The notes under the pieces: generated by a model
Told to the model about the DNA's origin: nothing
What the model saw: the letters and a program-made list of their open reading frames with translations, nothing else
The model's database searches: none
Part shown: positions 1 through 38,714 of the stretch, piece by piece
How positions within the stretch are numbered: the first letter of the stretch is position 1
Layout of the letters: each line of letters begins with the position of its first letter
DNA from: a virus
IMG/VR virus record: IMGVR_UViG_3300030107_000879
Span: 1-38,714 of that record
DNA length: 38,714 nt
Strand: one strand, 5' to 3'
Program-made: the position numbers and the translations under genes

Positions 1-15
1 GGGAGACTACTACTG

Positions 16-711
16 ATGGCGTTTTTGCAGAGCAACATTCCGCACTTCAAGTGCTGGGTGCGGCGTGAATACACGCACAATCACCAGAAATATCACGGTG
101 AGTTTCTTCATGCAATGGCGATAGCAGTCACTACGATGCCATGCCGCTGTCTGAGCTTTCAGGTCATCTTCACTGGCGCTGAAACCTACGACAACGACGA
201 CCCGAATGTGCATGGAGGAGCAATGTGGGCAAGGATGCCCATAACGGCGTTAATGGCTGATACCCCCGTTGAGGAGTGGCCAGAGCCTATGCCGGTATAT
301 GCGGCCCAGCCATGGGACTGCTCCTCCCGCGAACACGCTGTATATGTCCTTGATAGGGCGACACCGTGTCCGTGGCTGGCAAAGATCGACGGCGAGTTCT
401 ATCCCGCCAAGTACATGTTCACGGTGGACTACACCGACAGCGAGATTGCTGATGACCCTGCACAGCACAAGCAGAGTCATGTGATGGAGCTGTTGGATGC
501 AGGGCCGTGGACAGGGAATATCGTGGCGCTACCCAACAACCGAGTCCGGGTGACACATCCGGCGTGGTTTGAGGCTGGAGAAGGAGCGCCAGACTTCAGG
601 CCGTCACAGCATATCCACTATTCCAAGTCGGATTTGGATTACACGCTGGACGTAAACAGAGTGTTTGACAACCTATACGCAGGTAACAGTGATGAAGAAG
701 AGGATGACTAG
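16..711 (+). CDS. Conserved-looking phage protein of unknown function
   Basis: A 231-residue protein whose start is supported by a GGGAG ribosome site at 1-5, ten bases before ATG. I see no signal peptide, membrane segment or enzyme motif. The N-terminus is rich in His, Cys and aromatic residues (HFKCW near 10-14, a CRC pair near 43-45), and the C-terminus is acidic, ending SDEEEDD. It lies directly upstream of the small basic genes and the portal, where terminase genes usually sit in such phages, so an early head-morphogenesis or packaging role is possible but only inferred from position. The true function is not recognised. The last bases overlap the next gene. Confidence 0.75.
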   Translation: MAFLQSNIPHFKCWVRREYTHNHQKYHGEFLHAMAIAVTTMPCRCLSFQVIFTGAETYDNDDPNVHGGAMWARMPITALMADTPVEEWPEPMPVYAAQPWDCSSREHAVYVLDRATPCPWLAKIDGEFYPAKYMFTVDYTDSEIADDPAQHKQSHVMELLDAGPWTGNIVALPNNRVRVTHPAWFEAGEGAPDFRPSQHIHYSKSDLDYTLDVNRVFDNLYAGNSDEEEDD

Positions 712-1111
712 AACGGCCCGTATGCTAAGCAAAGGCGGTACAGCAGGTGGACCCAAGCCAAAGCCAAAGGGCATGATGGCAGGCGGAGTTCCACCAAAGC
801 CAAAGCCCAAAGGAATGAGAGCAGGCGGCAAGTCGGAAGACAAGCTGAAGATGGTGACAGACCCTGAAACTGGAAAGAAGGTGCCATTTTTTACAGTTGA
901 CGGCGAAGGCAAGATGAAAGGCGGCGGCACGGTCCCCAATAGCAAGGGCTACTTTAAGGGCGGCAAAACCTTGAACGAAGGCGGGAGAGTTAGAGGCTCA
1001 ACTGTGAAAAGCAGAAAAAGGAAGCCTAGAGGCAGGTCGTTGTTGGAGCAGAAGATGGATGTAGCGTCATTTAGAGCAAACTATCCCGGCAAAAAGCCAC
1101 CAGAGGCGTAG
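692..1111 (+). CDS. Small basic Gly/Lys/Pro-rich protein
   Basis: A 139-residue basic protein. I chose ATG at 692 (AGGT at 681-684, eight bases upstream) over an in-frame start 27 bases earlier that would overlap the previous gene more deeply. Residues about 10-45 hold a repeated Pro-Lys element of the type PKPKGM-AGG, present twice, followed by GGK and EGGRVRG motifs. It is low-complexity and predicted disordered, with no catalytic motif. Similar Gly-Gly-x-Val-Arg motifs recur in several virion proteins of this window. It overlaps the upstream gene by 20 bases and precedes another basic gene by one base. A DNA- or scaffold-binding virion component is a guess. Confidence 0.7.
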   Translation: MKKRMTRTARMLSKGGTAGGPKPKPKGMMAGGVPPKPKPKGMRAGGKSEDKLKMVTDPETGKKVPFFTVDGEGKMKGGGTVPNSKGYFKGGKTLNEGGRVRGSTVKSRKRKPRGRSLLEQKMDVASFRANYPGKKPPEA

Positions 1112-1112
1112 C

Positions 1113-1547
1113 ATGGCTAAAAAGAAAAAGAAGTCAATGAGCCCGTCAGATAAAGACGCTTACGAAGAGATGTTTGGTTCTCGGCCATACGATGGCCCGA
1201 AAAGAGGCAAACGCGGAAGCGGCCTAGACCCCGATTTTACGCCGGCGGGAATATTCCCAGTGCCTATTGATCCAGCCGATGACCCTGTTTTTTTTAAAAA
1301 CAGAAGGTCTGTTGGTATAACTTTAGATGATGACAAAAAGGCGTCTAAGAAGGAAAGAGCAAAAAGAAAAAAAGAGCGTTTTGCGAAAAACGAGAACACA
1401 AGAAGAGAAGATTTTGCTGATGCCCTAAAAGACAACTATGGCTTCAATAGTACCGTAGAAGCAAAAGTTGATCGTGATGACAGAAAAAAAATGCGCGGTG
1501 GTGGCATTGCTACTCGCGGGATTAGTTTTTCTAACAGGTCCAATTAA
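1113..1547 (+). CDS. Small lysine-rich protein upstream of portal
   Basis: A 144-residue basic protein beginning MAKKKKKS, with a second Lys/Arg block around residues 70-90 and a C-terminal RGGGIATRG stretch. AGAGG at 1102-1106 sits six bases before the ATG. The gene is AT-richer in its 3' half than its neighbours and contains an 8-T run followed by five A (1288-1300) inside a short inverted repeat. The stop codon abuts the portal start, so the two are likely co-translated. No known domain is recognised. The location between basic genes and the portal suggests a head-assembly or packaged DNA-binding protein, by inference only. Confidence 0.7.
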   Translation: MAKKKKKSMSPSDKDAYEEMFGSRPYDGPKRGKRGSGLDPDFTPAGIFPVPIDPADDPVFFKNRRSVGITLDDDKKASKKERAKRKKERFAKNENTRREDFADALKDNYGFNSTVEAKVDRDDRKKMRGGGIATRGISFSNRSN

Positions 1548-3989
1548 ATGGCGATAGATCGGGCGCTAGGCGCCGAAATGCCCAGTCCAGATGATTCTGC
1601 ACTGGAGATAGTGATCGAAAACCCTGATTCGGTTGGCATCTTTGACGATGACGGCGGCATGGTGATCGACCTTGACCCAGACGCAGGTGAGCTTTTGGGC
1701 GCTAGGCATGACTCCAACTTGGTCGAGTTCCTGTCAGAGCAGGATCTCCAGCTTCTTGCTGGCGAGTTGGTGGGTGCGTATGAGGCAGACAGGAACAGCC
1801 GTGCAGACTGGGAAGATTCCTATGTCCGTGGACTAGACCTGCTTGGCCTTAAGTTTGAGGACAGATCAACCCCTTGGGAAGGTGCGTGTGGTGTATTCCA
1901 CCCCATGCTTTCTGAGGCGGTTATTCGTTTTCAGGCGCAAACGATACAGGAGATATATCCTGCAAGCGGTCCCGTCAAGACCAGCATTGTCGGCTCGATA
2001 GACGACGAAAAGACCAAGCAGGCGCACAGGGTACAGAATTATCTGAATTACCTGATAACACAGCGCATGACAGAGTATCGCACGGAGACAGAAAAGCTGT
2101 TGTTCTCCCTGCCGATAGCCGGATCAGCATTCCGCAAGGTGTATTACGACCCAAATATGGGCAGACCCTGCGCCATGTTTGTGCCGGCAGAGGACTTCGT
2201 GGTCAGTTATGGTGCGTCTGACCTATCAACGTGCGAGCGTGCCACGCATGTAATGAAGCGTAGCGCCAACGAGATTCGCAAATTACAGGTGGCTGGCTTC
2301 TATGCAGATATAGATCTGCCGCCGCCGTCTCCTGACATATCGGAGATACAGCAAAAATACGACAGGCTGACGGGCGACTCGGACAATTACGAGTACGACA
2401 ATCGCCACACATTACTGGAGATGCAGGTCAATATCGACCTGATCGGCTTTGAAGATACCGACAAAGGCGCGCCCACGGGTATCGCTCTGCCCTACATTGT
2501 TACGATTGACAAGTCATCAAGAACGATACTGTCGATCCGACGCAACTGGTACGAAGACGACCCGATGAAGATGCAACGTGAGCATTATGTTCACTACCAG
2601 TATCTGCCGGGGCTTGGCTTCTATGGATTTGGCCTTGTTCACATGATTGGTGGGCTGTCTAAATCTGCAACATCAATACTCAGGCAACTGGTCGACTCGG
2701 GCACATTGGCGAATCTTCCGGGTGGCCTCAAGTCTCGCGGTCTCAGGATCAAGGGTGACGACACCCCGATCATGCCCGGAGAGTTTAGGGACGTAGATGT
2801 CCCCGGTGGTGCAATACGGGACAACATTACGTTCCTGCCATACAAAGAGCCTAGCGGTGTCCTGTATCAGCTCCTTGGCGATATCGTTCAGGAAGGCCGC
2901 AGGTTCGCTTCAGCGGCGGATGTGAAGGCGTCTGACATCAATGGAGAGGCGCCTGTAGGGACAACCCTCGCTATTCTTGAGCGAGAGATGAAGGTGCTGA
3001 GTGCGGTTCAGAGCCGTGTCCATCACGCAGTATCACGAGAGCTAAAGATACTTGCGGAGCTTGTCAGGGATTATGGGCCAGAAGTTTACCCTTATGAGCC
3101 AGATGAGGAGCCGGTTGTCAGGCAGGACTTTGATGACCGCGTAGATATTATCCCTGTAAGCGATCCAAACGCCGGCACTATGGCTCAAAGGATTATGCAA
3201 TATCAGGCGGCGTTGCAGTTGGCATCTCAGGCACCCCAGATGTATGACCTGCCACTGCTTCACCGCCAGATGCTAGAGGTTTTAGGCATTCAGGATGCGG
3301 ACAAGGTTGTTCCGCTGGAAGACGATATCAAGCCGACTGATCCTGTAAGTGAAAACATGAACATCATTAATGGCGAACCCGTCAAAGCGTTCATATATCA
3401 AGACCATGAAGCACACATTCAGGTCCATATGTCTTTGATTGAAAACCCAGAAGTGACTAAGTTGATGTCAAGAAGCCCAACGGCCAAGGCGGCTCAGGCG
3501 GCTATGGCATCGCATATCTCAGAACATGTCGCTTTTGCATACAGACAGAGGATTGAGAAGGAGCTGGGTGTCAAGCTACCTCCGCCAGACCAACCAATGC
3601 CAGAAGACATCGAATATCGCATATCGCAACTGGTCGCCCCTGCCGCCGCCCAAGTTACTGGAAAGGCACAGCAACAGGCGCAAGCCGAGCAAAATGCAAA
3701 GCAACAGCAAGATCCTGTTATTCAGATGCAACAAAGAGAACTGCAACTGAAAGAGATGGCCGCGCAGGCTAAAGCCCAAACAGATATGGCAAAGATACAA
3801 GCTGATTTGCAAAAAGCTCAAGGCAAAAACATGGTTGATCTAGAAAAGCTACAACAGCAAGAAAGGATTGAAGCCGCAAAATTAACATCAAAGATCGATA
3901 CTAATAAAGACAACATTCAAAGCCGAGAAGAGATTGAAGGTTTTAAAGCCGGATTTAATCTTGTAAGAGACTTGATAGACGATGAGTGA
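1548..3989 (+). CDS. Portal protein (P22-like podovirus portal)
   Basis: An 813-residue protein forming the dodecameric DNA-entry ring at one capsid vertex, which binds the terminase and the head-tail adaptors. It has the usual large-portal architecture. An acidic N-terminus comes first, then a core with RADWEDSYVRGLDLLG near 83-98 and STPWEGACGVFHPML near 106-120. The helical stem region around 410-530 includes FASAADVKASDING and PVGTTLAILEREMKVL. A long Gln/Ala/Lys-rich coiled-coil C-terminus runs from about 700 to 800, like the barrel helices of P22-type portals. The length fits this group. The ATG directly follows the upstream TAA. Its 3' end overlaps the next small gene by eight bases. 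The scaffold and capsid genes downstream support the call. Confidence 0.93.
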   Translation: MAIDRALGAEMPSPDDSALEIVIENPDSVGIFDDDGGMVIDLDPDAGELLGARHDSNLVEFLSEQDLQLLAGELVGAYEADRNSRADWEDSYVRGLDLLGLKFEDRSTPWEGACGVFHPMLSEAVIRFQAQTIQEIYPASGPVKTSIVGSIDDEKTKQAHRVQNYLNYLITQRMTEYRTETEKLLFSLPIAGSAFRKVYYDPNMGRPCAMFVPAEDFVVSYGASDLSTCERATHVMKRSANEIRKLQVAGFYADIDLPPPSPDISEIQQKYDRLTGDSDNYEYDNRHTLLEMQVNIDLIGFEDTDKGAPTGIALPYIVTIDKSSRTILSIRRNWYEDDPMKMQREHYVHYQYLPGLGFYGFGLVHMIGGLSKSATSILRQLVDSGTLANLPGGLKSRGLRIKGDDTPIMPGEFRDVDVPGGAIRDNITFLPYKEPSGVLYQLLGDIVQEGRRFASAADVKASDINGEAPVGTTLAILEREMKVLSAVQSRVHHAVSRELKILAELVRDYGPEVYPYEPDEEPVVRQDFDDRVDIIPVSDPNAGTMAQRIMQYQAALQLASQAPQMYDLPLLHRQMLEVLGIQDADKVVPLEDDIKPTDPVSENMNIINGEPVKAFIYQDHEAHIQVHMSLIENPEVTKLMSRSPTAKAAQAAMASHISEHVAFAYRQRIEKELGVKLPPPDQPMPEDIEYRISQLVAPAAAQVTGKAQQQAQAEQNAKQQQDPVIQMQQRELQLKEMAAQAKAQTDMAKIQADLQKAQGKNMVDLEKLQQQERIEAAKLTSKIDTNKDNIQSREEIEGFKAGFNLVRDLIDDE

Positions 3990-4182
3990 ACATGCTACTA
4001 ATAACATGTTAGGAGCATTACAGGCTGTTATTCGTGGTCATATGAATGAAGTCACTGATCATATGGCGACAGGCGCATGCAAGGATATGAGCGAATACAG
4101 TAAGTGTGCAGGGATTATTGAGGGCTTGGCATACGCTGAGCGTGAATTGCTCGATCTTAACGCAAGGATTGATCGGGAATAG
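3982..4182 (+). CDS. Small helical protein overlapping portal end
   Basis: A 66-residue mainly helical protein overlapping the portal stop by eight bases, so probably translationally coupled. It has two cysteines (GACKDMSEYSKCAG) and an acidic amphipathic C-terminal helix. No domain is recognised. Tiny genes at this position are common between portal and scaffold in marine podovirus-like genomes, but their role is not known to me. It is real by its tight packing, normal codon use and conserved-looking pattern (GIIEGLAYAERELLDL). Confidence 0.7.
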   Translation: MSEHATNNMLGALQAVIRGHMNEVTDHMATGACKDMSEYSKCAGIIEGLAYAERELLDLNARIDRE

Positions 4183-4246
4183 TTTCGCCGCAGGAAGCGG
4201 TGCTAGGCGACTCCGAACGCCACTATTCGGTGCATGGACGTGAAAA
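4183..4246 (+). promoter_or_regulatory. Intergenic leader with two short hairpins
   Basis: This 64-base gap is one of the few in the structural operon. It holds two small potential stems: CCGC/GCGG with a five-base loop at 4188-4200, and CCGAA/TTCGG with an eight-base loop at 4213-4230. There is no U-run, so they are not intrinsic terminators. The GroES-like gene has only a weak ribosome site here (GGACG at about 4235-4239). The stems might tune translation or mRNA processing; this is a low-confidence inference. Confidence 0.25.
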
Positions 4247-4600
4247 ATGACAGATGAGCCAAAGACGGCCAGTCAGCTCCCAGACCCCAAGGGATACAAA
4301 CTACTTATCGCATTGCCAGAGCCTGACGAAGTCACGGAGGGCGGCATTATCAAAGCCAAGCAGACGATGGAGATCGAAGAGATCGGTTCTATCTGTGGGT
4401 TTGTTTTGAAGATGGGTCCAGATGCCTACAAGGATGACAAGAAGTTTCCGAACGGCCCTTACTGCGATGAGGGCGATTGGATCTTAATGCGCTCCTACAG
4501 CGGCACTAGATTCAAAATACACGGTAAAGAGTTTCGTTTGATAAACGACGACAGTGTTGAGGCAGTTGTCGAAGACCCACGGGGAGTTGAAAAGGTATGA
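4247..4600 (+). CDS. GroES-like co-chaperonin
   Basis: A 117-residue protein with the GroES pattern. An N-terminal beta strand (YKLLIALPEPDEV, 17-29) leads into a Gly-rich mobile loop, EGGIIKAKQT at 31-40, where host GroES has its TAGGI loop. The barrel strand EGDWILMRSYSGTRFKI (75-91) and the C-terminal strand SVEAVVED (103-110) complete the fold. Phage GroES-like proteins such as T4 gp31 cap host GroEL so that the capsid protein fits the folding chamber. The position just before scaffold and two genes before the capsid block fits this job. No GroEL partner is present, so it would use the host chaperonin. It overlaps the scaffold start by four bases. Confidence 0.75.
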   Translation: MTDEPKTASQLPDPKGYKLLIALPEPDEVTEGGIIKAKQTMEIEEIGSICGFVLKMGPDAYKDDKKFPNGPYCDEGDWILMRSYSGTRFKIHGKEFRLINDDSVEAVVEDPRGVEKV

Positions 4601-5619
4601 GTGAAGAGCAGGTAGAGACGGGGCCAGATGACACAATGTCGTCTGAGGACAAGTTTTTTGGCGTCAAGACCACCTTTGTAAAGGGCGAACAGCCTAGCGA
4701 GATGGATCTTGAGGTCGTGGATGACCGGCCACCAGAAGATCAGCGCCCAGCGTCTAAAACAAAAGCGGCGTCAGACGATGACGATGAGCTACAGGGCTAC
4801 AGCGAAAAGGTCAAAAAGCGTATCAACAAATTACGCTATGACCAGCATGAGGAGCGCAGGCGTCGAGAAGATGCCGAAAGAATGCGTGAAGAGGCCATTC
4901 GTGTTGCCCAGCAACTAACAAGTGAGAATCAAAACCTTCAGCAAATACTGCACGAAGGTGAAGGGGTCTTACTAAATCAGTCTAAGGGCCGTGCTCAGCT
5001 CGCGCTACAGCAAGCAGAAACAATGCTTCGCCAAGCGGTCGAGGAAGGCAACACGGAGCGTCAGGTTGAGGCGCAAAAGCTACTCAACATAGCGCAGGCT
5101 GATTTGACCGGCGTGTCTAGGCAGATGGGCGACTATCAAAAAAGACAGCCCGTAAGGCCACAGCAAGGACAGCCTCAGCCTCAGCCTCAAGCCCAGCCTC
5201 GGCAGGCGCAAGAGGCACAAGAGGTCAGAAAGCCAAGCAGTAAAGCGATGGCTTGGGCAGAAAATAACAGTTGGTTTCAGTCGGAAGATCACACTGAAAT
5301 GACTGCATACGCTTATGGCGTACATGAAAAGATGATCAGGCAAGAAGGGATTGACCCTGAGTCTGATGAGTATTACGAGGAGCTGGACAAGCGAGTACAG
5401 TCCAGATTCCCAGAATACTTCGGAGAGGTAGTTAGTGGCTCGACAGATGAATCTGTCTCCTCGACCTCCCGAAGCCCCTCCGTGGTGGTGGCACCCTCCG
5501 AAAGGAACAATGGCGCCAAACCACGCAAAGTGAGGTTGAGCCGCACCCAAGTTGCTCTCGCAAAGCGTCTTGGTCTAACCGTCGAACAATACGCCAATCA
5601 ACTACTCAAGGAGAATTGA
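4597..5619 (+). CDS. Capsid assembly scaffolding protein
   Basis: A 340-residue acidic, highly charged protein with a long coiled coil. Residues 1-70 are acidic and disordered; about 70-175 are heptad-rich (EKVKKRINKLR, then EERRRREDAERMREEAIR). A Pro/Gln linker (about 185-210) follows, then a compact helical section (SSKAMAWAENNSWFQ). The basic C-terminal helix carries KVRLSRTQVALAKRLGLTVEQYA, the part that in such scaffolds contacts the capsid protein. The placement between the GroES-like gene and the capsid genes is classical. It starts by ATGA overlap with the previous gene. The role, guiding procapsid assembly and then leaving the head, follows from family and context. Confidence 0.85.
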   Translation: MSEEQVETGPDDTMSSEDKFFGVKTTFVKGEQPSEMDLEVVDDRPPEDQRPASKTKAASDDDDELQGYSEKVKKRINKLRYDQHEERRRREDAERMREEAIRVAQQLTSENQNLQQILHEGEGVLLNQSKGRAQLALQQAETMLRQAVEEGNTERQVEAQKLLNIAQADLTGVSRQMGDYQKRQPVRPQQGQPQPQPQAQPRQAQEAQEVRKPSSKAMAWAENNSWFQSEDHTEMTAYAYGVHEKMIRQEGIDPESDEYYEELDKRVQSRFPEYFGEVVSGSTDESVSSTSRSPSVVVAPSERNNGAKPRKVRLSRTQVALAKRLGLTVEQYANQLLKEN

Positions 5620-5621
5620 TA

Positions 5622-6074
5622 ATGGCTGAAGAGCGCACACCGCGAGAGGCAGAGTCTCGCACCGCTGAGGAACGTCCCTCAGACTCATGGTTGCCGGCAT
5701 CTATTTTGCCCAACCCCGATCCAGTAGACGGCTGGGTATTCCGGTGGATTCGTACCAGTACGCTGGGAAAAGCCGACAATACCAACGTCTCTCAGAAGTT
5801 TCGCGAAGGATGGATTCCGGTGAAAGCCGAAGATCACCCTGAGCTGGAGGTCATGTCAGATATTGACTCTAGATTTAGTGGCAATATCGAAATTGGCGGA
5901 TTGCTTTTATGCAAGGCGCCAGAAGACAAGGTCAAACAGCGAGATGAATACTTCGAGCAAATGGCATCAAGTCAGATGGAGTCTGTGGACAATAACTTCC
6001 TCAAGCAAAACGATCCCCGAATGCCCGTTCTACAACCAGAACGGTCCACTCGGACAACCTTTGGTCGAAGCTGA
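5622..6074 (+). CDS. Small head-region protein, unknown
   Basis: A 150-residue soluble protein. The ATG at 5622 is preferred because AAGGAG (5608-5613) lies at the right distance; an in-frame TTG at 5616 is poorer. The N-terminus is charged and disordered, the middle compact (VDGWVFRWIRTSTLG, then FREGWIPVKAEDHPEL), and the C-terminus ends in a Thr/Arg stretch. No family is named. Its place between scaffold and the putative decoration protein suggests a minor capsid or head-assembly role, which is an inference from synteny only. Confidence 0.7.
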   Translation: MAEERTPREAESRTAEERPSDSWLPASILPNPDPVDGWVFRWIRTSTLGKADNTNVSQKFREGWIPVKAEDHPELEVMSDIDSRFSGNIEIGGLLLCKAPEDKVKQRDEYFEQMASSQMESVDNNFLKQNDPRMPVLQPERSTRTTFGRS

Positions 6075-6123
6075 CTTCGTTAACCGGAGCGGCTTCGTTA
6101 TCTGATCCTTTGAGGAGATAAAG

Positions 6124-6711
6124 ATGGCTACTTCAGCTACTCCAATGGGTGCGGAACCTGTAGGCACGCTAAGTGCTTCTGGTTCTTTCACCGGCAAGGT
6201 TCGTCATATCAAGATTGCCAATGCCTATGGCACGGCTATTTTCTATGGCGATTTCGTCAAGTTGGTTAGTTCTGGCACGGTAGAAAAAGCAAGTTTCACA
6301 ACCTCAGTCGCGGCAGGTATTGTCGGCGTCTTTGTTGGTTGCGCTTATACCGACCCCAGCACCAATCAAATGACGTTTAACCAGCAGTTCCCCGCTTCAA
6401 CAGCGGCTGACGACATCGTGGCATACGTCGTGGATGATCCTAAGCTGTTGTTCCAGATGCAGGCCGACGAGGCTGTTGCTCAAACTGGGCTGGGAAATAA
6501 CATTTCAGCGGTTATGACCGCTGGATCAACCGCGATTGGTCGAAGCAAGAACGCCCTCGATGGCGGCTCTATTGCTACGACCAATACCCTACCACTGCGT
6601 GTCGTTGATTTCGTAGACGGGCCAAACAGCACTGTAGGTGATGCTTTCACGGATTGCATTGTCACCTACTTGCCGCTAAGCCATGCTTATGAAACGGCAC
6701 TTGGCGTATAA
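6124..6711 (+). CDS. Putative capsid decoration/stabilising protein
   Basis: A 195-residue protein of mostly predicted beta strands, with small residues and few charges. It contains a core of short strands such as KIANAYGTAIFYGDFVKL (31-48) and GIVGVFVGCAYTDP. A strong ribosome site (TGAGGAGA at 6111-6118) suggests high expression. It lies directly before the major capsid gene, where head decoration or auxiliary capsid proteins are usually placed. The exact fold cannot be shown by eye; it could also be an auxiliary protein encapsidated in the head. Confidence 0.6.
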   Translation: MATSATPMGAEPVGTLSASGSFTGKVRHIKIANAYGTAIFYGDFVKLVSSGTVEKASFTTSVAAGIVGVFVGCAYTDPSTNQMTFNQQFPASTAADDIVAYVVDDPKLLFQMQADEAVAQTGLGNNISAVMTAGSTAIGRSKNALDGGSIATTNTLPLRVVDFVDGPNSTVGDAFTDCIVTYLPLSHAYETALGV

Positions 6712-6724
6712 GGAGTCTTGAGTA

Positions 6725-7633
6725 ATGGCTATTTCACGCGCACAAATGTTGAAAGAACTGCTCCCCGGACTGAACGCCCTGTTTGGTTTGGAATATGAGC
6801 GGTATGACGACGAGCACACGATGATTTACGAAAGTGAGTCATCTGAGCGTTCGTTTGAGGAAGAAGTGAAGCTGTCTGGATTCGGTGCGGCACCGGTCAA
6901 AGCTGAAGGCGCGGCCATCAGCTACGACTCTGCCCAAGAGTCTTTCACTGCTAGGTATAATCATGAAACGATTGCTCTCGGCTTCAGTATCACAGAAGAA
7001 GCAATGGAGGACAATCTATATGACTCATTGTCTGCAAGATATACAAAGGCTCTTGCAAGGGCAATGGCTCATACCAAGCAGGTGAAAGCGGCGAATCCAC
7101 TTAACAACGGCTTCGGCACTTTCCAATCTGGTGACGGCGTAACGCTGTTCAGCACAGCTCACCCGCTGGTAAACGGTGGCACCAATGCCAACCGTCCTAG
7201 CACTGCGGCTGATCTGAACGAAACCTCGCTGGAAGATGCTGTGATTAACATCGCCGCATTTACCGACGAGCGCGGTCTGCTGATCGCGGCACGTCCCCGT
7301 CGTTTGATCGTTCCACCCGCGCTTCAGTTTGTAGCAACTCGATTGCTTGAGACTGATGGCCGTGTTGGTACGTCTGACAACGACATCAACGCCCTTCGTA
7401 ACAACGGTTCGATTCCAGAAGGCTACTCAGTCAATCACTTTTTGACTGACACCAACGCCTTCTTTGTCATTACCGATGTACCGAATGGCATGAAGCACTT
7501 CCAGCGCACAGCGTTGGAGACCTCAATGGACGGCGACTTTGATACCGGCAATGTTCGGTACAAGGCTCGTGAGCGATACAGCTTCGGCGTATCCGATCCT
7601 CTGGGCATCTACGGATCACCCGGAACGTCCTAA
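6725..7633 (+). CDS. Major capsid protein (HK97-fold, Mu gpT-like)
   Basis: A 302-residue protein that should form the icosahedral shell. Visible features are an N-terminal helix (AQMLKELLPGLNALFGLEY, 6-24), an acidic extended segment (SSERSFEEEVKLSGFG) and a central helical spine (ITEEAMEDNLYDSLSARYTKALARAM). A loop with FSTAHPLVNGG follows, then PRRLIVPPALQFVATRLL and a C-terminal strand region around YKARERYSFGVSDPLGIYGSPG. The pattern resembles the Mu gpT-like capsid group. GGAG precedes the ATG. It is immediately followed by a strong terminator, as often seen after abundant capsid genes. Scaffold and chaperonin genes upstream agree. Confidence 0.85.
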   Translation: MAISRAQMLKELLPGLNALFGLEYERYDDEHTMIYESESSERSFEEEVKLSGFGAAPVKAEGAAISYDSAQESFTARYNHETIALGFSITEEAMEDNLYDSLSARYTKALARAMAHTKQVKAANPLNNGFGTFQSGDGVTLFSTAHPLVNGGTNANRPSTAADLNETSLEDAVINIAAFTDERGLLIAARPRRLIVPPALQFVATRLLETDGRVGTSDNDINALRNNGSIPEGYSVNHFLTDTNAFFVITDVPNGMKHFQRTALETSMDGDFDTGNVRYKARERYSFGVSDPLGIYGSPGTS

Positions 7634-7639
7634 TCCTAC

Positions 7640-7660
7640 GGGGGCTTCGGCCCCCTTTTT
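7640..7660 (+). terminator. Rho-independent terminator after capsid gene
   Basis: A perfect GC stem (GGGGGC, TTCG tetraloop, GCCCCC at 7640-7655) is followed by five T. It lies seven bases after the major capsid stop codon. It should cap the head transcript or attenuate read-through into the next genes. Confidence 0.93.
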
Positions 7661-7673
7661 ATTCCTGACTAAT

Positions 7674-7689
7674 TGTTCCACATGGAACA
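7674..7689. promoter_or_regulatory. parS-like 16-bp palindrome
   Basis: The sequence TGTTCCACATGGAACA has perfect six-base arms around ACAT. It differs by one central base from TGTTCCACGTGGAACA, a form of the bacterial chromosome-partition site parS bound by ParB. It lies in the 84-base gap between the capsid terminator and the next gene. It could also be a protein-binding operator or simply a second RNA stem. ParB binding is not demonstrated, and the altered base is in the conserved centre. Confidence 0.45.
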
Positions 7690-7717
7690 TTAGACCCAGC
7701 CAAGACAGGAGACCCCC

Positions 7718-8227
7718 ATGGCTAATTCTACCTTTTCCGGTCCCGTTAGATCCGAAAGTACCTTCAAAACCATCAGCAAAAACTCCACCACTGGCACGAT
7801 TACCGAGGTCGCTACTATCGGTGATGGCCCCGTAAGCCTTGCGGATGGCAATGTCACGCTTACCAATGCCACCCACAGCGGCAGAATTCTTTTTGTCCCA
7901 GACGGCGGACAAGATAACACCTATACGTTGCCTGCGCCTATTGCGGGCTCTATGTTTAGGTTTGTCTATGCTGGCGGTGCGGCAGATGCCACTGATGCGC
8001 TTATTGTTACTCCGGGTAACACCAACTTCTATATCGGCGGTGTTACCTTATTGGATACAGATGGTGACGCAATCAGCAGTGTTTTTTCTAATGGAAGCTC
8101 AAACAGCAGTATTCAATTAAACGTGCCTGCTGGATTTGATGTAACCATCGTTGGCTTGAACACGACGAACTACCAAATCTTCGGAAATGTTACGAGCACA
8201 ACTGCGCCTGCATTTGCCGATCAATAA
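7718..8227 (+). CDS. Putative head fibre/decoration protein
   Basis: A 169-residue Thr/Ser/Gly-rich beta protein with very few charged residues, preceded by a good ribosome site (AGGAG at 7706-7710). It shows motifs common in virion surface proteins, such as GRILFVPDGGQDNTYTLP (near 55-72) and GSMFRFVYAGGA. A beta-sandwich or trimeric head-fibre role is plausible from composition and location just after the capsid gene. No conserved catalytic residue is seen. Flanking hairpins on both sides suggest separate control of its expression. Confidence 0.6.
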   Translation: MANSTFSGPVRSESTFKTISKNSTTGTITEVATIGDGPVSLADGNVTLTNATHSGRILFVPDGGQDNTYTLPAPIAGSMFRFVYAGGAADATDALIVTPGNTNFYIGGVTLLDTDGDAISSVFSNGSSNSSIQLNVPAGFDVTIVGLNTTNYQIFGNVTSTTAPAFADQ

Positions 8228-8234
8228 TCTTGTC

Positions 8235-8250
8235 GGGGGCTTCGGCCCCC
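8235..8250 (+). terminator. Second GGGGGC-TTCG-GCCCCC hairpin (weak terminator)
   Basis: The same 16-base stem-loop as at 7640-7655 recurs exactly here, but ATTATT follows instead of a T-run. The flanking AATAAT (8223-8228) and ATTATT (8251-8256) can pair as an outer stem across a six-base bulge. It is more likely an attenuator or mRNA 3'-end stabiliser than a full terminator. Confidence 0.6.
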
Positions 8251-8266
8251 ATTATTGGAGGCTGTT

Positions 8267-8674
8267 ATGGCTGATACAGTTACAAGCAAAACCATTGAGG
8301 ACGGTCCCCGCACAGCAATTATTGCGTTTACAAACGTAAGCGATGGGACTGGCGAGTCCGCTGTTAAGAAGGTGGACGTTTCTGCGCTTTCCTCAGACCC
8401 GATGGGTAAAGGCGCCTGCACTGGCGTCAACATAGAGTGCATCTGGTTCTCTACTGTCGGCATGGGCGTGAAGATTTTGTTTGATGCCAGCACCGACGTT
8501 CTGGCATGGGAAGTGCCTGCGGACTACGCAGATACTGCGGATTTTTCTGAGTTTGTTGGATTGGTAAATAACGCAGGCTCAGGCAAGACAGGCGATATCA
8601 ACTTTACAACTGTGGGTCATTCTTCTGGCGACTCCTACAGTATCGTTCTTAAGCTGAAGAAGAGCTACGGCTAA
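8267..8674 (+). CDS. Small virion-associated protein, unknown
   Basis: A 135-residue protein. ATG at 8267 is chosen because GGAGG (8257-8261) precedes it; an in-frame TTG at 8255 overlaps that ribosome site. The sequence is beta-rich, with motifs such as ECIWFSTVGMGVKILFDAS (48-66) and SGKTGDINFTTVGHSSGDSY near the C-terminus. It is likely a head or neck structural protein because it lies between head-surface genes and connector genes. The function is not recognised. Its stop overlaps the next start as TAATG. Confidence 0.65.
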   Translation: MADTVTSKTIEDGPRTAIIAFTNVSDGTGESAVKKVDVSALSSDPMGKGACTGVNIECIWFSTVGMGVKILFDASTDVLAWEVPADYADTADFSEFVGLVNNAGSGKTGDINFTTVGHSSGDSYSIVLKLKKSYG

Positions 8675-8889
8675 TGAGAGAGTATTACAAGAAAGGCGGT
8701 AAGACTAAGAAAAAGTCTAAGTCTCGCGTGAATGAGGCAGGTAATTATACAAAGCCCACCATGCGTAAGCGTCTGTTTAACAAGATAAAAGCTGGGGGAA
8801 AAGGTGGCAAGCCGGGGCAGTGGTCTGCCCGTAAAGCACAAATGCTTGCTCAACAGTACAAGAAAGCTGGCGGTGGGTATAAAGACTGA
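8674..8889 (+). CDS. Small basic protein with MR-x-YY-GGK start
   Basis: A 71-residue, strongly basic protein starting MREYYKKGGKTKKKS. The C-terminal half holds GKPGQWSARKAQMLAQQY, followed by KAGGGYKD; this resembles small basic proteins seen in many marine phages. It shares its first 15 residues' pattern with the protein at 9261-9530. It starts by TAATG overlap and ends by TGATG overlap, so it is tightly coupled to its neighbours. A nucleic-acid or capsid-interior binding role is suggested by charge alone. Confidence 0.75.
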   Translation: MREYYKKGGKTKKKSKSRVNEAGNYTKPTMRKRLFNKIKAGGKGGKPGQWSARKAQMLAQQYKKAGGGYKD

Positions 8890-9017
8890 TGGCAGAACTA
8901 ACTTTGGCGCAAAAGCGCAAGATGATTGCTGAGCTGAAGAAAGCGTCGAAAACGCACGCGGCCCAAGCGGCACGGCTCGAAAAGACGCTTCCCAAGAAAA
9001 AGAAGAATGGCTCTTAA
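8889..9017 (+). CDS. 42-aa basic coiled-coil peptide
   Basis: A very small gene found by reading the gap: ATG at 8889 overlaps the previous TGA by one base, and TAA ends at 9017, 11 bases inside the next gene. The peptide starts MAELTLAQKRKMIAELKKAS and ends in a KKKKNGS tail. It looks like a single amphipathic helix with a basic end. It fits the packing of the surrounding basic-gene cluster. The function is unknown. Confidence 0.65.
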   Translation: MAELTLAQKRKMIAELKKASKTHAAQAARLEKTLPKKKKNGS

Positions 9018-9261
9018 AAAATCGCAAAAGTCGCTTAAGAAGTGGACTAAGCAGAAGTGGCGCACAAAGTCTGGCAAGCCCAGCACTCAGGGCAAAAAAG
9101 CTACTGGCGAGCGTTATCTGCCCGAGAAGGCGATCAAGTCGCTGTCTGACAAGGAGTACGCGGCAACCAGTCGCAAAAAACGAGCCGATACCAAAAAGGG
9201 CAAGCAACACTCCAAGCAACCCAAAAAGGTGGCCAAGAAGACGGCGAGGCATCGAAAGTAA
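9007..9261 (+). CDS. Small basic Lys-rich phage protein
   Basis: An 84-residue protein with about one third Lys/Arg. A compact middle segment, ATGERYLPEKAIKSLSDKEY (about 32-51), is flanked by basic tails (SLKKWTKQKWRTKSGKPS and HSKQPKKVAKKTARHRK). I recognise this arrangement as a widespread but uncharacterised small phage protein. It overlaps the previous gene by 11 bases and the next by one (TAATG). DNA binding or condensation inside the head is possible from charge but not shown. Confidence 0.75.
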   Translation: MALKKSQKSLKKWTKQKWRTKSGKPSTQGKKATGERYLPEKAIKSLSDKEYAATSRKKRADTKKGKQHSKQPKKVAKKTARHRK

Positions 9262-9530
9262 TGCGTGCGTATTACAAGTCTGGCGGAAAGGTCAAGAAGA
9301 AGTCTATGGCTTGTAACAAGCCAAGGCGCACCCCCGGACACTCAAAGAAAAAGTTTGTGGTCAAGGCGTGTGAGGACGGCAAAGAGAAGCTGATCCGCTA
9401 TGGCGACAAAAACATGAAGATCAAAAAGAATCAGCCGGGAAGGCGAAAGTCGTTCCGTGCTAGGCACAAGTGTGACTCTAATCCACCAAGCAAGCTGTCG
9501 GCTCGCTATTGGTCGTGTAAGAACTGGTGA
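9261..9530 (+). CDS. Small basic Cys-containing phage protein
   Basis: An 89-residue basic protein starting MRAYYKSGGKVKKKS, close to the start of the 8674-8889 product. It continues with ACNKPRRTPGHSKKKFVVKAC and closes with a typical C-terminal block, RRKSFRARHKCDSNPPSKLS and ARYWSCKNW. Four cysteines (about 18, 35, 72, 86) could bind metal. The C-terminal RKSFRARH...YWSC pattern is common in phage genomes near head and neck genes, but its function is unknown to me. Confidence 0.75.
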   Translation: MRAYYKSGGKVKKKSMACNKPRRTPGHSKKKFVVKACEDGKEKLIRYGDKNMKIKKNQPGRRKSFRARHKCDSNPPSKLSARYWSCKNW

Positions 9531-9534
9531 TGAT

Positions 9535-9660
9535 ATGCCGATAAGCAGAGCGCAGATGGGCAAGCAGATCAAAAACGCGCCCAAGTCTAGGAAGATAAAG
9601 GCGGCTAAGTGTAGAAATGGCTTGGCTCGCAAGGGCAGGACAAGAGGAAGGAAGGTCTAA
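9535..9660 (+). CDS. 41-aa basic peptide (MPISRAQM)
   Basis: This short gene starts at ATG 9535, four bases after the previous stop; the longer open frame starting upstream at 9457 lies inside the previous gene and is rejected. The peptide MPISRAQMGKQIKNAPKSRK continues with an Arg/Lys-rich tail and one Cys. Its MPISRAQM start echoes MAISRAQM of the major capsid protein. The stop overlaps the next start (TAATG). The function is unknown. Confidence 0.65.
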   Translation: MPISRAQMGKQIKNAPKSRKIKAAKCRNGLARKGRTRGRKV

Positions 9661-10355
9661 TGGCCACGAGCGGAACAACTGGCTTTACTCTGGACTTGTC
9701 AGACGTTATCGAAGAAGCGTATGAGCGAGCTGGTCTGGAGCTGAGAAGCGGCTATGACTATAAAACAGCTCGACGTAGCCTAGACCTACTTATGTTGGAA
9801 TGGCAGAACAGGGGGTTGAACCTTTGGACTGTTAGAGACGCGACAGTTTCTCTTGTTGCCGGGACGGCGTCATACACTCTTGGCGTTGACAAGTTAGACA
9901 TTATTGAGGGATTGCTTCGCACAGACGCTGGGGATACATCAAAGCAGTCTGATCTAACCATGCAGAGAATCTCTGTTAGTCAGTATGCACATCAAACAAA
10001 CAAGCTAACACAGGGTAGGCCGTTACAGTACTACGTTGAGCGCAAGCCAACCGGCATAACACTTCACTTCTGGCCTGTCCCTGATGCCACAACGAGCTAC
10101 ACCTTTGCTTATTACTATATGGACAGGATTGAGGATAGCGGTAGGCCGGCATCAAACAATATGGACGTTCCGGCAAGGTTTTTGCCGTGCTTGGTTGCTG
10201 GGCTTGCCTATCAGGTCGCGAGCAAAAGGCCCGAGGCATTGCAGTTGGCGCCGGCACTCAAGCAGGTTTACGAAGAGCAGTGGAATCTAGCGTCTGATGC
10301 GGCAAGAGAAAAGGCCGCTCTGTATGTTGCGCCCGGAGGCTACAGCAATATATGA
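9660..10355 (+). CDS. Head-tail adaptor / connector protein (P22 gp4-like)
   Basis: A 231-residue protein with an N-terminal helical bundle (DVIEEAYERAGLELRSGYDYKTARRSLDLL, about 14-43) and the motif LEWQNRGLNLWTVRDATVSL. A beta domain and a C-terminal helical segment with LAYQVASKRPE follow. This arrangement is typical of head-completion/tail-adaptor proteins that bind under the portal in P22- and T7-like phages. The gene lies in the connector block before two further small neck genes. Family assignment is from pattern and synteny, not alignment. Confidence 0.7.
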   Translation: MATSGTTGFTLDLSDVIEEAYERAGLELRSGYDYKTARRSLDLLMLEWQNRGLNLWTVRDATVSLVAGTASYTLGVDKLDIIEGLLRTDAGDTSKQSDLTMQRISVSQYAHQTNKLTQGRPLQYYVERKPTGITLHFWPVPDATTSYTFAYYYMDRIEDSGRPASNNMDVPARFLPCLVAGLAYQVASKRPEALQLAPALKQVYEEQWNLASDAAREKAALYVAPGGYSNI

Positions 10356-10696
10356 GTAGTTATGCCAAGGGTAAAAAAGCATTTGGCTTTTGCGACAGAA
10401 CTGGATTTAGGTATCCGCTGAGAGACCTTGTTCGCCAGATAGAAGACGGTAGATGGAATGGTCTGTTGGTGGGTCGTGATGTTGTTGATCAAGATCAGCC
10501 TCAGCTAAAGCTCGGTGATGTTAACGCAAGCGACCCACAGGCGCTCAGGTTTCCAAGGCCAGACGATAGCCTAGACGAAAGCCGTGCGCTTTCTGCCTTT
10601 GATCCTGTTGGCGGGGGAAATACTGCCTTGGGTAGCCGCACCGTCGGTCTGGACATGGCTGGGGAAGTGGGCCGTGTGACGGTGGAGATATCTTAA
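10352..10696 (+). CDS. Small neck-region protein with CDRTGFRYPL motif
   Basis: A 114-residue protein overlapping the adaptor gene by four bases. Its N-terminal motif, FCDRTGFRYPLRDLVRQIEDGR (13-34 approximately), followed by GLLVGRDVVDQDQPQL, resembles a small phage protein often found near connectors. Only one Cys remains, so a zinc knuckle seems unlikely. The C-terminal part is low-complexity. It probably contributes to the neck or to adaptor assembly; the function is otherwise unknown. The stop overlaps the next start (TAATG). Confidence 0.68.
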   Translation: MSSYAKGKKAFGFCDRTGFRYPLRDLVRQIEDGRWNGLLVGRDVVDQDQPQLKLGDVNASDPQALRFPRPDDSLDESRALSAFDPVGGGNTALGSRTVGLDMAGEVGRVTVEIS

Positions 10697-11337
10697 TGGC
10701 GTTCACCTTTACCACTCTGAAGCAGGCTATACAGGACTACACAGAGTCAAATGAGACAACATTCGTCAATAACCTGACGACAATCATAAAACAAGCCGAA
10801 GACAGAATACTGAAGCGGTGTCAGCTCCCTGATTTCAGGAAGAATGTTACTGCTAACATGTCGTCAGCAAACCAGTATCTGGCGATGCCGACTGACTTCT
10901 TGACGCCATACTCGCTTGCGATAGACAACTCGGGATACGACTACCTTATATTCAAAGATGTAAACTTTGTTAGGCAGGCATATCCGTCCTCGTCGACAAC
11001 TGGCATACCTAAGTATTACGCAATATTCAGCGATACCTATTTTTTGATTGGCCCGACGCCAAATGCGAATTTTGCAGTGGAGCTACACTACTTCCACAAG
11101 CCAGAGTCTATTACAGCGGCGTCCTCGGGAACCAGTTGGCTTGGCACTAACGCGGAGTCAACCCTGCTGTATGGTTGTCTTCTGGAGGCATACACATTCC
11201 TGAAAGGCGATGCCGACCTAATGCAGTTGTACGCACAAAGGTATGAAGAGGCTGTTTCTCGTCTGGAGGAGCTGGGTGAAGGTTACAACACAACCGACAG
11301 CTACCGTAGTGGTGCCGTAAGGAAACCTAGAACGTAA
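10696..11337 (+). CDS. Neck/adaptor protein (head completion type)
   Basis: A 213-residue protein with an N-terminal helical region (TLKQAIQDYTESNETTFVNN) and QAEDRILKRCQLPDFRK. A central beta segment follows with the motif YLAMPTDFLTPYSLAI and a strand PKYYAIFSDTYFLIGPTP. The C-terminal helices include ESTLLYGCLLEAYTFLKGD and YAQRYEEAVSRLEELGEG. This build is common to phage adaptor proteins that sit between portal and tail. It begins and ends with one-base TAATG-type overlaps, indicating one operon with its neighbours. The exact subfamily is not certain. Confidence 0.72.
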   Translation: MAFTFTTLKQAIQDYTESNETTFVNNLTTIIKQAEDRILKRCQLPDFRKNVTANMSSANQYLAMPTDFLTPYSLAIDNSGYDYLIFKDVNFVRQAYPSSSTTGIPKYYAIFSDTYFLIGPTPNANFAVELHYFHKPESITAASSGTSWLGTNAESTLLYGCLLEAYTFLKGDADLMQLYAQRYEEAVSRLEELGEGYNTTDSYRSGAVRKPRT

Positions 11338-11615
11338 TGCTTGAGCTTGAGGTGGGGAGTGTTGCAGTTCAAACAACAAGCAACCGAGGGTTTACTCCGG
11401 AGGAGGTTGCTGAGCGATGCCTAGACCGCATTATAAATGTGTCGTCTTCCGCGCCACAGGCACTAAAGGATCAGGCGCTTGCATATCGCGACGACATTCG
11501 CGCTGTTTTGCTGTTTTACATGCGTGAAGCCATAAACAGTGATCGCACTACTATTTACAACGCTCTGGTAGAAGCAGGGCAAAAAGACCTAGCCGAGGCT
11601 ATCAGGAGGCTCTGA
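11337..11615 (+). CDS. Small helical phage protein, unknown
   Basis: A 92-residue helical protein. FTPEEVAERCLDRIINVSS (about 19-37) and the C-terminal TTIYNALVEAGQKDLAEAIR look conserved in character, as in small genes of related marine phages. It has no membrane segment or catalytic motif. It directly continues the neck operon (TAATG start overlap) and ends one base before the next ATG. Its role is unknown. Confidence 0.7.
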   Translation: MLELEVGSVAVQTTSNRGFTPEEVAERCLDRIINVSSSAPQALKDQALAYRDDIRAVLLFYMREAINSDRTTIYNALVEAGQKDLAEAIRRL

Positions 11616-12050
11616 ATGGCGTTTAGTGGAAACTTTATGTGTACCTCGTTCAAGAAGGAATTGCTTGAGGGCGTACACAATTTCAAGAACTCTGGTGGAA
11701 GCACGTTCAAACTGGCCATGTATACCAACAGTGCCTCTTTTACTGCGGCGACAACTGCATACACCACATCGAATGAGGTTAGCGGGACTGGATACACTGC
11801 TGGCGGAGCATCCTTGACTAGAGTAGATCCAACAACGTCCAGCACTACGGCGTTTACGGACTTTTCTGACTTAACATTTAGCACGGCGACTGTGACCGCT
11901 CGGGGAGCGTTGATATACAACGACAGCGCATCAGGAGATCCAACTGTTGTTGTGCTGGACTTTGGCGCAGATAAGACATCTACAGCCGGAGATTTTACGA
12001 TTGTGTTTCCCACGGCTGATGCGAGTAACGCGATTATTCGGATAGCGTAA
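11616..12050 (+). CDS. Putative virion structural protein (beta-rich)
   Basis: A 144-residue Thr/Ser-rich beta protein. The N-terminal segment SFKKELLEGVHNFKNSGGS (11-29) and FKLAMYTNSASFTAATTAYT match the style of small structural proteins found beside tail-fibre genes. GGAGG lies within the end of the previous gene (11604-11608), eight bases before the ATG. The function may be a tail or neck accessory. The stop overlaps the next start (TAATG). Confidence 0.65.
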   Translation: MAFSGNFMCTSFKKELLEGVHNFKNSGGSTFKLAMYTNSASFTAATTAYTTSNEVSGTGYTAGGASLTRVDPTTSSTTAFTDFSDLTFSTATVTARGALIYNDSASGDPTVVVLDFGADKTSTAGDFTIVFPTADASNAIIRIA

Positions 12051-12817
12051 TGGCTGATGTCATTGTCCCCCTCACTGGGTGGGGGCGAGATGGCTGGGGC
12101 GCCCTCGGCTGGAATGAGGGTAGTGTCACCAACTCAGGAGCTACAGGTGGCGTAGGATCTGTTTCGGTCCCTGCCGACGCAAGCGTATCTGTTACAGGGC
12201 TTTCCGCTACAGGCTCGGTTGGTTCCGCAACGGTTACAGCAGGGGCCAGTGTAAGCGTCACGGGACTCTCTGCAACTGGCTCTGTGGGCTCGGTCACTGT
12301 TGTTGCTGAGGCTAACGTAAGTGTTACGGGGCTTGCGGCAACAGGTTCTGTGGGGTCGGTAACAACCACCGCAGATTCAAACACAAGTGTTACAGGGCTT
12401 GCGGCAACCGGATCGGTTGGCTCAGTCACTACGACAGCGGGCGCAAGTGTTTCTGCAACAGGTTTTGCGGCAACGGGCGCTGTCGGCTCCGTTACGATTC
12501 AGACTGTTAACAATGTAGACGTTACGGGCGTTTCGGCTACCGGAGGTGTTGGGTCTGTTACCACCGTGGCTCAAGCGGGCGTGTCCGTAGAGGGCGTGTC
12601 TGGCTCGGGCGAGGTTGGTTCTGCACTGGTCTGGGGTGTAATTGTTCCAGATCAAACACCAAATTATGTAGAGATTGAGCCCTCTCAGTCTGCGGGCAAT
12701 TCAGAAATAAGTCCTTCTCAGTCAGCAGGGTACTCGACAATAAGTCCGTCGCAGTCACCCGGATGGACAGAGGTGGCTCCGTCACAAACGCCAAACTATG
12801 AAGATATTGCGGCATAA
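12050..12817 (+). CDS. Repeat-built tail/fibre-associated protein
   Basis: A 255-residue protein made almost entirely of repeats. After a Trp-rich head (GWGRDGWGALGWNEG, 10-24) and one 20-residue degenerate unit, residues 45-198 hold seven 22-residue units of the form VSVTGLxATGSVGSVTxxA. Residues 200-254 then hold five 11-residue units of the form PSQSxGxxxIx. Hydrophobic/Gly alternation suggests a stacked beta structure such as a fibre shaft. It sits between small structural genes and the tail fibre, so it may be a fibre or fibre-attachment protein. The function is inferred. Confidence 0.7.
   Translation: MADVIVPLTGWGRDGWGALGWNEGSVTNSGATGGVGSVSVPADASVSVTGLSATGSVGSATVTAGASVSVTGLSATGSVGSVTVVAEANVSVTGLAATGSVGSVTTTADSNTSVTGLAATGSVGSVTTTAGASVSATGFAATGAVGSVTIQTVNNVDVTGVSATGGVGSVTTVAQAGVSVEGVSGSGEVGSALVWGVIVPDQTPNYVEIEPSQSAGNSEISPSQSAGYSTISPSQSPGWTEVAPSQTPNYEDIAA
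12182..12643 (+). repeat. Seven 66-bp coding tandem repeats
   Basis: Seven in-frame units of 66 bases encode the 22-residue repeat VSVTGLxATGSVGSVT-type. The units differ mainly at third codon positions, so the protein pattern is kept while the DNA has drifted. The array is contiguous and has no spacers. Confidence 0.85.
12647..12811 (+). repeat. Five 33-bp coding tandem repeats
   Basis: Five in-frame 33-base units encode 11-residue repeats of the type PSQSAGxSxIS / PSQTPNYxxI at the protein's C-terminus. The outer two units keep TPNY, the inner ones SAG or SPG. Confidence 0.8.
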
Positions 12818-12829
12818 GAGGATTGGTTA

Positions 12830-14794
12830 ATGGCCAGCACTTATACAACTAACCTTGGTATTGAGAAGATTGGAACTGGCGAGCAGTCAGGGACATGGGG
12901 CGATACCACCAACACTAACTTTGACATCTTAGATGAGGCGGTTAATGGAATTATTTCAATCACGCTTTCGTCTGCGGGAAGCTCTGGATCTCCTACAGCC
13001 CTGCCCATAACGGATGGTGCCTCATCTAATGGTAGAAACAAGTTTATTGAGTTTGTGGATGGCGGAGATTTGGGCGGCACGGCGTATGTGCAACTCACGC
13101 CAAATAACGCGGAGAAAATTGTTCACATCCGCAACAGCCTGTCTAGTAGCCGGTCAGTTATTGTCTTTCAGGGCACTTACAACGCATCCAATGACTTTGA
13201 GATTGTAAACGGCGCAGATGTTCTGCTGAAGTTTAATGGCGGTGGATCAGGGGCCACAGTCACAGACGTTAATGTTGACTTGACAGTGACAGGCGCAACT
13301 ATTGCCACTGCTGACATCAACGGTGGAGCTATTGACGGCACCGTTATCGGGGGTGCTTCTGCCGCCGCAATCACTGCCACAACCATTACTGGCACCACTA
13401 TAACCGCCAGCACGGCGGTAGTCCCGGATGCTAGCGATGGCGCAACATTAGGATCAACCTCTTTGGAGTGGTCTGATCTGTACCTTGCAGACGGTGCCGT
13501 TGTGTTTTTTGGCGATGATCAAGACATCACGCTGACGCACGTTGCAGATACGGGTCTGACACTTAAACACGCCAATACCGGGGACGACAAGTTTCCCACG
13601 TTCTTGTTAGCCACCGGCGATACAGATATTGCCGCAGATGACAAGCTGGGTGTAATTAACTTTCAGGCTCCCGATGAGGGCGCAGGCACAGACGCAATAC
13701 TGGTTGCCGCGGGCATAGAAGCTGTATCTGAGGGTGATTTTAGCGCCTCTAGCAATGCTACTTCGCTTGTATTTAAAACAGGCGCAAGTGAAGCCGCCGC
13801 TGAAAAAATGCGCGTTAATAGTGCGGGTAGCGTGGGGATTGGTACGGCGAGCCCTTCAAGTACCGGATCAACCTATGGATCATTGACATTAAACGGCTCT
13901 GCTGGTGGAGAGGTTTTTGTAGCAACTGGCGGTACAACTAAAGGTACTTTATTTAATTACTCATCAGATGCAAACAATGTGGGCCTTGCGGCAACAGACT
14001 CATCTGGAGATTTGTTGTTTAGCACGGGCGGCTTTAATGAGCGTATGCGTATTAATAGCTCTGGCGACATCTCAATTGGCTCATCTTCAAACCATGCTGG
14101 CGCAAGAGTTGTTATTAACGACACCCCGCCAACAGCCTTTGGCAGTCCGATGTTTCAAGTCGGTCAAGAGACATTCACGGGTAGCGGGATGTACTCTATT
14201 GGTTTTGGGTACACGGCTGGAAGTTACACAGAGCCGCCCGTAGAGATTGCCGCGATCACAACATCAGATTCTGGCGGCACAAAAGCCGACATTGTTTTTG
14301 GTACTAGAAATGTAACAACAAACACGGCTGTAACAGAAAGAATGAGAATTGCCGCAAGTGGTGCAGTATCTGTAACTGGTGCGTTTTCTAAAGGTTCTGG
14401 ATCATTTAAGATTGATCATCCATTAGATGCCAAAAAAGATACGCACCATTTAGTTCATTCTTTTATAGAAGGGCCACAAGCAGACTTAATTTACCGAGGT
14501 AAAGTTGATCTTGTTGATGGATCTGCAACCGTAAATTTAGATACTGTTGCAACAATGTCTGCTGGTACTTTTGTTTCGCTTAACACTAATGTTCAGTGTT
14601 TTACTAGCAACGAGTCTGGATGGACTGCTGTAAAAGGTTCTGTTGCTGGCAATGTACTAACAATTACTGCGCAGGCGTCTTGCACAGATACTGTGTCTTG
14701 GATGGTAGTTGGTGAACGTTGTGATAAACACATGCTTGACACAGAGTGGACAGACGATAACGGTAAAGTAATTGTTGAGCCTTTAAAGTCATAA
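12830..14794 (+). CDS. Tail fibre / receptor-binding protein
   Basis: A 654-residue protein. The N-terminus (YTTNLGIEKIGTGEQSGTWG, then NFDILDEAVNG, 4-38) is a typical virion-attachment region of marine phage fibres. The body is Thr/Gly/Ala-rich beta sequence with fibre-type motifs such as AAEKMRVNSAGSVGIGTASP (about 324-343) and ERMRINSSGDISIG (about 404-417). The last 140 residues, beginning GSGSFKIDHPLDAKKD, form a distinct tip ending TEWTDDNGKVIVEPLKS. From about 13900 onward, and most clearly 14390-14790, the DNA is AT-richer than its surroundings, suggesting a tip acquired from another phage. Two stop codons in tandem (TAA TGA) end it, and the next ORF is in the same frame. Confidence 0.85.
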   Translation: MASTYTTNLGIEKIGTGEQSGTWGDTTNTNFDILDEAVNGIISITLSSAGSSGSPTALPITDGASSNGRNKFIEFVDGGDLGGTAYVQLTPNNAEKIVHIRNSLSSSRSVIVFQGTYNASNDFEIVNGADVLLKFNGGGSGATVTDVNVDLTVTGATIATADINGGAIDGTVIGGASAAAITATTITGTTITASTAVVPDASDGATLGSTSLEWSDLYLADGAVVFFGDDQDITLTHVADTGLTLKHANTGDDKFPTFLLATGDTDIAADDKLGVINFQAPDEGAGTDAILVAAGIEAVSEGDFSASSNATSLVFKTGASEAAAEKMRVNSAGSVGIGTASPSSTGSTYGSLTLNGSAGGEVFVATGGTTKGTLFNYSSDANNVGLAATDSSGDLLFSTGGFNERMRINSSGDISIGSSSNHAGARVVINDTPPTAFGSPMFQVGQETFTGSGMYSIGFGYTAGSYTEPPVEIAAITTSDSGGTKADIVFGTRNVTTNTAVTERMRIAASGAVSVTGAFSKGSGSFKIDHPLDAKKDTHHLVHSFIEGPQADLIYRGKVDLVDGSATVNLDTVATMSAGTFVSLNTNVQCFTSNESGWTAVKGSVAGNVLTITAQASCTDTVSWMVVGERCDKHMLDTEWTDDNGKVIVEPLKS

Positions 14795-14797
14795 TGA

Positions 14798-15085
14798 ATG
14801 GATCCTTTATCTTTAATTGCCATGGCGTCGACCACCTTCAAAGGTATACAGACGCTAGTAAACAGAGGTGCAGAGATTGAGCATGCTTTCGATTGGAAGG
14901 CAGACGGGACTCATCAAAAGTACGGCGTGATCGCACAAGAGCTGATTGAAGTGGCACCGGAAGCGGTTAGCGTAGGGGATGATGATGACAAAACTATGGC
15001 TGTCGATCATGCCAAACTTGTCCCTATGATGATTAAGGAAATACAAGATTTGAAGGCCGAAGTAGCGGCACTAAAAGGAGCATAA
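14798..15085 (+). CDS. Chimeric ORF: membrane-protein N-terminus fused to S74 chaperone tail
   Basis: A 95-residue ORF made of two unrelated pieces. Residues 1-29 match the first 29 residues of the 15549-16019 product at 26 positions (DNA about 82% identical over 88 bases). Residues 30-95 (FDWKADGTHQKYGVIAQELI, then DHAKLVPMMIKEIQDLKAEVAALKG) are the C-terminal half of a Peptidase S74 intramolecular chaperone, normally found at the end of a tail spike or fibre. The S74 autocleavage site and first helices (SDxRxK type) are absent here and in the fibre upstream. It may be a recombination remnant, or a small trans-acting folding factor. No clear ribosome site is seen. Confidence 0.65.
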   Translation: MDPLSLIAMASTTFKGIQTLVNRGAEIEHAFDWKADGTHQKYGVIAQELIEVAPEAVSVGDDDDKTMAVDHAKLVPMMIKEIQDLKAEVAALKGA

Positions 15086-15088
15086 ACC

Positions 15089-15409
15089 ATGGCACATGCA
15101 TGGACTGTAGGCGGAATGGACTACGATGTTTCGTCAGGCGGCAAAACTAACGTAGTGACTACCGTACACTGGCGCTGTTCAAAAACTGATGGCGATCACA
15201 GCGGATCATCTTATGGGTCTGTAGGGCTTGCGGCTCCGAGCGGGTCTTTTGTTGAGTGGGCTGATATTACAGAAGCAACTGCCGTTGGTTGGGCTAAAGC
15301 GGCTTTAGGCGCAGATGAAGTGACCGGCATCGAAGCCGGCGTTGACGCACAAATTGCAGAAGAGGCTAACCCCACGACAGGCGAAGGCGTTCCGTGGTCG
15401 TCAAGCTAG
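15089..15409 (+). CDS. Small phage protein near fibre genes, unknown
   Basis: A 106-residue protein preceded by AAAAGGAG (15073-15080). It contains WTVGGMDYDVSSGGKTNVVT and VHWRCSKTDGDHSGSSYGSVG, then an acidic C-terminal helix region with IEAGVDAQIAEEANP. I recognise the type as a common small protein downstream of phage tail fibres, with unknown function. Its end overlaps the next small gene by 16 bases. Confidence 0.7.
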   Translation: MAHAWTVGGMDYDVSSGGKTNVVTTVHWRCSKTDGDHSGSSYGSVGLAAPSGSFVEWADITEATAVGWAKAALGADEVTGIEAGVDAQIAEEANPTTGEGVPWSSS

Positions 15410-15549
15410 AGCTTAGTGTAGAGGAAGTTAACTCAGTGCTACAGGTTTTAGGCGAAATGCCCACTAAATCCGGCGCATGGCCACTGGTTGTTAAGATCAA
15501 AGAGCAGGCTGAAAGTCAGGTCGAGCCAGAAGCAGAAAGCAATGACTAA
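15394..15549 (+). CDS. 51-aa helical phage protein
   Basis: A short gene found by reading the gap. GTG at 15394 is preceded by GAAGG (15383-15387, six-base spacing), and TAA ends at 15549 overlapping the next ATG. The peptide reads MVVKLELSVEEVNSVLQVLG, then a segment with SGAWPLVVKIKEQAESQV and an acidic tail. This pattern (two helices around a Trp-Pro turn) is one I associate with small genes of unknown role in many phages. The double overlap supports its being real. Confidence 0.7.
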   Translation: MVVKLELSVEEVNSVLQVLGEMPTKSGAWPLVVKIKEQAESQVEPEAESND

Positions 15550-16019
15550 TGGACCCGTTATCCATGATCGCGATGGCGTCTACCACGTTCAAGGGCATCA
15601 AGACGCTGGTAGACAGAGGCGCAGAGATTGAGCATGTAGCGCAGAAGCTCGGGGCTTGGTATGGCTATGCGGCTGATATCAAGCAAATCGAAAAAGAAGC
15701 GGAAAGTCCCGGTATATTTAAGAAACTGTTTGATGGGAATACCGTTGAACAGCAGGCGCTTAATAGCGTCATTGCAAAGAAAAAGCTAGAAGAGCAAGAG
15801 AAGCAAATCAGAGAGCTGATCGTTTGGGCGTATGGCGTCGAAACTTATCAGGAGATGATCATGCTTCGCAGAAAAATTAAGGCTCAACGCGAGCAAGCCA
15901 TATACAAGCAAAGGCGAAGACGCCGGATGTTTGTCGACGGGGCTCTTTTGCTTGTCGGTTTGGCGGTGGGGGCTAGTATAATTTACGGGACGGTAATATT
16001 TATACGGGGAGCATCATGA
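15549..16019 (+). CDS. Membrane protein of the lysis/envelope cassette
   Basis: A 156-residue protein. The N-terminus (MDPLSMIAMASTTFKGIKTL) is followed by an amphipathic helical region to about 120. A run of five Arg (122-126) comes next, then one hydrophobic segment at 128-152 (GALLLVGLAVGASIIYGTVI). The basic run before the membrane segment suggests that the long N-terminal part stays in the cytoplasm. It opens the block that ends with holin and endolysin, so a role in lysis timing or envelope remodelling is likely but unproven. Its first 29 codons recur in the chimeric ORF at 14798. Confidence 0.72.
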   Translation: MDPLSMIAMASTTFKGIKTLVDRGAEIEHVAQKLGAWYGYAADIKQIEKEAESPGIFKKLFDGNTVEQQALNSVIAKKKLEEQEKQIRELIVWAYGVETYQEMIMLRRKIKAQREQAIYKQRRRRRMFVDGALLLVGLAVGASIIYGTVIFIRGAS

Positions 16020-16459
16020 AAAGACTGTTTATCTTGCTGGGCTTTGTGTCTGCGTCTGTCATGGCGAAGACAGTTATTCTGTATGACGACGGTACACAGT
16101 ACACCGTGGAGAATAACGAGAAAGTGTACGTCAGTGATTACTCTCAGCTATACCACTTCAAGCAGTGGGGTGACGGCGACATAGATTTGAGAAAGGTGTC
16201 GCCAAGCGTCAAGCGTGATCATGTGTACCAAGAACCGAGTGGCGAGGGCGAGTTAGGCAGTCCGCAGTGGTGTGAGACGTATGTTCCTTGGTCAGAAGGA
16301 CTGAACTTCAACATGACCGCGTGGCAGAAAGTTTGCGATGTCAATGACGATGGCATTTACGATATGTGTGACTATTACGAGCCTACCGGCATCCAGACGT
16401 TTGAAGAAATCGAATGGCAGGACAGGTGCAACGACGGTGATCCTTGGGATGGCTCGTAA
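16016..16459 (+). CDS. Sec-secreted protein with four Cys and Ca-loop-like motif
   Basis: A 147-residue protein with a clear signal peptide (MKRLFILLGFVSASVMA, cleavage after A17) and a good GGAG ribosome site. The mature part is acidic and aromatic, with four Cys (86, 107, 118, 138) that could form disulfides in the periplasm. The segment D108-V-N-D-D-G-I-Y-D-M-C-D119 resembles an EF-hand calcium loop. No enzyme motif is seen. The position in the lysis cassette suggests a periplasmic or outer-envelope job such as lysis assistance or superinfection blocking. It lacks a lipobox, so it is not an outer spanin of the usual kind. Confidence 0.75.
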   Translation: MKRLFILLGFVSASVMAKTVILYDDGTQYTVENNEKVYVSDYSQLYHFKQWGDGDIDLRKVSPSVKRDHVYQEPSGEGELGSPQWCETYVPWSEGLNFNMTAWQKVCDVNDDGIYDMCDYYEPTGIQTFEEIEWQDRCNDGDPWDGS

Positions 16460-16628
16460 AAGTCTTAGGGTGAAGGTTGCACGCGGAATTACTCAGACTC
16501 GGCGTGATGTCAGGAGTGTAGTGGCTCGCATAAAGGGCCGTATCTGGACTCTTCAGACTGACCTTAGATTGCGCCTGAAAAAGGCCAAAAAGGCTCTCCG
16601 TAAGGCGTGGAGTAAGTTCTGGAAGTGA
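16449..16628 (+). CDS. 59-aa cationic amphipathic peptide
   Basis: The gene starts at ATG 16449, overlapping the secreted-protein gene by 11 bases; a longer open frame reaching back to 16338 is a shadow of that gene. The peptide has 21 Lys/Arg and only two acidic residues. It has an Arg-rich first half (RGITQTRRDVRSVVARIKGR) and a C-terminal helix ending KKALRKAWSKFWK. Such composition is like cationic membrane-active peptides. It lies in the lysis cassette, where a disruptin-like outer-membrane agent is conceivable; a nucleic-acid-binding peptide is the alternative. Confidence 0.65.
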   Translation: MARKSLRVKVARGITQTRRDVRSVVARIKGRIWTLQTDLRLRLKKAKKALRKAWSKFWK

Positions 16629-16891
16629 ACGAGCAAAGATTAGAGCGAATTGAAAGTAAGCTCGACAAGGTGTCCTATTCAGTAGCTGACTTTGCCCGGA
16701 TAGAGGAAAGACTGCTTTCGGCGTTCAAGCGACTAGAGCGCCATGAAAAGCAGATTGACCGGCATGCTGATGACATCAAAACACTGACCAGTAGTGTGCT
16801 AACTAACTCCAGAACGCTTCAGTTTGGGGAGCGGGTATTCTGGATTGTAGTCACGGCAGGCGTCTCGCTTGCAGTGTACTTGAGGGGCTAA
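16625..16891 (+). CDS. Coiled-coil protein with C-terminal membrane anchor
   Basis: An 88-residue protein starting with GTG that overlaps the previous TGA (GTGA). Residues 3-60 form a long heptad coiled coil (RLERIESKLDKVSYSVADFA, then RLERHEKQIDRHADDIKTL). A single membrane segment lies at about 70-86 (VFWIVVTAGVSLAVYL). This arrangement is common for small proteins next to phage holins and may be an accessory holin, antiholin or spanin-like part. There is no direct evidence for which. Confidence 0.72.
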   Translation: MNEQRLERIESKLDKVSYSVADFARIEERLLSAFKRLERHEKQIDRHADDIKTLTSSVLTNSRTLQFGERVFWIVVTAGVSLAVYLRG

Positions 16892-16894
16892 GCT

Positions 16895-17296
16895 ATGTTG
16901 CAGGCGTTGATTGGGCCGGTCACGGGGTTGTTGGACAAATTTATTCCAGATGCAGATGAAAAGGCGAGGTTGGCGCATGAAATTGCAACCATGTCCGAAC
17001 GACACGCACAGGAGCTTGCCAAGGGCCAGTTGGAAATCAACAAGGCCGAAGCGGCGCATAAGTCACTGTTTGTCGCAGGGTGGAGGCCATTTGTTGGGTG
17101 GACTTGTGGTGTTGCTCTGGCTTGGCACTTTGTTGGCCAGCCTCTCGTTGTTTTTGGGATTGCAGTGGCTGGTGTTGACACCCCTGAATTACCTGTATTT
17201 GAGATGGAAAGCCTACTCACAGTTCTTCTCGGAATGCTCGGTCTTGGTGGTTTACGAACCCTTGAAAAAACCAAAAACATAGCTCGAGAAAAATGA
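16895..17296 (+). CDS. Holin of the 3-TM (GTA holin-like) family
   Basis: A 133-residue protein. An amphipathic N-terminus with coiled coil (about 20-55) is followed by AAHKSLFVAGWRPFVGWTCG (53-72), LAWHFVGQPLVVFGIAVAG (75-93) and a final hydrophobic segment, LLTVLLGMLGLGGLRTLEKT (107-126). The GWRPFVGWxCG and GMLGLGGLRTxEKTK motifs are those of the Holin_3TMs family. It would form inner-membrane lesions that release the endolysin to the cell wall. The next gene overlaps its end by four bases (ATGA). Confidence 0.88.
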   Translation: MLQALIGPVTGLLDKFIPDADEKARLAHEIATMSERHAQELAKGQLEINKAEAAHKSLFVAGWRPFVGWTCGVALAWHFVGQPLVVFGIAVAGVDTPELPVFEMESLLTVLLGMLGLGGLRTLEKTKNIAREK

Positions 17297-17493
17297 CACC
17301 AGAGACATTTGATAAGTGGCGCGTCGTACCAAGAGTGCTGGTTCTGATGATGGCATGGGCAACGTGGGACGTAATTCACTGGTTTACAACTTTGTCAGAC
17401 CCCACTTTTGAGCAGGCCGGTTTGGTTTCCGTGTGTACGGGCGCCATGACGGCTGTTTTTGGGCTGTTTTTGGGGCAGGGCAAGAAGGAGTGA
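17293..17493 (+). CDS. Two-TM small protein beside holin
   Basis: A 66-residue protein with two membrane segments (about 12-31, VPRVLVLMMAWATWDVIHWF, and 42-61, GLVSVCTGAMTAVFGLFLG), a short acidic loop between them and a basic tail (GKKE). It overlaps the holin gene by four bases and the endolysin by four. It is probably a second holin or an antiholin; the sequence does not decide between them. Confidence 0.72.
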   Translation: MTPETFDKWRVVPRVLVLMMAWATWDVIHWFTTLSDPTFEQAGLVSVCTGAMTAVFGLFLGQGKKE

Positions 17494-17843
17494 GCTACTT
17501 CTCAGAGGACGAGCTGAAGTGTCAACACTGCGGCAAGTACAAGTTTGATGAGGGTGTGCTCAAGATTCTGAATGCAATTCGCAGAGAGTTTGGCCCCATG
17601 CCTGTTAACAGCGGTTATCGCTGTGCTGATCACCCGATAGAGGCAAAAAAACAACAGCCGGGAGCGCATTGCACAGGTAAGGCTGTTGATATTGGTGTCA
17701 GCAGGGGCGATGCCTACAAGCTGATAGAGGTTGCACTGGCTCATGGGTGCCCAAGAATAGGTGTTAATCAGAAGGGTGAGGGGCGTTTTGTGCATTTGGA
17801 TTGGGATTATGATCGGCCATACCCAACTGTTTGGTCGTATTAG
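17490..17843 (+). CDS. Endolysin, M15-type peptidase
   Basis: A 117-residue enzyme predicted to cut peptide cross-links of peptidoglycan. It begins SYFSEDELKCQHCGKYKFDE, with PVNSGYRCADHP at 38-49. The zinc-site residues of the M15 fold are visible: H60 in GAHCTGKAVDI, D67 in the same motif and H102 in FVHLDWD. GTG at 17490 is taken as the start, overlapping the previous TGA. The AAGGAG there touches the start codon, so translation probably depends on coupling. An upstream in-frame GTG at 17433 would add residues read from inside the previous gene. It lacks a signal peptide, fitting holin-dependent release. Confidence 0.9.
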   Translation: MSYFSEDELKCQHCGKYKFDEGVLKILNAIRREFGPMPVNSGYRCADHPIEAKKQQPGAHCTGKAVDIGVSRGDAYKLIEVALAHGCPRIGVNQKGEGRFVHLDWDYDRPYPTVWSY

Positions 17844-17855
17844 CGAGGTGTAACC

Positions 17856-19709
17856 GTGCCGCTGTCGAAGATTGCATTTGCCCCCGGCATAAACAAGGAA
17901 GGCACCCAGTACACCGCCGATTCTGGCTGGTTTGATTCTGACAAGATACGCTTTCGCAAAGGTCGTGTTGAGAAGATTGGTGGCTGGCAGAAGTACATAG
18001 CAGGCACAATCAAGGGCGTGGCCCGTTCGTTAATGGACTGGGGCACAAAGGATGGTCAGACATTTCTAGGTATCGGCACAAACCTAAAGTTCTACATTGA
18101 GTCAGGTAAGTCGCTAAACGACGTGACGCCGATCAGAGCTACGACAACTAACGCCGCGACTTTTGCGGCCACAAACGGCTCCTCATCAATCACCGTAACA
18201 GACAGCTCTCATGGCGCTACGGCAGGTGACTTTGTAACTTACTCTGGGGCGGCTACGCTCGGCGGAAATATTACTGCGGCGGTGCTTAATCAGGAGTATC
18301 AGGTGGTTGTTGTCCTTACAGCTAACACCTACACCATAGCGGCAGTGGACACCAGCGGAGCCGCCGTGACCGCAAACTCCAGTGACACAGGAAATGGCGG
18401 CGGATCTGTAACGGCGGCATATCAGCTCACTACAGGGCTGAACAGCTATGTATCGTCAACTGGATGGGGTGTGGGCGCATGGAACGCAGGCGCGTGGGGT
18501 TCTGTGACATCGATAACACTGGCAAATCAACTTAGGCTGTTTAGTCAGGACGCTTTCGGTGACGATTTAATCTTCAACCCTCGGACAGGTAGTGTCTTTT
18601 TTTGGGACAAGTCATCAGGTCTTTCCACTAGAGCGGTTGATATCAGCACCTTGAGCGGGGCAAGCAATACGCCGACAGCCGCGCTTCAGGTAATGGTTTC
18701 GGACATAGATCGCCATGTCATTTGTTTTGGCGCAAATCCTATTGGGGGATCAGATTTAGATCCGCTTTTAGTTCGCTGGTCTGATCAGGAGAATGTTGCA
18801 GACTGGACGCCGACGGCTACAAACAGTGCCGGTGGTCAGGTTCTGTCTGTTGGCACTCAGATCATAGGCGCACTGAAGACAAGACAGGAAATAATCATAA
18901 GCACCGACAATGGGCTTACGTCGATGCGGTTTGTTGGGGCGCCGTTTGTTTTTTCATTCACCCCAGTGGCAGAGCACGTTCGATTCGCATCTCCTAATGC
19001 CGCTGTCGTGGCGGCTGACACCCTGTACTTTATGGACCCCGGCGGCTTCTACGTTTACAGGGGCGCGGTGCAGAGACTGCCATGCTCTGTTCACAGGTAT
19101 GTTTTTGACAACCTTAATTATGATCAGATATACAAGGTATTTGCGACGACAAATGCCGATTACTCTGAGGTAACGTGGTATTACCCTATTGGATCTAACA
19201 GCTCAGACATCACTAACTATGTGTCATACAACTACTTGGAGCAGGTGTGGGCTGTGGGCACCTTGAGCCGTGGCGCATACATACCGACAGCGACACAACA
19301 GTACCCGATTGCGGCGACAAATGATGTCGATAACCCGCTCACCAACTACCTGTACAACCATGAGATTGGCTACGACGGAGACGGCGCAGAGATAACCGCC
19401 TTTGTTGAGTCTGGCGACCTTGGCGTTGGTGACGGTGAGGCTTTTATGATGGTCAATCGGATTATCCCCGACTTTACATTTACGGGCGACAAGACCGAGG
19501 CAAGCCTAGAAATAAAGCTGAAGGGCAGAAACTTCCCGCTTGAGGATGCGTCTGACTTGTCAACAGCAACAGTGACCAGCTCAACAACGCAATCTCACGT
19601 CAGGGCCAGAGCCCGAGAGCAGATCGTCAGGATAGAGTCTAGTGGTCAGGGATACGGGTGGTCTCTGGGTGATCTTCGTTTGGGCATTAGGACGGATGGG
19701 AGGCGATAG
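17856..19709 (+). CDS. Tail nozzle-like protein (P22 gp10 / T7 gp12 type)
   Basis: A 617-residue protein with a GTG start after a GAGGTG ribosome site. The N-terminus (LSKIAFAPGINKEGTQYTAD, then SGWFDSDKIRFRKGRVEKIG, 3-42) is typical of podovirus tail-tube/nozzle or DNA-stabilising proteins. The body looks like a large beta-propeller with repeated strands such as WSDQENVADWTPTATNSAGG and LYFMDPGGFYVYRGAVQRLP. Around residues 100-190 there is a Ser/Thr/Gly-rich insertion that may be an extra Ig-like or beta domain. It should cap the short tail and keep DNA in the head until infection. The exact relative is not confirmed. Confidence 0.78.
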   Translation: MPLSKIAFAPGINKEGTQYTADSGWFDSDKIRFRKGRVEKIGGWQKYIAGTIKGVARSLMDWGTKDGQTFLGIGTNLKFYIESGKSLNDVTPIRATTTNAATFAATNGSSSITVTDSSHGATAGDFVTYSGAATLGGNITAAVLNQEYQVVVVLTANTYTIAAVDTSGAAVTANSSDTGNGGGSVTAAYQLTTGLNSYVSSTGWGVGAWNAGAWGSVTSITLANQLRLFSQDAFGDDLIFNPRTGSVFFWDKSSGLSTRAVDISTLSGASNTPTAALQVMVSDIDRHVICFGANPIGGSDLDPLLVRWSDQENVADWTPTATNSAGGQVLSVGTQIIGALKTRQEIIISTDNGLTSMRFVGAPFVFSFTPVAEHVRFASPNAAVVAADTLYFMDPGGFYVYRGAVQRLPCSVHRYVFDNLNYDQIYKVFATTNADYSEVTWYYPIGSNSSDITNYVSYNYLEQVWAVGTLSRGAYIPTATQQYPIAATNDVDNPLTNYLYNHEIGYDGDGAEITAFVESGDLGVGDGEAFMMVNRIIPDFTFTGDKTEASLEIKLKGRNFPLEDASDLSTATVTSSTTQSHVRARAREQIVRIESSGQGYGWSLGDLRLGIRTDGRR

Positions 19710-19712
19710 CAA

Positions 19713-19907
19713 ATGGCATCCAGACCCTTACCTGTAGCGACAGCACAATACGATGCAGAAAACGAGCAGATATCCAGACGAACGATAGAAAACTCGTTTC
19801 AGGACTTAGAGGCTAAGGTTGATGGCAATACCACCAAGACGAGCAAAACGTCGTCTCTGGCGCTTCGCCGGTTCCAGTTTTTGCTGATGGGAGCCTCTAG
19901 TGGCTGA
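19713..19907 (+). CDS. Small helical virion-region protein
   Basis: A 64-residue protein with a GGAGG ribosome site at 19699-19703. It contains PLPVATAQYDAENEQISRRT and IENSFQDLEAKVDGN, then a C-terminal LRRFQFLLMGASSG. This pattern recurs in small genes after the tail nozzle gene in marine phages. The function is unknown; a short coiled-coil assembly peptide is possible. The end overlaps the next gene by eight bases. Confidence 0.68.
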   Translation: MASRPLPVATAQYDAENEQISRRTIENSFQDLEAKVDGNTTKTSKTSSLALRRFQFLLMGASSG

Positions 19908-20229
19908 TGCGATAAAGGTTCTTGGTCAAGCAGATGTCAGCGCGACGACCACAACCACGCTGTATTCAGTACCAGATCTAACGCAAACAACTTGTAGCTC
20001 ACTTGTTATATGTAACAGGGGCGGATCTGGCATCACGTTCCGCGTGAGCATTCATGTAGACAATGCCAGCGCAGACGACAAGCAGTTTATTTTTTTCGAT
20101 GAAGACTTAGCGGCCACCACGTCGAGAACAGTGGTGATTGGCCTGTGTTTGGGTCAAAAGGACGTGGTCAAGGTCTATGCAAGTGCGGCTAATGTCAGCT
20201 TCAACTTATTTGGTGTAGAGACAAGCTAA
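19900..20229 (+). CDS. Small beta-rich structural candidate
   Basis: A 109-residue protein starting at GTG inside the previous gene's end. It is beta-rich and has VLGQADVSATTTTTLYSVPD (7-26), a SSLVICNRGGSGITFRVSI strand pair and a C-terminal strand, KVYASAANVSFNLFGVE. It resembles small virion surface or fibre-base proteins in composition. The stop overlaps the next start (TAATG). The function is not recognised. Confidence 0.65.
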   Translation: MADAIKVLGQADVSATTTTTLYSVPDLTQTTCSSLVICNRGGSGITFRVSIHVDNASADDKQFIFFDEDLAATTSRTVVIGLCLGQKDVVKVYASAANVSFNLFGVETS

Positions 20230-23200
20230 TGATGAATCAATATCCAGCTAAGCCAATGATGGATCAGATGGCGCAGTATGGGCGTTATGGCGACTCCATG
20301 CTGGTGCATATGAACCCAGTGGAGGTTGCAGGGATCGCGTCACTGTCCCCGACAGGAAGCCTGACGATCAACCCTGTAACAGGTCAGCCAGAGGCGTTTT
20401 TGCCGATACTTTTCGGCGCTCTTGGCGGCGCCTTGAAGCTGGGCACGCTTGGCACGGCGGCGTTAACCGGGGTAGGCACAGCCGCCGCCACAGGAGATAT
20501 CCGGCGCGGCTTATTAAGTGCCGTGACTGCTGGGGTTGGCGCGAAGCTGTTTGAAGGCATTGGTGGCCTTTTTGACTCTGCCCCAGAAGTATTGGATACG
20601 GGCATTGCGGGCGCTGAGACAGCCGGTGCGGCCACTGTGGGCGCTGAGACGGCAGTTTCTGGTTTGGACGCATCTAACGCCACGGCCAACTTGAATTTAC
20701 TTAATCCTAACAATCCCAACCTGATAGACCCCAGAAATACGCTTGGTCAGATGAAAGAGCAACTGGCTCAGGCAGACCAACTCCTAGATCAATCGGGTGT
20801 AACCACTATGGATAGACTGGCTGGGGATCTTCAGCAGTCAAAAGACCTTGTCGCCTCTGTTACCGAACCAGCCGCAAGAACCCCGAACATGAGTGATGCC
20901 GTATTTGGCCGAGGTGAACAGCTTGCCCAAGCTGGTCTCGACAGAATCGGAACCACTGGCCAGTTGCTTTTGGGTGGCACTTCCGCGTCGCTAGAAGAGC
21001 AGATGAAGATGGAGGATAAATTCGAGCGGGCCGCAAGAGCCCGAATGGCCGAGGCGGAAGAGAAAAAAGCACAGTCCACGGCTGATCTACAGCTTGGATA
21101 TGCGATGGCACAGCCAGACGCTCCAAGGGGCAGAAGCCCCATGAGGGACCGGATGGATCGTTACATACGGGACTATGGCACCGACCTGTATGCGGCGGGT
21201 GGCGGCCAAATGCCCACAATGAAAATGCAGGTTGGCGGCGTTGGCGGCGCGGCCGCCGCCGCAGAGCAATATTTGCGCCAACAGTATCAGCAAAGTGGCT
21301 CGTCTTTGCCTTATGACCAGTGGGTCCAAGAGACTTACGGAAACCAAGGAGGTCAAGGGGGTGGAGGGGGTGTCGACACCACGCCTGCTGTAACAACAGA
21401 CACTCTCGGTCCCATAAATGTGCCACCTACCGATCAAGAGGCGGCTGTTCTTGCGGCGGCTAGAGGAAATACCCCTCTTAGCCCACAAGATCAGCAGATT
21501 CTGGAGGGGTATTACAACCGCTACGAGCAGGAAAGGCAGAACCGAGCATCCCAGATTACCGATACGGGCAGTGATTTCGATCTTTCCGCTATCGCCGCAA
21601 GTACTGGCATGTTTGGGTACAACCCAACTGCGGATATCGGCGGGATTGATCCGGTGACGATCCAAGCGGGTTTGCGTGGTGATTACGTTATTAGACCTCC
21701 AGACGACTACATGCCCGGATTTGAGGCAGAGTTTTCGTATTTTCAAGATGACCCCAATGCGCCATTCATGCCGTACAGGGGCTATAGGCCAGTCACTGGC
21801 GGGATTACGTCGGAGGGCGATTATTTCGACCCCATCCTCGACAGAGGTGCCTACAAGAAGAAGTTGGCTGAGTACTACGCGACACTAGCGAGCTATGGAT
21901 TGGGCGAAGACCGAAGTGATACTGAAGGAGGAGACGGTACTGGTGGCGGCGGCACTGATGGCACAACCAGCCCTGAATACGAAGCAAGAATACAGGAGCT
22001 GATGGCTAGAGGCATGACCAGAGAGGAGGCAATTGCAAACCAACAGTTCGCCGTGGAAAGCGGCTATGACCTCAATGGTGATGGAATTGTAACTAACAAC
22101 GAATACGCAACAGCAATGGGTCAAGACCTTGATGGTGACGGAACAGTAACCAACAATGAGTATGCAATCTCACAGGGTTATGACCTTGATAGTGACGGAA
22201 CCGTTACCAACAATGAATATGCGGTATCAATGGGGTATGACATTGATGATGACGGCACTGTAACCAACAACGAGTATGCGGTGTCGATGGGTTATGACGC
22301 TGATGGCGACGGCACCGTAACTGATAATGAATATGCGGTGGCAATGGGCTACGATCTCGATGGTGACGGCACCGTGACTGATGCTGAGTATGCGGAGTCT
22401 AGAGGTATTACTAAGGATGATTACCTGTTGTCGATGGGTTACGACCTTGATGGCGACGGGACGGTGACAAACAATGAGTACGCAGTGTCAATGGGCTATG
22501 ACCTTGATGGTGATGGAACGGTAACTGATGCTGAGTATGCAGAGGCTACTGGTCTTAACAAAGATGAATCCGATGATAAGACAGCGGCCGAAGAGACAGC
22601 GGCCGAAGAGACAGCGCCCGAAGAGACAGCGGCCCCACCTGAAGATCCGATAGATCCAATAATACCTGATGACACGGGAACTGTAGACAAACCCACCGAC
22701 AACACAGGTGGCATTGATTTATCCACCCTGCCCCCAAGAATAAGAGAGCTGATAGAGTCTGGCCAACTTAACTTAGATACCCTACGAAGATTTTATGGCG
22801 GGTTTGGTCCTTTTGCTGGGTACAACCCAGCACAGACAGCGCCACCCCCACCAAAAGACCTAACATCAAGGGCCGGAGCAGGCATTCCTTCTACCCTGCC
22901 CCCGAACATACGAAGCTCAATAGAGTCTGGTCAATTTAATCCAGCCAGTATTGCTCAAAGGGGAGGCAGAGGCCGCAGAAGCATGAGCGAGGGCGGTGAG
23001 GCGAGAGGGCCCTTAAAAAGCCTTCAAGATTACCTAAAAAGGGCGGCTCAAACTTACGGTGGAATTAACACTACGGGTCAAATTTTTCGTGGGTTAGGTT
23101 CTCTGATGGAAAGCAACATACCCCGTGCCGCAACTGATCCACTGCCCTTTGATGACTTCCCATCTGGCCCCACTACGCCCACACCGGACGCACCGTCCAA

Positions 23201-23834
23201 CCAACGAAGAAAGCCATCTTTTGGTCGTTTGGGGCCGATGCCATCTACTGCCAGTCAACAAGCAAAGCCTATTCCAACAAAGACGCCGTCGTTTTCTCGT
23301 TTTGAAGAAGGCGGCGATGTAAGACTTCAGACATCTCTTGGTGAGGCTCGGGTGCCCGGAGGCGGCATCGCTGAAGTTGAGACCCAGTTCACGGCTAGAC
23401 CAGAGAGAGCTGAAATGCCGACAAAAGATGAAATGGACATCTTGGCAATGGCAGTCATGGGCGAGGTTAGCGAGGAGCAACAAGACATGATCGTCAGTGC
23501 CTTTACTGAAAAGTATGGGGCTGAGATGTACGCCATGCTTAGGTCAGAGATATTGCGATCAGTTGTGCCGGACGCCCAAACAGAGGGGATGATTCGGGGC
23601 AATGGCGGTGGTATGGACGATAAGATTCCCGGTATGATTGGCGCTCAACAGCCTGTTGCTGTGTCGCCCGGAGAGTTTATCGTTCCGGCAGATGTAGTTT
23701 CGGATCTGGGTGATGGAAGCTCAGACTCTGGAGCTGACGAGTTATACGCAATGATGGAGCGTGTGCGAAAGGCTCGGGGCGGCAACGGCGAACAGCCCCC
23801 AGCAATTAACGCACGGACAAATATGCCAGCATGA
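20229..23834 (+). CDS. Large internal/ejection protein with EF-hand-like repeats
   Basis: A 1,201-residue protein. A hydrophobic Gly/Ala region at about 55-120 (FGALGGALKLGTLGTAALTG) may enter membranes. A helical part follows, then a Gly/Gln-rich linker near 335-390. A compact unit lies near 460-570. Residues 614-776 carry eight calcium-loop-like repeats (DLDGDGTVTNNE). Next come Glu/Thr repeats (about 785-802) and a Pro-rich section. The C-terminal domain, with GGGMDDKIPGMIGAQQPVAV and SPGEFIVPADVVSDLGDGSS, is a type I associate with large marine phage virion proteins. As first gene of the ejection block it probably leaves the particle with the DNA. It could start three bases later (ATG ATG). 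Confidence 0.78.
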   Translation: MMNQYPAKPMMDQMAQYGRYGDSMLVHMNPVEVAGIASLSPTGSLTINPVTGQPEAFLPILFGALGGALKLGTLGTAALTGVGTAAATGDIRRGLLSAVTAGVGAKLFEGIGGLFDSAPEVLDTGIAGAETAGAATVGAETAVSGLDASNATANLNLLNPNNPNLIDPRNTLGQMKEQLAQADQLLDQSGVTTMDRLAGDLQQSKDLVASVTEPAARTPNMSDAVFGRGEQLAQAGLDRIGTTGQLLLGGTSASLEEQMKMEDKFERAARARMAEAEEKKAQSTADLQLGYAMAQPDAPRGRSPMRDRMDRYIRDYGTDLYAAGGGQMPTMKMQVGGVGGAAAAAEQYLRQQYQQSGSSLPYDQWVQETYGNQGGQGGGGGVDTTPAVTTDTLGPINVPPTDQEAAVLAAARGNTPLSPQDQQILEGYYNRYEQERQNRASQITDTGSDFDLSAIAASTGMFGYNPTADIGGIDPVTIQAGLRGDYVIRPPDDYMPGFEAEFSYFQDDPNAPFMPYRGYRPVTGGITSEGDYFDPILDRGAYKKKLAEYYATLASYGLGEDRSDTEGGDGTGGGGTDGTTSPEYEARIQELMARGMTREEAIANQQFAVESGYDLNGDGIVTNNEYATAMGQDLDGDGTVTNNEYAISQGYDLDSDGTVTNNEYAVSMGYDIDDDGTVTNNEYAVSMGYDADGDGTVTDNEYAVAMGYDLDGDGTVTDAEYAESRGITKDDYLLSMGYDLDGDGTVTNNEYAVSMGYDLDGDGTVTDAEYAEATGLNKDESDDKTAAEETAAEETAPEETAAPPEDPIDPIIPDDTGTVDKPTDNTGGIDLSTLPPRIRELIESGQLNLDTLRRFYGGFGPFAGYNPAQTAPPPPKDLTSRAGAGIPSTLPPNIRSSIESGQFNPASIAQRGGRGRRSMSEGGEARGPLKSLQDYLKRAAQTYGGINTTGQIFRGLGSLMESNIPRAATDPLPFDDFPSGPTTPTPDAPSNQRRKPSFGRLGPMPSTASQQAKPIPTKTPSFSRFEEGGDVRLQTSLGEARVPGGGIAEVETQFTARPERAEMPTKDEMDILAMAVMGEVSEEQQDMIVSAFTEKYGAEMYAMLRSEILRSVVPDAQTEGMIRGNGGGMDDKIPGMIGAQQPVAVSPGEFIVPADVVSDLGDGSSDSGADELYAMMERVRKARGGNGEQPPAINARTNMPA
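22068..22556 (+). repeat. Eight EF-hand-like calcium-loop repeats (57-bp units)
   Basis: Units of 19 residues begin at residues 614, 633, 652, 671, 690, 709, 739 and 758. Each fits DxDxDGxVTxxE, the twelve-residue EF-hand loop with acidic ligands at 1, 3, 5 and 12. Only seven residues separate loops, more like thrombospondin type 3 or dockerin repeats than paired EF-hands. Unit six carries an 11-residue insertion with a KDD segment. The DNA copies differ mostly at silent positions. Confidence 0.88.
22581..22634 (+). repeat. 15-bp tandem repeat encoding AAEET
   Basis: The 15-base unit acagcggccgaagag occurs about three and a half times and encodes an acidic Ala/Glu/Thr linker just after the calcium-loop array. 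The copies are almost identical, differing by single bases, so the array may be young or prone to length change. Confidence 0.8.
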
Positions 23835-24256
23835 ATATTAGTTTAGTCCCTTCCGAGCACATCACTGATGTTTGGTCTCAGGTTAGGGGCTATCTAGAAG
23901 ATGCAGTGGCAACATCGAATGGGCGCTGGACAACAGAGCATCTATGTTTTGCTTTAGCTTCTGGGCGATCTCAGCTCTGGATCGCATTCGATGATCAGCA
24001 GGAAATTATTGGCACGCTTACCACCGAAGTTACCAGCTACCCAGCTAGGCGAGTGTTATCCATGCACTTTCTTGGGGGAAGAGACTTCGATTTGTGGTAT
24101 GGCGAGTTATTACAGCAAATATCCAGATTCGCAAAAGACGCAGGTTGTGACGGCCTTGAAGGGGTGGCGCGTTTTGGATTCTGGAAATTCCTTAAAGAGG
24201 ATGGATTTGAAAAGACATCCGCGTTTTATGAGAAGGGCATAAAGAATGAGCCGTAG
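23831..24256 (+). CDS. GNAT-like acyltransferase-fold protein
   Basis: A 141-residue protein overlapping the previous gene by four bases. It has the order of a small GNAT fold: N-terminal helix (EHITDVWSQVRGYLEDAV), strand pair (QLWIAFDDQQEIIGTLTTEV, 48-67), a long strand (RRVLSMHFLGG) and a C-terminal helix plus strand (GLEGVARFGFWKFLKEDGF). The classical acetyl-CoA loop Q/RxxGxG/A is not obvious, so catalysis is doubtful. Such proteins occur in podovirus ejection blocks, and the small T7 internal protein gp13 has been compared to this fold. A virion assembly role is therefore as likely as an enzyme. Confidence 0.68.
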   Translation: MNISLVPSEHITDVWSQVRGYLEDAVATSNGRWTTEHLCFALASGRSQLWIAFDDQQEIIGTLTTEVTSYPARRVLSMHFLGGRDFDLWYGELLQQISRFAKDAGCDGLEGVARFGFWKFLKEDGFEKTSAFYEKGIKNEP

Positions 24257-24265
24257 GAATTTATT

Positions 24266-25432
24266 ATGAGTAAGAAAGGCGGAGGTGGTGGCGGCGGTCC
24301 CAGCGAACAGACAGTAATACAGTCCAATCTGCCTGAGTATGCAGAACCGTTTTACCGGAGTCTATTGGCCCGTGTTGGTTATGAGAGCGCATTGCCATAT
24401 GAGGCGTATCCGGGGCAAAGACTGGCTTACTTTAACCCTGCCGAGCAAGAAGCTCAGCGCAGGTTTGAGCAACTTGGCGTGTCTGGCACTCCTGATGAGT
24501 TGTTAGCGGCAGGTGACATTGCGGCGCAGGTAGGACAGGGCAACCCGTTCGCGGCGACAATGCTTGGTGGTCAGTATCAGGCGCTAGACGCCGGGCTTAA
24601 TTACATGCCCACACAGGACACAATAACCAGCAGTTTGCCTACCGCTTATACAGCAGGATCATTTACTGACCCGACAACAGTCGAGACGTACATGAACCCT
24701 TATCAGCAACTTGTTGTAGATCAGCAGAAGGAAGAGGCAAAAAGACAGTCGGACATCATGGCACAGCAAGCGTCCTTGCAGGCGGCGGGGTCTGGCAGTC
24801 TTGGTGGGTATCGTGAAGCGATCATGCAGGCTGAAAGGGAGCGGAACCTAGCAGATCAGCTTGACCAGATACAGGCAGAGGGATCACAGCGTGCATTTAC
24901 TGAGGCTCGTCAGGCTTTTGGCGAGGATCAATTAAGGAAGCAACAACAGTTTCAGACCGGACTTAGTCGGTTTCAGGCCGGCATTGGCGCCCTCTCTGAT
25001 GCGGAGCGTCTTAATCTTCAAAGACTGCAAGCAAACGAGGCGGCACGTCAGCAACAGGCTCAACTGGCTCAGGGTGCCTTTGGACAGTTGCTATCTGCTG
25101 ATCAGCAAAGGCTTGCGGCGGCAGGGATGCTGGGCGATTTCGTGTCACAGCGTCAGGCTATGGAGCTGGAAAGGCTCCGGCAGATGCAGGCGTCTGGTCA
25201 GATCGAGCGAGAGCTTATGCAACGCGGTCTGGATATCGGCTACACCGACTTCCTCAGACAGCAGGCGTTTCCGAAAGAACAGCTATCTTTCTACAGCTCA
25301 ATGCTCCAAGGCGTTCCGATTGCGCCGGGGCAAGTATCACAGTCTTATGGCATTACCCCTTCCGTTACCCAGCAGTTGTTGGGCTCAGGCATAGCGGGTG
25401 TCGGCCTGTATAACGCGCTCAGAGGGGGCTAA
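24266..25432 (+). CDS. Internal virion/ejection protein, Gln-rich helical
   Basis: A 388-residue protein beginning MSKKGGGGGGGPSEQTVIQ, followed by LPEYAEPFYRSLLARVGYES and the motif YMNPYQQLVVDQQKEEAKRQ (near 149-168). Residues about 160-330 are a long Gln/Ala/Arg-rich helical region with short heptads. The C-terminus is hydrophobic and glycine-rich (LLGSGIAGVGLYNALRGG). The YMNPYQxxV motif and order fit internal proteins ejected into the cell envelope in podovirus-like phages. No enzymatic motif is seen. The next start is four bases away. Confidence 0.7.
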   Translation: MSKKGGGGGGGPSEQTVIQSNLPEYAEPFYRSLLARVGYESALPYEAYPGQRLAYFNPAEQEAQRRFEQLGVSGTPDELLAAGDIAAQVGQGNPFAATMLGGQYQALDAGLNYMPTQDTITSSLPTAYTAGSFTDPTTVETYMNPYQQLVVDQQKEEAKRQSDIMAQQASLQAAGSGSLGGYREAIMQAERERNLADQLDQIQAEGSQRAFTEARQAFGEDQLRKQQQFQTGLSRFQAGIGALSDAERLNLQRLQANEAARQQQAQLAQGAFGQLLSADQQRLAAAGMLGDFVSQRQAMELERLRQMQASGQIERELMQRGLDIGYTDFLRQQAFPKEQLSFYSSMLQGVPIAPGQVSQSYGITPSVTQQLLGSGIAGVGLYNALRGG

Positions 25433-25435
25433 GCC

Positions 25436-27262
25436 ATGATTTCTAACATCCTTGAGCAGGAAGACATTATTAAAGGCTTGCCTGATGCGGCTTTGCAGAA
25501 GGAAGCCCGAGCACCCTCGGGTGCGCTTCAGCAGTTTCTGGTTGTCTCAGAGATCAAGCGTCGCACAGACATGCGTAAAAGCCATGAAAACCAGATGAAG
25601 GAACAGCCACAGGGCACTGTGGCAGATCAGATCGTAATGGAGGGCATCGCAGGCATGATGCCCCAGCAGGGCGTGGGCATGCCCCCTCAGATGGGTCCGC
25701 AGATGCCTCCCCAAGGCATGCCTCCACAAGGTGGGCCACAGATGCCCCCGCAAATGCCACCACCGGGAATGCCTCCGATGGGGATGGCGTCAGGCGGGAT
25801 AGTGCGGATGGCGAATGGCGGTCTCACTGGGATGCCCGGAGAGAATGCGCTCGCAGGCATGCAGGCTGAGCTTATGGCGAGAGCTAGAGTCCTCGCTCAA
25901 ACAACGGGCAGATCCATCGAAGAGGCGTATCAGGCGTTGCTCAGAGAGGCCCAGATGAACATGCCTGATTACAGCATGATTGCCCCTGCTGGCATGGGTG
26001 AGCTTCCGTCAATGGATATGCCATCTGGAACTCGCCCCCCAAAAGCGGTTACTGGCGGTATTGACCTTGGCGCATTAGGAGATATTGATTCGGCTGTTGG
26101 CGATGGCTTTATGTCGACCTACAGACTAATACCGCAGTATTCAACAAGGGACTACCTAGGAGAGGGTTTATCTGCGATTGAGCCCGTCGGAGACTACATC
26201 GCCGGTAAGGGGGATGCACTGCTTGAAGGGATCGGTACTTTGAGAGAACTCCTTCCTGACAACCCAGCTCGCTCCGTCAAGGACTTCGCTCTAGGTCCGT
26301 TCGCGGATAACAGAGAGATGATAGCGGCGGCGGACAGGATCAGGCCGGTGGTTGAGGACATGAATCAGGTTCGCATGGATGAACAGGCTAGGCTTCTTGC
26401 GGACTTGCAGTTAGATGCAATGGAAGGCGATGAGCAGGCCGCTAAGCAGGTTGCAAAGTTGCTTACAAGAACCGATGCTCAAGTGCAGGGTGGAGGTGTT
26501 GAGGTTCAGCCTAACGCCGGCGCAGGCGTGGCGTCAGGGTCGGCCTTAGGAAACCCCAAGGGCGATCCAGACGCAGAGACAGTGGCTCTTGAGACCGTGA
26601 TCGCGGCACAGGGCGAGGGCGAGTCTCCGGCACGGGCATCCTTCAACAGCGCAATATCAAGTATAGATGAGCTAATTTCTGACCTGAAAAACAAAGAAAC
26701 TCAGCAATCACCAGCTCTTGACTTGTCAGAGTTAATTGCAGACTCCAAGAGAATGGCCAAAGCAAACGCGCTTATGCAGTTGGGTGCTGGCATTGCCGCC
26801 GGAGACACTGCGAAAGCCCTTTCTGCCGCTGGCACTGCCGCCGCTAAGGGAATGCAGGACGCCAGAACACTGGATATGAAGAAGCGTTTAGCTGAATACC
26901 AAGCTGGAAGAGAAGATATTCGTCGTGGCGAGCAACGTGACCTTGACATAGCCAAGCTCGGACTCCAGAGAGAGCAGTTGTCGTTGCTGTCTGAAAAGTA
27001 TCAGAACGAGCTTGCAAAAGCCGCAAGTGTTGGCAGAAACGAACTGTTTAGGACCGCCAGCTCAATAGTTGACGCGGCAATGGCCGGTTCTACAGAGGTT
27101 GATCCTGATGCGAGAAAGCAACAGGCATATGCTCTGATGAATGAGTTTTTAACTCTGTACGCACCAACCTTCGGTGTTACGAGCATCCCCACGTTACCAA
27201 CAGGCGGCTCTGGAGCGGGTGCCGCTGTAGATCCGGCGCAGTTTGATCGAACCGGTGGCTAG
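25436..27262 (+). CDS. Internal virion protein with Met/Pro/Gln-rich tract
   Basis: A 608-residue protein. Residues 1-60 (EQEDIIKGLPDAALQKEARA, then QQFLVVSEIKRRTDMRKSHE) are a recognisable helical head of phage internal proteins. A low-complexity Met-Pro-Gln-Gly tract (about 77-118, units like MPPQGMPPQ) follows. The motif ASGGIVRMANGG (118-129) comes next, then alternating ordered and acidic segments. The C-terminus is helical and Ala-rich (LMQLGAGIAAGDTAKALSAA). It lies between the 388-aa and the giant protein, so it is likely part of the ejected set. No enzyme motif is visible. Confidence 0.7.
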   Translation: MISNILEQEDIIKGLPDAALQKEARAPSGALQQFLVVSEIKRRTDMRKSHENQMKEQPQGTVADQIVMEGIAGMMPQQGVGMPPQMGPQMPPQGMPPQGGPQMPPQMPPPGMPPMGMASGGIVRMANGGLTGMPGENALAGMQAELMARARVLAQTTGRSIEEAYQALLREAQMNMPDYSMIAPAGMGELPSMDMPSGTRPPKAVTGGIDLGALGDIDSAVGDGFMSTYRLIPQYSTRDYLGEGLSAIEPVGDYIAGKGDALLEGIGTLRELLPDNPARSVKDFALGPFADNREMIAAADRIRPVVEDMNQVRMDEQARLLADLQLDAMEGDEQAAKQVAKLLTRTDAQVQGGGVEVQPNAGAGVASGSALGNPKGDPDAETVALETVIAAQGEGESPARASFNSAISSIDELISDLKNKETQQSPALDLSELIADSKRMAKANALMQLGAGIAAGDTAKALSAAGTAAAKGMQDARTLDMKKRLAEYQAGREDIRRGEQRDLDIAKLGLQREQLSLLSEKYQNELAKAASVGRNELFRTASSIVDAAMAGSTEVDPDARKQQAYALMNEFLTLYAPTFGVTSIPTLPTGGSGAGAAVDPAQFDRTGG

Positions 27263-27267
27263 TCTTA

Positions 27268-30200
27268 ATGAGTTATGATCTGGGCGCGGCAAGAGCCGCC
27301 GGCCTATCAGACAGGCAGATTATAGATTATCTCTCAGAAAGCAGAGACTATGATGTCTCTGGCGCCTTGCAAGCCGGTCTTTCTGAGTCGCAGATCGCAG
27401 AGTACATGTCCGGCATGGACATTGACGACACGTCATTTCTAGGCTCTGTTAGCGAGGCCGTGCGTCGTATCCCCGGTGGCTTGGCAAGGGGTATTACCAG
27501 CACATTCACGGGTGCTGGCCAGCTCATTCCCGGTCTTGATGATGACAAGTTAGTAGAAACACAGCGCAGTATCGACGAATCCATCAGGGAAACTCTGGGC
27601 TACGACCCCGACTACGACGACAGCAATATCGCCGCGATTGGTGAGGCAGTGGGCCAGATTGGCTCGTTTATGCTCCCCGGTCTTGGAATGGCCAAGCTGG
27701 CAACAGTTGGGAGAGGAGCGCAAACAGCCCTTGGTGCTGGAATAGGCTCTGCCCAAGGACTTGCCCTTGGCGCAGAGGAGCGCCAACAGGCAATGGACCG
27801 TGGCGTTGACATATCTGAGGTACAGAAGAACCTGTCGAAAGCATCAGATGTGGCGATTGGCGCCTTAGAGGTCGCAGGTGTCCCGCTAAAGATACTGCGG
27901 GGCCTGCCAAAGCGGTGGGAAGACACCCCAGAGGGCGGAGTCCTGATGAGAAGGCTCCGGTCAGCAGTTGCTGGTGGCTTCAGGGAGGGCACTCAGGAGG
28001 CCATTTCCGGCATCGCAAGAGATATATCTGCGTCCTCAATATACGATCCAGACAGACCGATTGGCGATAGCGTTGTTGATGATTTTGCTGTGGGCGCTGG
28101 TGCTGGTGGCATATTCGACTTTGCGTTTAGCCTTGCCACAGGCAAGTACAAGCGTAGAGCGCCGGACGATCCCCCAGAGATACAGGAGCCCACACCCGAA
28201 GAGGCTGAGGCGGAAAGGGCGGCAAGGGTTCGTGAGGACGAGAAGGCCGAGGCGTTCAAGGATCAGGAGATTGAGGCGGCTAGAGCAACTGAGCGGGTTC
28301 AGGGAGACCTTGTTGGCCCCCCGACAGCAGAGGTTGCAGAGCAGGGCATGGTCATCCCCGGTCGCTCTGAGCAGTTAAGAGAAAATTTTCAGTACGGCAG
28401 AGACCTTGATCAGCCAGAGTATGGGCTGAATATCGAAGAGTCTACAGCAGAGAGAATTGCAAACCGGATCGCCACTAGGCTCGGTTCAAATATGCCGCTT
28501 GGGGTCAAGTTTGACCCGAAAAAAGACAGAATCACTGCTGATGGCGTTGAATATGGGCCGGTCATCAAGGACGAGCAGAAGCGTCAAGAGGTTGCCAATA
28601 GGCTCACATCTAGAAGTCAGCGTCAGATACCCATTGTCGAGGGCATCACCCCTCTTGCAGAGTCTTACAATGTCAATGCCGTAGAGCTTAAAAGAGAAGC
28701 TCAGGGGTTGATGCTTGAGGCGGATCAGCTCGACAAGCAAATTGATGTCGAGCAGAAGGAGCTAAACGAGGCATCGAGAAGACGTTTTAGCACGCCAGTT
28801 ACCGTGGAGGACGACCTTCTCACCGCTGTGGCAAAGCTGGGCGGCATAGATACCGAGCTTGCAAGACAGGACGGCATAGAATCATCCAGAAATCCCAAGC
28901 CATTTAGAGGCAAAAATAGGGTCATCAAGAACAACGGGCTGTCGTTTGATGACATGGGCGAGTTACTTGCTGACAACGGTTTTTACGCATTGCGGCCAAC
29001 AGCAAATCAAGTCCTTGAAGACATAGACAATGCTCTTAACAAGTTCGATGAAAATGCCCTGTACGACGGAGAGGGCAAATTTCAGCCTTCTCCTGACGCC
29101 CTCACTTTCCTTGGCGGCTCCAAAGGCGCTGAAATACAAGACAAGAAGCGCAACCTCTTAGAAAAAGAACAAAGGCTTGACCAGATCAGTTACACGCTGA
29201 AAGAGCTGGATAACAGAGATCCCTCCACCGTTTCGTCAGAGATAGAAGCGGCACAGCTTGAAGAGTTTCAACGACTAGCCGATGAAACTGCCGCGTCCCA
29301 GCCCCCACTTGAAGCTGTAGAGCCCGTAGATGCTCGGGATAGGGATACAGCCCAAGCCGCCGCCGAGGCAGAGCGAGATTTGCCACCCACAGAGCCGGTT
29401 GCGGCTCAAGATGCCCCGCCACGAGACATCCCCGCCCAAGAGGCCCAGCCAGACCCCGCCGCGCCTCAGGCAATCGTCCCGTATGACCCCAATGACACCG
29501 ACATAGCAAGGAACCTGCGTCAGGCTTTGGAGCGTTTTGGTGTTGCTGATCAGTTCACAGCAAGGCTGGTTGATCAGGTTGGCAAAGCAACCTATGACGC
29601 AGACGGCAATGTTGTCGTGGCGCCAGACCCTAATGCTCTGGAGGAGCAGGCCAGAGCCGAGGAGGAGGGCAGGCCATATGTTGTGGAGGGCAACTTCAGC
29701 CCCCTAACCAGACTAATACAAGTTAGCTTGGATGCGGTGCGGCCCAAGGTCGAGGCTGGAATGACCTACGATCAGGCTGTCGCAGACATTCTCAACCACG
29801 AGATTGTCCACGCACTGCGTCGTCTTGACTTGTTCACAGCAAAGGAGTTCAGCTTACTCGAGCGGGTAAGCCGCAAGTATATCAAGCCAGATAGCGGCGT
29901 AACCTACGCAAACTGGGCTTCATCAACATACGCAGATGGCACTCCTGTAGAGATTCAGGAAGAAGCAATAGCGGAGATGATCCGCGACGCCCTGACTCGT
30001 GGTGTTGTCATAGACGGCAGGCAAACCAAGCCCACCGGCAAGATACGCCAGATGATCAACAAGATCGTCGAGCTGTTCAAGCAACTTGCTGGATTCTCCC
30101 AGAACCAAGACATCAACTCGTTCTCTGAGTTGGTCGAGTCAATCAAGTCCGGCGATGTTGGCAGAAGAGAGCGGGGCGTTGTCCGCACCCAGATGGCCGT

Positions 30201-33200
30201 GGAAAGAGAGGCTGGCGCGATACCAGAGCGTGGCGTCACCTCTGAGATTCTTGGATTCCAGTATCAGCGGCCACAGGGCGTTGGCGATACATCAAGAAGA
30301 CCGGTGCCCGAAACGGGAGACCAGCCGATAGTTGACGAGGCCATGATGAGCCGTAGGCTTGTCAGGGCTGAAGAGCAGGGCTTTGACACCAATACCATTT
30401 ATTATCACGGCACATCCTCCCCCGACATACGTCGATTCCGCACAGAGATTCCCCAAGCAAAAGGCGTTATTGCCGGACACTTTACAACCGACCCAGAGTT
30501 CGCCAACTCGTTTGTACCCCTCATAGCAAGGGAGGGTGAGGCACAGGTTATTTACCCCGCTTTCTTGCGAGTCAGCAACACGTTCGATCCTCGCAATGAG
30601 CAGATGAGGGCGCTGGTTAGTGGTGAGATTGATAAAGGGAGGGGCGGCGAGGGACATAGGTTTATTGTTGATCACTCGTTACGCACATCAAAGCTAGACC
30701 TTGAAGAGTCAGACGCCATTGGGTTTGCAGATTCGGCTGTGGAAGAGGCTAAAGCCGCGATTTCAGTGAGTCCAAACAAGACCAGCTTTGAAGAGCTTGA
30801 GATAATGTCTCCGTTCATCAGGGCGGCTGGATTTGACTCTTATCTTGACTTTGAGGGTGGCGCCAGAGGAGTGACCGGCATAGCGGTGTTTGATCCCGCT
30901 GACATCAAGGGCGTATTTGCTGACTTTGATCCATCTGGCGTCCCCGAGGGGATGCGGTATGAAGATGACATCATGTACAGCCGCAGGGCCACTGGCACAC
31001 CCATCACAAATGCTGTTGCCAGAGCCAAGAAGAAGCACGAAGGGCTCAGGTTCAGCACTGAAGACGAGTTTTTTGGCAAGGTGTGGCCATCACTCATGGC
31101 TGATGTTGGCGGCACCGTTCCTGTTAACAAGTTGAGAGTAGGCGCCAAGCGAGCAGTGAGAGACCTGAAGGAGTGGGTCAAAAACAATCCTAAGTACAAC
31201 GACTACTACAACGAAGACATGAAGGCGACTCGGGCTTCTCTTGAGGCTGAGTACGGCAAGATGTCAGATACCGACTTTGCTCTGTACATGTTCCTGAATG
31301 GGATTACCTCTCCGGGTACGAAGCTGGCATCCAATGTTGGGGACGCAGTCAAGGCATTTGACTTGTACCGGCGTGACGGCAATTTTGACTCAATCAAGAT
31401 GGGCCTGAGCGACAAAGGCAACGTCGTCATGGTTGATGCCCCGATCAGCATCTCGGGCCTCACGGCGTCATCAAAAGCCAGAACCATGAAGGCGCTTGAC
31501 AAAATTATTCGTGAGCGTGGTGGCGTGAAGCAGGCGCTTGATCACCTGTTTGAGCCTGTCACGATGAAAGAGCTTGAGTCTTTCAAGAAAGGGCTCGGCT
31601 ATTCCGGCGTCGCCAAGAAAGGAGACATACGCGGCCTCGTTGAGGACGCTACAGGCCAAAAGCCAGACAAAAATCAGCTCATTCCAAGAATGTTCTTCTT
31701 GGGTCCAAAGCTGGGCGCATACACGCTCAACCTGATGGGCGACAGCCGATACCAAACTGTTGATGTTTGGGAGGCTAGATTTATACGCAGTTATTTTGAT
31801 AACATGTACGACACTAATACAGGCATCACGATGACCGCTGATGAGGGTCGCCTGTTTAGAGACTTCAGCAAGGTGTTCTCTGAAGAGTTTGAGAAGGTGT
31901 CTGGGTTCAAGGCAGACCCAGCAACTCTTCAGGCGATGCGCTGGTTTTACATGATCAATGCGGCCAAAGAGGCTGGATACTCTGGAGCGTCAACCAATGA
32001 AACGATATCAGAACTCACGGAAAAACAAATCCAAAACACTAGAGGATCTCGCTATGCAGGCAGGTCGTCAGGCGATGCAACGGTTCCGGTCAGAGATGAA
32101 GCAACGAGAGAAGGCCAAGAAAGAATAGAGGATGCACCGCTTGCGTCACGGCGCAAGATTGATCCTGCCAAGGTTGAAAAGGCTGTCGCAGAAACGGCGG
32201 CAGAGGCTGAGGCGGCAAGATACAATGTTCCTCTTTATAGCACTAAGGCGTCACCCGATGCCCAGTACATAGCCAGAAACCCAGAATCCGCGATCATTAC
32301 TGATGACGTGTTAGAGGCAAGACAGCCGAAGTACAGCAACACTGCAAACAGAGTCATCAACAGCCTTACCGCAGATCGACCCCAAGCCGCCGACCCGATG
32401 CAAGAGTTCATGGAGGCAACCGGCGAAGACAGCACTATCGACTATCAACTTACAAGGGCCAAGCAGGCCGCAGTCAACCGATACGCTAGGCTGGAAAAGC
32501 TACACAAGAGATACTTCAAAGACTATCTAGCCGACACCAGTGCGATAGCGTCTGTGCTGTTTGCCGACAGATCTCGTGGTGTTACCGCTTCTGCAATCAA
32601 AGATGGCGTACCACAGTACAAGCAAGGCTTCACGAAAGTCGTGGACTTTACCCACAAGGGCAAGAAATATCGCGGCCTGATTGACATACTTGGCATTCTC
32701 CGCACCAAAGAACATGGCGACCTCAGCAGGCTGGCTCAGTCTTACGCTATTGCTATGCGTGGGCGCCGATTGAACGACGAAGGCAAGCCGACGCCCGTTT
32801 CCAAGAAAGACATAGATGATGTCAAGGCCGCAGTGGCCGAGTACACCGATGTAAATGGAAACAACCCGATCATTGAGTGGTATGACGCTTGGCAGGCATA
32901 CAACAACAAGGTTATTCAGTTCCTGCAAGATACAGGTGTGCTGTCAGAAGAGACCGCTGTGAGCTGGCGGGAGGCGTCAGATTACATTCCGTTCTATCGT
33001 GCGCTCGACAAGACCGCCAAGGTTGGTAGCGTTACCCACGGTGTATTCGGCGATCTAACCAAACTGGGCTCGTTCCGCGCCTACAAAGGCAGTGACAAGG
33101 CGATCAATGTGCCTCTCGTCGAGGCCATTGTGAAGAATACATCTGCGGCGATTGACATGGGCATGAGGAACGTGGCCCAGCAAAGAATCGCCCGTGACAT

Positions 33201-34956
33201 GCAGAAGCTCCAGCTTGCAACGCAAGTGCCCTACGGCAGGCGCAATGAGGCTGGTGTTGTTACATTCAAGGTCAGGGGGAAGCCTGTCAGCTTCATGATA
33301 CATGACCCCTTGATCTATGAATCTATGCAGGCAATCGACAGCACAGGGGTCGAGGATTTTTCCCGCACCTATTTTGGTCCATTCTCTAACTTGTTAAGAG
33401 AAACAGTAACTCGCTCCCCCGGATTCATGCTTGCGAACATGTTCAGGGATAGTCTCTCGGCCTTTGTCACGTCCGGCTCCAACTTCATCCCACTGCTAGA
33501 CACTGTTCGCGGTGCCTTTGGTGACGTGAATCGGCTTGAGCGGACAGGTGTTGTTGGCGGCTACGACTTTTCTGTAGGCCAAAACATCTTCACTGGCGAG
33601 GCCAAGATAGACGAGCTGTTTGAGCAGGAGTTTGATCGAAGAAACAAAAATGGCCTACCTCTTAACATGTTTAAGAGTGCGTGGGACTTCTTGGGTCGGG
33701 CAACTACGCGATCTGATGCGGCCACAAGGCAGGCTGTATTTAACGATGTCTATAGCCGTACAGGGAACGAGGCTGAGGCGCATTTTCAGGCGCAGGAAGT
33801 ACTGAACTTCTCCAGACGGGGTAGCAACCCTGTTATGAGGGCAATAACGGCGGCGATACCGTTCCTGAACGCAAGGATACAGGGCTTAGATGTCCTCTAT
33901 AGGGGGGCTGTAGGCACAAACAACGCCAACACTGAACTTGGCCGTAGCAGGGCGGCGCTATCGTTTGCCCTGAGAGGGGCGCTTCTTGCCTCGGCAACGG
34001 CCTTGTATTGGACTTTGGTTAGCGACGAGGATGAGTACAAAGAAGCAAGCCCTGAAGAGCGAGACAATTACTGGTTGATCCCTCTTGACGGCATGGTTCT
34101 TAGACTGCCGATCCCGTTTGAGGTAGGTCTGCTATTCAAGACCATACCAGAGACCGTGTTAGACGTAACATACGGAGACAGAACGTCACGTCAGGCGTTT
34201 GAGACCATCAAGCGCGGCGTCACCTCGACTCTGGAGTTTGATCCTGTGTTTGGTATACAGGCGTTTGCCCCACTGCTGGAGGCGTCTGCTAATTACAACA
34301 GTTTCACAGGAAGGCCCGTGGTCCCGGTCTGGATGACAGGCAAGCTACCAGAGGAGCAGGCAACAGATTACACCTCCGAGCTTGGCCGGTTTATCGGAGA
34401 CGCGCTGGATGTCTCGCCGATGAAGGTAGACCACATAATGAAGGGCTATACCGGAACCATAGGAACGTACATTCTTGACTGGACCGACAGGGTCATCAGA
34501 GACCCAGACATGGCAGACAGCTTGAAGCAGTTGGGCGTCAACATATCATCGCCAGAGTTTCCGTCAGCCGCTGTATATGACTATCCAGTATTAAGGCGAT
34601 TTCTGCGCGGGCCAGAGGGCACCGGATTGAGAGATCAGTTCTATGACCTGTACAACGAGGTTCGTCAGACCTACAACACAATGAACGATTTGCGTGAAGC
34701 TGGTCGAAGAGAAGATCTGAATCGCCTTATATCGACGAGAGGCACACTCCTTGATGTCAAGAGCCCCGTTTACAGCCTGAAGAAACAGCTAGACAAGATC
34801 AGGAAGCGAAGGCAGGCAATACTGAGGTCAGATCTTGACCCAGATGTGAAGCGCGAGAAGACAGAAGAGCTGGATGAGTTTACCAACAAGCTGTTGGCTG
34901 TCGTTCCTGAGCTTGAGAGGGCGGCAGATAGGCCGGCCACGAGAATGTTTCAGTAG
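27268..34956 (+). CDS. Giant polyvalent virion protein (protease, ART-like, HhH-like, LPD38-like)
   Basis: A 2,562-residue protein, likely ejected with the DNA. Order of parts: two helical AG-xSxxQIxxYL repeats (1-50), a hydrophobic Gly/Ala region (about 128-215), a charged Pro/Ala linker (about 660-750), and a zinc-protease motif, H844-E-I-V-H848, with a downstream E-E-A-I-A-E (898-903). An ADP-ribosyltransferase-like segment starts at Y1045-Y-H-G-T. A helix-hairpin-helix-like motif, G1479-P-K-L-G-A-Y-T, has VDVWEAR at 1498-1504. The C-terminal 500 residues hold PFLNARIQGLDVLYRG (about 2198) and DVSPMKVDHIMKGYTG (about 2381), which I recognise as LPD38-type. The order matches phage polyvalent proteins that carry effector domains into the host. 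Catalysis is unproven. Confidence 0.85.
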   Translation: MSYDLGAARAAGLSDRQIIDYLSESRDYDVSGALQAGLSESQIAEYMSGMDIDDTSFLGSVSEAVRRIPGGLARGITSTFTGAGQLIPGLDDDKLVETQRSIDESIRETLGYDPDYDDSNIAAIGEAVGQIGSFMLPGLGMAKLATVGRGAQTALGAGIGSAQGLALGAEERQQAMDRGVDISEVQKNLSKASDVAIGALEVAGVPLKILRGLPKRWEDTPEGGVLMRRLRSAVAGGFREGTQEAISGIARDISASSIYDPDRPIGDSVVDDFAVGAGAGGIFDFAFSLATGKYKRRAPDDPPEIQEPTPEEAEAERAARVREDEKAEAFKDQEIEAARATERVQGDLVGPPTAEVAEQGMVIPGRSEQLRENFQYGRDLDQPEYGLNIEESTAERIANRIATRLGSNMPLGVKFDPKKDRITADGVEYGPVIKDEQKRQEVANRLTSRSQRQIPIVEGITPLAESYNVNAVELKREAQGLMLEADQLDKQIDVEQKELNEASRRRFSTPVTVEDDLLTAVAKLGGIDTELARQDGIESSRNPKPFRGKNRVIKNNGLSFDDMGELLADNGFYALRPTANQVLEDIDNALNKFDENALYDGEGKFQPSPDALTFLGGSKGAEIQDKKRNLLEKEQRLDQISYTLKELDNRDPSTVSSEIEAAQLEEFQRLADETAASQPPLEAVEPVDARDRDTAQAAAEAERDLPPTEPVAAQDAPPRDIPAQEAQPDPAAPQAIVPYDPNDTDIARNLRQALERFGVADQFTARLVDQVGKATYDADGNVVVAPDPNALEEQARAEEEGRPYVVEGNFSPLTRLIQVSLDAVRPKVEAGMTYDQAVADILNHEIVHALRRLDLFTAKEFSLLERVSRKYIKPDSGVTYANWASSTYADGTPVEIQEEAIAEMIRDALTRGVVIDGRQTKPTGKIRQMINKIVELFKQLAGFSQNQDINSFSELVESIKSGDVGRRERGVVRTQMAVEREAGAIPERGVTSEILGFQYQRPQGVGDTSRRPVPETGDQPIVDEAMMSRRLVRAEEQGFDTNTIYYHGTSSPDIRRFRTEIPQAKGVIAGHFTTDPEFANSFVPLIAREGEAQVIYPAFLRVSNTFDPRNEQMRALVSGEIDKGRGGEGHRFIVDHSLRTSKLDLEESDAIGFADSAVEEAKAAISVSPNKTSFEELEIMSPFIRAAGFDSYLDFEGGARGVTGIAVFDPADIKGVFADFDPSGVPEGMRYEDDIMYSRRATGTPITNAVARAKKKHEGLRFSTEDEFFGKVWPSLMADVGGTVPVNKLRVGAKRAVRDLKEWVKNNPKYNDYYNEDMKATRASLEAEYGKMSDTDFALYMFLNGITSPGTKLASNVGDAVKAFDLYRRDGNFDSIKMGLSDKGNVVMVDAPISISGLTASSKARTMKALDKIIRERGGVKQALDHLFEPVTMKELESFKKGLGYSGVAKKGDIRGLVEDATGQKPDKNQLIPRMFFLGPKLGAYTLNLMGDSRYQTVDVWEARFIRSYFDNMYDTNTGITMTADEGRLFRDFSKVFSEEFEKVSGFKADPATLQAMRWFYMINAAKEAGYSGASTNETISELTEKQIQNTRGSRYAGRSSGDATVPVRDEATREGQERIEDAPLASRRKIDPAKVEKAVAETAAEAEAARYNVPLYSTKASPDAQYIARNPESAIITDDVLEARQPKYSNTANRVINSLTADRPQAADPMQEFMEATGEDSTIDYQLTRAKQAAVNRYARLEKLHKRYFKDYLADTSAIASVLFADRSRGVTASAIKDGVPQYKQGFTKVVDFTHKGKKYRGLIDILGILRTKEHGDLSRLAQSYAIAMRGRRLNDEGKPTPVSKKDIDDVKAAVAEYTDVNGNNPIIEWYDAWQAYNNKVIQFLQDTGVLSEETAVSWREASDYIPFYRALDKTAKVGSVTHGVFGDLTKLGSFRAYKGSDKAINVPLVEAIVKNTSAAIDMGMRNVAQQRIARDMQKLQLATQVPYGRRNEAGVVTFKVRGKPVSFMIHDPLIYESMQAIDSTGVEDFSRTYFGPFSNLLRETVTRSPGFMLANMFRDSLSAFVTSGSNFIPLLDTVRGAFGDVNRLERTGVVGGYDFSVGQNIFTGEAKIDELFEQEFDRRNKNGLPLNMFKSAWDFLGRATTRSDAATRQAVFNDVYSRTGNEAEAHFQAQEVLNFSRRGSNPVMRAITAAIPFLNARIQGLDVLYRGAVGTNNANTELGRSRAALSFALRGALLASATALYWTLVSDEDEYKEASPEERDNYWLIPLDGMVLRLPIPFEVGLLFKTIPETVLDVTYGDRTSRQAFETIKRGVTSTLEFDPVFGIQAFAPLLEASANYNSFTGRPVVPVWMTGKLPEEQATDYTSELGRFIGDALDVSPMKVDHIMKGYTGTIGTYILDWTDRVIRDPDMADSLKQLGVNISSPEFPSAAVYDYPVLRRFLRGPEGTGLRDQFYDLYNEVRQTYNTMNDLREAGRREDLNRLISTRGTLLDVKSPVYSLKKQLDKIRKRRQAILRSDLDPDVKREKTEELDEFTNKLLAVVPELERAADRPATRMFQ

Positions 34957-35124
34957 CTAGTTTGCTGGCCAAAACACCGCAACAAGAGACATCGCCGCAA
35001 CAATAAGAAGGGGCAAGACATATTCTGACGTTGTCAGATCCTTGACGATCTCTTGTTTGCAGTCATCGCACAGAGCATTGCTGATCGGTACTCCTGACTT
35101 GTTACACCTATAACAGTGCCTCAC
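34957..35124 (-). CDS. 55-aa Cys4 zinc-ribbon-like membrane protein
   Basis: A small gene found by reading the gap. GTG at 35124 overlaps the stop of the upstream nuclease-like gene (GTGA), and the TAG lies at 34957-34959, touching the stop of the giant plus-strand gene. The peptide has two Cys pairs (C4-x2-C7 and C19-x2-C22), which suggest a zinc ribbon. A membrane segment follows at about 35-52 (EYVLPLLIVAAMSLVAVFW). It is the last gene of the minus-strand operon. The function is unknown; a membrane-tethered regulator is possible. Confidence 0.72.
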   Translation of the reverse strand: MRHCYRCNKSGVPISNALCDDCKQEIVKDLTTSEYVLPLLIVAAMSLVAVFWPAN

Positions 35125-35636
35125 GCATACCCCTCAATTTTTTCCCAGAGCACATCTATTGGCATCATGTCGGAGTATTTCATTTTTCCGGCGTCTGCCT
35201 CTTCTATGTACCCGTCTTCGTCCTTGTCCCCAGCTTGCACTGCTCGTGCATTTCTCCAGAACCAAGCCTTAGAACACCAAGAAATTAACTCTACGCGATT
35301 AGCGTCCCGCTCATTCATGCTGGCAAACACATAAATATCAACGTCGTAGTTTTTCTGGTTCAACGTGACGTGGGCGTCATAGTATGGCTTGGCCCTCACT
35401 GTGCGGAGTTTTGTTTTCACGTCCACACTGACTGACTTTTCTTGTGTTAGGTGAATTTCAAAGTCAACGGGTCCGGCATGTGCTCCAATCCACGAAAAGC
35501 TAGGGGAGTGCAAACAAAGCAGTCTGGCGAACTCAGCCTCACCCAGTCGCCCAGCAACCTGTCCCTCGCCGTTTTCGCATATTGTGTGGCGATTGAACCG
35601 CTCCCCAGTGTAAAAGTTATTGGTCATCGGCCTCAT
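35121..35636 (-). CDS. PD-(D/E)XK nuclease-like protein
   Basis: A 171-residue protein with the core of a PD-(D/E)XK nuclease: G32-E-A-E35-F helix, P56-V-D58 strand, D72-V-K74 strand (SVSVDVKTK) and a following YDAHVTLNQKNYDVDIYVFA segment with helix and strand. The acidic C-terminus includes DEDGYIEEADAG. Such enzymes cut or resolve DNA, for example as Holliday-junction resolvases or endonucleases in recombination. Neighbouring genes are recombination-type, which agrees. Either ATG 35636 or in-frame ATG 35627 could be the start; GGAGGT fits both poorly to moderately. The substrate is unknown. Confidence 0.68.
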   Translation of the reverse strand: MRPMTNNFYTGERFNRHTICENGEGQVAGRLGEAEFARLLCLHSPSFSWIGAHAGPVDFEIHLTQEKSVSVDVKTKLRTVRAKPYYDAHVTLNQKNYDVDIYVFASMNERDANRVELISWCSKAWFWRNARAVQAGDKDEDGYIEEADAGKMKYSDMMPIDVLWEKIEGYA

Positions 35637-35850
35637 CCACCTCCAGCGCCTCTTTTGCCTTTTCTAGCCGCGCCATTGCGTCTTTGAGAGTGCTCAGTGT
35701 TTCGGCGTTGGCGCCCGTCATGGACGCAATCTGATCCAGTATCGACTCAATCTCTTCGATCCTATCCAGAATGTCTTGGGTAAAATTATTCATCGCCGTG
35801 AGCGCGTCGGCGTAAGCCTCACCCTCCAGCTCCACCTTTATTTTTGTCAT
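35617..35850 (-). CDS. 77-aa coiled-coil protein
   Basis: ATG at 35850 is preferred: AGAGGAC precedes it, and it overlaps the previous stop as ATGA. The longer frame starting at 35904 runs into the upstream gene. The protein begins TKIKVELEGEAYADALTAMN and continues as a long heptad helix (DRIEEIESILDQIASM, then LKDAMARLEKAKEALEVDEA). No other motif is visible. It may be an oligomerising partner for the recombination proteins next to it; this is an inference. Confidence 0.68.
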   Translation of the reverse strand: MTKIKVELEGEAYADALTAMNNFTQDILDRIEEIESILDQIASMTGANAETLSTLKDAMARLEKAKEALEVDEADDQ

Positions 35851-36269
35851 GCTCTGTCCTCTGCTGGCGGTATGTAGTAGTCCATTTGTGCGGCGACCCG
35901 ACACAGCGTTTCTATTAGCTCTGAATAGTCACCTCTAGTGGCGTCACTGCTACGCTTGGCTGGTCTTCGCTTGACGCCGAACTTCGTTTCGCACTCTTCG
36001 GAACCGTAACACTGGCACAGCATTTCGTCGTGCATCTCATCAGGTGTCATGCCACAGTATTTGGCGAACATGGCGCAATGCTTGCGGTAGTAATTCTCTT
36101 GAGGCCGCGTCCTTTTCGTCTTGAGCGGCTTGACCTCTATCGTGATGCCGTGCCTTGAAGACCTGTTCATCTCTGCAAGATCGGCTGTCTTGTCAGGAAA
36201 CACGGAAGATAAGAACTTCAAGACATTGATAATCCTGAGAGAATTAGATCTCGATATGTGCAACTGCAT
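35847..36269 (-). CDS. Possible NinB/recombination-mediator-like protein
   Basis: A 140-residue protein. ATG at 36269 (GGAG seven bases upstream) is chosen over a far longer frame reaching 36404, whose first part is a shadow. A basic strand, ITIEVKPLKTKRTRPQENYY (42-61), is followed by a helix with CAMFAKYCGMTPDEMHDEML (65-84), then RRPAKRSS and a C-terminal helix, SELIETLCRVAAQMDYYIPP. The R-x-RPQENYY and GMTPDEMHDEML pattern recalls lambda NinB-type or other phage recombination proteins, but I am not certain. It overlaps both neighbours. Confidence 0.58.
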   Translation of the reverse strand: MQLHISRSNSLRIINVLKFLSSVFPDKTADLAEMNRSSRHGITIEVKPLKTKRTRPQENYYRKHCAMFAKYCGMTPDEMHDEMLCQCYGSEECETKFGVKRRPAKRSSDATRGDYSELIETLCRVAAQMDYYIPPAEDRA

Positions 36270-36465
36270 CCTTCGGCTCCTTTTTCTGGAACGGTCTGAA
36301 CTCGTACAGCGGACACTTGTATGAGGTGCAATTACGGACCATCGCCTTGAACCCCGGCTCCATATGGTCATCTGTGCAACCCATACAGTGAGCGCACATT
36401 GCATCTATTGCCTTTTTTCTGGTTGGGTGAGCCCTAAGTCTCACTATCGGATTGTGCTCCGGCAT
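36244..36465 (-). CDS. Small Cys-rich zinc-binding-like protein
   Basis: A 73-residue protein with a good ribosome site (AAAGGAG). It has C24-x2-C27-x2-C30 and C46-x4-C51 in a pattern (KKAIDAMCAHCMGC, then VRNCTSYKCPLYEFRPF) typical of a small phage family that I know only as uncharacterised. It probably binds zinc. It lies between a YbcO-like gene and a possible recombination gene and overlaps both. The function is unknown. Confidence 0.75.
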   Translation of the reverse strand: MPEHNPIVRLRAHPTRKKAIDAMCAHCMGCTDDHMEPGFKAMVRNCTSYKCPLYEFRPFQKKEPKDAVAHIEI

Positions 36466-36781
36466 TTTTGTCTCCTTTGATTGTGATGACGCCTTGGTCT
36501 ATCCGCCTAATTAGCGTCTGAATTATCAAGAATAAGAACTGCTCGCTTTGGTCAATCTTCTTGGTGAAGGTGCCACGGTCAGCCGCCACGTCGAATTTGT
36601 AGTGGCAACGCTGACAAAGGTCTGCGATACAGAGGTCATGCGGCTTGTGGCCCGTGCCCTTCCCGAACCTGTGGCTACGAAGCCCCGTGTAGTGAGCCGC
36701 GACTACGGTGCCATCCTTGGCCCCGCAGTTGACGCACACTTGATCCTTGGCCGCGTCGAGCAGTTTCTTAGACCTAATCAA
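36434..36781 (-). CDS. YbcO/DUF1364-like putative nuclease
   Basis: A 115-residue protein with C16-x2-C19, then TVVAAHYTGLRSHRFGKGTG, KPHDL and C56-x2-C59-H60. This Cys/His order and the AH-x-x-G...GxKPxDL motif resemble YbcO (DUF1364) and HNH-type proteins, small lambda-like phage nucleases in recombination operons. The C-terminal half is helical, with a short disordered tail. The only sensible start is TTG at 36781, overlapping the previous stop as TTGA, so translation probably relies on coupling. Confidence 0.7.
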   Translation of the reverse strand: MIRSKKLLDAAKDQVCVNCGAKDGTVVAAHYTGLRSHRFGKGTGHKPHDLCIADLCQRCHYKFDVAADRGTFTKKIDQSEQFLFLIIQTLIRRIDQGVITIKGDKNAGAQSDSET

Positions 36782-37095
36782 AACGGAATATCATCCTCGT
36801 CCATCAAGATCGGTTGCGGCTCAGGCGGGGGAGGTGGTGGTGGCGGGGCCGCTTGCTCTTCAGGATCGTAGTAGACCTCGCCAGTAACATATTGATATGG
36901 CTGGCCCGTATCCTGAGCCTTCCGATCCCATGCCGCGAGCTTCAGCTTGGGGGTCTTCCCCGCCTTGGCCATTGCTATCAACCCCCTGATCTGCGCGCTT
37001 GTCAGCTCGACAGATCCAGTTTTGTCTGGGTGATTGGACTTGGCTTTTTCTTGATTTGGCCAGAGACCGCCCTCACTCTTGTGATACTTGCTCAT
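36778..37095 (-). CDS. Probable ssDNA-binding protein with SSB-type tail
   Basis: A 105-residue protein. Residues 1-80 form a compact basic part (SKYHKSEGGLWPNQEKAKSN, then TPKLKLAAWDRKAQDTGQPY). A Pro-rich linker with eight consecutive prolines and the acidic end DEDDIPF follow. That end matches the C-terminal tip by which bacterial SSB recruits repair proteins. It lies directly after the ERF gene. The OB fold itself cannot be proven by eye; it may be a divergent SSB or an SSB-mimicking adaptor. A strong GGAGGG ribosome site precedes the ATG. Confidence 0.7.
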   Translation of the reverse strand: MSKYHKSEGGLWPNQEKAKSNHPDKTGSVELTSAQIRGLIAMAKAGKTPKLKLAAWDRKAQDTGQPYQYVTGEVYYDPEEQAAPPPPPPPPEPQPILMDEDDIPF

Positions 37096-37804
37096 GGTTG
37101 CCCTCCTTCAGGTGCTTACGCATTTGCGAAAAATACAGCTTCAATTCTTGGTACTGGTCTGGATACTCGCTGTCCAGCATATCGATGACCTGCTTATTCT
37201 CTTTCCAGAATAAAATAAGGTCGTTTTCGGTGCCGGAAGCGAACGTATCGACAGTGCTCTTCATGACCCGCACCACCTCAATCGCCTCGTCCTCATCAGC
37301 AATGGTGTCTGGCGCGGAGTCCTTTTTAGCCTCCGCAATCGGCGTCACCTTCTTGGCCGGCGCCTTCTTTGCTGGCGGCTTGGTCTTGTCCTTGTCTTTG
37401 AACTGGTCTTCGACTGAGTTGGCATCGTCATCCTCATCAGACTCAATACCAAAGGCGCTACAAATCCCATATCGCTTGGCGTAGGTGCACGCGGCGCCCA
37501 CACCCTGTGGTGTGAACTTGTCAATGAGAACAGCCGGTCCATCCAGCGTCAGGTGTTCGCCGGACTGGTGGATGATTGTCGTCTGTGCCATGACAGACTT
37601 CTCTTCGTTGACAATGTTTTGTACGAACGTGAGGCCGTGCTCACTTAGCGGCCCTCTAACGTGTTGAATCAAATCCTCCAGCTTGCAGTAGTAACTCCCC
37701 CACTGCGGATTTTTCGACTTTTTCTCTGGGTTGCTGAGTACGCCTCTTAGCTTGACAAGGGCGCCGTACAGCGTCTCAGAGGAGGTATCCTTTTTTGTAG
37801 ACAT
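37073..37804 (-). CDS. erf: ERF-family single-strand annealing recombinase
   Basis: A 243-residue protein. The ERF core is visible in residues 8-130: LYGALVKLRGVL, KKSKNPQWGSYYCKLEDLIQ (28-47), PLSEHGLTFVQNIV, and TPQGVGAACTYAKRYGICSA (98-117) with FGIESDEDDDAN. A Lys/Ala/Pro linker (about 135-165) separates it from a helical C-terminus. ERF proteins anneal complementary single strands in phage recombination and genome circularisation. The ATG has AGGAG upstream. It overlaps the following SSB-like gene by 23 bases, consistent with a coupled pair. Confidence 0.88.
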   Translation of the reverse strand: MSTKKDTSSETLYGALVKLRGVLSNPEKKSKNPQWGSYYCKLEDLIQHVRGPLSEHGLTFVQNIVNEEKSVMAQTTIIHQSGEHLTLDGPAVLIDKFTPQGVGAACTYAKRYGICSAFGIESDEDDDANSVEDQFKDKDKTKPPAKKAPAKKVTPIAEAKKDSAPDTIADEDEAIEVVRVMKSTVDTFASGTENDLILFWKENKQVIDMLDSEYPDQYQELKLYFSQMRKHLKEGNHEQVSQE

Positions 37805-38006
37805 CGCTTACTCCTAGTGCTTTCCAAACTTCTGTTGGTTTCATTTTGTAGAACTCGGCTGTACTCATGTCGCCGATGTGTTTGTCGGCCAAGTAAAATG
37901 AGAGCCGATTGCCATTTACGGTGATGTGCAGTTTTGGCGTAGAAGCCTGCATCATGCCCACCACCTTGTGGTAGAACTCAGGGTCTGTGCCCAGCGGATC
38001 ATCCAT
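37776..38006 (-). CDS. 76-aa protein of unknown function
   Basis: A 76-residue protein with a good AGGAG ribosome site. The motif STPKLHITVNGNRLSFYLAD (22-41) looks like a beta hairpin, followed by a helix (STAEFYKMKPTEVWKALGVS). It has no cysteines or membrane segment. It is first of the tightly linked recombination genes and overlaps ERF by 29 bases. The function is not recognised. Confidence 0.65.
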   Translation of the reverse strand: MDDPLGTDPEFYHKVVGMMQASTPKLHITVNGNRLSFYLADKHIGDMSTAEFYKMKPTEVWKALGVSDVYKKGYLL

Positions 38007-38015
38007 TGCTTGCTC

Positions 38016-38387
38016 CTAGTGGGTGACTCTGTGGCGCCGTGACCTTGTGCGCTTCCGCTCGGACTTGGGCCTTTTGTCATTGATGATGCCCTCAAATGTC
38101 CGTATGAAGTCGAACGGTATACCGCACCAAGCACCGACGACCGGAAACACAACAATCATCGTGTCTGGGTCAATGTCGTAGTCGGACGCAATGAGTGCGG
38201 CCCCATCATCGCCATCAGTGACAAGCATTCGGGTCTCGCCTTCTGGCGATTCGCTGATCCAGCATTTCGGCCTGAAGTCTTTGATTCCGTTCCAGAACTC
38301 GTCGTGTTCTATGCCAAAGTTGTCCAAAAGGCTTTTGATCTCCTCTTGTCCCCACTCAGGCGCTGTTGCGTGCTCTTCCATCTCCAT
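38016..38387 (-). CDS. 123-aa protein of unknown function
   Basis: A 123-residue protein, acidic in the first 100 residues and very basic at the end (RPKSERKRTRSRRHRVTH). The ATG at 38387 overlaps the previous stop and has GGAGG upstream; an in-frame ATG lies two codons later. The middle shows MLVTDGDDGAALIASDYDID and VVFPVVGAWCGIPFDFIR. No family is recognised. Confidence 0.65.
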   Translation of the reverse strand: MEMEEHATAPEWGQEEIKSLLDNFGIEHDEFWNGIKDFRPKCWISESPEGETRMLVTDGDDGAALIASDYDIDPDTMIVVFPVVGAWCGIPFDFIRTFEGIINDKRPKSERKRTRSRRHRVTH

Positions 38388-38714
38388 TATCCACCTCCAT
38401 GCTGATCACAAAATTGAGCGACACGGCACCAGTTGTCTTCGCAACGTGTGTTTTTGCCGACGCGCTCCTCAACGCTTAGATTTGTTACTGATTGCTGTGC
38501 GATGTAGTCCTCAGCAGATTGCTGGTCAGAGAAAACACGCTTGGCACGTTTCTGGCCCTTGGCCATCACCGCGAATGTGCTGTCTTTTTTCCAACGCTCC
38601 TGATCAGTGCAAAATGGCAACTCACCCCCAGTTAAACGCTCAAACTCAGCGTGCTGGTGGAGGCGAACGCGATCTCGCACATACTCATCCCTGACTTGTT
38701 GAGACCAAAGAGGA
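38387..38714 (-). CDS. Partial unknown gene running off the right edge
   Basis: This minus-strand frame is open to the window end, so the true start may lie outside. A GTG at 38680 could start a 97-residue form, but the codons upstream (encoding PLWSQQVRDEYVRD) continue the same style. Visible residues include RLHQHAEFERLTGGELPFCT and a C-terminal Cys-rich portion (CEDNWCRVAQFC) that may bind metal. Its stop overlaps the next start. The function is not recognised. Confidence 0.6.
   Translation of the reverse strand, partial: PLWSQQVRDEYVRDRVRLHQHAEFERLTGGELPFCTDQERWKKDSTFAVMAKGQKRAKRVFSDQQSAEDYIAQQSVTNLSVEERVGKNTRCEDNWCRVAQFCDQHGGG

Follow-up and report, generated by a model that had tools for sequence, protein, structure and literature searches.

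The tail-fibre gene of the window, the whole 38,714-nucleotide stretch of marine phage DNA analysed here (IMG/VR record IMGVR_UViG_3300030107_000879), appears to have exchanged its 3′ end recently. It is proposed, with a probability of about 0.82, that a phage whose fibre ended in Peptidase_S74 (S74) acquired about 560 bases of fibre end like that of a second phage, D, that a self-cleaving chaperone thereby gave way to a permanent cap, and that the scrap of S74 left behind is a scar. From the sequences, we read the event as the exchange of one C-terminal end module, the autoproteolytic S74, for another.

Two viral records frame the comparison. R (IMGVR_UViG_3300030106_004523; 54,236 bases; loci L083 and L162) is close kin of the window, and D (IMGVR_UViG_3300030102_004910; 33,253 bases; locus L003) is a donor-type relative. 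The collected loci comprise the best 80 of 394 for the tip and the best 80 of 542 for the shaft, and some contigs are present as two pieces (e.g. L083/L162, L002/L082, L166/L129 and L093/L167). The portal protein is 100% identical between the window and R over 813 aa, and the window portal has no match in D, a record that is possibly incomplete. A separate observation concerns the 2562-aa protein encoded at 27268–34956, which shares 30–39% identity with its R counterpart in two matched stretches, against 100% for the portals.

Architecture of the fibre region

The features of the fibre gene and its downstream neighbourhood are as follows.

12830–14794, plus strand: tail-fibre gene, an open reading frame (ORF) of 654 aa, with an N-terminal attachment region and shaft shared with S74-ended fibres
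13859–14059, plus strand: first replaced shaft patch; no alignment between the window and R from 13858 to 14060
14060–14325, plus strand: retained R-type shaft module (97.1% identical to R over 14060–14337)
14326–14885, plus strand: imported D-type segment, comprising the fibre tip and 29 codons from the start of the gene that follows it in D
14378–14791, plus strand: C-terminal tip domain, delimited by the conservation boundary, the AlphaFold2 monomer and fold matches
about 14450–14749, plus strand: predicted β-sandwich core of the tip, from the model
14798–15085, plus strand: chimeric 95-aa ORF, 29 D-type MDPLS codons and the last 65 S74 codons, in frame
14885/14886, no strand: right joint, D-type DNA up to 14885 and S74-type DNA from 14886
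15089–15409, plus strand: DUF7936 gene of the recipient background (Pfam PF25590, E 1.3e-29; 92% to R)
15549–16019, plus strand: the recipient's own complete MDPLS gene (99.4% to R), a homologue of the stub at 14798

Sequence features were also noted in two further proteins of the window. Just before the fibre gene, a 255-aa protein (12050–12817) contains repeats of about 22 residues resembling TGLSATGSVGSVTV, as well as a run of PSQS repeats. A 1201-aa protein (20229–23834) contains an EF-hand-like stretch at residues ~689–721 (PF00036, E 2.6e-10).

The fibre gene as a mosaic

The N-terminal part of the window fibre is of R type. Residues 1–109 match phrog_31104 (E 7.6e-18), and the first 150 aa are 99.3% identical to those of the 752-aa R fibre, which ends in a complete Peptidase_S74 (Pfam positions 1–58 of 58) and retains SDQRLK, the SDxxxK motif. 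A complete S74 end is absent from the window fibre, which has no Pfam match at E 0.1. Its last 120 aa are instead 98.3% identical to those of the 786-aa D fibre, the first 150 aa of which have no match to the first 150 aa of the window fibre. The original prediction had proposed a search for the tip on phages with different shafts, and D is such a phage; the pairing of this shaft with this tip is not common to the relatives, since the R shaft ends in S74.

The DNA alignments place the edges of the exchange. The window and R are 97% identical over 6836–13858 and 14060–14337, and ~90% identical from 14886 onward; between these blocks R carries a different shaft and its complete S74. Over 14326–14885 (560 bases) the window is 97.1% identical to D, with exact agreement over 14326–14472, 451 of 460 bases matching over 14338–14797, 81 of 88 over 14798–14885, and agreement ending at 14885. 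The retained shaft module is only 62–86% identical to D in bins of ~50 bases. At the left crossover, which lies in DNA homologous in the window, R and D (14311–14337), R-type sequence extends to 14325 and D-type sequence begins at 14326. The source of the 13859–14059 patch was not found among the collected loci, where full-length matches are limited to the window's own record and the contig that shares its joint.

Comparison across the collected loci points to an import rather than to inheritance. Complete fibres that match the window fibre at 90% identity or more in their first 150 aa fall into three classes by their end: S74 in five contigs (96.7–99.3% over those residues), an end other than S74 or the tip, on fibres of 413 aa, in three (92–95%), and the tip, which occurs only in the window and the sister contig with the same joint. 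No other tip-bearer was found among the complete fibres collected with an N-terminus down to 80% identity to the window's. The same tip on an unrelated N-terminus, together with near-identical N-termini bearing other ends, bears out the original suggestion of a recent tip exchange, and import of the tip from a phage of different ancestry is strongly supported by these comparisons. Vertical descent of the tip is rejected, because R keeps S74, relatives of the N-terminus bear other ends and D shares the tip. Other pairs of loci show the same combination; for example, L004 and L006 have ends that are 98.3% identical and N-termini that are 34% identical, and L017 and L030 have ends that are 94.7% identical and N-termini without a match. 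The 413-aa fibres (L169, L170 and L176) are a third kind of fibre end.

Identity to close kin is uneven beyond the fibre gene. Over 8888–20426 the window matches L083 at 98–100% in many stretches, with patches down to 76–91%, and low-identity patches relative to R include one near 11250 and much of 16500–19000. The patchy identity between the window and R reads as the pattern of repeated recombination in one population.

Each of three breakpoints between R and the window lies within ~30 bases of a copy of E(R/K)MR(I/V) (13802, 14039 and 14336). Among viral ORFs longer than 150 aa, 62 of 96 with S74 and 38 of 83 with the tip contain a linker motif of this kind, [ED][RK][MV]R[IV], against 12 of 753 other ORFs longer than 300 aa. 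Yet only 15 (by a stricter pattern) or 20 (by a looser one) of the best 80 of 394 tip loci carry a linker in the 45 aa that precede the tip. The fall of breakpoints at linker copies is a post hoc coincidence and only suggestive.

Conservation and distribution of the tip domain

The proposal that the fibre end is a distinct domain beginning GSGSFKIDHPLD is upheld by a sharp boundary in column entropy. In an alignment of 49 viral sequences including the window, mean entropy is 3.1 bits over residues 1–20 of the aligned stretch and 0.64 bits over residues 24–158, a conservation that is overstated, as the tip loci are the best 80 of 394. In all 80 of these loci the tip is C-terminal, the reading frame closing no more than 173 codons after the match begins. 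Among 55 complete proteins, the tip sits on 16 N-terminal groups defined by single linkage, which groups the window type with D in a cluster of 29 members despite the lack of a direct N-terminal match between them.

Scans against Pfam (to E 0.1) and NCBIfam (to 0.01) gave no match for the tip, and a literature search for the motif KIDHPL found no paper on the domain. Among viral contigs 394 relatives were confirmed, and a further 342 in genomes of bacteria and archaea; the matches listed for the latter include 79 distinct loci, 32–59% identical, and bacterial genomes of many phyla. Eleven phage records match the tip. Ten are cyanophages or a marine virus at 57–65% identity, including phages of Prochlorococcus and Synechococcus and repeat records of P-SSM2 and S-TIM5, and the eleventh is a Rhizobium phage at 32% identity. 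The tip is a common end domain without a Pfam or NCBIfam match, and its carriers include contigs of marine phages, cyanophages and proteins of bacteria.

Collagen repeats were detected in two of five bacterial tip carriers scanned against Pfam (L276 and L263). In both, the tip relative ends a long collagen-repeat protein, which suggests that these proteins may be cell-surface fibres.

Predicted fold and function of the tip

AlphaFold2 models the tip monomer as a β-sandwich (pLDDT 86.2, pTM 0.72). Among viral models the best fold matches are tip relatives, including a P-SSM2 fibre-like protein at 64% identity. Structure comparison by VIA yielded the ends of the Pam1 tailspike (Z 9.3; 69 residues, 2.1 Å) and Sf6 tailspike (Z 8.2), the K64-1 depolymerase (Z 8.0), the Klebsiella K1 lyase (Z 7.5), the R2 pyocin fibre end (Z 7.1) and the AP22 fibre end (Z 5.7); Z scores of 7–8 are common by chance, and all of these but Pam1 lie near the tool's stated chance range. 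With Foldseek, Pam1 scored E 8.0e-4 and no other solved structure fell under 0.001. The ten best fold matches cover 67–80 of 160 residues, spanning model residues 47–135 at most.

These matches are strengthened by the recurrent C-terminal position of the matched domains on phage fibres and spikes. The predicted core of the tip resembles the end domains of Pam1, Sf6 and R-pyocin fibres. Like the Pam1, Sf6, K1 lyase, R-pyocin and AP22 ends, it combines this core fold with a C-terminal position; it differs from them in sequence, with 10–25% identity in matched stretches, and in its conserved N-terminal stretch SKGSGSFKIDHP, which precedes the part covered by the structure matches. The fold suggests a putative role in receptor binding. 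A match of the tip profile to human CD276 in solved structures (E 4.8e-6) is composed of two stretches of ~0.5 each, and this likeness (window ~14430–14580, profile positions 41–88) is probably due to chance.

Two readings of the tip's function are given equal weight, each tenable at somewhat below even odds. The first, put forward in the original prediction, is that the acquired end serves as a host-specific receptor-binding domain and that its exchange changed host range. It draws on the likeness of the fold to terminal domains that have a part in receptor recognition, among them the foot of the R-pyocin fibre, which binds strains by subtype (PMC6363177), and on the frequent recombination of fibre ends (PMC10684548). 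The strong conservation of the tip (0.64 bits in the biased best 80 of 394) casts doubt on a narrow host-specificity end, and relatives at 57–65% identity in ten cyanophage or marine virus records, some of them repeats of one phage, and in bacteria of many phyla likewise weigh somewhat against it.

The second reading holds that the tip is a generic folding or trimerisation cap that replaces S74, with specificity residing elsewhere and host range unchanged. The same conservation speaks for it, as do the C-terminal position in 80 of the best 80 of 394 loci, the 16 N-terminal groups and the Bdellovibrio fibres, in which a β-sandwich end stands in for the S74 chaperone (PMC10769870). It is countered by the receptor binding of similar pyocin folds and by the loss, in the same swap, of the R-type shaft preceding S74, which was possibly a receptor binder.

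The right joint and the chimeric ORF

The right joint lies inside the neighbouring gene, so the ORF at 14798–15085 is composed of the stub of D's next gene and the back half of S74. It starts 3 bases past the fibre stop codon, and in D a complete 156-aa MDPLS gene likewise starts 3 bases past the stop codon of the tip gene. The chimeric ORF matches Pfam PF13884 at positions 28–57 of 58 (E 1.5e-6); its S74 part starts at FDW, position 61 of 126 in our own S74 profile, and the first half of S74, including the SDxxxK catalytic motif, is missing. The S74 remnant beside the fibre gene, which had been linked to a tip exchange from the outset, fits as a scar at the joint. R and D are relatives of the parents and not the parents themselves: identity is only 92% between the stub and D, and 83% over 195 bases between the scrap and R.

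At the joint, no base is common to D and R that could count as microhomology, and inspection by eye of the sequence preceding FDW in 19 more S74 loci revealed no clear overlap. The arrangement of neighbouring genes distinguishes the two backgrounds. An MDPLS match lies within 200 nt of 5 of 181 tip ORFs in the collected loci: D has the complete gene and the other four are copies of the window's joint and stub. Behind S74, an MDPLS gene lies within 1,500 nt in 36 of 109 ORFs (32 of 105 without the window type), at a spacing of 324–467 nt in 35 of the 36 cases and 3 nt in the other. The S74 scrap preserves the recipient spacing, lying 467 nt from the window's own MDPLS gene, which is 82% identical to the stub over 89 bases. 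A right crossover through this downstream homologue is rejected, because the own copy is retained intact at 99.4% identity to R and S74 resumes at 14886. Distant homologues of the MDPLS family (26–33%) occur in six Roseobacter phage records and one Limnohabitans phage record.

The 95-aa ORF is most likely a scar, because the first half of S74 is missing. Its intact, in-frame state nevertheless makes a function possible, and it might be a working trans-acting chaperone derived from the S74 remnant. Such a role appears improbable. It accords with the position of the ORF 3 bases past the fibre stop, with the existence of separate chaperones that resemble intramolecular chaperone domains (PMC10579305) and with the divergence of the S74 tails between the window and R (dN 0.116, dS 0.573). 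That ratio, however, probably mostly predates the swap, the catalytic half of S74 is gone, and in D the tip gene has no S74 next to it and no such adjacent partner.

An assembly artefact fusing two phages is less credible still. These are metagenomic contigs and the joint is present in two records only, in a search that may miss records very near the window. The 30-base joint nevertheless recurs in one other contig of the viral collection, IMGVR_UViG_3300020436_000215, which shares 99.918% identity with the window across 12,244 bases (possibly from the same sample), and the fusion is in frame.

Base composition of the fibre end

The base composition of the fibre end agrees with an import. Over 14327–14791 (155 codons), third-position GC (GC3) is 0.232 (z −5.5). 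Overlapping segments of that size from the other genes, 5,986 in all, average 0.548 (sd 0.058), and none falls below 0.374. Within the fibre gene, a single change in GC3 is best placed at 14291, with a fall from 0.46 to 0.23 (equalled in 0 of 2,000 permutations), and the eight lowest of 470 overlapping 135-codon segments of the genome all lie inside 14045–14764. Composition is accordingly not uniform, and the AT-rich third positions noted at the fibre end are confirmed. The AT-rich span had, however, been drawn as 13900–14794; its end part stands and its unity does not, as two replaced patches are separated by ordinary shaft. The first patch (13859–14059) is mildly AT-rich (GC3 0.328; 59 of 8,207 segments as low), and the stretch between the patches is not unusual (GC3 0.432; 563 of 7,552 as low).

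A tip GC3 of 0.233 fits D, with a shaft GC3 of 0.302 and a locus GC of 0.434, and is at odds with the overall GC of the window, 0.517. Subtracting the GC3 of the rest of the gene from that of the tip gives +0.013 on average (sd 0.062) among 74 tip-bearing viral loci with enough flanking sequence, in which tip GC3 also correlates with the GC of its locus (r = 0.76). The only locus with a difference under −0.2 is L002, which carries the window's joint. Since the tip on average matches the rest of its gene across these loci, the mismatch in the window is not a property of the domain, and the import is recent. Selection on the domain as the source of its AT-richness can be dismissed: tip GC3 does average 0.26 over the 74 loci, yet the rest of the same genes averages 0.25, tip GC3 tracks locus GC, and the DNA comparison with R and D, which is independent of composition, contradicts it as well.

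Proposed course of the exchange

In the preferred reading, exchange of an S74 end for a D-like cap, the ancestral fibre would have ended in a Peptidase_S74 chaperone, as in R. Recombination would then have swapped this end for ~560 bases donated by a phage of separate ancestry that resembled D, with the right joint cutting S74 in half, removing the SDxxxK motif and leaving the fused 95-aa ORF. In R-type fibres, the S74 end would assemble the trimer and then cut itself off, as S74 domains are known to do. In the new fibre, this transient, self-cleaving chaperone would be replaced by a permanent trimeric β-sandwich cap, and the S74 scrap would be a functionless scar. By analogy with tailspike and R-pyocin ends, the cap would close the fibre, probably aids trimerisation and may bind a surface sugar. 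The end of the window fibre is thus most likely a permanent trimeric cap that possibly binds sugar. Against this reading, R and D are only relatives of the parents, only two records carry the joint, the trimer, cap and sugar roles rest on a monomer model, and S74 is not the sole alternative end, given three near-identical N-termini on 413-aa fibres.

Relation to known fibre-end exchanges

Exchange of fibre ends is already known; this case stands out by its recency, its placed edges and the stub of the donor gene. A close parallel is found in the Bdellovibrio MAT (mosaic adhesive trimeric) fibres, in which S74 and non-S74 ends occur on a common fibre type and self-cleavage of S74 after trimer assembly is described for Bd3182 (PMC10769870). 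There, as here, a shared N-terminus bears exchanged ends, with a β-sandwich in the place of S74. The Bdellovibrio fibres, however, form a bacterial paralogue family, whereas the window holds a phage gene with a recent, mapped exchange, and homology of the end domains is not implied. At E 0.01 the window fibre does not match the MAT N-terminal domain NF053851; of four bacterial tip carriers scanned, L250 and L276 match it, with scores under the curated cut-off. For comparison with Bd2133, the listed fold matches of the tip contain no Bdellovibrio entry, an absence that carries no weight.

The distantly related Alteromonas phages A5, V22 and P24 have exchanged host-recognition modules, so that fibre modules are likewise common to distant marine phages, and their chaperones are proposed to act as transient caps (PMC10579305). 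In those phages a fibre and a separate chaperone are shared together, whereas here only the terminal ~155 residues were transferred, with loss of the chaperone end. By the account of a survey of receptor-binding proteins, recent mosaicism across distinct families or lifestyles is confined to these proteins, and near-identical domains likewise occur on unrelated proteins across phage groups (PMC10684548). The survey is profile-based, whereas the present work maps the two edges of a single exchange and identifies a stub of the donor gene. Similarly, C-terminal modules are swapped in T4-like fibritins, an exchange reported to be ancient and to have ceased (PMC3797505), unlike the recent one in the window.

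The window and its close relatives form a natural before-and-after pair with two different fibre end modules, and the donor-gene stub is proof of direction. This pair makes the one-step swap of a self-cleaving chaperone for a permanent cap, and its effect on binding, directly testable. More broadly, and tentatively, the FKIDHPL domain may be a mobile, general end cap for trimeric fibres of phages and bacteria that is interchangeable with the self-cleaving S74 chaperone. If so, a single exchange would turn a chaperone-dependent, self-processing fibre into a permanently capped one.

Follow-up and report, generated by a model that had tools for sequence, protein, structure and literature searches.

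Organization of the fiber locus

The window, a 38,714-nucleotide stretch of viral DNA (IMG/VR record IMGVR_UViG_3300030107_000879), carries a tail fiber gene followed by an ORF of 95 amino acids (aa), a DUF7936 gene, and a membrane-protein gene. As the original prediction had read, the fiber ends in TAA (at 14794), a TGA comes next, and the 95-aa ORF starts at 14798 in the same frame. Relatives of this ORF and of the three surrounding genes were searched, which yielded about 300 loci (L numbers below). The features of the locus are as follows.

12830 to 14794, plus strand: tail fiber gene, 654 aa, with a native N-terminal part and a probably acquired tip, as judged from the fibers of relatives and DNA identity to L002
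14326 to 14885, plus strand: block probably acquired from an L161-like phage, comprising the fiber tip, TAA TGA, and the beginning of the donor's membrane-protein gene (29 codons and one further base), delimited by a two-breakpoint fit
14345 to 14791, plus strand: putatively acquired, S74-free fiber tip (FIBC), 149 aa, 98.7% identical to L161 in amino acids and 98.0% in DNA over 453 bp
14798 to 15085, plus strand: chimeric ORF, 95 aa, a probable donor membrane-gene start joined to a stranded S74 tail
14798 to 14885, plus strand: start of a membrane-protein gene, probably donor derived (codons 1 to 29 and the first base of codon 30), with 92% identity to L161 and 93% to L140 versus 82% to the window's own copy, and preceded by the leader of the other clade
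14886 to 15082, plus strand: C-terminal half of a Peptidase_S74 chaperone, probably stranded from the original fiber, with a PF13884 match and a DNA match to L002 from 14886
15089 to 15409, plus strand: DUF7936 gene (PF25590, E value of 1.3e-29), which follows the S74 fiber in relatives in a conserved order
15549 to 16019, plus strand: intact native membrane-protein gene, 156 aa, the ortholog of the source of the chimeric N terminus, with 98 to 99% amino acid identity to L002 and L084 and 67% to L161

Between the DUF7936 and membrane-protein genes lies a small conserved ORF (positions 15394 to 15549; about 51 aa, GTG start, containing LSVEEVNSVLQVLGEMPTKSGAWPLVVKIKEQAESQ), which overlaps the ATG of the membrane gene, occurs in many relatives, and falls under the 60-aa limit of the ORF listing. 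Farther downstream, a 1,201-aa protein (20229 to 23834) contains repeats of the type YDLDGDGTVTNNEYAVSMG that match EF-hand models (PF00036, E value of 2.6e-10) and resemble a calcium-binding array, and a 2,562-aa polyvalent protein (27268 to 34956) contains an LPD38 domain (E value of 1.3e-37) and a weak, below-cutoff match to an ADP-ribosyltransferase.

Two-part composition of the 95-aa ORF

Residues 31 to 57 of the ORF match the Pfam family Peptidase_S74 (PF13884) at profile positions 28 to 57 of 58, and the score of 28.9 bits exceeds the curated cutoff of 22 (E value of 1.5e-6) over the back half of the profile only. Residues 30 to 93 match the C termini of many fiber PHROGs, with phrog_5668 the best (E value of 5.8e-18), and the S74 tail shows 78% amino acid identity with the fused S74 of L002. 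Residues 1 to 29 agree with the start of the gene at 15549 at 26 of 29 residues by direct reading and at 72 of 88 bases by blastn (E value of about 3e-15). These matches bear out the two-part ORF of the original prediction, a membrane-gene start in residues 1 to 29 and the C-terminal half of S74 in residues 30 to 95, and such an ORF is not common among relatives: a degenerate search for the junction pattern in the viral collection returned one other contig only, from the same phage, and a search of the genome collection with the chimeric protein returned one weak S74 match only. The earlier description of a "membrane-protein N-terminus" holds as homology to the start of a membrane gene but not as a membrane segment, which is not seen by eye in residues 1 to 29; by the same reading, the 15549 protein probably has its transmembrane stretch close to the C terminus.

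The front half of S74, previously noted to be missing from the ORF and the fiber, was not found in the window: a tblastn search with the front half of a relative gave a best E value of 0.03, and a six-frame search for the motif S[DE]x[RN]xKx[NH] gave no match. The catalytic serine and lysine (S-D-x-R-x-K), invariant in intact relatives, are thus found neither in the ORF nor elsewhere in the window, and the catalytic half of S74 is lost from the genome. The motif SDxx[LYM]K occurs in 83 of the 86 distinct S74 frames examined, with two variants (SDVRFK and SDEREK) among the other three, and only the window's phage lacks the motif region. Residues 30 to 95 are homologous to the C-terminal half of Peptidase_S74 as known from the K1F endosialidase and T5 pb1, with the GxxAQE region and the C-terminal helix both represented, but the ORF differs from these proteins in lacking the front half with the catalytic Ser/Lys and in carrying a foreign N terminus. 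In addition, the tail lies outside the fiber polypeptide, unlike the typical location of S74 at the C terminus of a fiber or spike. A putative separate S74 frame of another kind occurs in L024 (4797 to 5204), in which an in-frame TGA just before the fiber tip and a complete S74 would make the S74 part an independent 133-aa frame; this TGA may be a point mutation, a sequencing error, or a true split gene.

Parental arrangements and breakpoints

The N-terminal 157 aa of the fiber are 97 to 99% identical to those of relatives whose fibers run on into S74, and the DNA of the window is 96 to 97% identical to that of L002 in 9888 to 13858 and 14060 to 14337 (97% in the latter). In L002 and L084, the same fiber continues unbroken into a complete S74, followed by the DUF7936 gene and the membrane-protein gene. 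In L161, a fiber ending in the tip found in the window has TAATGA behind it and immediately thereafter, without an intervening S74 or DUF7936, the membrane-protein gene. Both an intact fiber-S74 fusion and a donor-type arrangement were therefore found among the homologous loci, in agreement with the original placement of the ORF at the scar of a fiber-tip swap. In the first set of homologs of the FIBC tip, 68 of 79 fibers stop no more than 10 aa from the end of the match, and S74 was found in the same ORF in none of the 79; a downstream S74 match accompanies two of them, in a separate second fiber. Because its homologs lack S74 in the same ORF, the new tip of the window probably folds without this chaperone.

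The window is L002-like to about 14326, L161-like to 14885, and L002-like again from 14886. The best two-breakpoint fit (14326 and 14886) accounts for 1,210 of 1,401 positions, versus 880 or 912 with one parent alone, and in a sliding comparison the closer match changes from L002 to L161 at around 14340 and returns to L002 at around 14886. Over the 548 bp from 14338 to 14885, there are 16 mismatches to L161 (97% identity) versus 344 to L002. The left joint falls within a fiber segment common to the window, L002, and L161, while the right joint (14885/14886) shows at most one or two shared bases when L002 and L161 stand in for the parents. The right breakpoint lies within codon 30 (GCT, Ala), of which G corresponds to the donor codon GTT in L161 and CT to the recipient codon TCT in L002. 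An open frame across this joint needs no selection, since an in-frame join has a one-in-three chance. Both parental arrangements, with abrupt switches of identity at the joints, are thus identified, which is the pattern by which a recombination scar is recognized. The mismatches to L161 are unequally distributed, with 7 of 88 positions (8%) in the membrane-gene piece versus 9 of 453 (2%) in the tip (Fisher P value of 0.008); the exact donor was therefore probably a phage other than L161, or the exchange took two events, and L161 is best regarded with caution as a stand-in for the donor type.

Stranded S74 tails in other phages

The sequence just after the stop of FIBC-type fibers was scored in three frames, with the stop as anchor, for similarity to 108 C-terminal tails of intact S74 domains, for a total of 136 distinct ends. 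A score of at least 60 was obtained at 4 of these (67 to 84), and not even 35 was reached by any of 408 shuffled or reverse-complemented sequences, 600 other gene ends, or 102 ends of fibers with an intact S74. The four S74 C-terminal tails, of about 22 to 29 aa and directly after the fiber stop, are as follows (ends approximate).

L199, 5338 to 5412: stranded S74 tail, starting at an ATG that overlaps the fiber stop
L235, 5456 to 5530: stranded S74 tail, starting at an ATG that overlaps the fiber stop
L349, 2174 to 2245: stranded S74 tail
L404, 2962 to 3055: stranded S74 tail

The test set includes the examples noticed first: L199 and L235 come from the first look, and L349 and L404 from new searches. 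Shorter tails of similar appearance in L167, L179, L377, L360, L217, and L223 are too short to count. Swaps toward the FIBC tip type thus appear, from these sequences, to leave S74 tails behind more than once, in cases that may not all be independent events. The leftover in the window exceeds all the others in length, and no other was seen joined to the beginning of a second gene. No convincing case of the reverse polarity, FIBC-type leftovers after S74 fibers, was found.

Proposed origin of the chimeric ORF

We consider it very likely that a natural replacement of the fiber tip left the ORF behind as a scar, a recent by-product of recombination without a function of its own; its origin as a swap scar is much firmer than the absence of function. 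The ancestor would have had an L002-like fiber ending in a self-cleaving S74 intramolecular chaperone. Recombination with an L161-like cousin phage would have exchanged the previous tip, along with the front half of S74, for a tip with its own stop and no S74. The left crossover would have occurred within the fiber segment common to both phages, and on the right side the donor DNA would have overrun the fiber stop into the next gene and joined the middle of the recipient's S74 with almost no homology. The join is in frame by chance, so that the donor start codon would read 29 donor codons, a spliced Ala30, and 65 S74 codons. A promoter and terminator scan found no plus-strand promoter-like site near the start of the ORF. 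The ORF is probably translated weakly or via a restart after the fiber stop. It is presumably functionless and would be expected to decay.

Possible function and alternative explanations

Of 34 positions conserved in intact relatives, the S74 tail keeps 32 and departs at two, and it shows no clear decay. Its dN/dS relative to L002 is about 0.22, inside the range of intact pairs (0.06 to 0.24) and near its top. This lack of decay fits a recent event and also fits a retained function. T5 pb1 cleaves itself by means of a catalytic serine at the start of the chaperone domain and forms a trimeric coiled coil from its C-terminal helices (PMC4690869). The ORF cannot cleave itself, because all the invariant residues of the S74 front half (S, D, R, K, and N), including the one corresponding to the cleaving serine of pb1, are in the missing part; it could at most provide, in trans, the back half of the chaperone.

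Such a role, raised in the original prediction, is possible but unsupported. It would mean that the chimera, provided with the donor start codon, has been kept as a small chaperone or cap that trimerizes via its C-terminal helix and helps the new tip to fold, which we regard as quite unlikely. The conserved positions of the tail are consistent with it, as are the ATG starts of the L199 and L235 tails. In addition, Alteromonas phages A5 and V22 have separate chaperones, encoded beside the fiber, that resemble intramolecular chaperone domains (PMC10579305); however, the helical body is complete in these established trans chaperones, whereas the ORF of the window is a truncated, stranded half with a putative role at most. 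The fibers of other phages with the FIBC tip lack S74 in the same ORF and mostly have no downstream remnant, and the new tip did not evolve alongside the S74 of the window. The AlphaFold monomer model of the chimera is of low confidence (mean pLDDT of 64) and decides nothing; like that of an intact S74 domain (56), it is too poor for fold searches. A PDB sequence search with the 66-aa tail gave mostly spurious histone matches and one weak match to a phage fiber protein. A mixed alignment of the chimera, S74, and membrane proteins was misaligned and was dropped. The broader proposal, that tails stranded by swaps to the FIBC tip type sometimes persist as coiled-coil peptides translated on their own (23 to 95 aa, starting at or overlapping the fiber stop) that still aid trimerization of the fiber in trans, is quite unlikely. 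If true, such peptides would be an intermediate linking the fused form of an intramolecular chaperone with a fiber chaperone encoded by its own gene.

It is very unlikely that the translated ORF has a disruptive or tuning effect on the native 15549 protein: such an effect would act through the N terminus that the two share at 26 of 29 residues, and a role of this N terminus in assembly is purely conjectural. The window is a virus record and the joint is known from assembled sequence, so that the junction might be an assembly artifact merging two co-occurring phages. This explanation is highly improbable. A second viral contig of this phage (L312) has the identical arrangement at 99.73% identity over 13,855 bp, with the junction spanned by several kilobases on each side and with 38 differences elsewhere, none of them in 12465 to 19262, which makes a one-off assembly error unlikely. 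In addition, the fiber frame is open through the left breakpoint, and stranded tails of a like kind occur in other phages. Most of the differences between the window and L312 fall into two clusters, one at 6758 to 7048, with 28 differences over about 290 bp of the major capsid gene, and one at 19263 to 19355, and these clusters look like patchy recombination of close relatives.

The earlier claim that the N terminus was duplicated from the phage's own 15549 gene into the S74 region, where the two places are 82% identical over 88 to 89 bp, is hardly tenable, since membrane genes from other phages are better matches to 14798 to 14885 (92 to 93% over 86 to 88 bp), the leader before the ORF is TAATGA-ATGGATCC, of the type of the other clade, versus GATGACTA-ATGGACCC before the 15549 gene, and the segment is contiguous with the donor fiber tip, in the same order as in L161. 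The N terminus thus appears to have arrived together with the donor's tip. The mostly silent differences between the two copies had been taken to argue for selection on the chimera or for descent from a related phage; the latter is supported, and the differences are best read as divergence between orthologs before the swap rather than as a sign of selection.

Significance of the probable tip replacement

The mosaic exchange of fiber tips is well known (PMC6872550 and PMC10579305), and the scar proposed here represents ordinary mosaicism that is unusually well resolved; its interest lies in the completeness of the record and in the recurring chaperone leftovers. As in the exchange of receptor-binding tips between T7- and K1F-type fibers (PMC6872550), the fiber N terminus is conserved and the tip appears to come from another phage, but in the window the donor segment overran the fiber stop and a chimeric ORF lies at the joint. 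No description of a stranded S74 tail was recognized in the literature collection searched on fiber mosaicism and chaperones. The leftovers give S74 scores and can easily be labeled as a chaperone gene, a caution for automatic annotation. The locus provides an unusually complete record of a probable host-recognition swap in a marine phage, in which the recipient type, the donor type, both breakpoints, and the leftover are visible, and the recurrence of stranded tails suggests that tips using the self-cleaving S74 chaperone give way repeatedly to S74-free tips.
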